Below are positions 1 through 64,000 of a stretch of 64,000 nt of DNA, one piece after another (position 1 is the stretch's first letter; every line of letters starts with the position of its first letter). The DNA lies in assembly GCA_948470475.1 (NCBI GenBank), contig OX419339.1:24104389-24168388 (forward strand), given 5' to 3'. Under the pieces are notes generated by a model, which saw only the letters and a program-made list of their open reading frames with translations, had not been told where the DNA came from and ran no database searches. Origin of the DNA: Galaxea fascicularis. Taxonomy: Eukaryota > Cnidaria > Anthozoa > Scleractinia > Euphylliidae. A program made the position numbers and the translations under genes.

Positions 1-2274
1 CCGTTATGTTGCAGATGGCAGTACGGTTGCTACTAACTCGAGGTTTGTCAGCAGGTGGACTCTTATCACTCGTATCCTTCGGTTTCCTCATCCAATCATT
101 GTCATGCAGTGACGTTGGGTGGAACTTGTTGCAAGTTTTACATGTCTGCCTTTCCTTGCAGTGTTTAGCAATGTGCTGATTACTAAAGCAGCCAAAGCAT
201 AGTTTCTTCTCCATCACAAATTCTCGTCGCTCACTCACACTCATCCAGGTTGTGAGGATTGTTGCATAATACACATACCAAAGTTCGCTGTTTACTGTTC
301 TCCTGCTTTAAGCCTGTAACAAAGGTTGTTCCCTTTCCTCTCTTGAATGACCTTCCTCTGAATTTAAGATGCGCATCTTTGTCTTTATCCACGTGATGAG
401 GCTTGCTGACGTTTTCTTCTGAAAACACAGGATCGGTGGCTAGCTCAGCTTGATCACGCACGAATTGTGAGAACTCTTCGAAATCAGCTATTCTTCCCTT
501 TGCAATTTTAGTCTTGTTGTTCCGCTCTGTCCATTTACCTCGTAGATGCCTGGGTAACTTTTCCCACAGTTGTCTCAATACATGAGCAGTGTTTAGACCG
601 TCCATATGTGACATGCCTTTCATAGCGGACTTTGCTTGATCCAGGGCAATGGAGAAATTCTGGAGAGCTACACCATCATTTGGTCTTACTGGTTGCCAGG
701 AGGACAGTTTCAAGATGTGAGCGTTTGCAATCTTGAATGGATCCCCGAAATGCCTCTTTAACAGTCCCTTAGCTTCTTCGTAGGAACCATCCGTTTTTCT
801 CTGTAGGCATCCGTTAATGACTTCCTTAGCTTTACCAGAGGTGTACCGACCCAGAAAATATAATCTCTCACAGGAATCATCGACCTTTGATTCGATTAGT
901 GACTCAAAGGCAGTCATAAAAGATGGGAATTCCATAGCATCACCGTAAAACACTGGTGGCTCACTCGACGGTAGAAGGCTCCTTGCTTGTTGTGTGACTA
1001 TAATTTGTGACAATTCCGCTTGCTTTCTTTGAATTTCCACAATGTCTTGAAAGGTACTCTCCTTGACTGGCAAGTGGTTAGCTGAAAAGCTTGTGGAACA
1101 GCCTGGCAAACCATTCAGATGTTGCAGTATTTGTGGAGTCTCTACTGCTTGCTCCCCAGTGGAAGATGAAACTGAGGGTGTTGTCCCAAAGGAGGCTTGA
1201 TACAATGAAGCATGTACACTTGTGGGGTTTCCGTGGGGGTGTGCACAATAACTAGAAGACACAATATCCGTAGCGGTTCCGAAGAAATGTGCTGTACTTC
1301 CTGAAGTACAGGCGGTCCTTGGACTAGTGTAAAGAGGAGTTTTTTGTCCCACTGTATTTCCACCAATAGGACTTGCTTGGGCAGGCTCTTGGTGCTCTGA
1401 AACATACAAGCCAGAGGAAATTACTGGGAGGGACTTTGAAGCTAATTCCGGACTTGTAAAGGGACCTGATGGGTTAGCTTTGAACATCTCCACTGAAGGA
1501 ACCGTCGACACTACTGCAGGTGTTGTCGAGGTCATGACACTTGCATCCTTAAAGGCATCATCTGCAAGCTGGCTAGACACTGGAAATATTGGAAAGCTTT
1601 GTTTTTGCACAGTTGTTGAAAATAACTCCTCATTGTTCAATTGTTCATAAATCCTTTCTTCTTCTTTTGCTTCGGCTAAAGTCTTCCTTAGCTCTAACTG
1701 TTCCTCTGCCATTTTCAGGGCTTGCTTTTCTTTCAGAAAGGCCGCTTCAATTTCCAAGGTGGCAACCCTGGTCTTAGCTTCTACCAGTTTGGTTTTCCGA
1801 TGAAACTGAACTTGAAGTCGAGCGTTTAGAGTGATTAGACTTCCTTGAGCGATGAGATCCATTAGAAACAACAGATGTCGCCTCCACTGGCTTATGTTCC
1901 TTTGCCTTACACAAATATTCACAAACAGACTGTTTAAATTTGAAAACGTCTCCATCATGAAAATCAAACCACGAATTAGCATTGATAATTTCCGATTCGT
2001 TCTCCAGAGCAGCAAGATAATTATCCTGAGCAACTTGTAAATTGACAAGCAAGTTGTTTAGACCTTCCATTTCAACTGACACAAACTCATAATTGTTAAA
2101 ATCAACAAGAAGAGGTTTCATCTTGTTTACCTGTCTAGTTACATGTCTTAAAGCCACAGCTCTGTGATCTTTCAACCTTTGCACTTCGTATTGTTTACCT
2201 TTATCCGTTGGCATTTTTCGCCTTGCGCCCATTACTAACTCCTCTACACCATCGGCCATCGATTTTGTCTCCAT
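1..2274 (-). pseudogene. BEL/Pao-type retrotransposon gag, frameshifted
   Basis: Reads leftward from an ATG at 2274 and runs off the window start. The N-terminal part (to about 1774-1860) is a charged coiled-coil with a Ser-rich tail. The frame then changes and continues as a Glu/Lys-rich helix, a Ser/Pro-rich linker, and from about 980 to 500 the DUF1759-like gag core (motif PPVFYGDAMEFPSFMTAF, later LLKRHFGDP). It ends with a CxxC knuckle (LCNNPHNLDEC) just before 231. A stop there is bypassed by a 1-base frame change, and Cys/His-rich knuckle coding continues to base 1. Two frame changes make this a decayed copy. DUF1759 plus knuckles is typical of BEL/Pao gag. No pol is visible because the window ends. 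Family call is from recalled domain patterns; a database search would settle it. Confidence 0.75.
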
Positions 2275-3125
2275 ATCCAGTGAACCGTGAACCTTTACTG
2301 AATTATGAACTTGTGTTTCCGATGCTGCGGCGAAATAACACGAAATAATTCTGTATCCATTGAAGGCGAAAGCGAACGTGAGGCTCCGAAATTTCCTTCT
2401 TGGCCGTAAAACATAAATCCTTTGCTTTTGCTCTCCATATGACCGTAGTTGTCCTTAAAACCGTAAAACCATAACAAAACCACAGACAAGTATAGAGCGA
2501 ACCGTAAGTTATCCTTGCAAGTTAAGCCATAAATCCGTCTGGAAACCATCCATGAGACCGAGTTAAAACTGTAATGGCGAACGGTGACAAACCATATACA
2601 AATCCACTTTAACTTGAACGTTTAATACACGAAAGGCCATGAGCACGACTCACAGTGATGCCGCGATATTACAAGGGTAAGTATTTTCCGAAAACACTGA
2701 CAATCTGAACTAAAACTGACAAAAAAACCGAGGAAAACTTGACATAACTGAGATTTTAACTCGGTGGCCTCGTGATCACCGTTCTAAGAGGCCACCTCCA
2801 CGCATGCGCGAACCTAAATATGTCTCTACAGGGACCCAGCAGTAACAAAAGCGTCTGGGGTTTTACGAGTCATTTTGAAGGGCCCGCCGAAGAGACCACG
2901 ACTTGCACATTCTGAATCGTGCAGTTGCTGAAAATGGAGTCGAAATTACACGACATCGGCTAAAATGTTGGTTTTCTACGTCTGTAGCAGACTTAGCAGC
3001 GGTGTTGGTTGATTGCTGAACCGGAACTAATGCCGTAGTCCCTTGAATACGACTGGAAAGGACTTCGCTGCAGTGCAGAAGCCGGTTGTTTTAACTGGTA
3101 GCACTTTCGCTTTGTTGATCTTTAG
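2275..3125. other. Noncoding stretch upstream of BEL/Pao gag
   Basis: No convincing gene. The position immediately upstream of the minus-strand gag start suggests the 5' leader and possibly the LTR of that element, but I could not define LTR ends or a primer-binding site and no second LTR is in the window. Confidence 0.3.
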
Positions 3126-3129
3126 AGCA

Positions 3130-3288
3130 CGAGTAAACAGGCTGAATTGTACTCGCGAGCAACGGGAGAAAGAACAAGAAAGGGCTCGAGTAAACAGACT
3201 GAATCGTTTTGACGAGCAAAGGGAGAAAGGACACTAAGAAGCTCAAGAAAATAGACGAAATTATAGCGAGGAACAGCGAAAAAGAGAG
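3130..3288 (+). repeat. Three 57-bp tandem repeats encoding a 19-residue motif
   Basis: Units begin near 3130, 3187 and 3244. The first two are very similar and encode RVNRLN followed by an EQREKE-type charged run; the third is diverged (ENRRNYSEEQRKRE). The frame has a stop at the end of the second unit, so this is either a decayed coding exon or a simple tandem duplication. It lies just outside the left end of the viral element. Confidence 0.55.
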
Positions 3289-3561
3289 TGTCTCTTGTCA
3301 AGCTGCCAAAACATCATCAAGTGTCGCGGAGTTTCATCTTTTCCTCGTGTTTGTCTGCGGAAGCTTACATGTCTATAGTTGACGAGTCTTCGAGAGAAAA
3401 GATCGTGTGGTTTGGCAAGGTTTTAATCATGCGCTGTCTTCGGATGTTGCTGTGTGTTAAACTGGAACGTTTTGCCGCTAAAAATCCTTAACTTTTGTGT
3501 GAAATGACGGCTTCTGCTTAAACTCTGCGTTCGGAATGATTGAGAAAATTGGTTAGCGATT

Positions 3562-3822
3562 TGTCAAAAGTTTATGCCCCTCCCACATAAGGAGAAAACC
3601 CCCAGGAAATGAATGAAAAAAACCGGAAAAGTGGAAAAATGACAAAGTTTTAATATGTACAAATAAAAAATTTACAAATAACAGCAGCTCCTTGATTGTT
3701 TTGGAAAAGTGGTGAACAACAAGGCAAACAGGAAAAACAAAACCACAGTTCAATGTTCAATGTCAAAAGTTTGTCACTCCCACAACAGCGATGTCAGCAC
3801 GGCCGCATCACGTGCAATCTCG
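3562..3822 (+). repeat. Left inverted terminal repeat of the Polinton
   Basis: Starts TGTCAAAAGTTTATGCC and matches the reverse complement of the right end almost perfectly to about 3765. A short unlike stretch follows, then a second matching block at 3782-3822. That inner block equals the 3' coding end of polB, so the left repeat carries a fragment of polymerase C-terminal coding sequence. An ATTAAA on the minus strand in the outer part could serve as a polyadenylation signal for the leftmost minus-strand gene. Confidence 0.9.
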
Positions 3823-5180
3823 TGGTAGGGACACCCAACGTAGGCTGTGCCAGTGATATCCGGGGAAGGTTCTCCGTCGGCTGCAATACATGCAGTGGAC
3901 ACTGTTGGGTAGAGGATGTATCCACCATCTGTTGAAAGAAAGGAGAAGACGGTCATCACCTTCTGAAGAACGGGTTTAGCCTGCAAGATGGGCAATCACA
4001 GATTCCGCTGCGGCCAGGGTGATGTATGCAGTGGATGGAGCCGGTGCATCGTCGGCACCAAACGAATCCCTGAAACTCCTCTCCGTCAAAGGAATCGTCA
4101 AGGTTGCAGGTACTGCAGATGGCACTGCGAAGGTAAGGAGATGCAGAATTATTTTTACCAGGGGTAGTCACACATGACTGCTGGTGGGGGTTTCTGCCGG
4201 CAAGATGAACAAAAGCAGCGTCTGAGGACGGGATGAAACCAAAAGAAGAAAGGCTCAGTGCATCGTTGACACCAAACGAATCCACCGAATTCCTCTGGAT
4301 CCATGAAATCTTCCATATCGTAGACGGGACAGACGGCACTGCAAAAAGGTGAGGAGATCAACAAAGGCGACAGCGAACGAAGGGGTTTTGAAAAGAACTG
4401 TTGGTGGGGTCCAGATAATGCTGGATGCAGTAAATGGCTCCCGAACAACGAGGACAGAAAAAGTGTTCGTCATCGTACCAGTCGGGAGTCGAGTGTGTCA
4501 GGGGACAGACGCGAGAGCTGTGGGGGTGAAAAAAAGAGAGACACGACATCAGGGCCAGTAGGTATGACGGCGACAATACGGACACCACATGAATCTGGGA
4601 AAAAAGACGGAGAAGGAAGTGTAGGTATGGCGGCGACAATACGGTCACCAAATGAATCTGTGGGCGAAGGTATTACGGCGACAATACGGACACCAAATTA
4701 ATCTGGGAAAAAGACAGAGAAGGAAGTGTATGTCAATCGATGGGATGATAGGCGTGGGCAGGGTTGAGTCGTCTGGTGTGGCAGTACGAGCACCACCAAT
4801 GAAGGACCCCCTGCCACTCCCTGAAAGAAAAAAGAAAAAACGGCTCACCCCTCAGACCCTCAGTCCACCCGGGAATCGACGGAGATACACTCGATGGAAA
4901 GAATGGTAAATGACACCCATGCAGAACATCGAGTGGAAACTGTAGTAGGCGCACGGGACGGAATTCACTGTGCGAGAGGGTCTGAAAAGAAGGAAAAAAA
5001 TGTTTTTCGAAAGTTGTCATGACTGACCTCTAATCCCTGCGAAAGGGGGAGGTGAGAGCGTTCCATCGAGGCAGGTGGAAGTGAATGGCCCCGGGAAGAT
5101 CAGGATACTCGTGTTGGGTGCATCGATCGCATCGTATCCAGTCCGGATCCCACGGAAGGAACCAATCCCGATTGGGAAAA
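3808..5180 (-). CDS. Array of nine in-phase candidate zinc-knuckle 3' exons (F-box gene)
   Basis: On the minus strand nine segments each start after a CAG or TAG acceptor (most with a good pyrimidine tract), open in the same phase (one base, then codons), and end at their own stop. They are 5180-5030, 4981-4852, 4820-4733, 4702-4645, 4594-4549, 4517-4358, 4338-4155, 4124-3956 and 3928-3808. Two classes recur. Long cassettes (4517, 4338, 4124) carry an N-terminal Cys pair or single Cys, an acidic stretch, a [FV]-x-C-x-R-C knuckle (as in GFVWCRRCTGSIHCIHH) and a final CxxC. Short cassettes carry W-C-x-Y-C-x-R-R (4820, 4702, 4594) or C-M-Y-C-S-R-R-R (3928). Donors inside the array would give introns of only about 28-34 nt, so the simplest reading is alternative joining of the upstream F-box exon to any one cassette. 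Decay of tandem exon duplications is the alternative. No transcript evidence is available. Confidence 0.55.
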
Positions 5181-5249
5181 CTATGGAGAAGGGTGTTGTG
5201 AAAGAGGAACATGAATGGAATGAGAAAAATGAAACGAAGAGACACTCAC

Positions 5250-5605
5250 CGTCGTCCTAGCTGCCGTTCCGTGAGAATGGCGAAACCATACCGCGGACAG
5301 ATGGGCAGACTGTAGATTTCCCGACAGACGGCTTGCATCTTGTCGCGATGTTCGGCTATGTCGACGTAACGCACGATGCGGTCCCTCACCAAGTCGGGTA
5401 AGCCACACCAGAACTCGCTGCCGTACAGCAGGGCGAGGCGACGTGGGGTGATGTAACGTCGGCGTCGTCGTTTGAAGCGTTTGGAACGGGTCGGCTTTTC
5501 CAGGGAACAGCAGAGGGCAGGACGTTTGGAGCGTGTGCACTCCGCTGGCGGTAGATGGAAACCGTCACCTACACAGACCAAGAACAAAATCACTAGAGAC
5601 AGCAT
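5250..5605 (-). CDS. F-box-like protein, common 5' exon
   Basis: ATG at 5605; the exon ends in phase 2 at a strong donor (GTGAGT from 5249), with an acceptor CCATAG 69 nt downstream. Residues 4-12 are hydrophobic (possible signal or anchor), then a Cys- and Arg-rich stretch (RFKRRRRRY). Residues 69-100 resemble an F-box: LPDLVRDRIVRYVDI, then VCREIYSL. F-boxes bind Skp1 and make the protein a substrate adaptor of SCF ubiquitin ligases; the downstream zinc cassettes would then be the substrate-binding part (inference). It is transcribed divergently from the gene at 5825, with a TATA box at 5671-5677. Read without splicing the frame stops at once, which supports the intron. F-box assignment is by eye. 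Confidence 0.6.
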
Positions 5606-5670
5606 GATTGTTTCACGTTAGGTTGAGACGTGCACTCACATGAAAATGAACCGACACGACGCGTGTGGGT

Positions 5671-5788
5671 TTTATATGGAAGTCACGTTGCTATGGAGAC
5701 TGAGAATGGGGGTGGGGGGTATCCCCCTAACATGCGAAACGAGGGTTGGCATGGCAATGTGACGTCAGAATGAGAAGCCTTATATAAG
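5671..5788. promoter_or_regulatory. Bidirectional promoter with CRE and conserved module
   Basis: Lies between the F-box gene (minus) and the basic protein gene (plus). It has TATA boxes on both strands (ATATAAA on minus at 5671-5677; TATATAAG on plus at 5781-5788) and a perfect CRE/ATF site TGACGTCA at 5760-5767. The interval 5684-5767 is the reverse complement of the module found at the RING/PolB promoter (20664-20754), including the string TGACGTCACATTGCCATGCC. Confidence 0.75.
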
Positions 5789-5824
5789 GAAAGCCGCAGG
5801 ATCGGTGGGAGAAATGAGTGAAAT

Positions 5825-6433
5825 ATGGACGATCTGAAGAAACAAGAGGGACGGAGACGATATGCCTTGAACAAAAAACGAATGGAGAAGATGAAGGAAG
5901 AGGAACCGAAAAAGTACGAGCGGGAAATGGAGAGAAGGAGAGAATGTAAGAGAAAAAATTATCCGAAGGACTATGCTCGTAAGAAACTTAAAATGGCGGC
6001 CATGACGGACGAAGAGAGAGCGATTCTGCAGACTCGACAAAGGGGATACCAAATCAAGTACGTGGAAAAAATGAAGAGAGAAGGTCGATACCAGGCCTGG
6101 AGAGAAAGGAAGCGTGCGGTGCAAGCGAGGTACAGAGAGAGTGATAAGTCGTGACAGAAGAGGAAAGGTTACGAAGCGAATTATAGGAGTAAATTGAGAT
6201 CGGACCCAGTTCGATCGGAACAGTTCAAAACTAATCGTAACGTACGGGCGAGACAGCGAAGGGATGAATTGAAAGAAAAGGATCCCGCGAAGTACCAGGA
6301 GAAACTGGAACGTGAACGAACGGCTTTGCGACGCAGTCGAGCCAAGAAAGACGCTGCACAAACATTGTTGTCAATGCATGACTTGTTACATGCAGCTTTT
6401 ATTTTACAAAAAATCTGTGAAAAAACCGATTAA
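5825..6433 (+). pseudogene. Basic coiled-coil protein with in-frame TGA
   Basis: Two open segments, 5825-6154 and 6194-6433, lie in the same reading frame, separated by a TGA at 6152-6154 with coding-like sequence continuing through the gap. The product is Lys/Arg/Glu-rich with predicted long helices and repeated RxRxR blocks. No enzymatic motif is seen; the composition fits a DNA- or RNA-binding structural protein. A CGA-to-TGA change, readthrough, or two separate small proteins are all possible. A TATA box at 5781 and an ATTAAA overlapping the stop (about 6429) frame the unit. It converges with the nuclease-like gene on the minus strand, the two overlapping by 4 bases. Confidence 0.5.
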
Positions 6434-7041
6434 AATGTCAGACGTAAAGCGCGTTCTAGATTGACAAAATTAATGTCTCTGGGTAATTGCAATGTCTTTC
6501 TCAACCATTGCATGAAATGATAGCATTCCACTTTGGGGCAATGGTGACGGAGAGGATCTGCATGATGACCGCAACCTCCCACGGTGGTCAAACGGTTCAG
6601 GCTTTCGAATTTGGGACATCCCCAGACTTCCAAGTCGACGCAGGGTATCCCCATCTTGTCCAACAGGTCTTTTTCTACGTGTCCACCCTTGTACCCCACC
6701 AACGTCCGGTCCGAGGTCTTGTGGGTGTCGTAAAGGGTTCGGAGGTCCTCGCGTAATTGCCAGGGAGGTCGGGCTTGTTCCTCGGAGGTGGGACGATAGG
6801 GTAGACCGTGAATGCGGTTGGTGACGTATCGGCACGTCCGCCGGTCCTTGAGGGGTAAGTCGCGATAGTTCACAGTGTGGAAGTAATGGTAGGACCCGAC
6901 GTCGGTACCGGATCCCGGCCAGGCGCACCATCCCAATTCCCGGACCAGAAACTGTTTAGGGTTTCCGCGCGAAGCGCTGACGTGAAATCCCTCCAAGTCG
7001 ATCACCAGACACACGCGTTCCAAATCAGAGGCTCCGATCAT
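6430..7041 (-). CDS. Putative DnaQ/Maelstrom-like nuclease-fold protein
   Basis: 203 residues, ATG at 7041 overlapping the stop of the upstream SLOG-like gene (ATGA). A D-L-E motif at residues 15-17 sits at the end of a hydrophobic strand, as in exo motif I of DEDD exonucleases. Downstream are GYKGGHVEKDLLDKMGIPC (residues 116-134), a VDLE, a CPKFE and a His/Cys-rich segment CGHHADPLRHHCPKVEC (157-173) that could be catalytic or zinc-binding, as in Maelstrom-type RNase H folds. An AATAAA on the minus strand at 6398-6403 follows the stop. Likely role: DNA or RNA 3'-end trimming or nucleic-acid binding (inference). Not a standard Polinton core gene. Family call is tentative; structure prediction would test it. 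Confidence 0.5.
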   Translation of the reverse strand: MIGASDLERVCLVIDLEGFHVSASRGNPKQFLVRELGWCAWPGSGTDVGSYHYFHTVNYRDLPLKDRRTCRYVTNRIHGLPYRPTSEEQARPPWQLREDLRTLYDTHKTSDRTLVGYKGGHVEKDLLDKMGIPCVDLEVWGCPKFESLNRLTTVGGCGHHADPLRHHCPKVECYHFMQWLRKTLQLPRDINFVNLERALRLTF

Positions 7042-7712
7042 GCTCTGGCCGTGAGTAAGAAGGCAGGTAAAATGTCAAAAAAGACAGGATCTTTTCTCGT
7101 CAAACGTCTGGTCCCAGCTATCAAACAATGTTGATTTCGCAGAGAAGGCAGAGCTCCGAAATGAGGTCTGAACTGTAACCTGGTGTAATCAAAAGTGAGC
7201 CAAGTGTTTGTGGACAAGTCAAACAAATAGAGAGGTTTGTGCTTGAGAATGGTCACGTGCTGGATCCAACCCGGGCCTCCCATTTGTTCATTGCTGGAGT
7301 GTGAGGGGCGAATCAAATCGCCGATGAGGTACACGGCATCGGACTGGACCACCATGTCCACGTCACGTCTCAACAGGTAACGTAGAGAGGGACTGAGTTG
7401 ATCGTAATCGGGACACAAGGCTCGACAGGTCGTGGTGATAGTTTCGTCGTGATGCTCATTCATGCACACCACACGGCTATGCTTGAGTTTGTCCCCTTCC
7501 AACATCACTCCGTCCGTCACGGGATGCTTGCCTGGTATGACTAAACGAGGATATCCTAGGATGGGTGCAAACCCTACTTGTAACTTGGTTTCATCACCTC
7601 TTTCGTCATCGTGAGGTAAGAAGAAAGCGCAATGAACCCCCAATTGCTTGCACAGGAAAATCACTCCGGCACACACACCCATATCGCCTCCAGTTATCAC
7701 ACACGTAGTCAT
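7038..7712 (-). CDS. SLOG/Rossmann-like protein, paralogue 1
   Basis: 224 residues. The N-terminus is a strand-glycine loop (VITGGDMGVCAGV, residues 5-17) typical of Rossmann or SLOG nucleotide-binding folds. Near the C-terminal half GGPGWIQHVTILKHKPLYLF precedes a D-L, an arrangement shared with the neighbouring paralogue and like the GGT...KP..DL ending of cpYpsA-type SLOG proteins. SLOG domains bind nucleotide-derived ligands. In this virus it might sense or sequester a host signal, or act in nucleotide metabolism (inference). The stop overlaps the start of the next gene (ATGA). TATA on the minus strand at 7748-7755. Rossmann fold fairly likely; the exact family is uncertain. Confidence 0.55.
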   Translation of the reverse strand: MTTCVITGGDMGVCAGVIFLCKQLGVHCAFFLPHDDERGDETKLQVGFAPILGYPRLVIPGKHPVTDGVMLEGDKLKHSRVVCMNEHHDETITTTCRALCPDYDQLSPSLRYLLRRDVDMVVQSDAVYLIGDLIRPSHSSNEQMGGPGWIQHVTILKHKPLYLFDLSTNTWLTFDYTRLQFRPHFGALPSLRNQHCLIAGTRRLTRKDPVFFDILPAFLLTARA

Positions 7713-7763
7713 CTTGAGAAATGAAAAATGTTCGAGAAGAGGAGTTCTTTATATACAGAGGGA

Positions 7764-7830
7764 AAGTCGTTTGATTGGTCGGAGGTAGAGCGTCGTGATC
7801 GGTCGGTGGAGGAGTACTGTGATTGGTGGG
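7764..7830. promoter_or_regulatory. CCAAT/ATTGG-box cluster upstream of SLOG paralogue 1
   Basis: Two GATTGGT boxes, and one GATCGGT variant, are embedded in a repeated context ending GATTGGTGGGTTT(C)GATCCG. The same context occurs at 8617-8700 upstream of paralogue 2. ATTGG is the inverted CCAAT box bound by NF-Y type factors. Confidence 0.6.
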
Positions 7831-7846
7831 TTTCGATCCGGTGTTT

Positions 7847-8563
7847 TTAGGAAGCTTGCAGTTGTCGTCTGTGTTGATGCAGGTAAAAGAGATCGTGGAT
7901 CACATCGTAGGCGTTGTGGGAGGGGTCGACGTGCCGATCACCCACGATGGCGCATTTACCCTCCAATTTAGGTGCAGCAGGAGCGGGTACGAAACGTCCC
8001 TGGTCGTAATCGTACCACAGCCACCGTTCATTCGTCAAGTCGTACAGGTGGACGGGTTTGTGCAACCTTTGCGCCAATCGTACCGTCCATCCCGTTCCGC
8101 CGCGCACGAAGGACGTCTCCCCATCGTCGTCGTCCGGTGTCAAATAGCCAAAAGCCAACACGCGGTCGCAGGCGGCGGCGATGGTATGGTCTCTCTGTAG
8201 GTACCTGCGGGAAGAGATGTAGTATTGGTCGAAATTGGTATTCAAATCTCGACAGGCCGCGGCTGCCTCGACATCTACTTCGGGTGCCACTTCAAAACGA
8301 TCCCTCAACGATTGGTGGTCGGTCAAAGGAAGAAGGACGGAAAACAGAGTGTCGTTGACATGCTCGCGTCGTCGGAAGAGGTGGATGCCCGTCGACACAC
8401 CCATGCCGATGTGCCAGGGCGCAAACGGATCGTCTCGCAAATCGTACTGCATGCTGTGAAAAGAAGGTAGGATGCAACGGAAAGGAATGTGGTAGCGATC
8501 GGCCCAGTACATGGCGGTCACATCCGTACCCTTGCATCCTCCCGTGATGATTTGAACGCTCAT
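7847..8563 (-). CDS. SLOG/Rossmann-like protein, paralogue 2
   Basis: 238 residues, ATG at 8563. It opens with IITGGCKGTDVTAMYWADRY (residues 5-24), the glycine-rich loop plus helix expected for a SLOG/YpsA-type nucleotide site. A second signature GGTGWTVRLAQRLHKPVHLY then D-L lies about 60 residues from the end, matching the region where cpYpsA-related SLOG proteins have a GGT loop and a KP..V.DL strand. The layout matches the adjacent paralogue, so the pair arose by tandem duplication that may have included the promoter. Minus-strand TATA-like TACATAAG at 8599-8606. Function unknown; binding of an NAD- or nucleotide-derived ligand is inferred from the fold only. Confidence 0.6.
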   Translation of the reverse strand: MSVQIITGGCKGTDVTAMYWADRYHIPFRCILPSFHSMQYDLRDDPFAPWHIGMGVSTGIHLFRRREHVNDTLFSVLLPLTDHQSLRDRFEVAPEVDVEAAAACRDLNTNFDQYYISSRRYLQRDHTIAAACDRVLAFGYLTPDDDDGETSFVRGGTGWTVRLAQRLHKPVHLYDLTNERWLWYDYDQGRFVPAPAAPKLEGKCAIVGDRHVDPSHNAYDVIHDLFYLHQHRRQLQAS

Positions 8564-8598
8564 GATGATGAAATGAGATCTGCGGTGGGAGAGAGGTT

Positions 8599-8711
8599 CT
8601 TATGTAGGAGGCGAGAGGTCTGTGATTGGTCCGACGTAGAGCGTCGTGATTGGTCCGACGACGTAGAGCGTCGTGATTGGTGGGTTTTCGATCCGTTCGG
8701 TGGGTATAAAA
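8599..8711. promoter_or_regulatory. Divergent promoter with three CCAAT boxes
   Basis: Three GTGATTGGT units in tandem, spaced by a CCGACGTAGAGCGTC-like linker, lie between SLOG paralogue 2 (minus; TACATAAG 8599-8606) and the GRF gene (plus; TATAAAA 8705-8711). Confidence 0.65.
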
Positions 8712-8745
8712 TGCGCTGCACCAGAGAAACCTAGATCACACTCGC

Positions 8746-9773
8746 ATGGCACGAAGAAGAAGAAGAAGAAGAAGACGAAAGATGCAAGGCGTGGACATTG
8801 TCAGACAAGCGGCCGAGGAGTGTGCGTTGGAGTTGGAAGGACAAGCTCAGTTGGAAGCCATCGATGATGCCACCATGAAGGAGTTGTTGGAACCGCTACC
8901 GGACTACCAGACCGAGGTGCTGGAGGAAGGTGACGCGCCCTTAGGCATGGTGGCATTCCTCCCGGTCCACCCCGACCGGTCCCCGTCGTCGTCCAGTACA
9001 CGTGCCCCATTCACGCTTTCCCTTTGGAGTTCCGCATCTCGGAAGCCAAAGGCTGGGAATACTACGTGTGTCGAGAACGCGGTTGTCCAGTCTGGTTAGA
9101 CGCCCGTCAATGTCAGGAGTTGTGTGAGGCTTGGGAGGAACAAGTCTGTCCGGAGATCAAGAGGGGTCCCTTCACTTGTTATTGCCGACGCCCCTACAAG
9201 TGGGTACTCTGTCGCTCGTCCCAACGTGGGAATGAAGGACGTCTATTCCTGACCTGTCGCGACAAGACCTGTGACTTTTTCCAGTGGGCCGATACCCCTC
9301 CAGGCGAATATCGCATGAGGTTACCTAACCAAACGCGGAGACAACAGATCCTGGCCCGTCAGTATGCCCGACCACCCCGTCGCCTCTACGTTCCGGAACG
9401 CACGGTGAGATCCCATCCGAAACCTCCTAGGACGCGAGACAGTGCACTGACCATGTGGAACCAAGTGCGGAATGAGAAGACTCGTCACTCCAGCAAGGAC
9501 GAGACCAGTGTCGAACCCCCACCCAAAAAACGTCCCAGGAGCACGCTGACCTGTGACTGCTACCCAGGGATGCATGCCAGCCAAGACCCCACCCCCAGAG
9601 AACGGGTGGAAGAAGACAAAGAACGCGTACGACGCGAGAAATATCTGGAAGAGGAGATGTACCTGGCAGGGTTGGGCGAGGAGGAAAAACGTGTTCAGCG
9701 AGAGATGCATCGGACCGGTGTGACCCGCGAGGACTTGCATCGGTATGCCTTGACGCACATGGACGCTAAATGA
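8746..9773 (+). pseudogene. GRF zinc-finger protein, one frame change
   Basis: The first frame (ATG 8746, poly-Arg start RRRRRRRRRK then an acidic helix) stops at 9099. A second frame, open from well before 9000 to the stop at 9773, carries the zinc-binding parts: CPIH with a later CRERGC pair, then a GRF-type finger (CYCRRPYKWVLC, then GRLFLTC and CDFFQWAD). Its tail is Arg/Glu-rich. GRF fingers bind single-stranded nucleic acid in TOP3A, NEIL3 and APE2. The two frames abut around 8955-8965 in a C-rich run, so a 1-base indel or programmed shift joins them; two overlapping genes cannot be excluded. TATA at 8705 and AATAAA at 9806-9811 define one transcription unit. Confidence 0.65.
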
Positions 9774-9805
9774 AAAAAATTGTACATAACCTGTAGATAG
9801 CACTT

Positions 9806-9811
9806 AATAAA
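9806..9811 (+). terminator. Polyadenylation signal AATAAA
   Basis: AATAAA 33 bases after the GRF gene stop and 30 bases before the next ATG. Confidence 0.6.
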
Positions 9812-9840
9812 ATCATTTGTAACCAAACCTGTGTGGTGTC

Positions 9841-10227
9841 ATGAGTTGTTGGGGTTGGCGTAGTCGCTGGCTCGTGACCAGTTGGATCTGTCAACGGTGG
9901 GTGGGTGACCATCCCATACCCATAGTCGAAGAAGAGATCGAGGGATGGGGCTTGGCCGAGGTGTTGCACCTCTGGCAAGAAGTGGTGGAGGCGCCCGAGT
10001 TTCACGTGGGTCATTACGCGGTGTTTGTGGAATGGTTGAGACGCTCGTTTGGGACCAAAGACGGGGAATTTTACTGGCGATACATCCATAAAATACACGA
10101 GGAACGCATTCCCTCCGTCAAACGATTGATACTGTGGTGGGGATGGGAAAGTCTCAAACGTACACTGATCCGAATGTACCCGGAGCGTTGGGCGGATTCG
10201 TCCGGTACGCCAAGACCCACCGAATAA
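9841..10227 (+). CDS. Trp-rich protein of unknown function
   Basis: 128 residues from ATG 9841. Rich in Trp, Glu and Arg (MSCWGWRSRW at the start; RLILWWGWESLKRTL near the end), predicted helical, with no recognised domain. The last 85 bases overlap the start of the integrase gene in another frame. It may be a small separate protein or part of the integrase transcript leader. It has no homologue I recognise. Confidence 0.45.
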   Translation: MSCWGWRSRWLVTSWICQRWVGDHPIPIVEEEIEGWGLAEVLHLWQEVVEAPEFHVGHYAVFVEWLRRSFGTKDGEFYWRYIHKIHEERIPSVKRLILWWGWESLKRTLIRMYPERWADSSGTPRPTE

Positions 10228-11198
10228 CTCTGCCGGAAGCACGACGCCGTTTAGAAAGAGAATTGGCGTTTACTCTGCACCGACCCATCCGACGTCGGTT
10301 TACCACGTTACCCGTCTTGGTCTTCGAGAAAGACGAACAATGGGTGGCGGATCTGGTGGAAATGCAAACCACCGCCAAATGGAATAAAGGCACCCGGTAC
10401 CTCTTGACGGTCGTCGACGTCTTGTCCAAATTTGCCTGGGTCCGTCCTTTGAAGAAAAAGACCGGAGAGGAAGTGGTGAAAGCGTTTCAGAACATTCTCA
10501 AGACCAGCGGACGTGAACCTCGGCGTTTACAAACGGACAAGGGTAAAGAGTTTTACAACACCAAGGTACAGACCTGGTTGAAAGAGAAAGGCATCGAACA
10601 TTTTTCGACGCACGGCGATGCCAAAGCCAGTGTGGTGGAACGATTCAATCGCACGTTGAAGGGACGGATGTACCGATACTTTACGGCCACCAACACCTTG
10701 ACGTACCTGGACGTACTACCGGCCTTGGTGAAAGCGTACAATGCGGACGTGCACCATAGCATCGGCATGGCACCCCAAGACGTCACGGAGATCAACGAAG
10801 CCCAAGTCTGGCAAACCTTGTACGGCAAACGAGTGGGTAAACCGTCCAAACCCAAGTTTAAGGTGGGCAATCAGGTTCGGTTGAGCAAGAGGGTACGAAC
10901 CTTCAAGAAAGGTTATCTACCTCAATGGATGGAAGAAGTGTTTGTGGTGTCGCGGGTCGTGCCCGGTCCGGTGACCACTTACCGCGTGGAAGAAATGGAC
11001 GGTACCCCGTTACGAGGGACGTTTTACGAACAAGATTTGCAAAAAGTGATCGTGGACGAGAAGACGTTGTGGCGCGTGGACAAGGTATTAAAACGCAGAC
11101 CCGGTCGGATGCTCGTCAGTTGGAAAGGGTGGCCTGCCAAGTACAACAGTTGGATCGACGATGCCTCAAGGAAGAGGAGAAGGAGGAGAAGAGTTTGA
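10143..11198 (+). CDS. Retroviral-type integrase with chromodomain
   Basis: 351 residues from ATG 10143 (an upstream GTG is less likely in a eukaryote). The N-terminal YTDPNVPGALGGF segment is typical of Polinton integrases. The rve catalytic core has the triad D70 (WVADLV), D132 (LQTDKGKEF) and E166 (SVVERFNRTLK), spacing D-x61-D-x33-E. Residues about 300-340 form a chromodomain-like module (LWRVDKVLKRR, then SWKGW and NSWI) followed by a basic tail. It would insert the linear viral genome into host DNA; the chromodomain may direct it to modified histones. All catalytic residues are present. Overlaps the penton start by 38 bases. Confidence 0.95.
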   Translation: MGKSQTYTDPNVPGALGGFVRYAKTHRITLPEARRRLERELAFTLHRPIRRRFTTLPVLVFEKDEQWVADLVEMQTTAKWNKGTRYLLTVVDVLSKFAWVRPLKKKTGEEVVKAFQNILKTSGREPRRLQTDKGKEFYNTKVQTWLKEKGIEHFSTHGDAKASVVERFNRTLKGRMYRYFTATNTLTYLDVLPALVKAYNADVHHSIGMAPQDVTEINEAQVWQTLYGKRVGKPSKPKFKVGNQVRLSKRVRTFKKGYLPQWMEEVFVVSRVVPGPVTTYRVEEMDGTPLRGTFYEQDLQKVIVDEKTLWRVDKVLKRRPGRMLVSWKGWPAKYNSWIDDASRKRRRRRRV

Positions 11199-12300
11199 AA
11201 GTCTTTACTTGACGCTTCCCAGCAATGGAGGGGGTGCTCAGTTTGACGACACCAATCGAAACAACGATTACAAGATCAAGTTACCGTACCGGTTGCGTCT
11301 GCCCGGCAACGGATGGCAAGTGGCCTTGAGTTCCATCACCTTACCGCGACCCAAGGTGCCAGTGCAAATCGATAGAGACGCCTTGTTGAAAATTATTCCC
11401 GAAGAAACGCGGTTGGTCAGTTGCGTCATAAATCTCTACGATGACAAAGGTACCGTCTATCGACGACGAACGAGCTGGGTGACGATGGGGGAGGTCATGT
11501 GGTACGACTCGGTCAACGATGGCGCAACCTTCATGAAACGATTGAAACTCTTATTGGAACGCAACATGTTCGAGGTGTTCTATGAACACAGCCGGGAAAA
11601 GGAGTACACAATGCGACGAACCAAATGGCAGGGTGGACGAGACACGGGGGTACGAGGTTACCCCTTGTTAAAATGGAATGCCGATGAAGAATACATGGAG
11701 GTCGACTGGTCTGGCACAGACGACGACATACAACTCGAATTTAGTGTTGGACGCAAGTTTGCAGAACTCACCGGCTGCGTCTCGTGGTTTGACGGGGATG
11801 TGGTCAACGAATGGCATTACGGCCCTCATCTGATCCTCTATCCCAAATACAATGATGCCGTAGCCAAAGCACCGTACATCTCGTCGGAAAGGACCGCCGA
11901 TTTGAGGGGGCCCATCTATTACACCGCCAGTGGGGGTCCTTTCTTCGGTTTTCGCAGTCATGCCAGGTACCGTTTCATCTTGAACCGCGATTGGTTCGTG
12001 GCGAAAACACGACAGAGAGAAAACGGTGTACCCAAAGATTCCATGGTCTACGTCTACAGCAACGTGGGACGCGGAACCATCCTAGGGGGACAGATCACCG
12101 ACCTGTTGCGTCAAGTCCCCGTAGGACACGAGGACAAGGAGGGATTCGTCTATTACGAACCCAAGAACATGCAACACATCGACGTCCGTAACACGGAATT
12201 GGACGTGGTGGAAGTCGCCATCGGCAAACCCGAAGGGGGACTGGCCGAATTGGGCGAAGGGATCACCACCGTCACCTTGCATTTTAGACGCGTCCCTTGA
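11161..12300 (+). CDS. Penton (single jelly-roll minor capsid) protein
   Basis: 379 residues, ATG 11161 inside the integrase end. The N-terminal LYLTLPSNGGG, then KIKLPYRLRLPGNGWQVAL, is the conserved opening of adintovirus/Polinton pentons, followed by a beta-rich body. It lies directly upstream of core-protein genes and MCP, the usual order. It would occupy capsid vertices. Assignment rests on the N-terminal motif, size and position; structure prediction should show a single jelly roll. Confidence 0.85.
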   Translation: MPQGRGEGGEEFESLYLTLPSNGGGAQFDDTNRNNDYKIKLPYRLRLPGNGWQVALSSITLPRPKVPVQIDRDALLKIIPEETRLVSCVINLYDDKGTVYRRRTSWVTMGEVMWYDSVNDGATFMKRLKLLLERNMFEVFYEHSREKEYTMRRTKWQGGRDTGVRGYPLLKWNADEEYMEVDWSGTDDDIQLEFSVGRKFAELTGCVSWFDGDVVNEWHYGPHLILYPKYNDAVAKAPYISSERTADLRGPIYYTASGGPFFGFRSHARYRFILNRDWFVAKTRQRENGVPKDSMVYVYSNVGRGTILGGQITDLLRQVPVGHEDKEGFVYYEPKNMQHIDVRNTELDVVEVAIGKPEGGLAELGEGITTVTLHFRRVP

Positions 12301-12326
12301 GCGCGATCGTCATTCGTCGCGGAGTG

Positions 12327-12521
12327 ATGAGCGGACACGGTAGTGCCGTCCGATACGAACCGGTCTTTCCGGAGACCATGACTGGAGGGAAGTTGCGTAT
12401 CTTCGTACCGCATCCATCCAAAGAAGACCAAGGGGGAGGCGGATCGAGGAGAAGAAGAAAAAAGACGAAAAGGAAGAAGAAACGTGCCAAACCGTATGCC
12501 CGAGGGGATATATTCTCGTGA
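12327..12521 (+). CDS. Small basic virion protein
   Basis: 64 residues from ATG 12327. A short beta-like N-terminal half is followed by Gly4-Ser and a Lys/Arg run (RRRRKKTKRKKKRAK). Composition resembles DNA-condensing core peptides of adenovirus and Polintons. It sits between penton and MCP. No catalytic motif. Confidence 0.5.
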   Translation: MSGHGSAVRYEPVFPETMTGGKLRIFVPHPSKEDQGGGGSRRRRKKTKRKKKRAKPYARGDIFS

Positions 12522-12545
12522 GAGGGGGCGAGAACCCTTCATTCG

Positions 12546-12788
12546 ATGGTGGAGAGCATGCCCGGTAGACGACGAAAAACGAAGAAACGGCAGCAGCGTA
12601 GAAAACGCACGCAACGCGGTGGGACAGTGTTGGGGTCTCTACCGCCAGAGATCGAGTGGGCTCGACGGATGGCCTCCTACTACGCCAAACGGTCGCAACG
12701 CGGTGGTGGGTTCATGGAACCTCCCATGCGACCGGTGCGACCCTATCATCACCGACGACGGGTCTACACGCACAGTCTCATGACATAA
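12546..12788 (+). CDS. Basic core protein with two QRGG sites
   Basis: 80 residues from ATG 12546 (or 76 from 12558). Arg/Lys-rich N-terminus, then RTQRGGT and RSQRGGG. Gly-Gly sites of this kind match the cleavage preference of adenain-like proteases, so it may be matured in the virion like adenovirus pVII or pX (inference). Confidence 0.6.
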   Translation: MVESMPGRRRKTKKRQQRRKRTQRGGTVLGSLPPEIEWARRMASYYAKRSQRGGGFMEPPMRPVRPYHHRRRVYTHSLMT

Positions 12789-12855
12789 AGGAGGGAGCAT
12801 CGAGCCGACGTTCAATCAGTTGCTCCTACTCTTTGGAACGTACACAGCGATCACC

Positions 12856-14322
12856 ATGCCCAAGCGCACTAGAAACGTGGGTCGGTTGGCCGAAGGTCTG
12901 AATCTGGCCGATCCGAGATGGGAAAGACCCGTCAAACGCGCCGGATTGGGTCCGAATGTCGATCCCAAGTTTGCACTCTTCACCGTTCCTCCGGTGGACG
13001 AGAGTGTGGCCTCGCGACGTGTGGTGGAGATACCGCCCTCGGTCAGCGGACAGATCAACCCCATCGAATTCGAGATCAAACCCAGCACGGAGTACGTGGA
13101 TCTGAGTTCGAGTTTCTTCATGCTGAAGTTGCGATTGAAATTGGCGAATGGCGACAACATCGTGGACGCCTCCGACATCTATCCCGGTCAGAATCTGTGT
13201 CACACCATGCTCAAGCAAGTGTCGGTCTACGTCAATGGGGTGTTGACCACGGTGCAATCGGACACGTACGCTCTGAGCGCCATGATCCAGACCATATTGA
13301 ACCACGACGAGGACGATGCCGTGTCCATCCTTCGACCGCAAGGCTTCATGCCCGACAACCTGAACGTGCCCAATCCCTTCACCGCCAACAGAATGAACAT
13401 CGCAGCCAATGCGGGGGCAGGGCATGCCGATTTCGTTGCTCTGCCGGTCAGACAACAAGCGGCCGTACGCGCCACGGTGGAGGAAAAAAAATTGTACGTG
13501 AACGGAGTGCGTCGCACGCTGGTCTTCAAACCCTTGGTGGAAGTCTTTCATCTGAACAAACCCTTGCCACCCAACACTCGCGTGCTGATTCGCATCCACT
13601 TTAACGAAGCCGCGTATTTCATGAACGGTACCGTAGCAGGACGTTTGGTGGCCGACGATGTGGACCTGAAAATGTACGTGTCGTCGTTACGTCTGAAAGC
13701 TCCGTTGTACAACACCCTGACCCATCTGAGGGATACCAACCATTACATGCAGTACCCGGTGGTGCGGTACGAGACCCGCACCTTCACGCTGCCCAACGGC
13801 GAGACCAACTTCGACAAAGCCGACATCTTCGAACAACGGATTCCCAACCGCGTGTTCGTGTATTTCCTGGACAGTCGAGCCTTCAACGGCACGATTAATT
13901 ACTCCGCGTTCGCTTTCCAGACGTTTGGCGTGGAATGGATCAAACAGTTGATCAACGGGGAAGAGTACCCGTACACCAGTACCTTGGAAGTGCAACACGA
14001 CAATACCAGCAAAGACTACGATGGGTATCATCGCTTCTTGTACGATACGGGGGCATTGAAGAAAGGCAGAAAACCGCTACTGAGACCCGAGGATTGGGGG
14101 CAAGGCAAGAACTGTACCATCTTTTGCTTCAACAACGTGGAGAGCGGAGATGCCGACAGTCGCTTCATGAATCCACAGAACCAAGGCAATCATCGCATCC
14201 AAGCCAGGTTCCACGGTGCCATAGGACAAGCCACCACCGTCTGCGTGACGGGTGAATTCGAAAACGTCATGAAGATCACGCGGGAAGGGGGTGTCCTTTA
14301 CGAAACCTATAATGGGATGTGA
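12856..14322 (+). CDS. Major capsid protein (double jelly-roll hexon)
   Basis: 488 residues; ATG 12856 (MPKRTRNVG) is chosen over the TTG-initiated extension. Size, beta-rich sequence, and landmarks such as the tract near SSSFFMLKLRLKLANG, VSVYVNGVL and the C-terminal FENVMKITREG fit the Polinton/adintovirus hexon-like MCP. It is placed between core proteins and protease, as in other members. It forms the icosahedral shell. The frame is intact, which suggests recent or ongoing function. Confidence 0.9.
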   Translation: MPKRTRNVGRLAEGLNLADPRWERPVKRAGLGPNVDPKFALFTVPPVDESVASRRVVEIPPSVSGQINPIEFEIKPSTEYVDLSSSFFMLKLRLKLANGDNIVDASDIYPGQNLCHTMLKQVSVYVNGVLTTVQSDTYALSAMIQTILNHDEDDAVSILRPQGFMPDNLNVPNPFTANRMNIAANAGAGHADFVALPVRQQAAVRATVEEKKLYVNGVRRTLVFKPLVEVFHLNKPLPPNTRVLIRIHFNEAAYFMNGTVAGRLVADDVDLKMYVSSLRLKAPLYNTLTHLRDTNHYMQYPVVRYETRTFTLPNGETNFDKADIFEQRIPNRVFVYFLDSRAFNGTINYSAFAFQTFGVEWIKQLINGEEYPYTSTLEVQHDNTSKDYDGYHRFLYDTGALKKGRKPLLRPEDWGQGKNCTIFCFNNVESGDADSRFMNPQNQGNHRIQARFHGAIGQATTVCVTGEFENVMKITREGGVLYETYNGM

Positions 14323-14348
14323 ACGTCCGCTCCGACGACAGAAGAGAC

Positions 14349-14963
14349 ATGGAGTTCGTGGCGACCACGACGAAACAATTGGAGACGTTGGCGCAACACG
14401 ACGCCCGGTTGCGACCCTACTTTGCGGGGGTCTTTGCCAGCGATGCCTTACCCTCGTCGCCGTCGAAAGCGCATCCTCGAGGGTACATCGTCAATGTGGA
14501 TCGTCGGGAGGAACAGGGTTCGCATTGGTTGGGGGTGTGGACGGAAGACGAGACCTGCGAAATCATGGATAGTTTCGGGATGGACGTGGCCCGGTACGAC
14601 ATACCCTGGTTCGAAAAGTGGACGCGAGACCATTTCTGGGCGGTACGAGAAAGTCGCAAGACCTTGCAGGCCATCGACAGTCAGAGCTGCGGCATGTACG
14701 CATTGGCTTTTCTCATCGTTCGTGCCACGGGCATCTCCATGGACGGGTTCTTGTCCATGTTCACCACTCACGATTACGTGAAGAACGATCACAGGATTGC
14801 TCAATGGTTCAAGAAGACGGTGAAAGACACGTTGGTGTGGGAAAGGATGAAACGCGAACAACCCGCTCTTTTCCAAGGCAATACCGTTCCGGTACGGTTA
14901 TTGGACATGCGCGCCATGTGGCGTTCGTTGGACGAGGAAGAGTGCGGTGATACGGTCTTTTGA
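14349..14963 (+). CDS. Adenain-like (C5) maturation protease
   Basis: 204 residues from ATG 14349. Catalytic pattern H59 (GSHWLGVW), D74 (MDSFG), Q112 and C114 (IDSQSCGMYAL) is that of adenovirus protease and Ulp1-like cysteine proteases. It would cleave core and minor capsid precursors at Gly-Gly sites; many neighbours carry such sites. The start overlaps no other gene if this ATG is used, 27 bases after the MCP stop. Confidence 0.92.
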   Translation: MEFVATTTKQLETLAQHDARLRPYFAGVFASDALPSSPSKAHPRGYIVNVDRREEQGSHWLGVWTEDETCEIMDSFGMDVARYDIPWFEKWTRDHFWAVRESRKTLQAIDSQSCGMYALAFLIVRATGISMDGFLSMFTTHDYVKNDHRIAQWFKKTVKDTLVWERMKREQPALFQGNTVPVRLLDMRAMWRSLDEEECGDTVF

Positions 14964-15002
14964 GAGATTCCCACAAGGCCGAGCCGGTCGACGAGACATG
15001 GA

Positions 15003-15119
15003 TATATAAGGCACGTCTCCCTCTTGTCAGGTGCAAGGGGCGGAGACATGCGGGAGGTGGTGTTCGTTGTAGACGGGTTGGCAGTCCACCCGTAGAGAAT
15101 ATGGAGTTCTGTCAATAAA
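15003..15119 (+). promoter_or_regulatory. Internal TATA box and early AATAAA
   Basis: TATATAAG at 15003-15010 and AATAAA at 15114-15119 lie in the 217-base gap between protease and the next gene. The TATA may drive the downstream block, and the AATAAA may end the penton-MCP-protease block. The interval also holds a 15-codon frame at 15047. Confidence 0.5.
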
Positions 15120-15180
15120 AAGTCTTGTTAAGTGCACGCCACTCGTCTCCGCCTCGTTCATTTTGACTTTGACACTCGTC

Positions 15181-15531
15181 ATGAACACAAGTCTTCCTCC
15201 GGGTTGGGATAAACTATTGACGGAGTATGCGGCACCGGGACACGAAACCGACCCCGATAAGAGGGATCGACCGGTCGCGCAAAGAACGAGACCTCCCGTG
15301 ATACGCAAGAGGAAACCCTTGAGGAAAAAAGCCTTGACGAAACGTCAACCGAGACCCATCGGCGTGAAGGAGTATGTGACGTTGAACAGTTTCATGCGAA
15401 AATTGCCCGTGGAACATCGACGTTATCGATTGCCCATCACCCGCGGCATGACCATGACGTCTTACCTGAATCGATTAGGAAAGAAATTAGGATGGACCCG
15501 CGTGAGATTGGCTCATTTGCTTTGGAGTTGA
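15181..15531 (+). CDS. Basic protein of unknown function
   Basis: 116 residues from ATG 15181. Middle part is Arg/Lys/Pro-rich; the last 17 residues (KKLGWTRVRLAHLLWS) are read from a copy of the DNA that encodes the ATPase N-terminus, in a different frame. The C-terminus was therefore probably replaced by a local duplication. Role unknown; probably virion-associated by position. Confidence 0.5.
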   Translation: MNTSLPPGWDKLLTEYAAPGHETDPDKRDRPVAQRTRPPVIRKRKPLRKKALTKRQPRPIGVKEYVTLNSFMRKLPVEHRRYRLPITRGMTMTSYLNRLGKKLGWTRVRLAHLLWS

Positions 15532-15846
15532 AGGCATGAAGACCACACCGCGACGTACGGTCCGGACGAAGAGAAAGAAGAAAAAGAGGAAGAAGACGAA
15601 CCAACGCGGTGGGGCCCCGTATCGTCGGAAACCGACCTTGGTCGATAAGATCGCCGAAGGCGCGAGTATGGTCCTGTCCGGACCCGCTCCTAGCTTCGGG
15701 TCCTTGGGGTTGTTGTTGGGAAAACAAGCCTTCAAAGGCATAAAGGACAACGTCCAACATTACCGCAACCGCAGGTGAAAGAAAAAAGAAATTAGGATGG
15801 ACCCGCGTGAGATTGGCTCATTTGGCTTCGGAGTCGAAGGCATGAA
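15481..15846 (+). repeat. About 60-bp direct duplication flanking a core-protein gene
   Basis: Copies at about 15481-15541 and 15786-15846 differ by only a few bases. The first supplies the end of the upstream gene and the start region of the core protein; the second supplies the start of the ATPase. Confidence 0.85.
15536..15778 (+). CDS. pX/pVII-like basic core protein
   Basis: 80 residues from ATG 15536. Basic N-terminus (RTKRKKKKRKKTNQRGGAP) with a QRGG site, followed by an amphipathic Gly/Leu-rich segment (SFGSLGLLLGKQAFKGI). The layout (basic run, GG site, hydrophobic helix) matches Polinton/adenovirus core peptides. Likely condenses DNA and is cleaved by the viral protease (inference). 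Confidence 0.65.
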   Translation: MKTTPRRTVRTKRKKKKRKKTNQRGGAPYRRKPTLVDKIAEGASMVLSGPAPSFGSLGLLLGKQAFKGIKDNVQHYRNRR

Positions 15847-16501
15847 GTTCTTCAAGACACCGTGCAGCGTGTTGATTGCCGGACCGTCCAATTGCGGTAA
15901 AACGGTGTTCGTTTCCAAACTCCTCCACAATGCGACGCATTATTTTCGACGATTGAAACCCAACGTGCATTATTGTTACGGGGCCATGCAAGACAAATTC
16001 CAGGAGATGGCCAAGACGTCCAAACCCAAGATCCATTTTCACGAAGGTGTGCCGACGGTAGAGGATTTGGACGAGTGGTTCCGTCCGACGGGAGGTGGAT
16101 TGTTGGTGATGGACGATTTGATGGACGAGTGCGGGAACGACAAGACGGTCATGGACATTTTCACCAAACATTCTCATCACCGCAACGTCTCGGTGATCTA
16201 CATCACCCAAGATCTTTTTCCCACCGGTAAATTCGCCAAGACCATCTCGAGGAACGTGCATTACATCGTGGCCTTCAAGAACCCGCGCGATACGGTGGGT
16301 GTACGCACGGTGGTATTACAAGCGTTTCCTAAAAACTGGAAGGATGTCATGACGGTCTTTCAGAAAGCCACGAGTCGACCCTACGGTTATTTGGTGATGG
16401 ATTTTCACGCGCAGACGCCCGACGATCATCGTCTGTGGACGAACATCTTAAAAGAGAAAGGCACCTACCCTAGACTTTACAAACCCAAACAACCGTCGTA
16501 G
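15797..16501 (+). CDS. FtsK/HerA-type genome-packaging ATPase
   Basis: 234 residues from ATG 15797. Walker A GPSNCGKT (29-36), Walker B LLVMDD (102-107), and a polar motif near IYITQDLF fit the A32-like packaging ATPases of Polintons and adintoviruses. It would drive DNA into the capsid. Intact. It begins in the second copy of the 60-bp duplication. Confidence 0.93.
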   Translation: MDPREIGSFGFGVEGMKFFKTPCSVLIAGPSNCGKTVFVSKLLHNATHYFRRLKPNVHYCYGAMQDKFQEMAKTSKPKIHFHEGVPTVEDLDEWFRPTGGGLLVMDDLMDECGNDKTVMDIFTKHSHHRNVSVIYITQDLFPTGKFAKTISRNVHYIVAFKNPRDTVGVRTVVLQAFPKNWKDVMTVFQKATSRPYGYLVMDFHAQTPDDHRLWTNILKEKGTYPRLYKPKQPS

Positions 16502-16508
16502 AAGAACC

Positions 16509-17519
16509 ATGGCTAACGACCGTTCCCCGGCTTGGGTCAACGATTTGATGGAAGAGCAAGGACGTCGGGGGGACGACCTAACTACGCAAAGGTTGTTGGC
16601 AAGTCAACGACGTCTGTCGACTCCGCGCGTGACGCCTTTCGACTCGCAATTGGGAATAACCCACGGTGCAGAGGATCTCGCGTTCGATCCGGACGATGTG
16701 CTTTCGGACCTCTTTCCCCATGCCATCATTTCGTCGTCGTCGCCCCTGACACGAGACTCGACGGACAACATTGGGGTGACCTCCACCTTACAGACCACGT
16801 CTCTTTCTCCCGTGCCTATTCGCACGGCTCCCACACCCCCCATCGGCGTCTCTCCGAGGGGAGCGACCGTCCGCATACCGGTTGGAGCCGCTGGATCGAC
16901 CACCGTCACCAGTGCGTCGGCACCTCCGTCCGGTGCGTCGGTACCACCACCGTCCGGTGCCGTGGGAGCCGCGTCCTCGTTACCGTCCGATGGAGTGGCA
17001 CGAGCCAGAGCGGCCAGCAACGCTCGTCGATTTGGGGACCCACCGGCTCGTTTGAGAGCTTTGGTCGAGCGACAGAATAGACGTCGTCGAACGGGGGCCA
17101 TGACCAGGACGACCACCACCACCACGGCCACGAGCCGACGAGGACGTCCCAGGGATTCGGACGATTCGTTGGGAACGCCACGACGTTCTCCTCCTAGTTG
17201 GGGTGCACCTAGCCCGACGACGACCGGTGCACCGGGATCCGTCGCTGCCAGTCGTCATACTCCTCCGACACCCGGGTCGGCCGCTAGAGTTCCGACAAGC
17301 AGTCTGAGAAGAAATTACGATAGAGTCGTGGCAGGACAACGTCGTAGGATCGGACGTCGCGGGGCTCATTCGGTGACCGAGACGCATACCACGACCATCG
17401 TGTATAAGGACGGACGACCACCCGAAGTGCATCGCAATTCGTCGAGACACACGACACCGAACACATCGAATCAATCCGGCAGCGGACAATTGTTACCTTT
17501 GGAGTGGTTCGTCGAATAG
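16509..17519 (+). CDS. Pro/Ser/Thr-rich protein of unknown function
   Basis: 336 residues, ATG 16509, 8 bases after the ATPase. Most of it is low-complexity (runs of T, S, P, R; TTTTTTATSRRGRP), so probably disordered, with short conserved-looking ends (SPAWVNDLMEEQ at the start; LLPLEWFVE at the end). It could be a tail-like minor capsid or scaffold protein by position. I do not recognise a family. Confidence 0.55.
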   Translation: MANDRSPAWVNDLMEEQGRRGDDLTTQRLLASQRRLSTPRVTPFDSQLGITHGAEDLAFDPDDVLSDLFPHAIISSSSPLTRDSTDNIGVTSTLQTTSLSPVPIRTAPTPPIGVSPRGATVRIPVGAAGSTTVTSASAPPSGASVPPPSGAVGAASSLPSDGVARARAASNARRFGDPPARLRALVERQNRRRRTGAMTRTTTTTTATSRRGRPRDSDDSLGTPRRSPPSWGAPSPTTTGAPGSVAASRHTPPTPGSAARVPTSSLRRNYDRVVAGQRRRIGRRGAHSVTETHTTTIVYKDGRPPEVHRNSSRHTTPNTSNQSGSGQLLPLEWFVE

Positions 17520-17523
17520 AGAC

Positions 17524-17793
17524 ATGCCCAAGACCGGTCGACGTAAACGAAGAAGAAGAAGAAGACGAGGTCAAAGAGGTGGTGCCATCCCTGTGGCTGC
17601 AGTAGGTATTCCCGTTTTGAAAGCCTTGGGGAAAGCAGCAGCTGCGAGTGTGGCAGGGGCTATGGCCAAGAAAGCCCTGACCGCTCTGAAGCGCAAAGCC
17701 GTGAGTGCCCTCAAACGCAAAGCCAAGGGCAAAGCGCGGTCGGGATTGAAGAAAGCGACGCAAGCCTTGGACGGTTGGATCTCCAGACGATGA
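17524..17793 (+). CDS. Basic core protein with QRGG site and Ala/Lys repeats
   Basis: 89 residues. RRKRRRRRRRGQRGGAIP is followed by an Ala-rich hydrophobic helix and repeated ALKRKA units (TALKRKAVSALKRKAKGK), resembling histone-like DNA-condensing proteins. The GG site is probably cut by the adenain-like protease. Confidence 0.65.
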   Translation: MPKTGRRKRRRRRRRGQRGGAIPVAAVGIPVLKALGKAAAASVAGAMAKKALTALKRKAVSALKRKAKGKARSGLKKATQALDGWISRR

Positions 17794-17837
17794 AAACGGG
17801 CACGCACTGTCTACGAGGGGTCACTCCACAACCGAAC

Positions 17838-18161
17838 ATGCCCAAGCAAAGAGTGACGCGACGACGACGGACGACTCGTCGACGAGGTGGTAGTACAAAG
17901 AAGAAGAAGACAACGACGACGAAACGTCGCAAGCTGCGTGGTGGTATGATGCCTTTTGTGGTGGATGTCAAGAAAGGGTTCGAATTGCTGAAGGATCCTA
18001 AAATGTGGCATATACGTACCAAGGCCGAGAAACAGCACGATAAACGGTTGGTGGCCGGTTACAAGAATGAATATCGTCAGAGCGGAAGCAACGATTCCTA
18101 CGATTCGTGGGTCCAAAAGAAAGGCTACGCCAAGAAAGCTGATGCGTGTACCATCATGTAA
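17838..18161 (+). CDS. Basic virion protein with two RGG sites
   Basis: 107 residues from ATG 17838 (in-frame ATG at 17790 also possible). RRRGGST and KLRGGMMPF sites in the basic N-terminal part; the C-terminal half is a folded-looking charged region ending CTIM, where the Cys lies at the -4 position of a CaaX-like box (CTIM), so prenylation is conceivable but unproven. Confidence 0.55.
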   Translation: MPKQRVTRRRRTTRRRGGSTKKKKTTTTKRRKLRGGMMPFVVDVKKGFELLKDPKMWHIRTKAEKQHDKRLVAGYKNEYRQSGSNDSYDSWVQKKGYAKKADACTIM

Positions 18162-18210
18162 GTAAAAGGCCGGGAGAAGGATCCGCTCCCTTCATTTTCG
18201 TGCAGACATC

Positions 18211-18585
18211 ATGGTGGTGACAAGATCTCAGTTCCAACGTGCATTATACAAGATCATCGAGGACGAATTGGAGCATACGCCTCGATATACCGCTCGACAT
18301 GATTTTTTGGATGATCTCTTGTATCTACTCGACCGAGGGAAATCGTACGACAAGTACGCCCGTGCTCGAGAATCGGAGTTCCCGTACTTGCTGCGTAGGA
18401 TGGAAGAGGATGCGGATCGTCAAGTCAGGGGTGTTCACGACCTCATGCAACTCTTCAAGGATCTAGGGATGACGATAAAAACGGACCACGCCACCCTCCC
18501 ACCCATCAGACAGCATGAAACGCATTCGACGACAGTGGGGATTCCTAAGGTCTCTCTTGGACGAGGCCAAACATCAGACCCGTAA
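18211..18585 (+). CDS. Helical protein of unknown function
   Basis: 124 residues from ATG 18211, preceded by a pyrimidine-rich TTTTCGTGCAG that could be a 3' splice site. Acidic/basic helices (FLDDLLYLLDRGKSYDKYAR), no recognised domain. Its end overlaps the next gene by 71 bases. Confidence 0.5.
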   Translation: MVVTRSQFQRALYKIIEDELEHTPRYTARHDFLDDLLYLLDRGKSYDKYARARESEFPYLLRRMEEDADRQVRGVHDLMQLFKDLGMTIKTDHATLPPIRQHETHSTTVGIPKVSLGRGQTSDP

Positions 18586-18829
18586 AGATATTTTGCAACA
18601 TGCCAACAAAGATCAGATCAACGCCGTGAGCGAGATCGTGATGAACACGTTGCGCGGTAATCACGCGGTACCTCCGTCGGTCGTGGCACGTCTCCGCAGG
18701 TACAAAACACCCTTGCGACAGTTGGTCCGGCGCAAAGACAGCGTGTTGAAGAGACGCAAGGTTCTCCAAGCGCAAAAGGGAAGTGGATTTTGGCAAGCGT
18801 TGAAACAGACATGTCATTACCTCACTTGA
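18515..18829 (+). CDS. Conserved small Polinton protein
   Basis: 104 residues. Helix-rich, with NAVSEIVMNTLRGN, ARLRRYKTPLRQLVRRK and a terminal GSGFW. This pattern (helical body, RKYK..L..L..K, then a Gly site and hydrophobic tail) recurs in cnidarian Polintons as I recall it. Possibly a cleaved pVI-like protein. Confidence 0.6.
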   Translation: MKRIRRQWGFLRSLLDEAKHQTRKDILQHANKDQINAVSEIVMNTLRGNHAVPPSVVARLRRYKTPLRQLVRRKDSVLKRRKVLQAQKGSGFWQALKQTCHYLT

Positions 18830-19074
18830 TCGATCTCTTGAAGGAGAGTAATCTGAAAATCAGTCACTTGCAAGCCCAGTTGGAGAAGAGAACCGACGAG
18901 AACTTGAAACTGACCATTCTCGTACATCGTTTGAAAGGAGTTTTGTTGTGTCCGAGGTGTCGTTTGGTGTGGAACGATCCCCGAATAGAAGAAAAGGGAG
19001 TGTGCGACGCCTGTCGGATCATTCTGGAGACCTACGCGTGCGATGGAAGAGTTCATTCTGGTGCCTGCCAGTGA
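18811..19074 (+). CDS. Coiled-coil plus zinc-ribbon protein
   Basis: 87 residues from ATG 18811. A leucine-rich coiled coil (residues about 5-40) is followed by CPRC and CDAC pairs about 20 residues apart, a small zinc ribbon. Overlaps both neighbours. Function unknown; a dimeric nucleic-acid binding protein is plausible. Confidence 0.55.
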   Translation: MSLPHLIDLLKESNLKISHLQAQLEKRTDENLKLTILVHRLKGVLLCPRCRLVWNDPRIEEKGVCDACRIILETYACDGRVHSGACQ

Positions 19075-19831
19075 AGACCCTCAGACCGTAGCTCAAGTGA
19101 AAGCGGATTTGACGGAAAATGCCGCTGTCACCAACGCTGCTCGATTAGGAGCCAAGAAACGACGTCTCTTGCGCGATCCCACCTTGACGCCGGACGAGAA
19201 GATGGCCAAACTGTTACCCGTATCGCGCGCTTTCGCTCGAGCGTCCAACAAGATAAGACAATTCAATCTACCCAGCTCCACCGGTGCGCAAGAGGAAGAG
19301 GACCCCTTCGAGGGGGACGAACTGGTGACCCCTTCCCTTCACAAGTGGATGAAACGAATGGTCCGCGCTTTGGGTCCGTCCAAGTCGAGTGCGACACCTG
19401 CGCCCGGTCAGACCAACGTCACACCGAAACGCAGGCCACCCAAAACAACACCCAAACGCAGACCGCCACTTCCACCCAAACCCAGACCGCTGACCTTTGG
19501 CGAAGACGACGAACCGTTTCCACCACCACCACCACCCCTTTCCCCTCAGCCGGGTCCGAGTGGACGCGATCCCAGTCCCTTTCCCTTCCACGATGAGGAT
19601 TTTGCCGATGCCATCAAGAGATTGAAACCGACTCCCAAACCCAAAGGCAAAGGCAAATCCCCCATGGAGTCGATCATGGAACGTGCCATCCTGGAGAAGT
19701 TCAAGGGGACAAAAGGCAGTGACACGGACGAGGACGAATCAGATTGGGACGGTAGACGACCGTTACGGAACTTACGACCGTTACCTCACCGCACGAAACA
19801 ATGGGAAGAGTGGTCGGACGGCGACGGGTAG
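19043..19831 (+). CDS. Conserved Polinton virion protein with Pro-rich middle
   Basis: 262 residues. The N-terminal region (FILVPASEDP; LRDPTLTPDEKMAKLLPVSR) matches a short motif common in Polinton proteins, LxDPxLxxDEKxxxL. A long Pro/Lys-rich linker with poly-Pro and an acidic C-terminus follow. Role unknown. Confidence 0.55.
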   Translation: MEEFILVPASEDPQTVAQVKADLTENAAVTNAARLGAKKRRLLRDPTLTPDEKMAKLLPVSRAFARASNKIRQFNLPSSTGAQEEEDPFEGDELVTPSLHKWMKRMVRALGPSKSSATPAPGQTNVTPKRRPPKTTPKRRPPLPPKPRPLTFGEDDEPFPPPPPPLSPQPGPSGRDPSPFPFHDEDFADAIKRLKPTPKPKGKGKSPMESIMERAILEKFKGTKGSDTDEDESDWDGRRPLRNLRPLPHRTKQWEEWSDGDG

Positions 19832-20172
19832 TGAGACGTTCCAAACGTAAGCGGGGGCAGAGAGGACGCGGTCTAGACGTGCAGAAATGGTTGGGAAAGA
19901 CTGGCATCGAATTTCATTGGCCGGGGTATCAGTACATGGGACCTGGTACGCATCTCAAGAAACGTCTAGCCCGAGGGGATCCTGGGATCAACCGATTGCA
20001 TCGCATTGCCAAGCAACACGACATCGATTACGACAAGGCCAAGTCGTTGAAAGACAAGCATGCAGCCGACAAGAAAATGATCGAAAAGATCAAGAATTTA
20101 CCGGGCAAGAAGACGTGGACGGAAGCCATCGTCAAAAACATCATGCACGCCAAAGTAAAACTAGGTTTATGA
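19801..20172 (+). CDS. Parvovirus-type phospholipase A2 protein
   Basis: 123 residues from ATG 19801. Basic N-terminus with RGQRGRG (possible protease site), then the calcium-binding loop YQYMGPGTHL and the catalytic HDIDYD (His73-Asp74), spaced as in VP1-unique PLA2 of parvoviruses and in adintoviruses. It would break endosomal membrane during entry. Intact. AATAAA follows at 20177-20182. Confidence 0.9.
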   Translation: MGRVVGRRRVVRRSKRKRGQRGRGLDVQKWLGKTGIEFHWPGYQYMGPGTHLKKRLARGDPGINRLHRIAKQHDIDYDKAKSLKDKHAADKKMIEKIKNLPGKKTWTEAIVKNIMHAKVKLGL

Positions 20173-20176
20173 GTTC

Positions 20177-20182
20177 AATAAA
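20177..20182 (+). terminator. Polyadenylation signal AATAAA
   Basis: Five bases after the PLA2 stop; it would end the rightward late block. Confidence 0.7.
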
Positions 20183-20290
20183 AAACACACGCCATGTACA
20201 CATATATGTGTGGTCATTGACTTTCTCGACATTTAAAGGCGGGGGTTGAAAAACCCCCTGGGGTCTTGTCCGTGGGGGCGGTCCGGGTCG

Positions 20291-20593
20291 TCAGGGTGAA
20301 GTTCCTCGGCAGAAAGAGCACTGGCACGGCGAGTGCGGTATGGGTCTCTGTTCTCTGCAATGCGGGCAGCGGGGTGTCACTCCGTCCGGCGTGTGATCCA
20401 GGAGCTGCCTCGCGCACGGCTCGTGGAGCGCCACACCACAGCAGGCCATCTTCCGGGGGCGAATGGGTCCTCCACGGTACATAGGACTTTTGTACTTCTC
20501 TAAACAAATGACACAACGGTCATTGCTCAAAGGCGTGGGAGCCAACTCCCACATCTCACCATCAATCAACACACGCTCACTTTGTTCAGACAT
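20291..20593 (-). CDS. RING-finger protein (probable E3 ubiquitin ligase)
   Basis: 100 residues, ATG 20593. CVICLEKY, then CCGVALHEPC and CPHC give a RING-type cross-brace (C-x2-C, C-x-H-x2-C-like, C-x2-C). RINGs recruit E2 enzymes; the small size implies little more than the RING, so it may act with a partner or divert host ubiquitination (inference). Divergently transcribed from polB, sharing its promoter region; minus TATA at 20646-20653. A related intact RING frame lies at 56221-56451. Confidence 0.85.
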   Translation of the reverse strand: MSEQSERVLIDGEMWELAPTPLSNDRCVICLEKYKSPMYRGGPIRPRKMACCGVALHEPCARQLLDHTPDGVTPRCPHCREQRPIPHSPCQCSFCRGTSP

Positions 20594-20645
20594 CTTCGAA
20601 GACTCGAGAAGAAGTGAAAAATGGCGGTCCTCGCACTCGTCCCTT

Positions 20646-20869
20646 CTTATACACTCTGGGTTCTGACGTCACATTGCCATGCCAACCCTCGTTTCGCATG
20701 TTAGGGGGATACCCCCCCATCCCCCTTCTCAATATCCATAGCAACGTGACGTCACATTGCCATGCCAACCCTCTGCTTTCGCGCTATTGGAGGGATACCC
20801 CCATTCAGACTCTGACGTCCAATGATCGACATGGTGACGTGACGTCACAAAATGTTCAGCGTATATAAG
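20646..20869. promoter_or_regulatory. RING/PolB divergent promoter with three CRE sites
   Basis: TGACGTCA at 20664-20671, 20747-20754 and 20840-20847; TATA boxes TGTATAAG (minus, 20646-20653) and TATATAAG (plus, 20862-20869). The first module (20664-20754) is the inverted partner of 5684-5767; a second, shorter copy follows at 20747-20800 (same ACATTGCCATGCCAACCCTC and GGATACCCCC blocks). Confidence 0.8.
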
Positions 20870-20943
20870 ACCCGGCGCGTACGAGAGAGCACTCATTTTT
20901 TCGTGTGTGCTCTTGCAAGCAGTAGTAGTCGACCATCATCATC

Positions 20944-23900
20944 ATGGATTGGATCGACCACGTGACAGACGAGGAATTAAATGAAATGATGGACATCGTC
21001 GAGGCCAGCAATCAAACAGGTGGGCATTTGTTCGATTTTCATCTCGTGCCCACCGCTCCGCGCCAACGCTGGAGAAACGTGGTGGACAGACGCGTGTTCG
21101 ATGCCACCCTGACGCACCGTCGAGACCCGACTCGAGATGATAACTTGGGAGAGGAATTAACGAGTGCCCTCCACCGTGCCGTGATGGATCAAATCCAGGA
21201 GGACCCTACCATCGAGCCTCACCATCGTCTGCACTTCGTCTTACAGACCACCACGGATACCTTCCGCCACCCTTTTCAGTCGGCCACCTTCACGGTCCAA
21301 GAGTTCCGAGACGGCAGCGATCGATTGAACACTTACTTGCACACGTTGGCGGGCAAACTCAATTCCAACGAGTCTTTTGATGCAGACACGCCACTGCATA
21401 CTGAACTGACCTTTATCCGTACACCGGCTCCCGGTCGAGGACACGGCAAACGTTATCGTGCCGCTACCGCTGCCGTCAAGAAAATTAACAAACGGTGCAT
21501 CGTCACCATCAAAAATGACGATGATCTGTGTTGCGCGAGGGCCATCGTCACCATGCAAGCCCTGGCCGACGAAGGTGCACGCGGTCCCAACTACCGCAAT
21601 CTCGGAAAAGGTCGTCCCGTCCAAACTCGGTTGGCTCGTGAACTCCATCGTTTGGCGGGTGTCCCCGAAGGTCCCTGCGGTTTGGACGAGTTGGCCAAGT
21701 TTCAAGCTGCCCTGCCCGGCTACCAGATCAAGGTGATGACCGTCGACCCTCCCTACAGTATCATTTACAAGGGTCCCACTGAGTCCGACAAGCTCATCTT
21801 ACTCGTCAAGTCGGCCAGTCATTACGATGGTTGCAACTCGTTCTCCGCCTTCCTGTCCCGGTCCTACTATTGCCACGAGTGCGACCGCGGCTACAACAAC
21901 GAGGATTACGCAGACCATCCGTGCGAGGGCAAGTGGTGTGGTGCATGCCGCACCAAGAACTGTTCCGATCACGTGTCCGCCAAACGGACGACGAGACATC
22001 CTCGTCCTACCGTCCCTTGTCATATCTGTCATCGTTCGTTCTTCGGGGATGCGTGTCTGGCCCAACACTACCAGGGTACCGCCAACCGACGGGCCTCGTC
22101 CCTCTGCCACACCTTGAAAAAATGTACCACCTGTCAGAAGGAGTACAACGCGGGAGGCAAACATCCGAAACACCAATGCGGGTGGTCCGAATGCCCTTAC
22201 TGCACCAAAAGCGTGAAGGTGTCCGACCACCGATGTTACATCCAACCGGAGGGTGAGGATTGCGACGCTCCGCGTCTCAAGACCGTCCCCCTGAACAGCG
22301 TGGGTACTCGGGCCATCGTCTCCATGGACGTCGAAGAAGGTACCGCTCGTGTGGAACGTCAGCCGCCTCTCCTGGTCTACGCGGACTACGAGGCCTACAC
22401 CACCGCCGACGGAGAGCAGATCCCCATCCTGATTTGCGCCGAGTCCGAGGAGGAGGAGCAGACACACACCTTCTACGGAGTGGACTGTACCTCGGAGTTC
22501 TTCGACTACCTCGACGAACTGTGCGTGGATGAAGACGGGGACGACCGTTCCGTCATCATCCTCTTTCACAACTTCAAGGGGTATGACGGGATGTTCGTTC
22601 TCAAACATCTGTACCGGACTCACCGCGAAGTCACCGATCAAGTCACCGTGGGGGTCAAGATCTTCTCTCTCCGCTCCGACCTGCTGACATTCAAGGACTC
22701 CTTGTGTTTCCTGCCCATGCCACTCAAGAACTTTCCCGCCACCTTCGGATTGACGGAACTGCAAAAAGGGTACTTTCCGCATCTCTTCAACACCCTGCCC
22801 AACCAGGACTACGAGGGACCCATGCCAGCCGCCGAGTTCTACGATCCCGACGGGATGTCGTCCAAGGCCAAGGCCGCCTTCCAGACCTGGCACGCTGACC
22901 AAGTCCGTCGCGGGCACGTCTTCAACCTTCGTCGGGAGATGGAAGCGTACTGCGTCTCGGACGTCAAGCTGTTGAAGGGCGGGTGTCAAAAGTTCCAGGA
23001 GGAGTTCTACGCCGAAGCCGAGTTTCGTCCCATGGAGAAATGCATCACCATCGCCTCGGCCTGTCATCGTTTCTGGCGCAAGAAACTTTTGAAACCCGAC
23101 ACCGTGGCCGTCGAACCCCCTCGCGGTTGGCACGGGGCACGCTCCAACCAGTCCTTCAAGGCCTTGCAGTGGTTGGCATGGCAGGAATCCCAGCGTCGGG
23201 CCCAGCACCGGGAGGAGAACGCACCGGAGGTTCTGGCAGGGGAAGAGATGATGGCAGCGGCCTACCCCGACACGCCCGTAGCTGGAGTGACGAGCGATTT
23301 CATTCGTCACGCCAACAACGGAGGCGAAGTGCGGTTAATCGGACGTCATCTGGTGGACGGTTACGACTCCTCCAAAAACACTGTGTACGAGTTCCACGGT
23401 TGTCTGTGGCACGGTTGCACGTCCTGCTTTCCCGACCGTACCTCCAAATCCAAACTCCACCCCGATCGTACCTTCGGCGAGATGAGGGAGGTCACCCGCG
23501 CCAAGGAGGAGGCCTTGCGTGCTGCCGGTTACACCCTGGTCGTGGAGTGGGAGTGCGAGTGGGACCGTCGAGTCAAGCAGGATGCCACTCTCCAGACCTT
23601 CCTGACCGACCTGCATCTCGTGTCGTCTCTGGCACCCCGAGAGGCCTTCTTCGGTGGGAGGACCAATGCGGCCACGCTCCACTACCAGGTCGACCCCACG
23701 GTGGGAGAACAGATCCGTTACGTGGACGTCACCTCCCTGTACCCCACCGTCAACAAGTACGACGAGTACCCCGTCGGTCATCCCACCGTCCTCACACGAC
23801 CCGAGGACCAGGACATTGGTCATTACTTCGGACTGGCCAAGGTGGACGTAGTAGCGCCCCGCGGTCTCTACCATCCCGTCCTGCCTCATCGCAGTGGCGG

Positions 23901-25092
23901 TAAATTGACCTTCCCACTCTGTCGTACCTGTCTGGCGGAAGAAATGCCCAAACCCTTGCACAACCGTTCCCATCAATGTTCCCACGACGACGACGACCGT
24001 CAATTCACCGGTACGTGGTGCACGCCCGAACTGGTGGAGGCAGTGGAGCAAGGGTACCGTATAGTCAGGATCCACGAAGTGTGGCATTTCCCTCAGCGAC
24101 GCCGCGGTCTCTTCGCCGACTACGTCAACACCTGGCTGAGGCTCAAACAGGAATCCTCCGGCTACCCTGCCTGGGCCCAGACGCTCGAGCAAAAACGACA
24201 ATATGTCGCCGCTTACCGTGATCGGGAAGGTGTGGCTCTCCAACCAGACCTCATCCGGAAGAATCCCGGTCGCAAGCAGACCGCCAAACTGGGTCTCATT
24301 TCCTTTTGGGGCAAGTTCGGTGAAAATCTCCTCAAGTCTTCCACCCGTGCCGTCTCCACCCCCGCCCAACTCTTCGACATCGTCTCTGACCCGCTGGTCC
24401 ACGTCAACGCCGTCCGGATCTGCACCGAGGACAAGTTGGAGGTCGTGACGACCCCCCTGAAGGATGATCTTCTCGACAACGGGAAAATCAATATCTTCGT
24501 GGCGGCCTTCACCACTTGCCATGCCCGTCTTCGTCTGTACACTCATCTCCAGACCTTGGGCGAACGGGCCCTCTACTTTGACACGGACTCGGTCTTTTAC
24601 CGTTGGCAACCCGGACAGTCGGAGATTCTTCTCGGGGACTACCTCGGTGAGATGACCGACGAATTGGAAGGAGACGACTACATCATCGATTTCACCTCGG
24701 CCGGTCCCAAAAATTACGGGTACAAGACCCAACAAGGCAAAGTCTGTTGTAAGGTGCGAGGTTTTTCACTCGGTTCCGTACGTGGTTCCTCCCAGCTGAA
24801 CTACGACGTGATGCGCGCCAACCTGATGGATGAATTGCGAGATCCTCGGGACCAAAGGCGTGACGTGCCCGTAGTGAATCCTCACTTCTTCACCCCGGAC
24901 CCAGCCACCAAGACCATCACCGTAGCACCGCGCACCAAACAGTACGGTCTCGTCTTTGACAAACGCGTGGTGGATCCTATCAGTTTCAAGTCGTACCCCT
25001 ACGGTTACGGATCCACCGACGACGACGACGAAATCGCACGTGATGCGGCCGTGCTGACATCGCTGTTGCGGGACTCTTCGGACGAGGAATGA
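20944..25092 (+). CDS. polB: Protein-primed family B DNA polymerase
   Basis: 1382 residues, intact. The N-terminal third holds several Cys/His clusters (YYCHECDRGY, CHICHRSFF, CGWSECPYC). Exonuclease motifs: ADYEAY (D481), HNFKGYDG (542-549), YCVSDVKLL. A nuclease-like insertion follows at 805-870 (VDGYDSS, YEFHGCLWHGC, VVEWECEWD). Polymerase motifs: A DVTSLYP (D928), B KQTAKLGLISFWGKFG (from 1111), C YFDTDSVFY (D1213). This is the pPolB of Polintons/adintoviruses; it replicates the linear genome from a terminal protein. The 3' coding end lies in the right terminal repeat. Acidic C-terminus. Confidence 0.96.
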   Translation: MDWIDHVTDEELNEMMDIVEASNQTGGHLFDFHLVPTAPRQRWRNVVDRRVFDATLTHRRDPTRDDNLGEELTSALHRAVMDQIQEDPTIEPHHRLHFVLQTTTDTFRHPFQSATFTVQEFRDGSDRLNTYLHTLAGKLNSNESFDADTPLHTELTFIRTPAPGRGHGKRYRAATAAVKKINKRCIVTIKNDDDLCCARAIVTMQALADEGARGPNYRNLGKGRPVQTRLARELHRLAGVPEGPCGLDELAKFQAALPGYQIKVMTVDPPYSIIYKGPTESDKLILLVKSASHYDGCNSFSAFLSRSYYCHECDRGYNNEDYADHPCEGKWCGACRTKNCSDHVSAKRTTRHPRPTVPCHICHRSFFGDACLAQHYQGTANRRASSLCHTLKKCTTCQKEYNAGGKHPKHQCGWSECPYCTKSVKVSDHRCYIQPEGEDCDAPRLKTVPLNSVGTRAIVSMDVEEGTARVERQPPLLVYADYEAYTTADGEQIPILICAESEEEEQTHTFYGVDCTSEFFDYLDELCVDEDGDDRSVIILFHNFKGYDGMFVLKHLYRTHREVTDQVTVGVKIFSLRSDLLTFKDSLCFLPMPLKNFPATFGLTELQKGYFPHLFNTLPNQDYEGPMPAAEFYDPDGMSSKAKAAFQTWHADQVRRGHVFNLRREMEAYCVSDVKLLKGGCQKFQEEFYAEAEFRPMEKCITIASACHRFWRKKLLKPDTVAVEPPRGWHGARSNQSFKALQWLAWQESQRRAQHREENAPEVLAGEEMMAAAYPDTPVAGVTSDFIRHANNGGEVRLIGRHLVDGYDSSKNTVYEFHGCLWHGCTSCFPDRTSKSKLHPDRTFGEMREVTRAKEEALRAAGYTLVVEWECEWDRRVKQDATLQTFLTDLHLVSSLAPREAFFGGRTNAATLHYQVDPTVGEQIRYVDVTSLYPTVNKYDEYPVGHPTVLTRPEDQDIGHYFGLAKVDVVAPRGLYHPVLPHRSGGKLTFPLCRTCLAEEMPKPLHNRSHQCSHDDDDRQFTGTWCTPELVEAVEQGYRIVRIHEVWHFPQRRRGLFADYVNTWLRLKQESSGYPAWAQTLEQKRQYVAAYRDREGVALQPDLIRKNPGRKQTAKLGLISFWGKFGENLLKSSTRAVSTPAQLFDIVSDPLVHVNAVRICTEDKLEVVTTPLKDDLLDNGKINIFVAAFTTCHARLRLYTHLQTLGERALYFDTDSVFYRWQPGQSEILLGDYLGEMTDELEGDDYIIDFTSAGPKNYGYKTQQGKVCCKVRGFSLGSVRGSSQLNYDVMRANLMDELRDPRDQRRDVPVVNPHFFTPDPATKTITVAPRTKQYGLVFDKRVVDPISFKSYPYGYGSTDDDDEIARDAAVLTSLLRDSSDEE

Positions 25093-25300
25093 ACATGACA
25101 TTGAACATTGAACTGTGGTTTTGTTTTTCCTGTTTGCCTTGTTGTTCACCACTTTTTCCAAAACAATCAAGGAGCTGCTGTTATTTGTAAATTTTTTATT
25201 TGTACATATTAAAACTTTGTCATTTTTCCACTTTTCCGGTTTTTTTCATTCATTTCCTGGGGGTTTTCTCCTTATGTGGGAGGGGCATAAACTTTTGACA
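25029..25300 (-). repeat. Right inverted terminal repeat of the Polinton
   Basis: Reverse complement of 3562-3822. Inner block 25029-25070 is polB coding; outer block about 25096-25300 is noncoding and ends GGCATAAACTTTTGACA. Contains an ATTAAA usable by polB. Confidence 0.9.
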
Positions 25301-25340
25301 TGGACCTGTCATTTCTCCTAATTAGCATAAATCAGCCATC
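25301..25340. other. Short host spacer between Polinton and LTR element
   Basis: Forty bases of AT-rich sequence ending in the LTR element's left target duplication CCATC (25336-25340). Confidence 0.8.
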
Positions 25341-26358
25341 TGTCACGAAATTATTTAGTAGTTGTTTGCGTTTAGTTTAAGTTTTTGTTTTAGTGTGTTG
25401 TTTGGATTTTTGTCGTTCATTGTTACGTAACTTTGTTACGTAACTCATGTAACATTTAACTATTTAATATTTAAACATTCTTAGTGTATTGTGTAGTTTA
25501 GATGTATGTTTCAGGAATTATGTAAATTTGTACAATTCAGCGTGTAACAGGTGTTCTTTCCAGTCACTTTCTTTATAGCGTTTGTTTTAAGTGTTAATTG
25601 TAGAAAAAAATTTCCATAAATATATAAATGTAAGTTGTACAGTTGCAGTGGGTTGTTGTGTGTAGCAGTTTTGTCGGTAGAGGGAGTAAAGCAAGAAAAA
25701 GAGAGACAAGGTGAAGGGCCTGTGGCCAGAAAGAGAAAAGTTTTATTCACTATCAAGAGCCATTGGTAGGCGCCAGCCAAGAAATAACTTGCAATTGACG
25801 AAACACATTTGTCAGTGGTGGCGTAAGGATTGAGAAGAGTAACGTGCTGTGTGGCAATTGGGATCGTCCAAAGACCTTGTGCTAAGAAGAAAACGTCAGC
25901 TGTAAAGAAAAAGAAAAGGACGTAAAAGACGCGGGACAAGGTTGGAATCAAAGAGGAAGAAGAGGTTTGTGGTATTGGTTGGTGTGGTGTGGTGTGGTGT
26001 TGGTTAGGAGGAGACGCGGATAGTGAAACTGAACTGTGAACTGTTGTATATAATTTGTTATTATTGTATAGGTTTAAAATTACTTAAAGTTTAGGTTAGG
26101 AATCGCAATAGTTTAGTAATTAATTGTATTAATTGTTATAGAATATTTAGAATTAGTTTACTTAAGTGTTAATGCTGTTAATATCGAGTGTTTTTTTTTT
26201 TTTATATACTTTAATAAACATTAGTTATTGTAATTCATGGTGGAGTGTTGCGGGATTGTGGGAAGGGGTGCGTGTATTCAGTCATTGTTAGTTTCGGTGT
26301 TATTAGTCTTTGTTTTGCCATTTCTATCGTCAAGGGAATTTTCGGGGCTTACGCCACA
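25341..26358 (+). repeat. 5' LTR
   Basis: Begins TGTCACGAAATTATTTAG and ends GGGGCTTACGCCACA (TG...CA). Contains TATATAA-type and AATAAA sequences near the 3' part (TTTAATAAACATTAG at about 26210). Confidence 0.97.
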
Positions 26359-26362
26359 TTTT

Positions 26363-26380
26363 TGGTGTCAGGAGTGGGAT
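26363..26380 (+). other. tRNA-Leu primer-binding site
   Basis: TGGTGTCAGGAGTGGGAT starts four bases after the LTR and is complementary over 18 bases to the 3' end of animal tRNA-Leu (…CCTGACACCA). Primes minus-strand DNA synthesis. Confidence 0.85.
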
Positions 26381-26446
26381 ACTATTCCCTTGGTATTTGT
26401 TGTACACACACTTCAGACACAATCGTGCAACACACAAGTGTTAATT

Positions 26447-29400
26447 ATGGCTGCAAAAGACTCGGGTTATGATTCTTGGTCTCTGGAAGATTTAAGAACT
26501 GAAGCTAATAGTAGATCGATTTGTTTCACTAGCAAAGATGGGATTAAGACGCTGGCGAGCAAGCTTAGGGTGCATGATAAGTTAATGGCTAATCCGGGTG
26601 ATGTGTTCACGGGAGGTGAAGAAATGGAGCAGACCGAAACCGAGGGGAATTTGACTTTCGAGCAACGAGTGCAACTACAAGAACGAGAGCTAATGATGTT
26701 GGAATTGCGAAGGAAAATGCAAATGGAAGAACGGGAGGCCGAAAGGGAGAAAAGGGAGTATGAAAGACAGAGAGCGCGGGAGGAAGAAGAGAGATTAGTC
26801 AGGGAAGAGGAACGACTTAGAATTCTTAGGAGTGAGAAAGAACAGCTTGCTGTTAGAGAGGCCGAAAGGCAATATAAGAGTGCCAATAAGCCTAGGTTTA
26901 TGAAGATTAGAGAAATGCGGGAAGAGGAAGACATAGATGATTACTTTAGAATATTTGAAATGACGGCGAAAGCGCAGTCTCTTCCGGAAAGTGAGTGGGT
27001 TGGCAATCTCGTTCCTAAGCTTACAGAAAAAGCCAAATCAATTTACTTGGAGATCCCGGACCCCAAATGTCAAAATTACCATGAAAGCAAAAACATCATT
27101 ATTAAAGCTTATCAGCTAACTGCAGACCATTACAGATTCAGATTTCGAACCTCAGAGAAACAACCAGAGGAAGACTTTGTTCAGTGGGGAAATCGGACAA
27201 GAAGGTATTTGAATCGTTGGATGGAAGTTGCAGGGGCTGCTAGTGATGCTGAGATGATTTTGGAGCAAATAATGATTGAGAGGCTCCTGGATGCGGTAAG
27301 CCCAGAGCTAAGAGCTTGGTTGAAAGAGCAAAAGCCAACTACTGCAGAAGAGCTTGGAAATCTAGCAAACTTACATGTACAAGCGAGGAAAGGACCACTC
27401 GTCGCAGGTAAATATGCTTCGTTTGGTAGAGGGCAGGGTTTTAAACAAAGGAAGGAAATGAACGTAAAAAAGGATGTGCCTCCACCCGAAAGCAAGCATG
27501 ATTCGCGTAAGCAGAATCCCGTTTCGCCCAACGTTAAGAATACAAGGCCCGAAGTAACTTGTTTTAAATGTGGCAAGAAAGGGCACATGTCGTTTAACTG
27601 TGGGAGGACCCGCAACCCTACCTCCCAAGGGTACCTGCTCTGTATGACTCCCCTTAACTCGGAGAAAACAGAGTTTCCACCGTGCAATGTTAAAGGCAGG
27701 ATAGCGGGTAAACCTGCAGAGATGATAGTTGATTCTGGGTGTACTAGAACCCTTGTCCATAAAAGGTTTGTTAGCGATGATTCTTTAACCGGGGAGAAAA
27801 TGACAGTTTTGACTGCAGCAGGTGAACGACTGGTTATACCTTTAGCATGGGTAGAATTTGAAAGCGAACATGGCAGGCATAGGGAATTGGTAGGGGCATT
27901 AGACAAGTTACCAGTTGACTGTCTACTCGGTAGATCTTCATTCGGTAAAACCCTTTCCAAACAAAATGTCCTGGATCAATGGGAGAACAATACATCGATT
28001 CATAGCTTGGAAAGCAATGAAGCTTTTGTGCTAACTAGGCGGCAGAAAGTATTACAGGAAGCCCAGAAACAAGCGGATGAAGTAGTGGATCGCGAAAACG
28101 CACTTGCAGTTAGGAATCTGTCCAAAAAAGAGACGAAGAAGGAAGGTCTGAGAAAGGGTGATCTACCAACACTCTTTGAAGAACCAGAGCGAGGCGAGAT
28201 TGACGAGGAAAGTCCAAAGGGGGTTGTTGAAGAGTCAGGTATGGAGAATTTATTGCTTAACATTTTGGATAGAAATAGGGGCCAGGTTATCGAAGATCAG
28301 CGAACCGACGTGACGCTCGATAAGGCACGTAGTAAGGCGCTTCAGAAAGCACCCGAGGAAGGAAATAGTTATTTCATTGAAAATGATTTGCTCATGCATC
28401 GCAAGTTTTTGGAAGATGTACATGATGGGGTGAGGTATGTTGACCGTGTGGTTGTCCCAGAAGCCTATAGAAATGAAATTCTTCGCGTCGCCCATACTAT
28501 CCCTTTAGCTGGTCACATGGGTTCCACGAAAACATTGAATCGCATAGAAGTGCATTTCTTTTGGCCTGGTATTAGCCTTGATGTTCGAAAATACTGCGCG
28601 ACCTGCCCACAATGTCAGTTAGTAGCACGCAAGATGAAGTCGCACAGGGCACCACTTAATCCAGTGAAACCAGAAACGGAACCGTTTCGTAAGATAGCCA
28701 TTGACATAGTGGGTGAATTACCTCGAACAACTACAGGGTACAAATACATTTTAACAATAGTTGACTATGCAACGCGTTACCCAGAGGCCATACCTCTCAG
28801 GAATACAAGTTCGAAAACAATCGCAGATGCTCTTGTTCAGTACTTTTGCAGGGTAGGAATCCCAGAGGAATTGGTTTCAGATCAGGGTTCTAATTTCATA
28901 AGCAACCTCATGGCGCAATTGTATGATCAGTTAGGAATTACCAAGATTCAAACTTCAGTATATCACCCAGAAGCAAACGGTCTGGTTGAACGTTTCAACG
29001 GTACTCTGAAGCGGATGCTCAAAAAGTTTGTCCGAGAGCGGGTGAAAAATTGGGACAAGTTCCTCCCTTATCTGCTGTTTGCCTACAGAGAGGTCCCATG
29101 TGAATCCACTGGATATTCTCCTTTTGAGTTACTGTATGGTCAATCAGTCCGTGGGCCGTTAGCTGTTATAAAAGAAACATGGTTAGAGAAACGCCCTTCT
29201 AAGGAAAGCCTGGTGAGCCATGTCCTAGAAATCAGAAGACGACTCGCGATGATGCAGAAAGCGGTTCAAGAGCACATGACGAAAACGCATCGAACACAAA
29301 AACGCCTGTACGACATTCACAGCTCTAAAAGACGTCTGGAAGTTGGTGACAAGGCTTTGGTCTTGTTACCCACCCCAGGAAGCAAGTTGGAGGTTTGTTG

Positions 29401-31021
29401 GCAAGGCCCTTTCAAGGTTACCAAAGTGTTAAATGACGGGCTTAACTACGAGCTAGATACAGGCAAAACACACAAGCAGCATCGAACGTATCACATTAAC
29501 CTTCTCAGTAAATGGCAGAGTCGTGATGAAATAGCCGCGTTGGTTATGCCAGAGTCCTCAGAGATGCCTCTGCCACATGAACGGGATGTCCCTCAATTTA
29601 CGTCGGATGAATCATGGGAAGACGTTGTCATTTCTTACGAGCTATCCGAACCTCAAAAAATTCAGGTGAAGAAATTGCTACAGGAGTACGCTGATGTGTT
29701 CTCTGGAAAACCAAATGTAACAAACGCAGCAATCCATCAAATTGATACAGATGACTCCCCCCCAATCCGTTGTTCACCATACAAGGTCCCGCAAAGACTA
29801 GAAAGTGAGGTGAACAAAGAAATCGATAAGATGCTGGAGTTAGGCATAATTCGTCCTTCAAATAGTCCCTGGGCGTCCCCAGTTGTCATTGTTCCGAAAC
29901 CAGACGGAACCATCCGATTTTGTGTCGATTACAGGAAGCTGAACAGCGTAACAAAAATGGATGCATATCCGATTCCGTTAATGGAAAGGATGATAGAGAA
30001 GGTTGCTTCTGCCAAGTTTATAACTACATTAGACTTGACGAAAGGGTATTGGCAAGTTCCCCTTGAGACGACTACAATTGAGAAATCGGCGTTCATTACT
30101 TCAAAGGGCTTATATGAGTTTCTTGTGATGCCATTTGGAATGAAGACAGCACCAGCCACGTTTCAACGAATGATGTCAGACGTGGTACTAAAAGGTTTTC
30201 ATTTTGCTGATGCTTACATAGATGACGTTGAGGTCGACACACCTTCTACCTTTGAACAACACCTGTTGGAACTTCGCCAAGTTCTAGATCGACTCCGAGA
30301 ATGCAATCTTAATGCACGACCCTCTAAATGCAAAGTTGCTATGAAAACTGTAGATTTTGTAGGGCATCGTGTTGGCGGAGATAAGATCGAACCTCGTAAA
30401 GCTCTTATCCAGTCCATTATTGAGTACCCCAGGCCAGCAACCAAGAAGGAAGTAAGATCCTTTCTAGGCTTGGTTGGTTACTATCGTAAGTTTATTCCAA
30501 ATTTTTCTGAAAGAGCAGCTACCCTAACGGATTTGACAAGTGGAAAAAATCCCACAAAGGTGAAATGGCTTGACGTTCACGAGCGAGCATTCCTTGATTT
30601 AAAAGAAGCTATTCAAAAACCTCCAGTCCTACGACCACCCCACTGGGATGAAGAATTTATTTTGCAAGTTGACGCTTCAAACAGAGGTCTAGGAGCTATT
30701 TTGTGCCAGAAAGGTAAGGACGGAGAAGAGCACCCAGTAGCTTATGCTAGTAGGAAGTTGCAACCCAGGGAACAAAAACTTAGTACGACAGAGAAGGAAT
30801 GTTTAGGCATTGTGTGGGCTGTGGAGTTATTTAGGTATTATCTATTTGGCAGAACCTTTAAATTGCAGACTGACCACAACCCTTTGGTCTGGCTAAACCA
30901 AGTCCGCGATAAAAGCCGAAAGTTGTTGCGGTGGAGCGTTACTCTCCAAGAGTACGACATGCTTATAGAACACAAGAGTGGCAGAAATCACTGTAATGTG
31001 GATGCTCTAAGCAGAGTTTGA
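26447..31021 (+). CDS. gag-pol: Gag-Pol polyprotein (PR-IN-RT-RH order)
   Basis: 1524 residues from ATG 26447; the frame also extends upstream into the LTR to 26237, but that part is an LTR and leader artefact. Gag with a long Glu/Arg coiled coil and a zinc knuckle CFKCGKKGHMSFNC (372-385). Protease IVDSGCTRT (D429). Integrase with HHCC (AHTIPLAGH, CATCPQC) and triad D753, D812, E848 (D-x58-D-x35-E). Then reverse transcriptase with YIDD (1257-1260) and RNase H (QVDAS D1409, TTEKE, QTDHN), ending in a chromovirus-like NVDALSRV. Integrase before RT is the Gmr1-like arrangement, unlike ordinary Ty3/gypsy. No frameshift between gag and pol, so expression of the ratio of Gag to Pol must be set another way. 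Confidence 0.95.
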   Translation: MAAKDSGYDSWSLEDLRTEANSRSICFTSKDGIKTLASKLRVHDKLMANPGDVFTGGEEMEQTETEGNLTFEQRVQLQERELMMLELRRKMQMEEREAEREKREYERQRAREEEERLVREEERLRILRSEKEQLAVREAERQYKSANKPRFMKIREMREEEDIDDYFRIFEMTAKAQSLPESEWVGNLVPKLTEKAKSIYLEIPDPKCQNYHESKNIIIKAYQLTADHYRFRFRTSEKQPEEDFVQWGNRTRRYLNRWMEVAGAASDAEMILEQIMIERLLDAVSPELRAWLKEQKPTTAEELGNLANLHVQARKGPLVAGKYASFGRGQGFKQRKEMNVKKDVPPPESKHDSRKQNPVSPNVKNTRPEVTCFKCGKKGHMSFNCGRTRNPTSQGYLLCMTPLNSEKTEFPPCNVKGRIAGKPAEMIVDSGCTRTLVHKRFVSDDSLTGEKMTVLTAAGERLVIPLAWVEFESEHGRHRELVGALDKLPVDCLLGRSSFGKTLSKQNVLDQWENNTSIHSLESNEAFVLTRRQKVLQEAQKQADEVVDRENALAVRNLSKKETKKEGLRKGDLPTLFEEPERGEIDEESPKGVVEESGMENLLLNILDRNRGQVIEDQRTDVTLDKARSKALQKAPEEGNSYFIENDLLMHRKFLEDVHDGVRYVDRVVVPEAYRNEILRVAHTIPLAGHMGSTKTLNRIEVHFFWPGISLDVRKYCATCPQCQLVARKMKSHRAPLNPVKPETEPFRKIAIDIVGELPRTTTGYKYILTIVDYATRYPEAIPLRNTSSKTIADALVQYFCRVGIPEELVSDQGSNFISNLMAQLYDQLGITKIQTSVYHPEANGLVERFNGTLKRMLKKFVRERVKNWDKFLPYLLFAYREVPCESTGYSPFELLYGQSVRGPLAVIKETWLEKRPSKESLVSHVLEIRRRLAMMQKAVQEHMTKTHRTQKRLYDIHSSKRRLEVGDKALVLLPTPGSKLEVCWQGPFKVTKVLNDGLNYELDTGKTHKQHRTYHINLLSKWQSRDEIAALVMPESSEMPLPHERDVPQFTSDESWEDVVISYELSEPQKIQVKKLLQEYADVFSGKPNVTNAAIHQIDTDDSPPIRCSPYKVPQRLESEVNKEIDKMLELGIIRPSNSPWASPVVIVPKPDGTIRFCVDYRKLNSVTKMDAYPIPLMERMIEKVASAKFITTLDLTKGYWQVPLETTTIEKSAFITSKGLYEFLVMPFGMKTAPATFQRMMSDVVLKGFHFADAYIDDVEVDTPSTFEQHLLELRQVLDRLRECNLNARPSKCKVAMKTVDFVGHRVGGDKIEPRKALIQSIIEYPRPATKKEVRSFLGLVGYYRKFIPNFSERAATLTDLTSGKNPTKVKWLDVHERAFLDLKEAIQKPPVLRPPHWDEEFILQVDASNRGLGAILCQKGKDGEEHPVAYASRKLQPREQKLSTTEKECLGIVWAVELFRYYLFGRTFKLQTDHNPLVWLNQVRDKSRKLLRWSVTLQEYDMLIEHKSGRNHCNVDALSRV

Positions 31022-31105
31022 GCTTGTTGTACGTCCAACTTTACCATCAGTTCTCTCCTTTTCCTTTCTATTTTTGCGTCGTCCCACCCCAAAAATAGAC
31101 TTGTT

Positions 31106-31116
31106 AAGGGGGGAGG
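31106..31116 (+). other. Polypurine tract
   Basis: AAGGGGGGAGG directly abuts the 3' LTR; primes plus-strand synthesis. Confidence 0.9.
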
Positions 31117-32140
31117 TGTCACGAAATTATTTAGTAGTTGTTTGCGTTTAGTTTAAGTTTTTGTTTTAGTGTGTTGTTTGGATTTTTGTCGTTCATTGTT
31201 ACGTAACTTTGTTACGTAACTCATGTAACATTTAACTATTTAATATTTAAACATTCTTAGTGTATTGTGTAGTTTAGATGTATGTTTCAGGAATTATGTA
31301 AATTTGTACAATTCAGCGTGTAACAGGTGTTCTTTCCAGTCACTTTCTTTATAGCGTTTGTTTTAAGTGTTAATTGTAGAAAAAAATTTCCATAAATATA
31401 TAAATGTAAGTTGTACAGTTGCAGTGGGTTGTTGTGTGTAGCAGTTTTGTCGGTAGAGGGAGTAAAGCAAGAAAAAGAGAGACAAGGTGAAGGGCCTGTG
31501 GCCAGAAAGAGAAAAGTTTTATTCACTATCAAGAGCCATTGGTAGGCGCCAGCCAAGAAATAACTTGCAATTGACGAAACACATTTGTCAGTGGTGGCGT
31601 AAGGATTGAGAAGAGTAACGTGCTGTGTGGCAATTGGGATCGTCCAAAGACCTTGTGCTAAGAAGAAAACGTCAGCTGTAAAGAAAAAGAAAAGGACGTA
31701 AAAGACGCGGGACAAGGTTGGAATCAAAGAGGAAGAAGAGGTTTGTGGTATTGGTTGGTGTGGTGTGGTGTGGTGTTGGTTAGGAGGAGACGCGGATAGT
31801 GAAACTGAACTGTGAACTGTTGTATATAATTTGTTATTATTGTATAGGTTTAAAATTACTTAAAGTTTAGGTTAGGAATCGCAATAGTTTAGTAATTAAT
31901 TGTATTAATTGTTATAGAATATTTAGAATTAGTTTACTTAAGTGTTAATGCTGTTAATATCGAGTGTTTTTTTTTTTTTTTTTATATATACTTTAATAAA
32001 CATTAGTTATTGTAATTCATGGTGGAGTGTTGCGGGATTGTGGGAAGGGGTGCGTGTATTCAGTCATTGTTAGTTTCGGTGTTATTAGTCTTTGTTTTGC
32101 CATTTCTATCGTCAAGGGAATTTTCGGGGCTTACGCCACA
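31117..32140 (+). repeat. 3' LTR
   Basis: Same ends as the 5' LTR; followed by target duplication CCATC. Confidence 0.97.
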
Positions 32141-32482
32141 CCATCTTGAATATATTAGCAACTCGGCTTCTGATTGGTCGAATTGTATCACGTGGTATAC
32201 AATACTCGATTCTGATTGGTTAGGGGCCATATGAGCCGGTTATACTACTAGTGATGATTGTTACTTGTCTTGTTTTTCCAATTTCTACGAGAAACGCCGA
32301 AGAGACATTCGCATCGTTCTTGGTTTCTTACGTTTAGTTGTTTTCACGCTTTCATCTGAAATTGGTTTGGATTCAAAAATGCCGTCATGTTTTTTCAAAT
32401 GTTTTCAATCCAATATTTCATTTTGGATCCTAAAACATGAAAGATATTTTGCATCTTCAAATGGGAACTTGGAAAAAATCCG

Positions 32483-33637
32483 AGTATGGAGGGGAATATT
32501 GGACAAAAATGTTATTGGATCGTACCGTATGGTGAAAAGTACTGTCTTGCATGTTTACTGTCCTATCGTACTCGGTATGCTGTTATGTCCAACTCCGTGA
32601 TGTTATATCGTAACCAGAATGCTATTATGTCGTACCCGGCAATGTTATATCGTAACCAGAATGCTATTATGTCGTACCGGCAATGTTATATCGTAATCAG
32701 AATGCTATTATGTCGTACCCGGTTATGTTATATCGTAATCCGAGAGCTATTTTGTCGTACCCAGTAATGTTATATCGTAAGCAGAATGCTATTATGTCGT
32801 ATCCGGCAATGTCATTTCGTACCCGGTAAAGATATTTATTATATCTCTCAGTTAGTACGCACGCTGTGATTGGTCAATTTTACTGTACGGCCTTTTCGCG
32901 TTATGCCTTTTGCCACTATGCCTTTCTGCATGTTGACTATCTGCATGTTACCTGAAACGGGTTTTTGTCCTTCAGCTTAGGGTGGATGCATTCGCGATTT
33001 GGAACATACTATTGCAATTACAGACAACTGCATTTTGTCATAGATGTACTTCCATATATAACTTACTGATCAAGTCATTTAACCAGGGCTCCTGATTTAA
33101 CACAGTTCTCACGTCACTGACAAGCTCAAGAGGTGTTTGATGCTGGCCTTCCATATTTTGTCAACTGAAACCTGAATGAATAGTTACGCATGTCTGTGCT
33201 GCAAAAACCACTCATTTTCTTGAACAGGGCCCTTGCTTTGGAATGTCACGTGACAGATATTTCGCACCACTTTTGAACAAACGGGAATGCCGCTGACCTA
33301 TTTCACCGTGTATGTAACATTACTGGATACGACAAAAATAGCATTCGGGTTACGATATAACATAACCGGGTACGATATAACATTGCCGAGTAGGGTAAAA
33401 TATCATTCGAGTTACGATATAACATTCCCGGGTGCGACATAATAGAATTCTGGTTACGATATAACATCACGGAGTTGGACATAACAGCATACCGAGAACG
33501 ATAAACATGCAAATGCAATACTATACACCATACGGTACGATCCAATAACATTTTTGTCCAACATTCCCCTCCATACAATACTTTACACTATACGGTACGA
33601 TCCAATAACATTTTTGTCCAATATTCCCCTCCATACT
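32483..33637. mobile_element. Fold-back element with internal tandem repeats
   Basis: Long inverted arms starting AGTATGGAGGGGAATATTGG (32483) and ending with its complement (33637). Both arms contain the segment CGTACCGTATGGTG and then degenerate units of about 42 bp (ATGTTATATCGTAACCAGAA type): about six in the left arm (32580-32830), about three or four in the right (33340-33480). The right arm additionally has its outermost about 60 bp duplicated. The centre (32840-33300) is noncoding. Likely a nonautonomous DNA element; target duplication not identified. Confidence 0.8.
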
Positions 33638-35368
33638 ACTGGAGATTCCTGTGGCGAGCACGGGTGAAATATGGGTATAGACTATGACTGCATCACGCAG
33701 TCCCATTTAACTATATATGACTCTTAACTGTATCGCGCAGTCACATTAAGGCATATCAGAGATGCAACCAACTAAACCGTTTCGTTTTTTCCTGCTGTCG
33801 CTCATTTTAGAGCACAAGATTGGTTGAAGAAAAGCCAAGCGAAGTCCGGACGGTTTATAACCTCGGCCCCGCTTGGTAAGTTTGACATTTGGAAAACTCG
33901 CAAAGAAAAACAAAAGTAAACACGATTATTAACAGCTCTAGCATTCGGAATGCCAGCAATACGCTGTCCCTCACAGCAATTCTCGTTGTTAGTTAAAAAA
34001 TTTAAAGGCTAATTACAGTTAAAACTTCGTGTTTAATTTAATGTTTATTGACAAATGTTTGTCTGAAATCCATTGGTTTGTCTGTTGTTATTGCCAATCA
34101 GATGTTATCATTTACAGTGATGTCAAGAAAAAGGACATCGAAGACAGTTTTCTATCGTCGTTACTGTTATAAATCACAAAAATGACACCATGCAATAGTC
34201 AAAACAAGGCGAACAAGGTACTTTTCTTCTTTTTTGGGTGATGTCGAAGAGTACCCACTTTATGGTTATGCCATTTTGTTTTGTTGTGGAATATTTCGGT
34301 TTGATGAGGTTAAAATGTCGAACGATACATGTTAGAAACTTTGTGACTCAGACAAAGCACATAGTCTAGTGATTTACACCATTTCCTTAACTGAAATATA
34401 ATCAGATGTCATTAAACTTGATGACGCAAAAGTTTGTTAATCGTTTATGCTCATAGTCATGTAGTCCCTTGACCCACAAAGGCCGATGATATGGCGAAAA
34501 TGTACGTTTGCACTTGATTGAATGGTGGCTGTGGCTTTGTAGAAAAACAGTAAAACGAACTACAATCACAATACAGAAGTCCTTACTAGAGTCCTGGCTC
34601 GAGTCCTGGTATTGATATTATTTTATCTGTAAATGCCATACAATAAGGAAAGAACTGTGGAGCTCCGCTTTTAGGCTTGCCTAAATATATATATTACCAG
34701 GTTACTTAGGTGACTGGAAATTTTTAGACGTTATTGCTTTTATTCTCGGGCCGGGCTGAAAACCTCTAGGTCTGCCCCAGCCATTTCATTCTAGAAAACA
34801 CCTTCGTCTTCTTCACTAGTATTCTGCCGTGATTTCTTCAGGGAAAAGAACAGCACCGGCCATTTTACCTTGACTTTCAGAAGGAGAACAAGGCAAAACT
34901 GATTGGGCTACAAGCCAATACCAAGTACTTCATTTGGGTACTTGCCTCAACTCGAAGCAAGAAAGGGGAACGGTCTAATGTGACGTCTGTGAAGACTTGT
35001 AAGCAATAATTTACAATTGCAGTATAGTATAATTACCTAAACCTTGAAAACAAGATGTAAAGCTAATGAGGCTTAACCTCATATTAATACTGAAAGTAGT
35101 AAATTCCGGCGGAGTAAATATTCCTGTCAACTGCCAGAATCTTACTTATTCCCTTATGTTAAGCTGTCGACCAGTTTTGGGGTTACAGGAAGCCGAATCA
35201 AGAAGCAAAGACTATCAACCCCAAAGCTGTGTTTCGTCCTGATGGTGAAATCGCACATTTGTTTATTAGTCCTTTTGAAGTTATCCTTGCTTTGCAAATG
35301 TTTATTCCATGATTAGTAATTAAGCATTCTCAACGTCTTATATTACAGCTAAAATATTAAAGTTTAGG
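33638..35368. other. Intergenic, no gene recognised
   Basis: AT-rich sequence with no long frame, no recognised repeat and no RNA gene that I can support. Confidence 0.5.
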
Positions 35369-35720
35369 ATTACACGGGGGGATAGGTGGGGGGACAAGGT
35401 ACTCCCTTATATATGCGCCGCCCCAAAGGGTATGGTTTTTGAGCCTTCGAGATCCATAAACGGATATAGATTTTGACCATTATGGTATTAAACAGTCGGG
35501 TATGGTTTCCAAGGGAACCACGAAAGAGTAAAAACGTATTTGTATTTTCAACTGTAAATGAATAACAGAGGAAAGTAACCAAAGTATATCATTTGAGCTG
35601 AATTATACAAATTCTTGACTTCGGTCTGAGAACAGGTACGGATTTCAGAGGCAAGGACTGAAAATAGGGTCAGGAATTGGAGAACGGTGCGGCACACCCC
35701 TAAATATACTGTAGATTACT
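35369..35720. repeat. Dispersed repeat, copy A
   Basis: G-run followed by ACTCCCTTATAT, then GGTATGGTTTTTGAGCC, TTTTGACCATTATGGT and a tail with GGTGCGGCACACCCC. The same ordered blocks occur at 37043-37410, so this is an interspersed family. Confidence 0.65.
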
Positions 35721-35840
35721 TTATGGTTGGTGAGCGCGTACGATTTTTATTCACGAGTTGTGAACGAGCGAGGAACGAGCGAGTGGGTCTTATTCTCCAC
35801 AACGAGTGAATAAAAATCGTACAAGCGAACTAACCATGAA
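35721..35840. repeat. 120-bp imperfect palindrome
   Basis: Arms TTATGGTTGGTGAGCGCGTA and its complement with shared GTACGATTTTTATTCACGAG; small loop rich in GAACGAGCGAGG. MITE-like or hairpin. Confidence 0.7.
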
Positions 35841-36748
35841 GAAATTTGTTTATTATATAAGTACTGAGATTTACTCCAGAGAAACCCGCTCTGTTAACTG
35901 ACTGCAAAAGATCAACGAGCCGCTAACACAATGTCGGCTTCATTTTGAGCTGACTTAGTATTCAAGACGCCTCAAATACTGAATTAGAAACTGTTTCAAG
36001 TACCTGAAAAAAGGTCAAAATTTACTTTGAAACCGTTCCTTGAAAAATAGTGTAAAGCTTTCCGAACGTTAAATATGTCTATTTACAGAAAATTTTTAAA
36101 ACGTTTGATAGCTCAACAGTTTTCCGTAAACATTAGCTCACAACGGCCGTTCCAATCCAATTTGGAATCCAGTGCTTAAGCCTCTTTTTTACCTCTTTTG
36201 AGAAGGCTCTCCTCAGTTTCTGGAGTTACCAAGGTTGTCAATTGATGAAGGCTGTTGATAGAAATGCTGATGATTAACCACCATGAATAACAACGCCCGT
36301 AAATAGCGATGCCATGTTGATAAATATGCGAACAAACAAGGTGACGGGAATTGAGATCGATCATTCAGCAACATTCTGTCGAGCTTTTTCGTTTTCTTGG
36401 TCCTCGATTAATTCCTCGAATGAAGGAATATCTGCAACTCTTGAACAGCTTCAACAAGAAGCCATGACTCAAGGGGAATAACGAAAGTTGTGTTGAACTT
36501 CGTGTTTTGTTCATTCATCACTGGCTTGGGAAGCCCTCCTGAAAGGCGGGAAAACCGATACCATTTTTTTCACTAGTGAAAGAAATCGTCCCACCAATCA
36601 GATTCGTTCTAGTTATTGACGGACCATTTTTATTTGACAACCCTGTTTTGAGTAAATCTCAGTACTTATATAAAAACAAGAATTCTGAGGAGTACCCCCC
36701 CTCCGGGGGGGGGGGGTATTTACCAAAAAATATTTTTGGATGGTACTA
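35841..36748. other. Intergenic, no gene recognised
   Basis: No supported gene; contains a C6/G12 run near 36696-36717. Confidence 0.45.
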
Positions 36749-37478
36749 CAGTAAAAACCCGCAAGTAAGAACCTAGAACTTTGAGGCAAGCATTCAGGTT
36801 CTTATTTTATATAAAACTAAATGTGCACACTTAGGCAAATAAGATAGGTCAACGTATTGGACCTCTTTGGAGACACAGATGCAATCAGTTTTTCTTATTA
36901 TAGTCATTTTTCCGTAAATACCTACTTGGCATGCAGATTTTATATAAGCAATTATAGGGAACAGGCTGAATACAACTAAATTCTATAAGCTACAATGTAA
37001 GTTGTTTCTTCAGAAAATGAGTTGCCTAAATGTTTGCTAGATACCCGGGGGGGGGTTACTCCCTTATATGGGCTATATAGGTATATGCTTCGCCAAAAGG
37101 TAGGGCTTTTTAGCCGTTTTGGCCTGAAATAGGGTATCAATTTTGACCATTTTGGTCTAAAATAGGGCATGGTTTGTGCACTCTAGTCTCAACTTGGGTA
37201 TGTTATTTAGAAGAAGCAACTTCTTCATCATTAAGCGATAACACCATTTCCTTTTAATGTTTAGGCCAACCGTGTACGTGCCGTAACAGTTTTTCACGCG
37301 AGAATTAGGTTTGAAATAGGGTAGGGAAAATAGGGTAAGGGTTTCAGGAAGCGTGCCGCACAACCCCACCCAAATGTTCTGGAAGTATCCCCCGCACTAG
37401 GGGCTAGACAACATTTATGTAAGAACCTGTTTAGCGTAACTTGGGAAAATGCAGGCTCTTACTCGCGGGTTTTTACTG
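36749..37478. mobile_element. Nonautonomous DNA transposon with TA target duplication
   Basis: Terminal inverted repeats CAGTAAAAACCCGC(A/G)AGTAAG at both ends, flanked by TA (36747-36748 and 37479-37480). About 730 bp, no transposase frame. A copy of the dispersed repeat seen at 35369-35720 is nested at 37043-37410. TA duplication suggests a Tc1/mariner-type or related mobiliser. Confidence 0.75.
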
Positions 37479-37577
37479 TATAGTTGCTCTAACCGTTTCT
37501 TGCCCTGTCATTTTCTTGTTGTTCGTTTACTTTTTTTCAATTATGTTTGTTCAATCATTCATTCATTTCTGTCGTAG

Positions 37578-37702
37578 ATGAAAACGAATGTACATCAAGC
37601 CCCTGTCAACAAATGAAACAATGCAAAGTTACCGCTGATTCTTATGAGTGCGACTGTCTTGAGAACTAGGAAGGAAAGAATTGCCACAGTAAGTATCCTT
37701 GT
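37578..37702 (+). pseudogene. EGF-like domain exon with in-frame stop
   Basis: After an acceptor TTTCTGTCGTAG (37567-37578) the frame encodes DENECTSSPCQQMKQC, then YECDCLEN, a TAG, and EGKNCH before a donor CACAGTAAGT near 37698. Five or six cysteines in EGF spacing and a calcium-binding type DxNEC start are visible. The stop replaces the residue before E-G-K-N-C, so the exon is decayed, or skipped. Splice sites remain intact. Confidence 0.6.
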
Positions 37703-38862
37703 TAAGTTGGAAAGACAGTGTCCGTGATAGCAGTGAGATTGTGCTATAGTGAAACAGATTTCGCTCATCCCTAGTGTGTTGCAAAACGTCCATGATTCCT
37801 ACGAAAGATTAAATTTAGCAAACCTATTGAGATGAACTGGTTTAACAGCTAACAAACTCTGTACAGCAAAAACACCACAGTAATTGCTATAATGCCTGTT
37901 TTGTTTACGAAAACCACTTTTCAAGCCATGCCGAAAACATTGAGGCCAGCCCTTCCGGAACTACATGAAAAAATGGATCACGCACTCAAGAAATGGAGAA
38001 AACGTTTGTTGACCTGGTAAACATGGAGTTATCGCTGCAATTTGCGCAAAATTAACTTGCCCCACCAGTGTCCATGTTAATGGAGTGATTGCTGCAGATG
38101 GGTGTCCTCGCCTCCTACGCCAACGGTCACCCTTCTCTCAAGCATTATAAGGAACATGTGGCAGTTTGTGTCCTTTTACTTACACCAACGTCAGGAAGCC
38201 GCAAATGTTACAAGCTCCAAACAGGCTAGAAAGAAACGCTTCATTCCAAGTGCAAACTCCATTCTTTTCAAGACTCTTTCAAAAACCTACGAGCACGCGG
38301 TTCGGCTCTCATGTCCCAGCATACATTGCGGTTCCAGAAATCAACATAGCATGTCACGCGTCACGCACTCAACACAAATCTCTCCGGAATCATGCACCAG
38401 TTTTCATTTGCCTTATCGTAATGTTGTTTTCCACGTAAGCTTTTTTCCACATACGGCCAAGAATCCATTGACTCGTTCTGAGAAGTCTCCTTACTTACCT
38501 TTCACCTTTTGTGTGTGTAAGGACTTTTTTGTACTTTTTGTGCTCATTGCTGTTTCTGACACAATCTCGATAAGCACTGTAACTTTTAGGGCCAACGTAG
38601 CCAGTAAATATGTTTCAATAAAGAAAAAACCGGATTCCAATACCAAAACCTAGTTTCCACTAACCCACCGAAGCAGCACCAGAGTTTCTAAAGAAGGTAG
38701 CCCCTCTCACGTACATGAAAGTCTTGCCAAGCCAATATTCGTTTTTATATCAGAACGATCTGACCGATTTTACCTTTTGGTGTCGCAATTTTATGTCCAG
38801 CGATAAGCAAATCCAGCGGTTACTAGCAGAGACGTTGCTAGGCAAACAATTGTCCATATGTT
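37703..38862. other. Intron-like or intergenic sequence
   Basis: A 43-codon frame at 38098-38229 looks slightly protein-like (SYANGHPSLKHYKEHV) and a longer overlapping frame exists, but I could not assign either. Otherwise featureless. Confidence 0.35.
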
Positions 38863-38952
38863 TAGCCTCCTACACTGACATTCTTTTGGCTCGTCACGCA
38901 ACCTTGGGAAAGATTGCGTGACGAGCCCAAAGAATGTCTGCGTAGGAGGCTA
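38863..38952. repeat. 90-bp near-perfect palindrome
   Basis: Arms 38863-38901 and 38914-38952 (outer TAGCCTCCTAC, inner GCTCGTCACGCAA) around a 12-base loop; about three mismatches. Typical of hairpin-type MITE remnants. Confidence 0.85.
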
Positions 38953-40328
38953 CCATATATTGCGTTGTAAACGTCTTGGTTTTGCACGCAATCTCCAACC
39001 TCGTCCCCAGGGTCTTCTCGAGATTCACCGGCGCAATCTCATTACCGTAGTTTTAAACATTTCCGATATGTGTTGTGAGTACAATAATCTGATCCTTTGT
39101 CAGTGCAGGTCACTGTGCCAAATAATTGGCAAACTTATAATGAGATTTATTAAGACCTCTAAGCGTCAATGGTCATTCGCATAAAAAAACCACCGACCAT
39201 CCTGGTATTATTGTTGTTTTCAGCGCCAAAGGGTTACACAATTGACGAATGACAAATGCTTGCTACACAGCTTCGTGTCGTTTGATGCAAACATGAGTCT
39301 GGTTGCATGCGTTGAAAATTGCAACGCTGATTACACGTAAATATGACAATTGTATCCTATCTCCGGCCATCTTACTTCAGAACAGGTCGGTTGTCACCTC
39401 AGTTTCTGAAGTCACCGTCACGATCACACGTACTACTGTGTATTTTTCTCCTGAATTCTGTTAACTCTCCCCCTCCCATAACTAATGGTCCGTCCCTAAG
39501 AGCAGACACCACTGAACCGTTGCCAATAACAGGCCGGTCCACACCTTAGAAACGACATATTGAGGACATCAACCAAAGACTAATTTTACTAACAATTTAC
39601 GTACGCACATTTCACTAACAAAAGGCGGATCGAAACGCATCAATCAATGTTTACAATCTTCACAGCCAATTCACAACAAAGCTTTACTTACAGACAGCCA
39701 AGAACATCACGACTTCCGTTGCCCAATCAGATCAACGAACAGAGTATTCATACCGTCTACTGACGTCACTTGACTCTGGTGCAACCTTGTCTCCAAGGCA
39801 ATCCGCGCGGTACTCTCGACAAGGTTGGACTCGTCCGCTCTGGTTCTCGAAACGTCAGGAAGTAAGGAGCTTAAGGAACGAGGACGGTAGCGGTAACGAG
39901 AACGCCAAAAAACAATGGGTCTAATGAGCAATAGCAATCGCTATGCACGTGGGTTTTACATTTTAATACACATCTTTGCCGTCCTCTGCAAAACAAGAAC
40001 GTGAAATGACCAACTTTCATGCTTTCCAGAGAACGTGGAGGTGAGGTGGCAAATTTGTTTTCCAATGCCCTTACTTTGATCCCGTTCACTGTAATTTAGT
40101 CCTTGGATAGTTCGCCAGCATTACACAAATGATGGAATGATTGCGAAAGAGCCTGCCGCAGTATTATCAAACAGTCCTTCTCAGGACTACACTCACCAGG
40201 ACGGTACTACTTCACTTGGTAATGATATGAAGCGTGTTCAAATGATTTATGATCCAATGTAACAATACCACGCGAGTGTTTAGGACGCCACGCCTCATTT
40301 ATCTACCTCTATATTCCTTTTTTTCCAG
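38953..40328. other. Intergenic or intronic, no gene recognised
   Basis: No supported coding or RNA feature. Confidence 0.45.
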
Positions 40329-40563
40329 ATGCAAGTCATTCGAGTTTGGCTGTGGCCACGGTAATGATACTGTGTGTCCAAACAATCTTTACGTGAGAGG
40401 CCTGGGTGAATGCAAACTCAGAAGTGAGGGTAAAGGCAGTTACCAATTGCAGTGGTGTACTTATGACTACTATGAGAAGGATGTATCAAAAGGAAACTCA
40501 TCAACAGTCCTACCACTTACTTTTTTACTGAGTCTGCCTGTTATGCTATCTGTTGTCGTATAA
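40329..40563 (+). CDS. Probable last exon of a secreted GPI-anchored Cys-rich protein
   Basis: Acceptor TTCCTTTTTTTCCAG ends at 40328. The frame encodes CKSFEFGCGHGNDTVCPNN, then GECKL and QWCTYDYYEKD, with a Ser/Asn spacer and a C-terminal hydrophobic tail (VLPLTFLLSLPVMLSVVV) directly before the stop: the pattern of a GPI-attachment signal. Six cysteines suggest an extracellular fold. Exons upstream were not identified; the EGF-like exon 2.6 kb upstream on the same strand may belong to the same gene (inference). Confidence 0.5.
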
Positions 40564-41900
40564 TCAAACATCTGTAGACACTCAGTTCGCTTTGTCTCGA
40601 TAAGTAGAGCGAAGTGCCGTCGGTAGAAAGCCGAGAAAATTTTATTGCTTGGACTCCTCCCAGCAATAGGCTCCTAGCTTTGTTTCTAGTTTGTGCCTTA
40701 ATTAACAAAGGTTCTTTCCTTTCACGTCTGATGAATTGTGGTTCCTGGGTATATAAAACTGCGAATAAGAATTTTGGAATTTGGGACAGAAAAGAAGATC
40801 AGTTTTCTTTTATTTAACCATCTGTTTCAGTATCATTGCCAGGCAATACATTTATGATTGCAGTAGCAAACGTAATCACCCATCACTAAGATTACCCAGC
40901 TGTAATTAAGGTTAATGATATTTATCAAATAGAATCTTAGACCGACAGATTTAACGAATCCAGCTATAACCTCAAATGAAGCAAGTCGTACCAGCTTAGA
41001 TCCTCACAGCTGCGCCTGTTTATGTTTTTTCCGGTTTGTTCCCCTGGTATTGTAAATAGTCTTAGAGTTATTAATGTGATATGTTGTTGTAGGCTTACCG
41101 GCGTACTCTATGTAGTGAGTGGTTTGATTAAAACCAATACTTTGTCAACAATAAAAAGAAAGAATACGTTAAAACGTGGTTCTTGGTTGCATAAAAATGA
41201 TAAAAGTAACATAAACATTGGAAGTACCACGATGTAAAAGAGGTGTCATACTTCTTAGAATAATTAGTTCCCATCACCGGCTTTAGAATTATCGCGTTTT
41301 GGTTCAGTTAGGGACTGGTCAATAAGTGCAGCAGAGGGTGGGCCGAAGCAGAGAGGGCGCAGGTCATCCGTTTTGAGCCCTTGGTAAGGGGTGGGTCATT
41401 CAATTTCGGTAGACCCATGGGGGTTGGGTCATTCTATTTCATAACGGGAGTAGGCACACATTTAGAAGTCTTGATACTATACTGGACCAATTGGCCGCAG
41501 TATATTGGTATACAAAACACAGCGAGCGTAAATTATTATTTAAAAATACTCTCAAAGCTCTTGCGTCCTATTATATAAAATGTATGGGTTTTTACTATTC
41601 TCCTACCCTAATCACTATGTTGCGACCACACAACCTATATTCCATAAAAAAAAAGCAAGCAAAGAAACTCGAAATCTTATATTTCTTCTCGCGTACAAAA
41701 GGTATCAATAATAAACAGAAATAAAGGCAATTCAAACAAATGTATTCAAAACATCACTGATAACTGTACATGTATACCGTTGTGGTTCAATTTTACCCTT
41801 GGCTTCAAATTAATCTTCATTTGTTTTGGAGTAAGGTAATGTACGAGAATGAGTTTGAAACAAGGGAAAATAAAATTGAGATTAAGGATAAACTTGAACC
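40564..41900. other. Intergenic, no gene recognised
   Basis: AT-rich with no supported gene. Confidence 0.45.
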
Positions 41901-41905
41901 AAAAC

Positions 41906-41951
41906 ATATATATATATATATTTATAGAGAGAGAGAGAGGGAGAGAGAGTC
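41906..41951. repeat. (AT)n-(GA)n microsatellite
   Basis: Alternating AT run then GAGA run. Confidence 0.95.
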
Positions 41952-42066
41952 AAGAAGGAAAACCCAACACTGGAAATCGAAAAACTGTAACCGCCCTGAA
42001 CGGTATTTAAACCCACGTCCCCCTGATCACTAGTGTGATAACCACACACTATCAGGACAACCATGG
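41952..42066 (-). repeat. tRNA-derived SINE head
   Basis: On the minus strand GTGGTTATCACACTAGTGAT followed by GTGGGTTTAAATACCG resembles A/B-box polymerase III promoter spacing (B box GGTTTAAATACC). Adjacent to the microsatellite, a common SINE tail. Confidence 0.5.
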
Positions 42067-42152
42067 TGTCAACATGGCTGATTAATCACTTAATGTGTGG
42101 CATGTGTGGCATATCCTGGAGCGAGAACAACTAATTAATACAATTAAAACGT

Positions 42153-42256
42153 CTAGGTAAGCTGAAAGCCACTCCTTGGGCACTATGATCACGTGGTAGC
42201 GGCATTACCCCTAGCATTAGCGGCCATGGACAGCTGTTTCGGCCTTATTAGGCTTC
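42153..42256. repeat. Dispersed repeat shared with 51609-51745
   Basis: Blocks GTAAGCTGAAAGCCACTC, GGGCACTATG, CATGGACAGCTGTTTCGGCC and TATTAGGC occur in the same order at both sites. Confidence 0.75.
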
Positions 42257-44920
42257 TCGTTTGGAGCATTGGGTAATAAAGGAATCATGCCCGGGATTGA
42301 TTTTCAATTTCAGCGCTGCATAGCCCTTAACTAACCTCTTGTCATATAATCATATCTCTCCAGGAACGCAACATTGTTACCTGTCACTTTTTCGCTCCCT
42401 TGGCAAGCTCCGCAGACGTAAATGTCAAAGATGTGCTTGCAACACAAACGTGCGCTGTTCACTGAAATAAACAAGTAGCGGATGGTCAAACGAACAACTA
42501 CTGTTATGTTGAGAATACGTGCTGGACCCTGTCAATCAATTACATTGGTTGTCCTAAAGTTAGGGTTTATGACTAGTACGGCTAGTACTGCATTTGTTTG
42601 TAAATTGGCTGCACTTGCTGTCAGCGCATTCTCCCTTTGATGTAAGTTTCAGCTACTCAGAAAAAATAAAATGTAGTCCTAAAATTTAAAAGAGGCATTG
42701 GACGCCTTGTTGGTTTATTTTTATTCTTTGCTATTCAATAACATAACATGCATTAGCTCTAGAAAATTAACTAAGGCCGTGTTTTCACGACAGCCGTTGT
42801 CTCGCTTAACATTCCTGAAAGTAGTTCAGTGTTTGCAGACTTTGTTAAACGACTTTAAAATGTACGTGTTTTCACAGGTAGGATCTGAAATGAGAAGAGA
42901 GCACGTGCCAATACATCAATTTGAATAATATGGCATGTGCTAAAACCCAGACGATTCTAGACAATATACGATAGACGATAAGCCCATTTTAAAGTCGAAT
43001 TTCTCAAAAACAAAATTTCTTTATAAAAAAAAAAGTAGTGGCTAAACAGTCACATAACCGAGGGGAAGCGACATGTGACAAAATTTGTCACGCAATCTTT
43101 AGCGAATTGAGATTCACTCATTTATTTCGTTACACAGGAAATCGCACACAAGAACTTGTCGCTTCTGGCCAGGTAGTTAGCTCACACATAAGTTGGAATG
43201 TAAATTGGAATACGAGCTCGTGATTGAGTGTTAGGACCATCTTTTAACATAAAAAAAACTTGATTCAGAGTTTAGAATGCTGTCATGTACTGATGTCACA
43301 TGAAAACCTAGTCTCCTCACGTAGCCTGCGTCGCTGTTTTTTTTTTTTTTTTTTTTTTGACCCGTACACTATATCAAGATCCGAGCTTTGATCCCACTCA
43401 CACCCGACACATGCGTTGCCACATCACGTGTTTCGGGGCGCAAGAAAACAAAGTGTCATAATGGTGAATGGTTGGACAAAGCCAAACCAGACATTTAGAA
43501 CGCAGCGTATCGGATCCGAGAGGACCTCCGGGCCGAAATTTTTTTCTTTTCCCGTCCGAAATATATGTACGCTGCAATATAGGTAGGTTGGCTTCTACGC
43601 TGGCGTTACATATTTTTATAGTTTAACATTTTAAAGCACCCTCACTGGTTCAGCCAAATTGTACGTGTTCCTTTAAGCTTTTAAGCTTGTAGCCAACTCC
43701 ACACGGAGGATGTGTGTCAAAAAAGCCTCTGTTTTTGGAAATTTGTTTTTTGAGAAATTCGACTTAAAAATGCGCATCATCCATCGCCCATCGTCTATCG
43801 TCCAGAATCCATTGTCTGGGTTTTAGCAAATGCGGACACTCTGCATGAAGCCCCTATCGAGGCAACGTCCAATTCAGTATCCAGGGACCAAGCTACTGGG
43901 TCAGCTTCTCTTGATCCCTCTGTTGTGGTGCCAATCAACTCCAGCTCTGGGGCATCGTCTTAAACTGCACTCGCCCAAGCCTTGGTAAACAATTCGTTGG
44001 GGATAACACCAGCTCCTGCGACAGGCATGGCTAGTGTCCCAGAAAATATGTTCACCTGCCCAAGTCTAGACGTAGATGCTCTCGTTTTAGAGAAGATCCG
44101 GGAAAAAGTTTAGAACAATGAGTATATTGATCATAATATATACACGAGGATCGTTATCAGCTTACTTTTAAAGGCGCACAGGATACATCTGCCCCCGCCA
44201 TCTGTCTTGAGCCAGTAGCAAAACCCACTGAACGGGTCGGGAGATCCAAACGAATAAAAATAGCACGCCTGTTGTATTTCTAATTTGAATAACCGCAAGG
44301 GACTCCTTAATGGACGAAATTAATTACCCACTCGCTTAAGCTCCTGGTTTGGTGGCTTAAATTTAATGAGAATTCTATTGAAATTTGGCGACTCGTTTAA
44401 CTTTAAGCGAGTTGGAAAAGCAACTGTTTTCAAGCGATTTCCGGTTGTCACTCACAAAGCGACCTGAAAAACCGCTCGTGAAAACACGGCCTAACGCCCA
44501 ATCTCGTCAAAAGCACCTTTTTACTTAAACTGATTAATCAACTTCTAGTGAAGCAAAAATAGTCTTACAAATTTGCATCCCGCCATACACCTATTATCAA
44601 TTACTTATAATAACAATAGCGTTTGCCGACTTTTGTCTAATTGTTTTACTCTAAGATGATAAGCTCTGCGATGATAGCGTGCTTTCTTGCCGTAACCAGT
44701 GAATTAGGTTGTACTTGATCGTCCATGCATAATAACGCGTAGTGTTACAGATCTAGAGCTTTTCTTGAAGTGAAAGTAAATGCCGCGAGAACAAGCGAGC
44801 TGACTACTTGCAATCTTTTTTTTTTTTTAAAATAAGCTTTACATTTCATCATTTCAGAGAACTTGGAATGTGGACCTGGGACGCCCAGTGACCAGCACCA
44901 GTTTTCAACCTTGGAATCTA
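42257..44920. other. Intergenic, no gene recognised
   Basis: Contains a T22-type run at about 43337-43358 and short hairpins; no supported gene. Confidence 0.45.
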
Positions 44921-46018
44921 TTACTTATTTATTCCGTTCAAAGGGTTCATTGGGCTGCCAAAGGTTCTTTCGGCCGTTACAGTATGAGAACGCCGGCGTG
45001 ACTTCCGTAAGAAAAATCGCTTGAAACTTTGACGAAATTCCTCGCTTACCACAGAGTAGATGAAAAAGTTTGCCGACGAGTTTATCACCACTAAACTCAC
45101 ACATATATTGTAATAAACCCAAAGATATTTATGTGAAGTGATTTGTTTCCAGTACAAAAAAACAAGACGAAAAACATTTAAGGGAAACATAGTAATAGCA
45201 AACACCACAACAACTGGAGTTAAAAGCTTCTTGGCTTTCTTGTTTTGCCGTTCGCGGAGCCTTTTTCTGGTGCTTTGCTCGTCAGCCATCCCGTACTCCT
45301 CTCTTATTGCTTTGTTAAAGTCGCTGCTGGCACGAAGCTTGTTTGAAATACTACGGAACGTGCTAGCGATAATGACAAGCGGTAGAACATACAACAAAAT
45401 GATTAAAGCGATGTTGTAGATCTGCCGCATTTCGTCCCCTGCCTCGGAGTTCGGCCATTCTGGGGTACAGTCAACCATGTCAAAAGCTGGCTGATAATTG
45501 ATAAAATCCACGACAAAATACAATGGCAGAGAGATAACTAGAAACGATAGTACCCAAACACAGGCCACCATCCAGCGCGCTGACTTAAACACAGCCGAGC
45601 CACGCTTTGGAAGGGTTCCCCGGACTATGGCTTTGTAGCGATCAACAGCGATTAGGGTGATTGACCATATAGATACACCGAAGAATACATCTGGTAGGGG
45701 GGACACGTATCGGCAGAAAGGTTCCCCCAGAGGCCAGTGGTACGGGTCTTGCTCCTTGATTACTGCTAATGGGAACGACATGAGCAGAATACCTAGGTCC
45801 GCTATTGCGAGATTCCTGATGAAGTAGTTGACAACAGTGTACATCTGAGGTTGAAACGTAATGACTATGCATACAATCACATTGCCTGTCACGCCGACTG
45901 AAGCGACAAGAACTTGGAGGGTCAGACGAAGGATTTCTAACCATTCAGCCTCTTTGTAATAAGGCAACTGGAACTCATTTCCTTCCTTCACAGCCGTTAG
46001 ATTACTAGTTGAATTCAT
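44921..46018 (-). CDS. Rhodopsin-class (family A) GPCR
   Basis: 365 residues from ATG 46018 in a single exon. N-terminal NST and NLT glycosylation sites; TM1 with GN46; TM2 NLAIADL (D74); TM3 from C102 to the DRY motif (126-128); second extracellular Cys in MVDCTPEWP; long basic third loop (RKRLRERQNKKAKKLL); TM6 with F-P instead of CWxP (FAITMFPLN); TM7 NSSANFFIY in place of NPxxY; basic tail. Resembles neuropeptide or peptide receptors of the cnidarian expansion; ligand unknown. Intact and the only clear host gene here. Confidence 0.9.
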   Translation of the reverse strand: MNSTSNLTAVKEGNEFQLPYYKEAEWLEILRLTLQVLVASVGVTGNVIVCIVITFQPQMYTVVNYFIRNLAIADLGILLMSFPLAVIKEQDPYHWPLGEPFCRYVSPLPDVFFGVSIWSITLIAVDRYKAIVRGTLPKRGSAVFKSARWMVACVWVLSFLVISLPLYFVVDFINYQPAFDMVDCTPEWPNSEAGDEMRQIYNIALIILLYVLPLVIIASTFRSISNKLRASSDFNKAIREEYGMADEQSTRKRLRERQNKKAKKLLTPVVVVFAITMFPLNVFRLVFLYWKQITSHKYLWVYYNICVSLVVINSSANFFIYSVVSEEFRQSFKRFFLRKSRRRSHTVTAERTFGSPMNPLNGINK

Positions 46019-48867
46019 TCCTTGGTTGTCAATTGCTTGCACTCAGAGAAAAGAAGGCCTGTACGGGTCCGCAAATGAAACATGGTTCAGTAACCGCCGA
46101 GGGGAATTAGAATACGAATATTTCCGGGGTTTGGTTTCAGTTTTATCCCCTCACGTGCGGAGAATGTTCAAGCGATTTTTTCTGAGTGAAACTACCTTTC
46201 AACATCCAGCTGACTTTAGTTAAATGTTCTTCCTTTGTCTTGCTGCAAATAAGTTTTGTCGCCTCACTTTACGACGAACAAACTTCAGGAAATGCTCCCG
46301 CTGACGTGCGACGACTGACTTCAGGTACCTGATATAGTGTGACAATAGTTGATTATTTATTTGAGGGCACCATGCTGAGGTTAAAGGAAATTTCTTGCAA
46401 CTTAAAGAGGTTTTTTCATTAATGACCCTTAGGCGTTAGAGCCTGTAGCCCTTTATATTGATGCTAAGCTAAGAAATGTTTTTGTAGACCCCATCGAGTG
46501 TTGGTTTCGCGAAAGTTAATAGCTTTTAGAGGTGATAAACAAAGGAAGTCCTTATCGCATTTCACTTCAATAAGTAGGCTTCAGTAGGAAACACGTGTCG
46601 TAAAACCGTTTCAACGTGAACTCATTTCAGTGTAAGATAAGCTGTTGACTATAACAGCCTTAATTTAAATATTTCGAGGCAGCATCAAATCTAATGGTGC
46701 GAGCACGGTGCGTAGGTTTTAGACGGTGAGGTTTTCACATGAAACTTTGCTGTTGTGTGATAAGATTCTTTTGGAGAATCGTGACTGGTGGAGCCATTTT
46801 GCAATTTTCAGCTGTGTTTGTTTACGATCCAAAAAGCGTGAAAGACGAAGTTTGAACTTTGACAGTCTCTCCTCAAGAGAATAAGAACAGATAGATGAAT
46901 AAAGGCGCTAAAAATTTACCCAGCCCTCTTAGCTGGTGACGATAATGCCCAGTACTCTTAAAACGAATTGGTGTTTTTTTCTCACGGCATTTACGTTAGC
47001 TCTTTTGGTTTTTCTTAGTTTCATCGCTGAACTCTTTCTTATTTACGATTGAACACTATAAATCTTCACCAATGTTGAACTGCTGTTGCTGGTTTTCACA
47101 TTGGGAAAAGGTGCGTAACCTAGGGAACAAACTTTCCTTCTCAAAACGAGTTGAGATAAAACCGACAGTAGTATACTTACTACCTGTCAGTAAATTATTT
47201 CATGCGTTTTATCGGCCGGTCATAAGCGTCAGTAGTAATAGCAACTCAAGCCTCACTGTTGGTACTGTACAATGAAAGCACGTGCGTTCTGCAGTTTAGA
47301 ATGTTTTTTTTTTATTTTGTTGTTATTCAGTTGCTGTGGCTTCCGCGAATTGTGTTAAGCCTTCTTTACAATTTTCCCATTGTATTGTGCAAATCTTAAT
47401 GGGCTTCCCATTGACTCGCTCTCAAAACGGAACTTTTCAATCAGCCTTTCTGCTATTTCGTGAAGTCCATTTTGGTGGAATATTTCCTACCAACTCAATG
47501 ACTAATGTACATCGCTGCAATACCTTTTTCTTCTCTACTTATGATTAGAAAGCGTTCTTCTGCACTCCAAGAAGCCGCAGTGAAATGCCAGCGAGCGTCA
47601 AGCGAATCTAACCAAAGAAAGGGAAAATTAATGATGCATGGTGTCTTTTGTCCTTCTCGGTTCTAAAGGGTTATAAGAATTGAAATGATCAGCACAACAT
47701 AGACTGCAAAACAACACTTTCTTCTATATGAATACCATCTTTAATAGTGCAACAACACTGAATAAATGCATGAAGAATATCCTAATGGTGATTATCTTAT
47801 AAGCGCGAAGCCTTTGCTTGCTAAGATCCAAGGAGCTTCCATAAACCTAATGATGCAATTTAAAGACCTAAAAAAAAAAAAAAAAAAAAAAAACAATGAA
47901 TGAAGACGCTGAAAAGTTTGTTAGCCCCCTTTAGCTTCTGATGATTATACCGTTAAAAAAAATTAAAACCAGTTGTTCGCGGAATCGGTCGCCCAGTCGT
48001 CTTCCCGTGTTAGTCTTCCCTGGCTCGCAGCTCCCTGCCTCATGGGTGATATCACACAACGGGAAACCCCAATCAAAACTGCAAAGATTGGAAACGATTT
48101 TTAAACTTCAAGTCGCGAGTTTTACATCGGCCGATCATACGTTCCCCTCTCAAACTTGCCGATTAAGGAAAAGACGACTGTTTTGCCTTCTAAATCTTCT
48201 CCTATTGAGAATTGGTTTATTGCGAAGTAGATAACCGACCACTTACTCGTTTATAGTTGTTTGATAAGGTTCTCAAGGTAAAAAAATCTTTCTCTCTCAC
48301 TCGATCACGGCGATAATTTTTACAATTGTGTAATCACACGCCTTGGGCTCTCTCTTTCAAGTTTACGCTTCCCCGTTCCCTAAATCACTCGTCTCCCATC
48401 CTAATGCACAATTTCTTACACTCTTAGACAGACCTGTCGGATAACGTTTTCCAATAAGACAATCCAATTAAATTAAAATTGCGTCTTTAAAATTTCATTT
48501 TCACTTTTCTTCTTTATATATTGTCTTCCCCTTCGTAATTTCCTCAGCTGCTCATACTCATATCCTTTCCTTGACTTGTTCCTCGCCTTTAATTTCTTCC
48601 ATCAGTACAGAGTACACGTGACCAGCCTCTCGGCATTCGTGTGCATTGCAAAACAGTTAAACAGCCACGAAGAGAGAAACCTAAGGGTAGACCTACCAAA
48701 CAGTTTCTTGAATTCCTAATTATCTCACTTCCGACCTTTCATGAGCAACCATTCAGTTATCACAGACCGCTAGAACTCATTTTTACCATTTTGCCTCTCC
48801 AAGAAGAACGACATTACATTTATCTGGAGGAAATAATTGAGTATCTATGGCCATTTTCCTCCTAATT
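46019..48867. other. Intergenic, no gene recognised
   Basis: A-run near 47871-47893; no supported gene. The GPCR promoter should lie in the first part but no clear core element was found. Confidence 0.45.
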
Positions 48868-49202
48868 CACTACAAACAGACGCAAGGATTAGGATCAGGC
48901 AGTCTTTATTTACAAGGTTAACAACAAATGGATATAGAATATAATCCTTACACACTGACAAACACTAATAAATAAGTGGCAGACAATCAGCTACGAAATA
49001 CAAAACACAGACTGCCAAAAGATGAAGGAAGTGGGTGGGTGGGCAAACACTTTGCTTACGATAATCTCTTAAATTGCTCTACTTCGATAGCGTGCAGTAA
49101 CGAATAATGTGGTTACTGCTTGATAACAGTTGGTATGTTCAGATAAGGCTCAATAGGTAATTGCACTAACAAAGGGAGTGATGTAGATGAGATTAATCAT
49201 AT

Positions 49203-49266
49203 GAACTGCGGAAATGAAATCAAATGAAGACTGATCAGTCTTCATTTGATTTCATTTCCGCAGTTC
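49203..49266. repeat. 64-bp perfect palindrome
   Basis: Symmetric about TGATCA at 49232-49237, arms GAACTGCGGAAATGAAATCA and complement, extending imperfectly to about 49196-49273. No loop. Confidence 0.9.
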
Positions 49267-49318
49267 GTATGATTCATTTCATTTATGATCCTACAATTGA
49301 CTTGCTCCCAACGTTAGT

Positions 49319-49390
49319 GGCTTCATAGCTCAGTTGGTTAAAGCGTCGCACCGGTATTGCGAGGTCACGGTTTCAAACCCCGTTGAAGTC
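49319..49390 (+). tRNA. tRNA-Thr(GGT)-like gene or SINE head
   Basis: 72 bases fold as a cloverleaf: acceptor GGCTTCA/TGAAGTC, A box TAGCTCAGTTGGT, anticodon stem TCGCA/TGCGA with loop CCGGTAT (anticodon GGT), B box GTTTCAAACC. A C at position 33 and a T-stem mismatch (ACGGT/CCCGT) argue for a pseudogene or SINE promoter rather than a working tRNA; TCAGGCTTCTTTACGCAATT downstream looks like SINE body. Confidence 0.55.
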
Positions 49391-49702
49391 CTGAATATTT
49401 TTCAGGCTTCTTTACGCAATTGCATATAATTGCATACACACTAATAAAGCTAAGATGATTGGCTGTTGTAGATTTCATGATTATGGCCGCATACTTATGT
49501 ACTTATACATCAATATACCTTTCATGCACCTTATCAATGCATCCAGTGTTGTGCTAGAAAGCTAAGAATGCTAGCTACCTGACCCCCTGATCCCCTGCTG
49601 TGGTGTAGATTTATATTAATTACAAGTTACCAATAGCCACATAAACCACTACACACAGACGCAAGAATTGGGATCAGGCAATCTTTATTTACAAGGTTAA
49701 CA

Positions 49703-49743
49703 ATAAGGAGTAGGGTTGGCGCAGTGGTGAGAGCGCTCGCCTT
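49703..49743 (+). repeat. tRNA-derived SINE fragment
   Basis: GTTGGCGCAGTGGTGAGAGC followed by GCTCGCCTTC is an A-box-like SINE head; interrupted by the MITE that follows. Confidence 0.55.
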
Positions 49744-49748
49744 CCAGG

Positions 49749-49976
49749 GGGCCGTTTCTCAAAGCTCCTGGTAATTACCGGGCCCGTTAAGCAGTTTTGT
49801 TTTCCATTGCAGATGGGAGTTTCAAAAGTTTTGAAAATTATATAGTAAAGTTATCAGCTAAAGAAAGAAAATGGACTTCATTATAGGTCAGAACACACCC
49901 AACTTTTATTGAGATTTTGAGTACAAAATATAGTTTGCGGGCCCGTTAAGTTACTGGGGCTTTTCAGAAACGGTCC
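49749..49976. mobile_element. MITE of 228 bp inserted in a SINE
   Basis: Imperfect terminal inverted repeats (GGGCCGTTTCTCAAAGCTCC and, from the other end, GGACCGTTTCTGAAAAGCCC), flanked by CCAGG at 49744-49748 and 49977-49981 as probable target duplication. Confidence 0.7.
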
Positions 49977-49981
49977 CCAGG

Positions 49982-51600
49982 CGTCATAACTGGGCTGAGT
50001 TTTTTAGTTCTCTACTCTGCTCCGAGAGGTTGGCCACGTCCTACAGCAAAAAAAATCGGAAAGACCTTTGCTTTCTGTCCGATCTTTCTTGTGTCATTGG
50101 TAGGGAATACCTTCATCGTAATGATTATTGACAAAAACTAAACACTAAGAAAACCGATAAATTAATCCTTGGCAGCATGGCCATTTCGGAGGTACTGTTC
50201 AGGCAATATTTTTGTTCTGCAACAACCAACAACATTGTACGCGTGGACGACTGCCTGATCAGTGACTGTAATCTTGTCCAGCACCTCTGTAAGCTGATTC
50301 CCTAGTTACAAATATCTCCACTGATGTTTTTATTCAAAGCCTGGTTTGTATGGCAATGGTTCGATTTGAGGCTGTGTTCATCATGAATCATGTATTTTAC
50401 GTTGGCAACACAGAAAACGGTCATTACAAATTACTCGACTTGCATTACTCGACTTAGCATTTCCTATATTTCCTATATATTTCCTATATTTCCTATATTT
50501 CTTAAAAATAAGTCACATTCTCTCAAGCGAGTACATAGAGCACAAGATCCGTCCTGTTTTGAAATAAAACAGTAACACCTTCAAATACGCAAGAGAAATA
50601 TTATGATTAACGTTCAACAAAATGTTTTTCAATTTATGGTATCGCCTTACCTTATCTAGTGCGATGACAAAGTTCTATTTGATAGCCGTGTCATCGTGTA
50701 CGAATGGTATCGATAAAAAGTTCACGGCAACATCATTAACACACCAGGACGTCCCCCTGGAGGTTGATAAATAGTTCAAATGAAAATTGGTAAGATACAA
50801 GACGCATTCTGATCTGTCTAGAAAGTATTGTCTTTCATTACAGTAAAGTTGTAAAGCAGGCGGAGGGTGATAGTATTAGGTGCCGAAAGTTTTATGTTTG
50901 CTGCGGCAAAATTCAGTTCAAACCTCGATCTGTTCTCGTGCGTATAACACTGCGACATCAAATTGGGAAGCGATTTTCGATCCTCTTCAAAACCTAACAA
51001 TTACCGTATTTCCTGCGAATAATCACAGAGATACCAACCTCTGGAGATCTAAAATCTGGAGATTTTTTCCCAGCCTCCTTACTCCCAAACCAGCTTGATG
51101 ATGCCAGGCTAGGGGCTTCTGAAGCGGAAAATGGCTCGAAAAAACACTTATAAGTCGCATACTCACCAAGTTTCACGCCGAGTGCCCGCTTGAAAACAAA
51201 CAACAGCTAGCGTGACCAGCGTGACAAAAACAAGAGAGCCTTCAGTGCTCAAGATCAGCGAAAATCACCAAGGTAACGCCAAATAAGGAATCACCAGATT
51301 GTCTCGATCGCTGACACTCAGAAAATTTCAGAAATGGCTCAAGAAATTTTTGACAAGAAAGAGTTAAAAAAGGTTCAAAGTGGTTTTTATCCGGGAGATC
51401 TGGTCACCCGTACGGGAGACTGGGAGATTTGTTGCGTATCCGGGAGACTCCCGGATAATCCGGGAGAGTTGACATCTATGTAATCACCCGTGCTCAAATA
51501 ATAAGCGCCCACTCCTTTGACAAAACTATCAAAGAGGCCTTGAAAATGTAAAGCTTGTGGAATGTGGCTTCGAGTGACAAGAGTAACAAACAAATTAATG
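49982..51600. other. Intergenic, no gene recognised
   Basis: Only simple repeats such as (TTTCCTATA)n near 50462-50500. Confidence 0.45.
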
Positions 51601-51608
51601 TGTTCAGG

Positions 51609-51745
51609 TAAGCTGAAAGCCACTCATTGGGCACTATGGCCACTTGGTAGCGGGCATTACCCCTTAAATCTACCAAATAAAGTTTGGGCCTGGGCATTAG
51701 CAACCATGGACAGCTGTTTCGGCCGTATTAGGCCTCATCAGCATG
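51609..51745. repeat. Dispersed repeat, second copy
   Basis: Longer copy of 42153-42256, with an extra internal block. Confidence 0.75.
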
Positions 51746-52585
51746 GCATAGTTAATACCCAGGCTCAAGAACCCACATGAATAAAACAAGCGATGAAAAT
51801 GTAATGCTTGTGGGTCACTCAAAGCCACATCCCACAAGTTAGCTAATACCCACTCACAAGCTTTACGTTTTTAACCGTTTAAGTGAAGACTGCATAGAAC
51901 AGCCGCGCAGTCAGAGAGGTAGCGTTCTATTCTCGGTGGAAGTAATGGTGATTTGGTCGGACTGACGACTAATCATGAAGTATAAGGCCGTTGATGTGGG
52001 TGGTGCCAACAACTTGTTGTTTTACGCAAAATGACTCAACAGCTAGAAATTTAATAGTAGAAATTTGATAACTTTAAGTCCAGCTCCCGTCATCACTATT
52101 GACGCTCGTTACAGAAGATGGTTAAGAATTCTTTAAAGCAAGTGCACGATAGCAGTTTACGCTCATCCGAGAACGGGCTAGATTGTGTGACGATGGTAAC
52201 ACCATATCCCATTCCATCCAAACAATTGCAAGAAGGCCTTTTACCGAGCATTCTCGGAGACATTGATTGGATGGGGCGATATGGAAGTTTGTAACTTGGA
52301 TTTAATCTGATTTGTCAATAAATCACTATGCAACGGCTGTCCGGCAAATGTGAAATGTCTCTATGTGCAATCGTATTGTAAGGTTTCAAGTGGAACGTTC
52401 AATCTGCGTTACCACTGAAATAAATTAAATTCAAGCCAGCTAATTTCTTCTGTATAATGTTGATTCTTTTAATTTCCGACCCCATGTTTGTTGGTATGTT
52501 GTCAGAGGGATCGCGCTTTGTGTGGCTTGCAGTCGGCGAAGAAGCAAAACAACGTTCAGGTTTGCAAGTGAATGTTCACTGTGGC

Positions 52586-52930
52586 GAAATTTGTTTTCGT
52601 TCAATGTATAATAAAACATACATACATTTTATTACTGTCGTCCAGTCAATGTGTTACAAATTTGATACAAGGCAAAAAGAAAAACAATTTACATACACAT
52701 TTAAGCAAACCGGCAATTATTAGATTCGGTTTTGTGATATCCATAATAATCAAGGTCTCGTTAAGAGTTATCAGCCGAAGACGAAGGCTTCGCGCTTTGT
52801 GCAACTAGGTTTGCAAGTGAATGTTTGCTGTTGCGCCAATTCTGTTTTCGTTCAATGTATAATAAAACAATTATTAGATTCGGTTTTTGTGATATCCAGA
52901 ATAATCAAGGTCTCGGTAAGGGTTATCAGC
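52586..52930 (+). repeat. About 250-bp direct repeat unit, two copies
   Basis: TTTCGTTCAATGTATAATAAAAC, the stretch ATTATTAGATTCGGTTTT and ATAATCAAGGTCTCG recur in order at about 52587-52790 and 52840-52930, leading into the inverted-repeat arm. Confidence 0.7.
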
Positions 52931-53472
52931 CTCAGTCTTCGGCTTTAGCCTGCAAACAGGCTCTCCATTTGGGTATTCCGAGAGATGGTCGTGTCAACTT
53001 GCTCTTGAATGGCGCGCGGTCAAAGCTCGGGGATTGGGGCGGGCGAGAAGGGAGAGCCTGCAATGGTCTTGGTACGATTTGAGTATTTATGTTCAGATTC
53101 TGAACGTAAATTGATGATTGGCCAATTCGAGGCTGACACTTGTCAAACAAGTGAGCAGAGACTTCAGTAGACCTGGATAATAATGAGGATTCTCGGTTCA
53201 ACTTTGAATTTAAGATCCTTAAAGCAAATTAATCTGAAGAAAGAGCAAGACCTGGCATTGAGAGTCTCCTTAATGAAAAGGATGTACTAACCGTGTTGAC
53301 TACAAGCATTGGAAAAAGCTGTGTGTTTCAAGTTTTCGCTGTGGTGAAATCGCTGGACTCCTCGAGAACACCGCCGCAGATCAGATGGAAGAAGCGAATT
53401 CTCTGAGGATTGAAAGCAGTAGAACTCGAAAGCTCAGACGTGTTGGGAAACCTCCCTCAGTTGTCTGATTTT

Positions 53473-53848
53473 TTACTTGCCTTGGCCGAAGGTGTATGCC
53501 CTTGACCCACGAATGCAGGCGTTCCATAGCGGCAAATACATTTCATTTTTCTTCACAACCAGTTTGTTCGAGAGGGCTGCGAGCTCGTCAACGGTTCTAC
53601 ATTTCAAAATACATGTAGTGTCAAACTCTTTGTTTACAGGCTTAACTGGTGCGATAAGCGCGCATACCTTCGTGTACAATAAAAGCACTTGCGGCTGCTT
53701 TCCCACTCTTAAGCGCCAGATTCTTTACTAGGCAAATTGCAGCTTTATCTTCAGGTGTTCTAATCGTCACATCCCCATTTGCCGACAAAACTAAGACTTT
53801 CACGCTTGCGGTGTTGTCCGGAAGGTCGTCGATATTGAGATGTGCCAC
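53473..53848 (-). pseudogene. Decayed unknown coding sequence
   Basis: Two minus-strand frames (53848-53642 and 53706-53473) together look like one protein with a frame change near 53650-53700: SVKVLVLSANGDVTIRTPED at the start and LPLWNACIRGSRAYTFGQGK at the end. No family recognised. Confidence 0.45.
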
Positions 53849-54456
53849 GAGATTCGAATCGGATAATTGTGCTCCACTCTGACAAGGTTGATCGTTTTCC
53901 TTGCCAAGGAAGATGCAAAAACTACATTATAAAATCCCTCTCTGGTACAAGGTTTGAAAACGTTCAAAAAAGACCCCACAGAGCCTTATTTTGTCCTCAA
54001 CGAACACTTGCAAATTCTGCAAAATTCGTCAACCGATTTGACGCTTTGTGGTTTCGTTCCATTTCGTTCGATATGTTTCTTTGGAGTTTCTGGATTCGAG
54101 TTCATAACATAATATCCTGGGTGCCAGAGGCTTTTCATGCGCGGTTTCCGGTTTCGAGTCTTGAAAGTGACCTGCGCGAAAAGCCTCTGGACCAGAGCGC
54201 GATCCTTCTGATAGCACCGAGCCAATTACAACCCCGCTTATTCCCAAACACCGAGAATCTGGATGTTTTGCTGATTGGTTCTTTGGAGATGTCGAATGTT
54301 TCAAACGCTCTGTTTGGATAACGATGACAATAGGCGCGTGATCAGGGACGCAGGTGGTTTGAAGGTGACAACGATCAGAAAGATCGATTGCAAGCAATCC
54401 AAGGACGTGTTACCTAGGTTTTTGGCTTTTTATTTTGGAAGATTCGAAATATCAAA

Positions 54457-54905
54457 TGGCTGTACTAATTGAAGATATAGACAAGGCAAGAGCAGAAGTC
54501 ATTGGATCGTTCGATGGTGTGGAGGAAGTAACTGCGCAACAAAGAGAGGGTATCGTGAATTATATTCAAAAGAAAGACATCGTCGGTCTTGCCGACCGGC
54601 TATAGAAAGTCACTGCTGTTCCAGTTACTACCTGGCATATGCCGTGCGCTCAATACGATGGGATATACGAGTTACCGATTGAATCGCACATGAAGGAGTT
54701 ACGGCAGAGAAGCATTTCGTGCACATGTCTTTCTGGAAACGACGCCGACCAAGATGGCGCTTACAATGGTTATTACTCCTTCGTTTTTGCCAACCCTGAG
54801 GCCCTTGTTCTTAACGAGAAGTGGAGAAAAATGATTCAGACGCCTGTATATCATACCAATCTGTTTGGAATTGTCGCAGATGAGGCTCATGTAATTCCAA
54901 AATGG
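54457..54905 (+). pseudogene. RecQ-like helicase fragment
   Basis: A frame around 54457-54590 (QQREGIVNYIQKKDIVGL) is followed in another frame by a Walker A-like LPTGYRKS, then by a frame with MKELRQRSISCTCLSGNDA and the DEAH-type motif IVADEAHVIPKW at 54870-54905, next to an intact donor (TGGTAAGT). Motif order matches the N-terminal part of RecQ-family helicases. Frame changes and the altered Walker A show decay. Confidence 0.65.
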
Positions 54906-55448
54906 TAAGTTTTGTATGTGTATTGCTATTTGTTTACATACTTCTGCATGTGATCACCGTATGAAACCGCCGGTTTGATTGTCAAGTTCCATTGAGCACA
55001 GTAAATCAAAGCGCTCTGCGCCAGAGGTTTTTTCTCGCGGCTCGTCCTCGTAGTTTTTTCGCCACTCGTGTCTTCGGCCGAACAACGCGAGAAAAACCTC
55101 TGGTACCCAGGGTAATAACATAATCACTTACGCGTAAACAAGCGCACGTGTCACAGAAAAGTTTTTTGACAGCCGCCTTGATGCAAAAGGTCATTTCCGG
55201 TTCGTTCTGATTGGTTCATTTCGCTTTGATAATATGACAGATCAATCAAGCGGAAAAGGGGGCAGAACCCAAATCTTACAAAGACCATTGCAGGCTCTCC
55301 CTTCTCTTGCCCGCCCCAATCCCCGAGCTTTGACCGCGCGCCATTCAAGAGCAAGTCGACGCGACCATCTCTCGGAATACCCAAATGGAGAGCCTGTTTG
55401 CAGGCTACCTTCGACTTCGGCTGATAACTCTTATCTCGACCTTGATTA

Positions 55449-56147
55449 GTAAGACTGAGTGGAGTCCAATTCGGTCTGCAATCATACGTGTAATAACAAA
55501 ATCGGAGGACCGCGCAGCGGCAGTCCGATTTGTTTATCATACACCGAATTGAACGACATGAAATCTTATTACTAATTAATCATAAAAATTACAACTTCCG
55601 AGAAAAGAAGAACTCGTCTGGTTTGTTGGCATAAACATTTGTGCCATGGGATAAATAAAATGACCTGTCTTCTAAAATACTGTCACTGTTCAAGGGAAAA
55701 AAGTTCTCCAGTTTTAAGAAAGCCCCAGTTCAGGAGTCTGTACACTGTTACTATGGTGATTGAAACCAAAGTTGTGATTAGTTGATTTAAACTACAGCTT
55801 TAAAGGTGATTGGCTTATTGCAGTCTCTGATAACAAACTGTCCAGTAACAAACCCAGGTCCGAGTTGCTCGAAGTATGATTAGCGCTAACCCACGTTAAA
55901 TACTATGACAACCTATAGGTTAGTAGATGGGCGGCTCATAGAGACCCATTTCGACGGTTGGAAAAGGCGGTCTGAGATTGGTGGAAGGAAAAAATTTGAA
56001 AAAGCAAGATGGCGGTCGGGGAATTGCGTAACGGGTGTCCGTGGGTGCGTCACAAGAAAGGAGGTGTTTAACTACTAAGGGGAAAGAGGCTTTTTTTGTG
56101 TGTGTGTGTGAAATCCCTGCAATAAACGCTGCGTACGCATGATGATG
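55449..56147. other. Intergenic, no gene recognised
   Basis: Short inverted repeat around 55500-55530 (GGACCGCGCAGCGG); otherwise nothing supported. Confidence 0.4.
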
Positions 56148-56460
56148 TTGATCATTGACTTTCTCAGATTTAGGTGGGGCTGAAAAGCCCCGAGGGTCTT
56201 GTCCGTGCCGGTCCGAGTCGTCAGGGTTTCAGGGCAATCGCCAAACACCGCGTGCAGTGTGGGCATCTCACGAGCTCCGCCAACGGAGTGTAGCACCCGT
56301 GTTTCAACGTGCATGTTCTGTGGACCTTGCATCCACAGCAGAGTCTTCTCTCGGGGCGTTCTAATTTCGTTAAGCCTGTTTCCTCTTCCCACGGCTCCCA
56401 GGCATAAACTTCCAGACAAATGAGACAATGGGGTTTTGTTGTTTCCGACATCTCAAAACA
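56148..56460 (-). mobile_element. Polinton fragment carrying a RING gene
   Basis: The 3' part (GACTTTCTC, AGGGTCTTGTCCGTG, CGTCAGGGT) aligns with 20216-20300 of the intact element and leads into a RING frame, so this is a remnant of a related element. Confidence 0.75.
56221..56451 (-). CDS. RING-finger protein of a Polinton remnant
   Basis: 76 residues, ATG 56451. CLICLEVY, RRLCCGCKVHRTC and CPHC form a RING like that of 20291-20593 but clearly diverged, so it derives from a different element. The frame is intact although the rest of its element is gone, which could mean recent loss or retention by the host. Confidence 0.7.
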   Translation of the reverse strand: MSETTKPHCLICLEVYAWEPWEEETGLTKLERPERRLCCGCKVHRTCTLKHGCYTPLAELVRCPHCTRCLAIALKP

Positions 56461-56522
56461 ATGAATATGAATTTGTTTTTCAAAGGAGGAGTTATTTATA
56501 TGTGTGTAATATGACGTGGGCT

Positions 56523-56685
56523 GGGCGTTGGTGCGTAACGGGTGTCCGTGAATGCGTCACGGGTGTCCGTGGGTGCGCCATGGGTGTCCGTCGGTGCGTA
56601 ACAGTGGTCCTTCGGTGGGTAACGGTCGTCCGTCGGTGCGTAACAGTGGTCCGTCGGTGCGTAACGGTGGTCCCTAACGGACATC
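56523..56685. repeat. About 21-bp minisatellite
   Basis: About seven or eight units of GTGCGTAACGGTGGTCCGTC type; two further units occur at 56024-56053. Confidence 0.85.
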
Positions 56686-56724
56686 CTATATCTGGAGGGA
56701 AAAAATTGGTTATCGAACCGGTGT

Positions 56725-57055
56725 GCTCCCCTGCAGTCTGCTGTGCTGTCTGCCTCTGCCTGCCTGCTGCTGTCTGTCTGCCGCCTGTTTTCTCTGCCAC
56801 CTGCCTGCTGCTGCCGCCTGCCTGCAACTACCACCTGTTTTCTCTACTGCCTGCCTGCCTGCCTGCTGCTCCCACCCGTTTTCTCTGCTGCCGCTGCTGC
56901 TCTGCCAGTGGTATTTGTCTCCTCTGCTGCTTCTGCTGGCTGCTGCTGCTACCTGCATTCCTAGTGGTATTTGTTTCCTCTACTGCTACTGCTGCTCCGC
57001 CGGTGGTATTTGTTTCCTCTGCTACCACTGCTGGCTGCTGCTACCTGCTTCCACC
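56725..57055. repeat. CTG/CCTG-rich low-complexity tract
   Basis: Imperfect CTGC and CCTG repeats, with a larger unit of about 45 bp containing GGTATTTGTTTCCTCTGCT repeated about three times at 56905-57050. Frames through it are composition artefacts. Confidence 0.8.
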
Positions 57056-58400
57056 ACAAATCAAAGGCTCCTATGAACCAGCTCATGGATGAGGAACATA
57101 AGAATACTTTGAATTTACAACAACTTTATTTTCTAAAAAGATATGTGCAAGGAACCTGTACATTCGTTTGTGTTTTGTGGGAGCACATCCTTTTCAGAAA
57201 CACCTCGTAGTAAAAGAACCGTTTACGCGCTAATATTTTCCGTAAAAATACGCAGTTGATTGACAGGCGCCAGAAGCATTACATTAGACGAAATTGACAG
57301 ACGTAAGTAATTTGAACCGGCGATGGAGCACAAATATGCAAATTTGCACACTGACTATAAAAATAATATTCAAATGTGATCGCTTTGTTAAGAAGTGTAA
57401 CAGGCAAGTTAAAATTTCTTACTGGTCGACGGCTCATTTCAAGTTAGTTTTATAAATGTTTTTGGTCGTTATAATTTCCGACTATTCTGAATGCGAGATA
57501 ACATCACAATATTTTGTGAAAGTCCTGAGGGAAATTAGTCACGCTTTTCAGTCACAATGTTTTTGAGCGATTCGAGGTCCGGCACAAAACTTTTGCTTTG
57601 TAAGGTGAGATATTCAATCCATCTATTTATACTTTGTGGTACAATTAACTTGACTTTCCAAATACTTTGTTGTTCAAACAGATTAGCTGTTATAGCTGCT
57701 TGTCAGACCAAATTATATTCTCACAGAGAAAAATATTTGCATGCTTCTGGTCCTTGTGTTTTTGTCAAATGTTGACAAAGTGCTATACTGATCGTTTAAG
57801 CCAAGGGATATAGCCTTTCTAAACAAGATCATATTTGCAATCGAGCGTTCACCATGAAAAGAGCGTCTTCACAAATACTTCATTACGTACCTGCTTAAAT
57901 CGATCATCCATGTATGTTGCTCATAAATCAAATGCGTTGCTTGCCAGAATTCGGTTTTTTGGCTAGAAAGTCTTTTCCCTGTTTCCTTTTTTGGCCGATT
58001 TTCTTCATTCTTCCTTCTTCCATCATATTGTGGCAAAAAATTCTCGATTACTATTGCCTCAGGTACCGCACAGTGATAAGCTTTACAGTTGCTTTTGCGA
58101 TATCTCGAAGTTCATTTTCGCTGCTCTGAAGATTTCAAGGTTCAATTCTCGCAACTCGTGTTCTTCATCTTATTAACTTTATCTGATCACTGATCCTTAA
58201 ACAAAATAGACCTTTGTTGAGTTGGAAAATCGAAACGAAAAACCGACGCCATGAACATTAACACGTAAACAATATCTGCAGAGCAAAATTCTCCGCCTTT
58301 GTACTACACCCTGGAATTTGCAAACGCTGGACCAAGAAGACTATGGAGACAAAAGCAATACTTACCAGGGGAGGGACCGGGGGGAAATTTAATGAATAAA
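57056..58400. other. Intergenic, no gene recognised
   Basis: AT-rich; nothing supported. Confidence 0.45.
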
Positions 58401-58410
58401 TTAATCAGAA

Positions 58411-58464
58411 TCGAGTGAGTGAGTGAGTGAGTGAACGAATGAGTGATTCCTTGAGTGAGTGAGG
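58411..58464. repeat. (GAGT)n microsatellite
   Basis: GAGTGAGTGAGT tract with two interruptions. Confidence 0.9.
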
Positions 58465-58732
58465 GAAATTCAGACCCACAACAAAACCTCATGGCATGAC
58501 TACGTCATCCATGAGCTAAAAAGGGGGTGCCAAAAATTAGTAGTTATAGTCGCTTATAGGGCAAGTAGCCAATCAAGAGCCGATGCATCTCATTATTTCT
58601 ATTGTTTTCGAGGATGCCTATTGTTTAAAAAGGGCGTGGCTCTTTTTGCCGAGGAAGGTGGCCTACTGAGCCGAGGAACCAGGCCTAGAGGTTCTATTGT
58701 TCAATCCAAGATGGTGGCCATGTCTATTGTTT

Positions 58733-59040
58733 TAGGGTTAGCAAGACGGTAGAACGCTATTGTTCTAGGTTAGGGTTAGCAAGACGGTGGAACGCTATTG
58801 TTCTAGGGTTAGCGGACCTGTCCGCTAAGGCATGTCGGTTAGGGTTAGCAAGACGGTGGAACGCTATTGTTTCTAGGGTTAGCGATTGAACACTTACTTG
58901 GCTGATCCTTGCTGCTTGCTTGCTCACGTCAGAAAAACAGAACCCGAACAGAACCATCGGATTTAAGGCGGTGGATTTGAGACGGCGGAACGCTATTGTT
59001 GGCGAGACAGTGGGACGCTATTGTTCTAGGGTTAGACGGC
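58733..59040. repeat. Degenerate repeat with TTAGGGTTAG core
   Basis: Unit TTAGGGTTAGCAAGACGGTG followed by GAACGCTATTGTTCTAGGG, about four to five copies with variable spacing. Shares the telomere hexamer but only in pairs. Confidence 0.75.
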
Positions 59041-59337
59041 TTGATCCTTGCCCGATCCTTGCTCCAGGCGAAATGAGAAAAATGAGGAGACACTCGCCTC
59101 TTTTAGAGAGGTCTCTCCGTCACGTGACACAAAACGGGCATACACGCGTGGAACGCTCGGACGCATCGCAGAACAGGGTTGGGAGGGTATCCGAGGAACG
59201 TTCGGACGCATGCGCAGAAAATTGACACATATACATAAGTGAAAATGCCATTTAATGACTATAAATAAGGTCAAAGGAAGCACTTTATACAAATCATCAG
59301 AAATAAGGTAAAAATTGCAATTGAAAGAGTATATACA

Positions 59338-59415
59338 TATTTACAGCAGCAGCTCCTTGATTGTTTTGGAAAGTGGTGAACAGGCAAACAGGAAAAACAA
59401 AATCACAGTTCGTAA
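59338..59415 (-). repeat. Terminal-repeat remnant of a second Polinton
   Basis: CAGCAGCTCCTTGATTGTTT, GGAAAGTGGTGAAC and GGCAAACAGGAAAAACAAAA match the 3562-3822 repeat and sit beside a polB 3' end, as in the intact element. The outer end was not found. Confidence 0.8.
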
Positions 59416-59421
59416 AATCAC

Positions 59422-62400
59422 CTACTTTAATAGTGATAAGAGTGTCGCAGCGTCTCTTTCCTCGGCTAGGGTGCCATATCCATAAGGATAGGTCTTGAAC
59501 GTACCTGGATTTACCACGCGCTTGTCGAAGACCAGGCCATACTGTTTGGTTCTGGGTTTGACGCGAATGTCTTTCGTGGCCGGATCTCGGGTGAAGAAGA
59601 ACGGGTTGGTAACAGGGACGTTGCGACGCATACCATTCGCCAGAGGGGATTGCACTTCGTCCAGCAAGTTGGTTTTCATCACAGCATAATTGAGTTGATC
59701 GTGACCACGCTTGTTAGACAGAGTGAACCCTCGCACTTTGCAACAGACCTTGTCGTTCTTGGTCACGTAGCCGTAGTTCTTGGGACCGGCGGAGGTGAAG
59801 TCGACGATGTAATCACCGCCATCCAACTCGTTGGTCATATCCCCCAGATAATCCCCCAACGGAATCTCTGGCTCACCAGGCTGCCACTTGTAGATCACGG
59901 AATCCGTATCGAAATAAACGGCTCGGTCTCCCAAGGTTTTGAGGTGTGTGTAGAGCCAGAGTCGAGCATGGCAGGTCGTGAAGGCGGCAATGAAGATGTT
60001 CACCTTCCCGTTGTCTTGGAGATCGTCCTTTAGAGGGGTTGTCACGACTTCCAACTAGTCTTCTGCACACACACGCATGGTGTTGATGGTCAGGAGTGGA
60101 TCGTTCAACAGTTCATAGAGTCCGGCAGGCGTAGAGACGGCGTGAGTGGTGGATTTGAGAAGATTTTTGTCAAACTTCCCCCAATAGGAGTTGAGTTTGC
60201 AAGTGGCCTTTTGGCGATGAGGGTTGGGTCTAAAGAGATACCCTCACGTTGCCGGTAGTTCTCCACGAACTGGGCTTTCTGTTCTGGCGTTTGGGCCCAT
60301 CCAGGGTAACCTGAAGACTCCTGCTTGCCTTTCAGCCACGTGTTTACGTACTCGGCGAAGAGGCCTTGTTTCCTCTGGCTTGGCGGGAAGTGCCACACCT
60401 CGTGGATGGGCACGATTTCATACCCCTGTTCGACCGCTTCCATCAGTTCGGGCGTGCACCAGGTACCATGGAGAACACGATCGGGGTCATCGTGGGAGCA
60501 GCGATGGGAACGGTCGAGCGAAGGTTTAGCCATCTCAGTCTCAACACAGGAACGGCACAGCGGAAAGGTGAGTTTGCCAAGACTTCGACGAGGGAGGACA
60601 GGATGGTAGAGACCACGAGGAGGTAAGATGTCCACTTTCACTAACCCACAGTAGTGTGCAATGTCTTGGTCTTCAGGGTGTGTGATGATGGTGGGGTGAC
60701 CAATGGGATATTATCGTACTTGTTGACCGTGGGGTACAAGGAGGTGACATCCATGTATCGGATTTCCTCGCCTTGAGTCTAGCAACAACATGATGGAGGG
60801 TAGCCGCATAAGTCCTCCCACCGAAGAAAGCATCGCGCGGTTCCAAGGGGAGTACTATCTGGAGGTTGGTCAAGAAGGTACTGAGTTCTGGATCGGACAT
60901 GATCATGCTGTCCCACTCACATTCCCAAATGACGATGAGAGAATGACCAGTACTTTGGAGGGTCATCTCCTTGGCTGCAGTGGCTTCCCTTCGTTCAGCA
61001 AAGGTACGGTCCGGGTTGACTTTGGACGTTTGAGTTTTCTTGGGAAAACAGGAACGGCATCCGTGCCATAAACACCCATGGAACTCATAAATCGTATTCG
61101 TGCTCGCATCGTATCCGTCCACGAGATGTCCTGCAATACGGAGTTCGCCCCCATTGTTGGCATGACGAATGAAATCGCCAGTGACGCCCGGAATGGGAGT
61201 GTCAGGGTACGCACTGGCCATCATTTCATCCCCTTCCAATTCGTCTGTCGAGGAATCGTGGGGGTAATGAGCGTGCCTTCGGCGTTCCTGCCATGCCAAC
61301 CACTGCAACGCTTTGACCGATTGATTGGTACGTGCGCCATGCCATCCTCGAGGTGGTTCGACCGCAATGGTGTTTTTCTGGAGAAGTTTCTTCCTCCAAT
61401 AGTGGTGACAGGCTGAGGCAATAGTGAGGCATTTCTCCATGGGGAGGAACTCGGCCTCCTTGTAAAACTCCTCCTGAAATTTCGTGCATCCCGCTTTCAG
61501 GAGCTTGAAGTCCGAGACGCAGTACTCCTCCACCTCCCGACGCATGTTGAATTAATAGTTGTTGGCGACTTGTTCGGCTTACCACGTCTTGAACTCCGCT
61601 TTCTTCTTGGTGGACATCCTCTCCGGGTCATAGTCAGAAGCGGGCGGCATGGGACCTTCATAGGTTTGATTCTGCAATGTATTGAAAAGATGAGGGAAGA
61701 AACCTTTTTTCAGTTCTGTCAGTCCAAAGGTGGCAGGAAAGGAGACCAAAGAGAAGGGCAGGAAACAGAGGGAATCTTTGAACGTCAGCAGATCCGACTT
61801 GACCGAAAAAAGATTGACCCCCACGGTGACTTGATGGGTAACCTCTCGGTGCGTGCGGTAGAGATGTTGGAGGATGAACATCCCTTCGTACGCCTTGAGA
61901 TTGTGAAAGAGTACAATGACGGAACGATCATCCCCATCCGAGTCCGTACACGGTTCATTCAAGTACTCGAAGAAATCCTCAGTACAGTTTGGACCATAAA
62001 AGGTGTGGGTCTCCTCTTCCTCCTCCGACTCGGCACACACCATGATGGGGGTCTGTAAACCCCCCACACCCGTCACCGCTTCATAATCGGCATACACTAA
62101 GAGAGGCGGGTCCCGTTCCACTTGAGCAGTTCCTTCCTCAGCATCCATGGACACGATGGGGCGGGTACCCACTTGATGGAGAGGGAAGGTCTTCGTTCGC
62201 GGGGCATCGTAGTCCTCTCCTTCAGGCTGGATGAAACACTGGTGAGATGCTACGTCCACGTACTTGGCACAGTTGGAACACTCACTCCAACCGCACTTGT
62301 GTTTGCCATGTTTTCCCCCAATGTCATACTGCTTGCGGCAGGTTTGGCATTTTTTCAATGACACACAGAGACTTGGCTTTGGCAGTGGCGTTATGGAGGT

Positions 62401-63205
62401 GTGCTGCGAAACAGACAGGACCGTAGAAGGCACGATGGCAGATGTCGCACAACATGTGGGGAGGAGGGGCTCGACCTTGATGGGACTGCTTGGCCTTAAG
62501 AAAATTGGGACAGTTCTTCGTTCGGCAACAGGCACACCATTTGCCTTCGGAGGGGTGTTGAGCATAGGTCTCGTGATCGTACCCTTTGTCGCAGTCATGG
62601 CAATAATAAGACTTGCTGAGGAGCCCAGCAAACGAGTTGCACCCATCGTAATGACGGTCGGACTTGATGAGGAGGATAAGCTTCTCCGAGGGGTGAGGGC
62701 CTTTGAAGAGGATGGAGTAAGGAAGGTCCACTGTCATCACCTTGATTTGATAATCGGGAAGAGCCGCTTGGAATTTGGCCACCTCCTCCAGACCGCACGG
62801 GCATTCAGGGACACCAGCTTGACGGTGGAGCTCCTTGGCCAATCGGATTTGAATGGGACAACCTTGACGTAGATTCTGTAGTCGGGGTTGCGTGGACCGC
62901 CATCCGCCAAAGCCTTCATGGTGACGATGGCCCTACCACAGCAGAGGTCATCGTTGTTGGCGATGGTGACGATGCTGCGTTTACTCATTTTCTTCACCGC
63001 CGCTGTAGCAGGACGATACCGTTTGCCGTTTCCATGGCCTGGAGCAGGAGTACGGATGAAGGTACGTTCCGTGTTGAGGGGATGTTGACATTAAAGGACT
63101 CGTTGGAGTTTAGTTTACCTGCCAACGAGGTGAGGTACATGTCCAAACGGGGATCCCCATCCTGAAACTCCCTCACGGTGAAAGTGGAAGATTGGAAGGG
63201 ATGCC
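59422..63205 (-). pseudogene. polB: Protein-primed DNA polymerase B, second element, decayed
   Basis: Homologous along most of its length to the polymerase at 20944-25092. Segments (from the C-terminal end) 59422-60054, 60105-60641, 60673-61545, 61579-62646, 62324-62842, 62737-62997 and 62994-63176 are offset by frame changes or stops: a TAG replaces a sense codon near 60054, a frame change near 60205 breaks motif B, another near 60780 precedes motif A, and more lie near 61555, 62350, 62800 and 62995. Exo I (YADYEA) and motif C (FDTDSVIY) survive; exo II reads AYEG. N-terminal of 63180 are Pro/Ser repeats (PSPSVLPT) and another frame change. Confidence 0.92.
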
Positions 63206-63530
63206 GAAAGGTGTTTCAAGGCGGTGACAAGGGAACCTGAAGATGTGTGTGAGGAATCAGCGTGCGAGGGACCTTGCGGTGTAGGTAGGACAGAAGGCGA
63301 AGGACCATGTGATGTAGGTAGAACGGAAGGTGAAGGTTCAGCGAGTGGACGTTCGAAGGTTTGGAGTGACTCTCAGAGGTCAGTCGTTGCAGACACGCGC
63401 TCCTCCACGTCAGTTGTTTAGCGTTCCTAGACACTCGAAAAGAGTGACTCAGCCTTATAAATTAAATGGACGAATCGTTTTGTGCTCATTTCTTATGAAA
63501 TCTCCATCGAGTTACGACGGCGAGAGAATG

Positions 63531-63943
63531 ATGCATTTTTGTCAATTTTGTCGGAGAGCATTTAGCCGTAAGTTCAACAGAATTCGACACGAGGCAGTAA
63601 GTTGTCCTAAAAGATTTGATGGCGAAGAAGAAGAAATGACCAGTCTTTCAAGAGGAAGAAAACTTAAAACGAAGGACTGAAACCTACGAAGCGGACAATA
63701 CGCAAGAAAATGGTGTAAATGAAGACCTTGATGAGGACGGGACGGTGGCGATGATGATGATGATGATGATGATGAGGATGAGGAGGATAACGAAGGCGAA
63801 AGTAACGAAGAAACTGACGAAGACGAACAAAATGTAGAAAGTGATACAGAAAATGAGACAGTTGATCCTTGGGAAAAACTATGAGAAGAAGTTATAAATG
63901 ACTTGAATTCAGCTCGGGAGGAACAGGTGGAAGAATATCTACG
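63531..63943 (+). pseudogene. Zinc-finger / acidic protein, decayed
   Basis: HFCQFCRRAFSRKFNRIRHE then C encodes a C2H2/C2HC-type finger from about 63531. After a stop at 63680 an acidic Asp/Glu run encoded by a (GAT)n microsatellite (63751-63790) and a DPWEKL stop EEVINDLNSAREEQVEEYL stretch continue in shifted frames. The combination is frequent in multicopy cnidarian sequences, as I recall it. Continues past the window end. Confidence 0.5.
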
Positions 63944-64000
63944 CCAGGGTTTGTCAAAGGATGATGCTCAGGCTCAAGCGTCTAACCGTCTGCTTCCTGT

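Follow-up and report, generated by a model that had tools for sequence, protein, structure and literature searches.

Adenoviruses and papillomaviruses have compact genes in which one donor is common to several acceptors, and we know of no array of paralogous, phase-matched tails in them. One of the alternative C-termini of the paramyxovirus P/V/W proteins binds zinc, and BTB, the domain encoded by the shared 5' exon of mod(mdg4), is an E3-adaptor domain. According to the published account, mod(mdg4) has at least 31 isoforms that combine the BTB 5' exon with many 3' exons, most of them with a zinc-finger (FLYWCH) motif (PMC4667647). The mod(mdg4)/lola arrangement, where a shared 5' exon is joinable to any of many 3' exons, is the nearest analogue of the gene described here. 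The paramyxovirus system also places alternative C-termini behind one viral N-terminus (PMC8204654). Within the same virus group as our element, the adintovirus Oncoid and Ziftr genes are accessory genes, some of which resemble zinc-finger regulators (PMC11071296). Among the papers listed on adintoviruses, Polintons and viral F-boxes, no title or abstract opening describes such an array in a virus or Polinton.

Here, we analyzed a window of 64 kb (the whole stretch of DNA, C5:24104389-24168388) and searched the coral host genome of 416.6 Mb in 170 contigs. The first-pass annotation had assigned the gene to a Polinton/adintovirus-like element, and this assignment is supported by perfect 147-nt inverted repeats together with an rve integrase (PF00665, E=1.8e-14) and a PolB (PF03175, E=1.9e-34) in Pfam searches. 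The element is 21.7 kb long and carries the many-tailed gene at its left end on the minus strand (Table 1). Its family B DNA polymerase, which we take to be of the protein-primed type, has 1492 relatives at E<=0.001 among 8000 scored; among the 120 relatives listed, the sole one with a named organism is from the coral Porites lobata (52%). Candidates for an adenain-like protease (PF00770, 19.0 bits) and an A32-like packaging ATPase (PF04665, 20.0 bits) scored below their cut-offs of 21.3 and 22.8, and the ORF at 12784-14322, where the major capsid gene is expected and which is a candidate for a double jelly-roll major capsid protein, had no Pfam match at E<=0.01. Searches of IMG/VR with exon 1, PolB and the PolB alignment returned no relatives, and a search of assembled-genome contigs returned a single PolB contig of 3.6 kb, whose record carries the label Poribacteria and which is probably a contaminant.

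The window also contains other mobile or repeated sequences. A second, degenerate Polinton PolB lies at 59347-63212 on the minus strand, with 68.8% nucleotide identity to 21259-25180 and a terminal-repeat-like stretch at 59347-59411; neither exon 1 nor any of the five tails tried has a match in the 9.9 kb beyond it. Just beyond the element, a young LTR retrotransposon (25341-32140; LTRs 99.4% identical) has a SCAN-like domain and an integrase that precedes the reverse transcriptase. Densely packed imperfect inverted repeats occupy 32483-33637, and at 6430-8599 on the minus strand are two proteins with a TGG-type start (7038-7748, without a Pfam match, and 7847-8563), which we assume to be SLOG-like, and an adjoining 203-aa ORF.

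Searching the host genome with exon 1 gave 50 matches, of which 34 are near full length (L036-L040, with a degenerate exon 1, are excluded from this set). The TATAAAA box is kept in 33 of these 34 copies and so is the ATG, L051 being the exception for both, while an inner stop in exon 1 occurs in one copy, L008. The promoter-region block and its inverted copy (Table 1) hint at regulation common to the many-tailed gene and PolB. The single GTGAGT donor that had been proposed behind the open exon is present in the sequence, and its GT is kept in all 34 copies (GTGAGT in 32, GTGAGC in one and GTCAGT in one). If left unspliced, the exon 1 frame meets a stop one codon past the exon and gives 119 residues. 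A candidate upstream intron that would remove the ATG (donor-like CATGTGAGT at ~5640, acceptor-like GTAG near 5567) was rejected as not conserved: among 12 copies compared, L067 and L032-L035 lack the donor-like site, L050, L034 and L035 lack the GTAG, and the ATG and hydrophobic start persist in 11 (not in L051, which is broken upstream). Neither exon 1 nor the window tails contain an LxCxE motif.

To describe the region behind the donor, all AGs downstream of it were listed with their phase-2 reading, a strong acceptor being defined as YAG with at least 15 pyrimidines in 20. Nine were chosen because the phase-2 reading of each is a distinct tail; they open tails of 14-60 residues, all in the same phase and each with its own stop, within ~1.4 kb (tails A-D and F-J in Table 1). 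This listing bears out the nine in-phase segments behind CAG/TAG-type acceptors of the first-pass annotation. Its C-x2-C knuckles are found in 8 of the 9 strong tails and are missing from tail B of the window, unlike the B tails across the 34 copies, of which 32 of 33 carry the motif; its two motif classes were a simplification, with A, B and G fitting poorly to either. The additional tail E sits within a tandem D/E/F repeat. The acceptor filter of the chance test below passes 12 acceptors in the array region, and a few other strong-looking acceptors (e.g. 5036, 4967, 4221) open readings that overlap, are shorter or have a single residue. Position 4221, inside tail H, is an in-frame acceptor with 16/20 pyrimidines that would shorten this tail, and its motif is present in 30 of the 34 copies.

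Table 1. Positions in the window of the element and of the parts of the many-tailed gene, with splice sites as predicted.
Feature	Positions	Strand	Description
Polinton/adintovirus-like element carrying the many-tailed gene	3562..25300	.	terminal inverted repeats, rve integrase, PolB
Left terminal inverted repeat (core)	3562..3708	+	147 nt, 100% complementary to right core
Right terminal inverted repeat (core)	25154..25300	-	147 nt, 100% complementary to left core
Promoter-region block	5679..5770	.	93.5% identical, inverted copy at 20661-20753 upstream of PolB
TATA-like box	5670..5676	-	~65 nt upstream of ATG
Exon 1	5250..5605	-	opened by ATG at 5605; 118 codons and two bases of a split codon
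5' splice site GTGAGT	5244..5249	-	predicted; donor starts at 5249
Tail A	5030..5180	-	49 aa, CDRC
Tail B	4852..4981	-	42 aa, without C-x2-C in window copy
Tail C	4733..4820	-	28 aa, CSYC
Tail D	4645..4702	-	18 aa, CPYC
Tail E	4645..4657	-	weak acceptor (4657; 13/20 pyrimidines), stop after three codons
Tail F	4549..4594	-	14 aa, CPYC
Tail G	4358..4517	-	52 aa, CPRC and CRLC
Tail H	4155..4338	-	60 aa, CQRC and CSSC
Tail I	3956..4124	-	55 aa, CSTC, CRRC and CPSC
Tail J	3808..3928	-	39 aa, CMYC
ATTAAA poly(A)-like signal	3649..3654	-	in left terminal repeat, downstream of all tails

By counting chains of non-overlapping acceptor plus C-x2-C tails, we found a chain of 8 in the phase of exon 1 and of 2 in each other phase. 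No chain of this type exceeded 2 in the 5000 dinucleotide shuffles or 1 in the 612 control windows (1442 nt each, mutually overlapping) taken from the rest of the 64 kb, which excludes a chance origin of the tail chain. The agreement in phase is weaker as independent evidence, since several tails are homologous (detectably so for the pairs A-A2, H-I, D-F and G-I) and duplication of an acceptor with its tail preserves the phase by itself.

The array is real as an observation, and comparison across copies makes it stronger than first claimed. Tails were sought in phase 2 only, by likeness to typed reference tails, so that other tails could escape, and were found in phase behind YAG in 25 (A1), 32 (A2), 33 (B), 33 (C), 32 (D), 32 (G), 30 (H), 32 (I) and 30 (J) of the 34 copies; these counts drop L064 (A1 interrupted), two GAG-type H matches, one early J match in L062, the D-labelled matches beyond 780 nt, and repeat matches. 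The acceptors are thus conserved in related copies, as the first-pass annotation would lead one to expect, and the gain and loss of cassettes that it proposed to look for is seen as well: 24 of the 34 copies have two A-type tails and the window copy has one, and the window copy has D/E/F versus a single D in most copies. A tail H search of the genome gave 46 matches, including the homologous tail I, of which 41 lie within 2.5 kb of an exon-1 match. The other five lie farther away; of the four that were read, L069, L070 and L071 hold further tails of the set (L070 being 6.2 kb from a broken exon 1) and L068 has diverged I- and J-like tails, the fifth being C10:16333589.

The spacing of the tails bears on how they could be joined to exon 1. 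Intron lengths to every tail type cover all three residues modulo 3, which means that the frame could not survive read-through of the genomic sequence, and read-through or frameshifting between tails was rejected because the distances are not multiples of three. In the window, 19-50 nt separate the stop of each tail from the strong tail that follows. This agrees with the first-pass annotation, which held the gaps of some pairs to be too short for introns, but not with its range of 28-34 nt. Across the copies, the stop-to-next-tail distance has a median of 29 nt and is at most 60 nt in 97.5% of 238 cases (two of 240 distances, outside -5 to 200, are omitted). Usual minimum intron lengths exceed these gaps, and the tails would therefore compete as 3' splice sites rather than form a chain of exons, a splicing reading of the array that is well supported but unproven. 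Having its own stop, every tail could also be taken for a separate small gene or a regulatory RNA unjoined to exon 1. We consider this highly improbable, as no window tail has an in-frame ATG as its first codon and 6 of the 10 have no M at all, every tail stands behind an acceptor in exon 1's phase, and AATAAA or ATTAAA is absent between the donor and the end of J, and so between the tails, in all five copies examined of the 34. A public protein search with exon 1 returned one protein, which is the unspliced 119-aa reading (P0001), and no spliced protein.

Selection was estimated from rows of modal length without inner stops (e.g. 15 of 32 for G and 11 of 30 for J), a choice of intact rows that biases pN downward. 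Among close copies, pN/pS was 0.39 for exon 1, 0.50 for A2, 0.44 for B, 0.58 for G, 0.50 for H, 0.50 for I and 0.44 for J, with A1 (1.13), C (0.88) and D (0.95) lying close to 1 or above it. These last values count against the reading that all tails are used; they would fit a gene in which one or a few acceptors are used and the remaining tails are still-open remnants of tandem duplication, as would the recent tandem duplication D/E/F, in which one copy is stopped, and the homology of the four tail pairs above. We nonetheless hold such a gene to be unlikely, given that 25-33 of the 34 copies keep each tail type open and in phase and that all 8 tail types compared between the window and the diverged L033 are open (log10 P of about -3.5 under neutral substitution). 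Acceptor zones also differ less than tails in all four comparisons (5.7, 6.5, 4.1 and 11.5% versus 12.5, 12.4, 15.2 and 13.9%; for L032 and L035 the comparison covers 7 tail types, others not being found there), and a different array is maintained in the second family below. Relative to subfamily 1b, constraint is clear for I (pN/pS 0.45-0.47) and J (0.34-0.35); between the window copy and subfamily 1b, A2 and G were close to neutral at 0.92 and 0.93, and C and D have no synonymous change (pN 0.014 and 0.176), hence no ratio; these values, too, count against the reading above. Identity is also uneven along the gene: in the same three of seven pairs compared, it is 97-98% in C, 86-88% in exon 1 and 75-78% in H. 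These jumps suggest that single cassettes have been exchanged between element copies, and unequal constraint could contribute to them.

A second gene family was found through seven distant exon-1 matches, 42-56% identical over the matched part, for each of which 9.4-9.5 kb were read (with N contents of 789 in L043, 4070 in L045 and 4511 in L046). Four of them (L041-L044) have a predicted phase-2 donor, AG|GTACG, followed in the donor phase by chains of 6, 5, 5 and 4 C-x2-C tails, respectively, the other two phases giving 1/1, 0/2, 0/1 and 3/1. Both a donor and an array, the latter decayed, are present in L047, and the pattern used detected no donor in L045 or L046. Cassette pN/pS was 0.47 and 0.39 against L044, and 0.97 over all tails between the two closest copies; the latter value and the wrong-phase chain of 3 in L044 count against the best reading. 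Several tails of family 2 are detectably alike among themselves, and there is no clear kinship between the tails of the two families, as the best cross-family score is only z 3.6 (C-K2). In L041, L042 and L043 the unspliced reading itself continues into a cysteine-rich tail. L041 adjoins a capsid ORF resembling window 19801-20172 (a likeness judged by eye), both of which we take to be PLA2-like. A public protein search with family 2 returned two proteins, neither with a spliced tail.

Whether exon 1 encodes an F-box, as the first-pass annotation had it, was examined by several profile comparisons. A putative F-box-like stretch lies near residues 66-100, and the Pfam check did not uphold it: the full exon has no match at E<=10, a 50-aa piece reached 12.0 bits against a cut-off of 20.5 for PF00646 (E=0.21), and a second sub-threshold PF00646 match had E=0.19. 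Two pieces of subfamily 1b matched no Pfam family, and family 2 had sub-threshold matches (E=0.15-0.5) to PRANC, a poxvirus domain that includes an F-box-like part. No exon-1 copy is among the 69 F-box matches listed in the host genome at E<=0.001, and a PDB profile search gave no F-box chain among 7 matches. Profile-profile alignment by hhalign with 14 host F-boxes covered 34 columns with the LP...VC landmarks in register (P=1.2e-4 as a single comparison, probability 55%), falling to P=0.0022 and probability 13% with full-length rows. Of 2000 shuffles each, the number reaching the own score was 0 for the window, 3 for P0001, 84 for subfamily 1b, 30 for family 2 and 89 for P0122; the window and P0001 pieces thus perform well against their own shuffles, and the diverged pieces do not. 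Both AlphaFold models were poor (mean pLDDT 39.9 and 43.3). Taking these results together, we regard an F-box in exon 1 as about an even chance. Three F-box matches elsewhere in the genome (C2:30355163, C3:8415008 and C5:24319611) have identical scores in frames of 238-239 aa, which suggests a repeated element with a clear F-box.

With the layout unchanged, exon 1 could instead be another scaffold, for example that of a basic protein of the nucleus, or of a protein that is secreted or sits in the membrane and varies in its cysteine-rich tails, an option that we place slightly below an even chance. It would account for the absence of a Pfam match above cut-off and of an F-box chain in the PDB search, for the basic run KRRRRR in exon 1, and for the hydrophobic N-terminus of family 1 (MLSLVILFLVCVG), which is kept together with its ATG as described above. 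Family 2, however, starts with MSRTMTTRSQ and has no hydrophobic N-terminus; F-box-class models are among the top sub-threshold matches, though the unrelated models DUF561 (E=0.16), PNP_phzG_C (0.2) and Geminin (0.14) score alike; and the profile-profile alignment covers the F-box with its LP and VC landmarks.

Based on this anatomy, we think it fairly probable that the gene works with one promoter, one terminal poly(A) site and competing 3' splice sites, giving one tail per mRNA, with a shared part that docks a host machine and tails that choose partners. The gene would be expressed early, to judge from the promoter block common to PolB, and in its pre-mRNA nine or ten 3' splice sites would compete for a single 5' splice site. 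The shared N-terminal exon would be joined to one acceptor in each mRNA, with the tail translated to its stop and later tails becoming 3' untranslated sequence up to the poly(A) site that all mRNAs share in the terminal repeat; trans-splicing is unnecessary, as the array lies on the same strand within 1.4 kb. RNA left unspliced would yield the 119-residue protein with no tail. For the shared part, docking to a host machine is the most likely role, and this machine may be SKP1/Cullin-1 should the F-box-like stretch prove genuine. The zinc-knuckle-like tails, which may bind zinc, would each select a different partner, so that tails might swap substrates as the first-pass annotation proposed. New tails may arise by duplication of an acceptor plus tail unit, which would keep the phase automatically, and single-tail alleles may be swapped between element copies. 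A broader proposal, in our view evenly balanced between true and false, is that Polinton/adintovirus-like elements carry a modular adaptor gene whose variable region is genuine. A constant docking exon would be combined with cassettes that duplicate, diversify and move between copies, a single promoter yielding about 10 adaptors against different host or rival-virus proteins, and at least two old families of one host would follow this plan with different sets.

Among accessory genes of the same virus group, Oncoid and Ziftr differ in that no terminal-exon arrays are described for them in the passages covered (12 of 21) and the term F-box is absent from the main text (PMC11071296). The many natural copies of the coral gene, with cassettes gained, lost and apparently exchanged, offer material on acceptor competition and on the evolution of adaptor target range. 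At the DNA level, it has the mod(mdg4)/lola-type layout of one donor followed by many in-phase terminal segments with their own stops and a cysteine motif. mod(mdg4) and lola, in contrast, are host genes with long loci and trans-splicing, whereas the coral gene occupies ~1.4 kb in a virus-like element, with nested acceptors, one poly(A) site, C-x2-C knuckles and a possible F-box in place of BTB. Paramyxovirus P/V/W differs in producing two or three ends by transcriptional slippage or editing, not by splicing to about 10. If transcripts confirm the splicing, one small gene could encode many proteins, and the choice of 3' splice site would multiply the C-terminal domains of a virus-like gene within ~1.4 kb, on a scale that is otherwise, to our knowledge, found at only a few insect loci.
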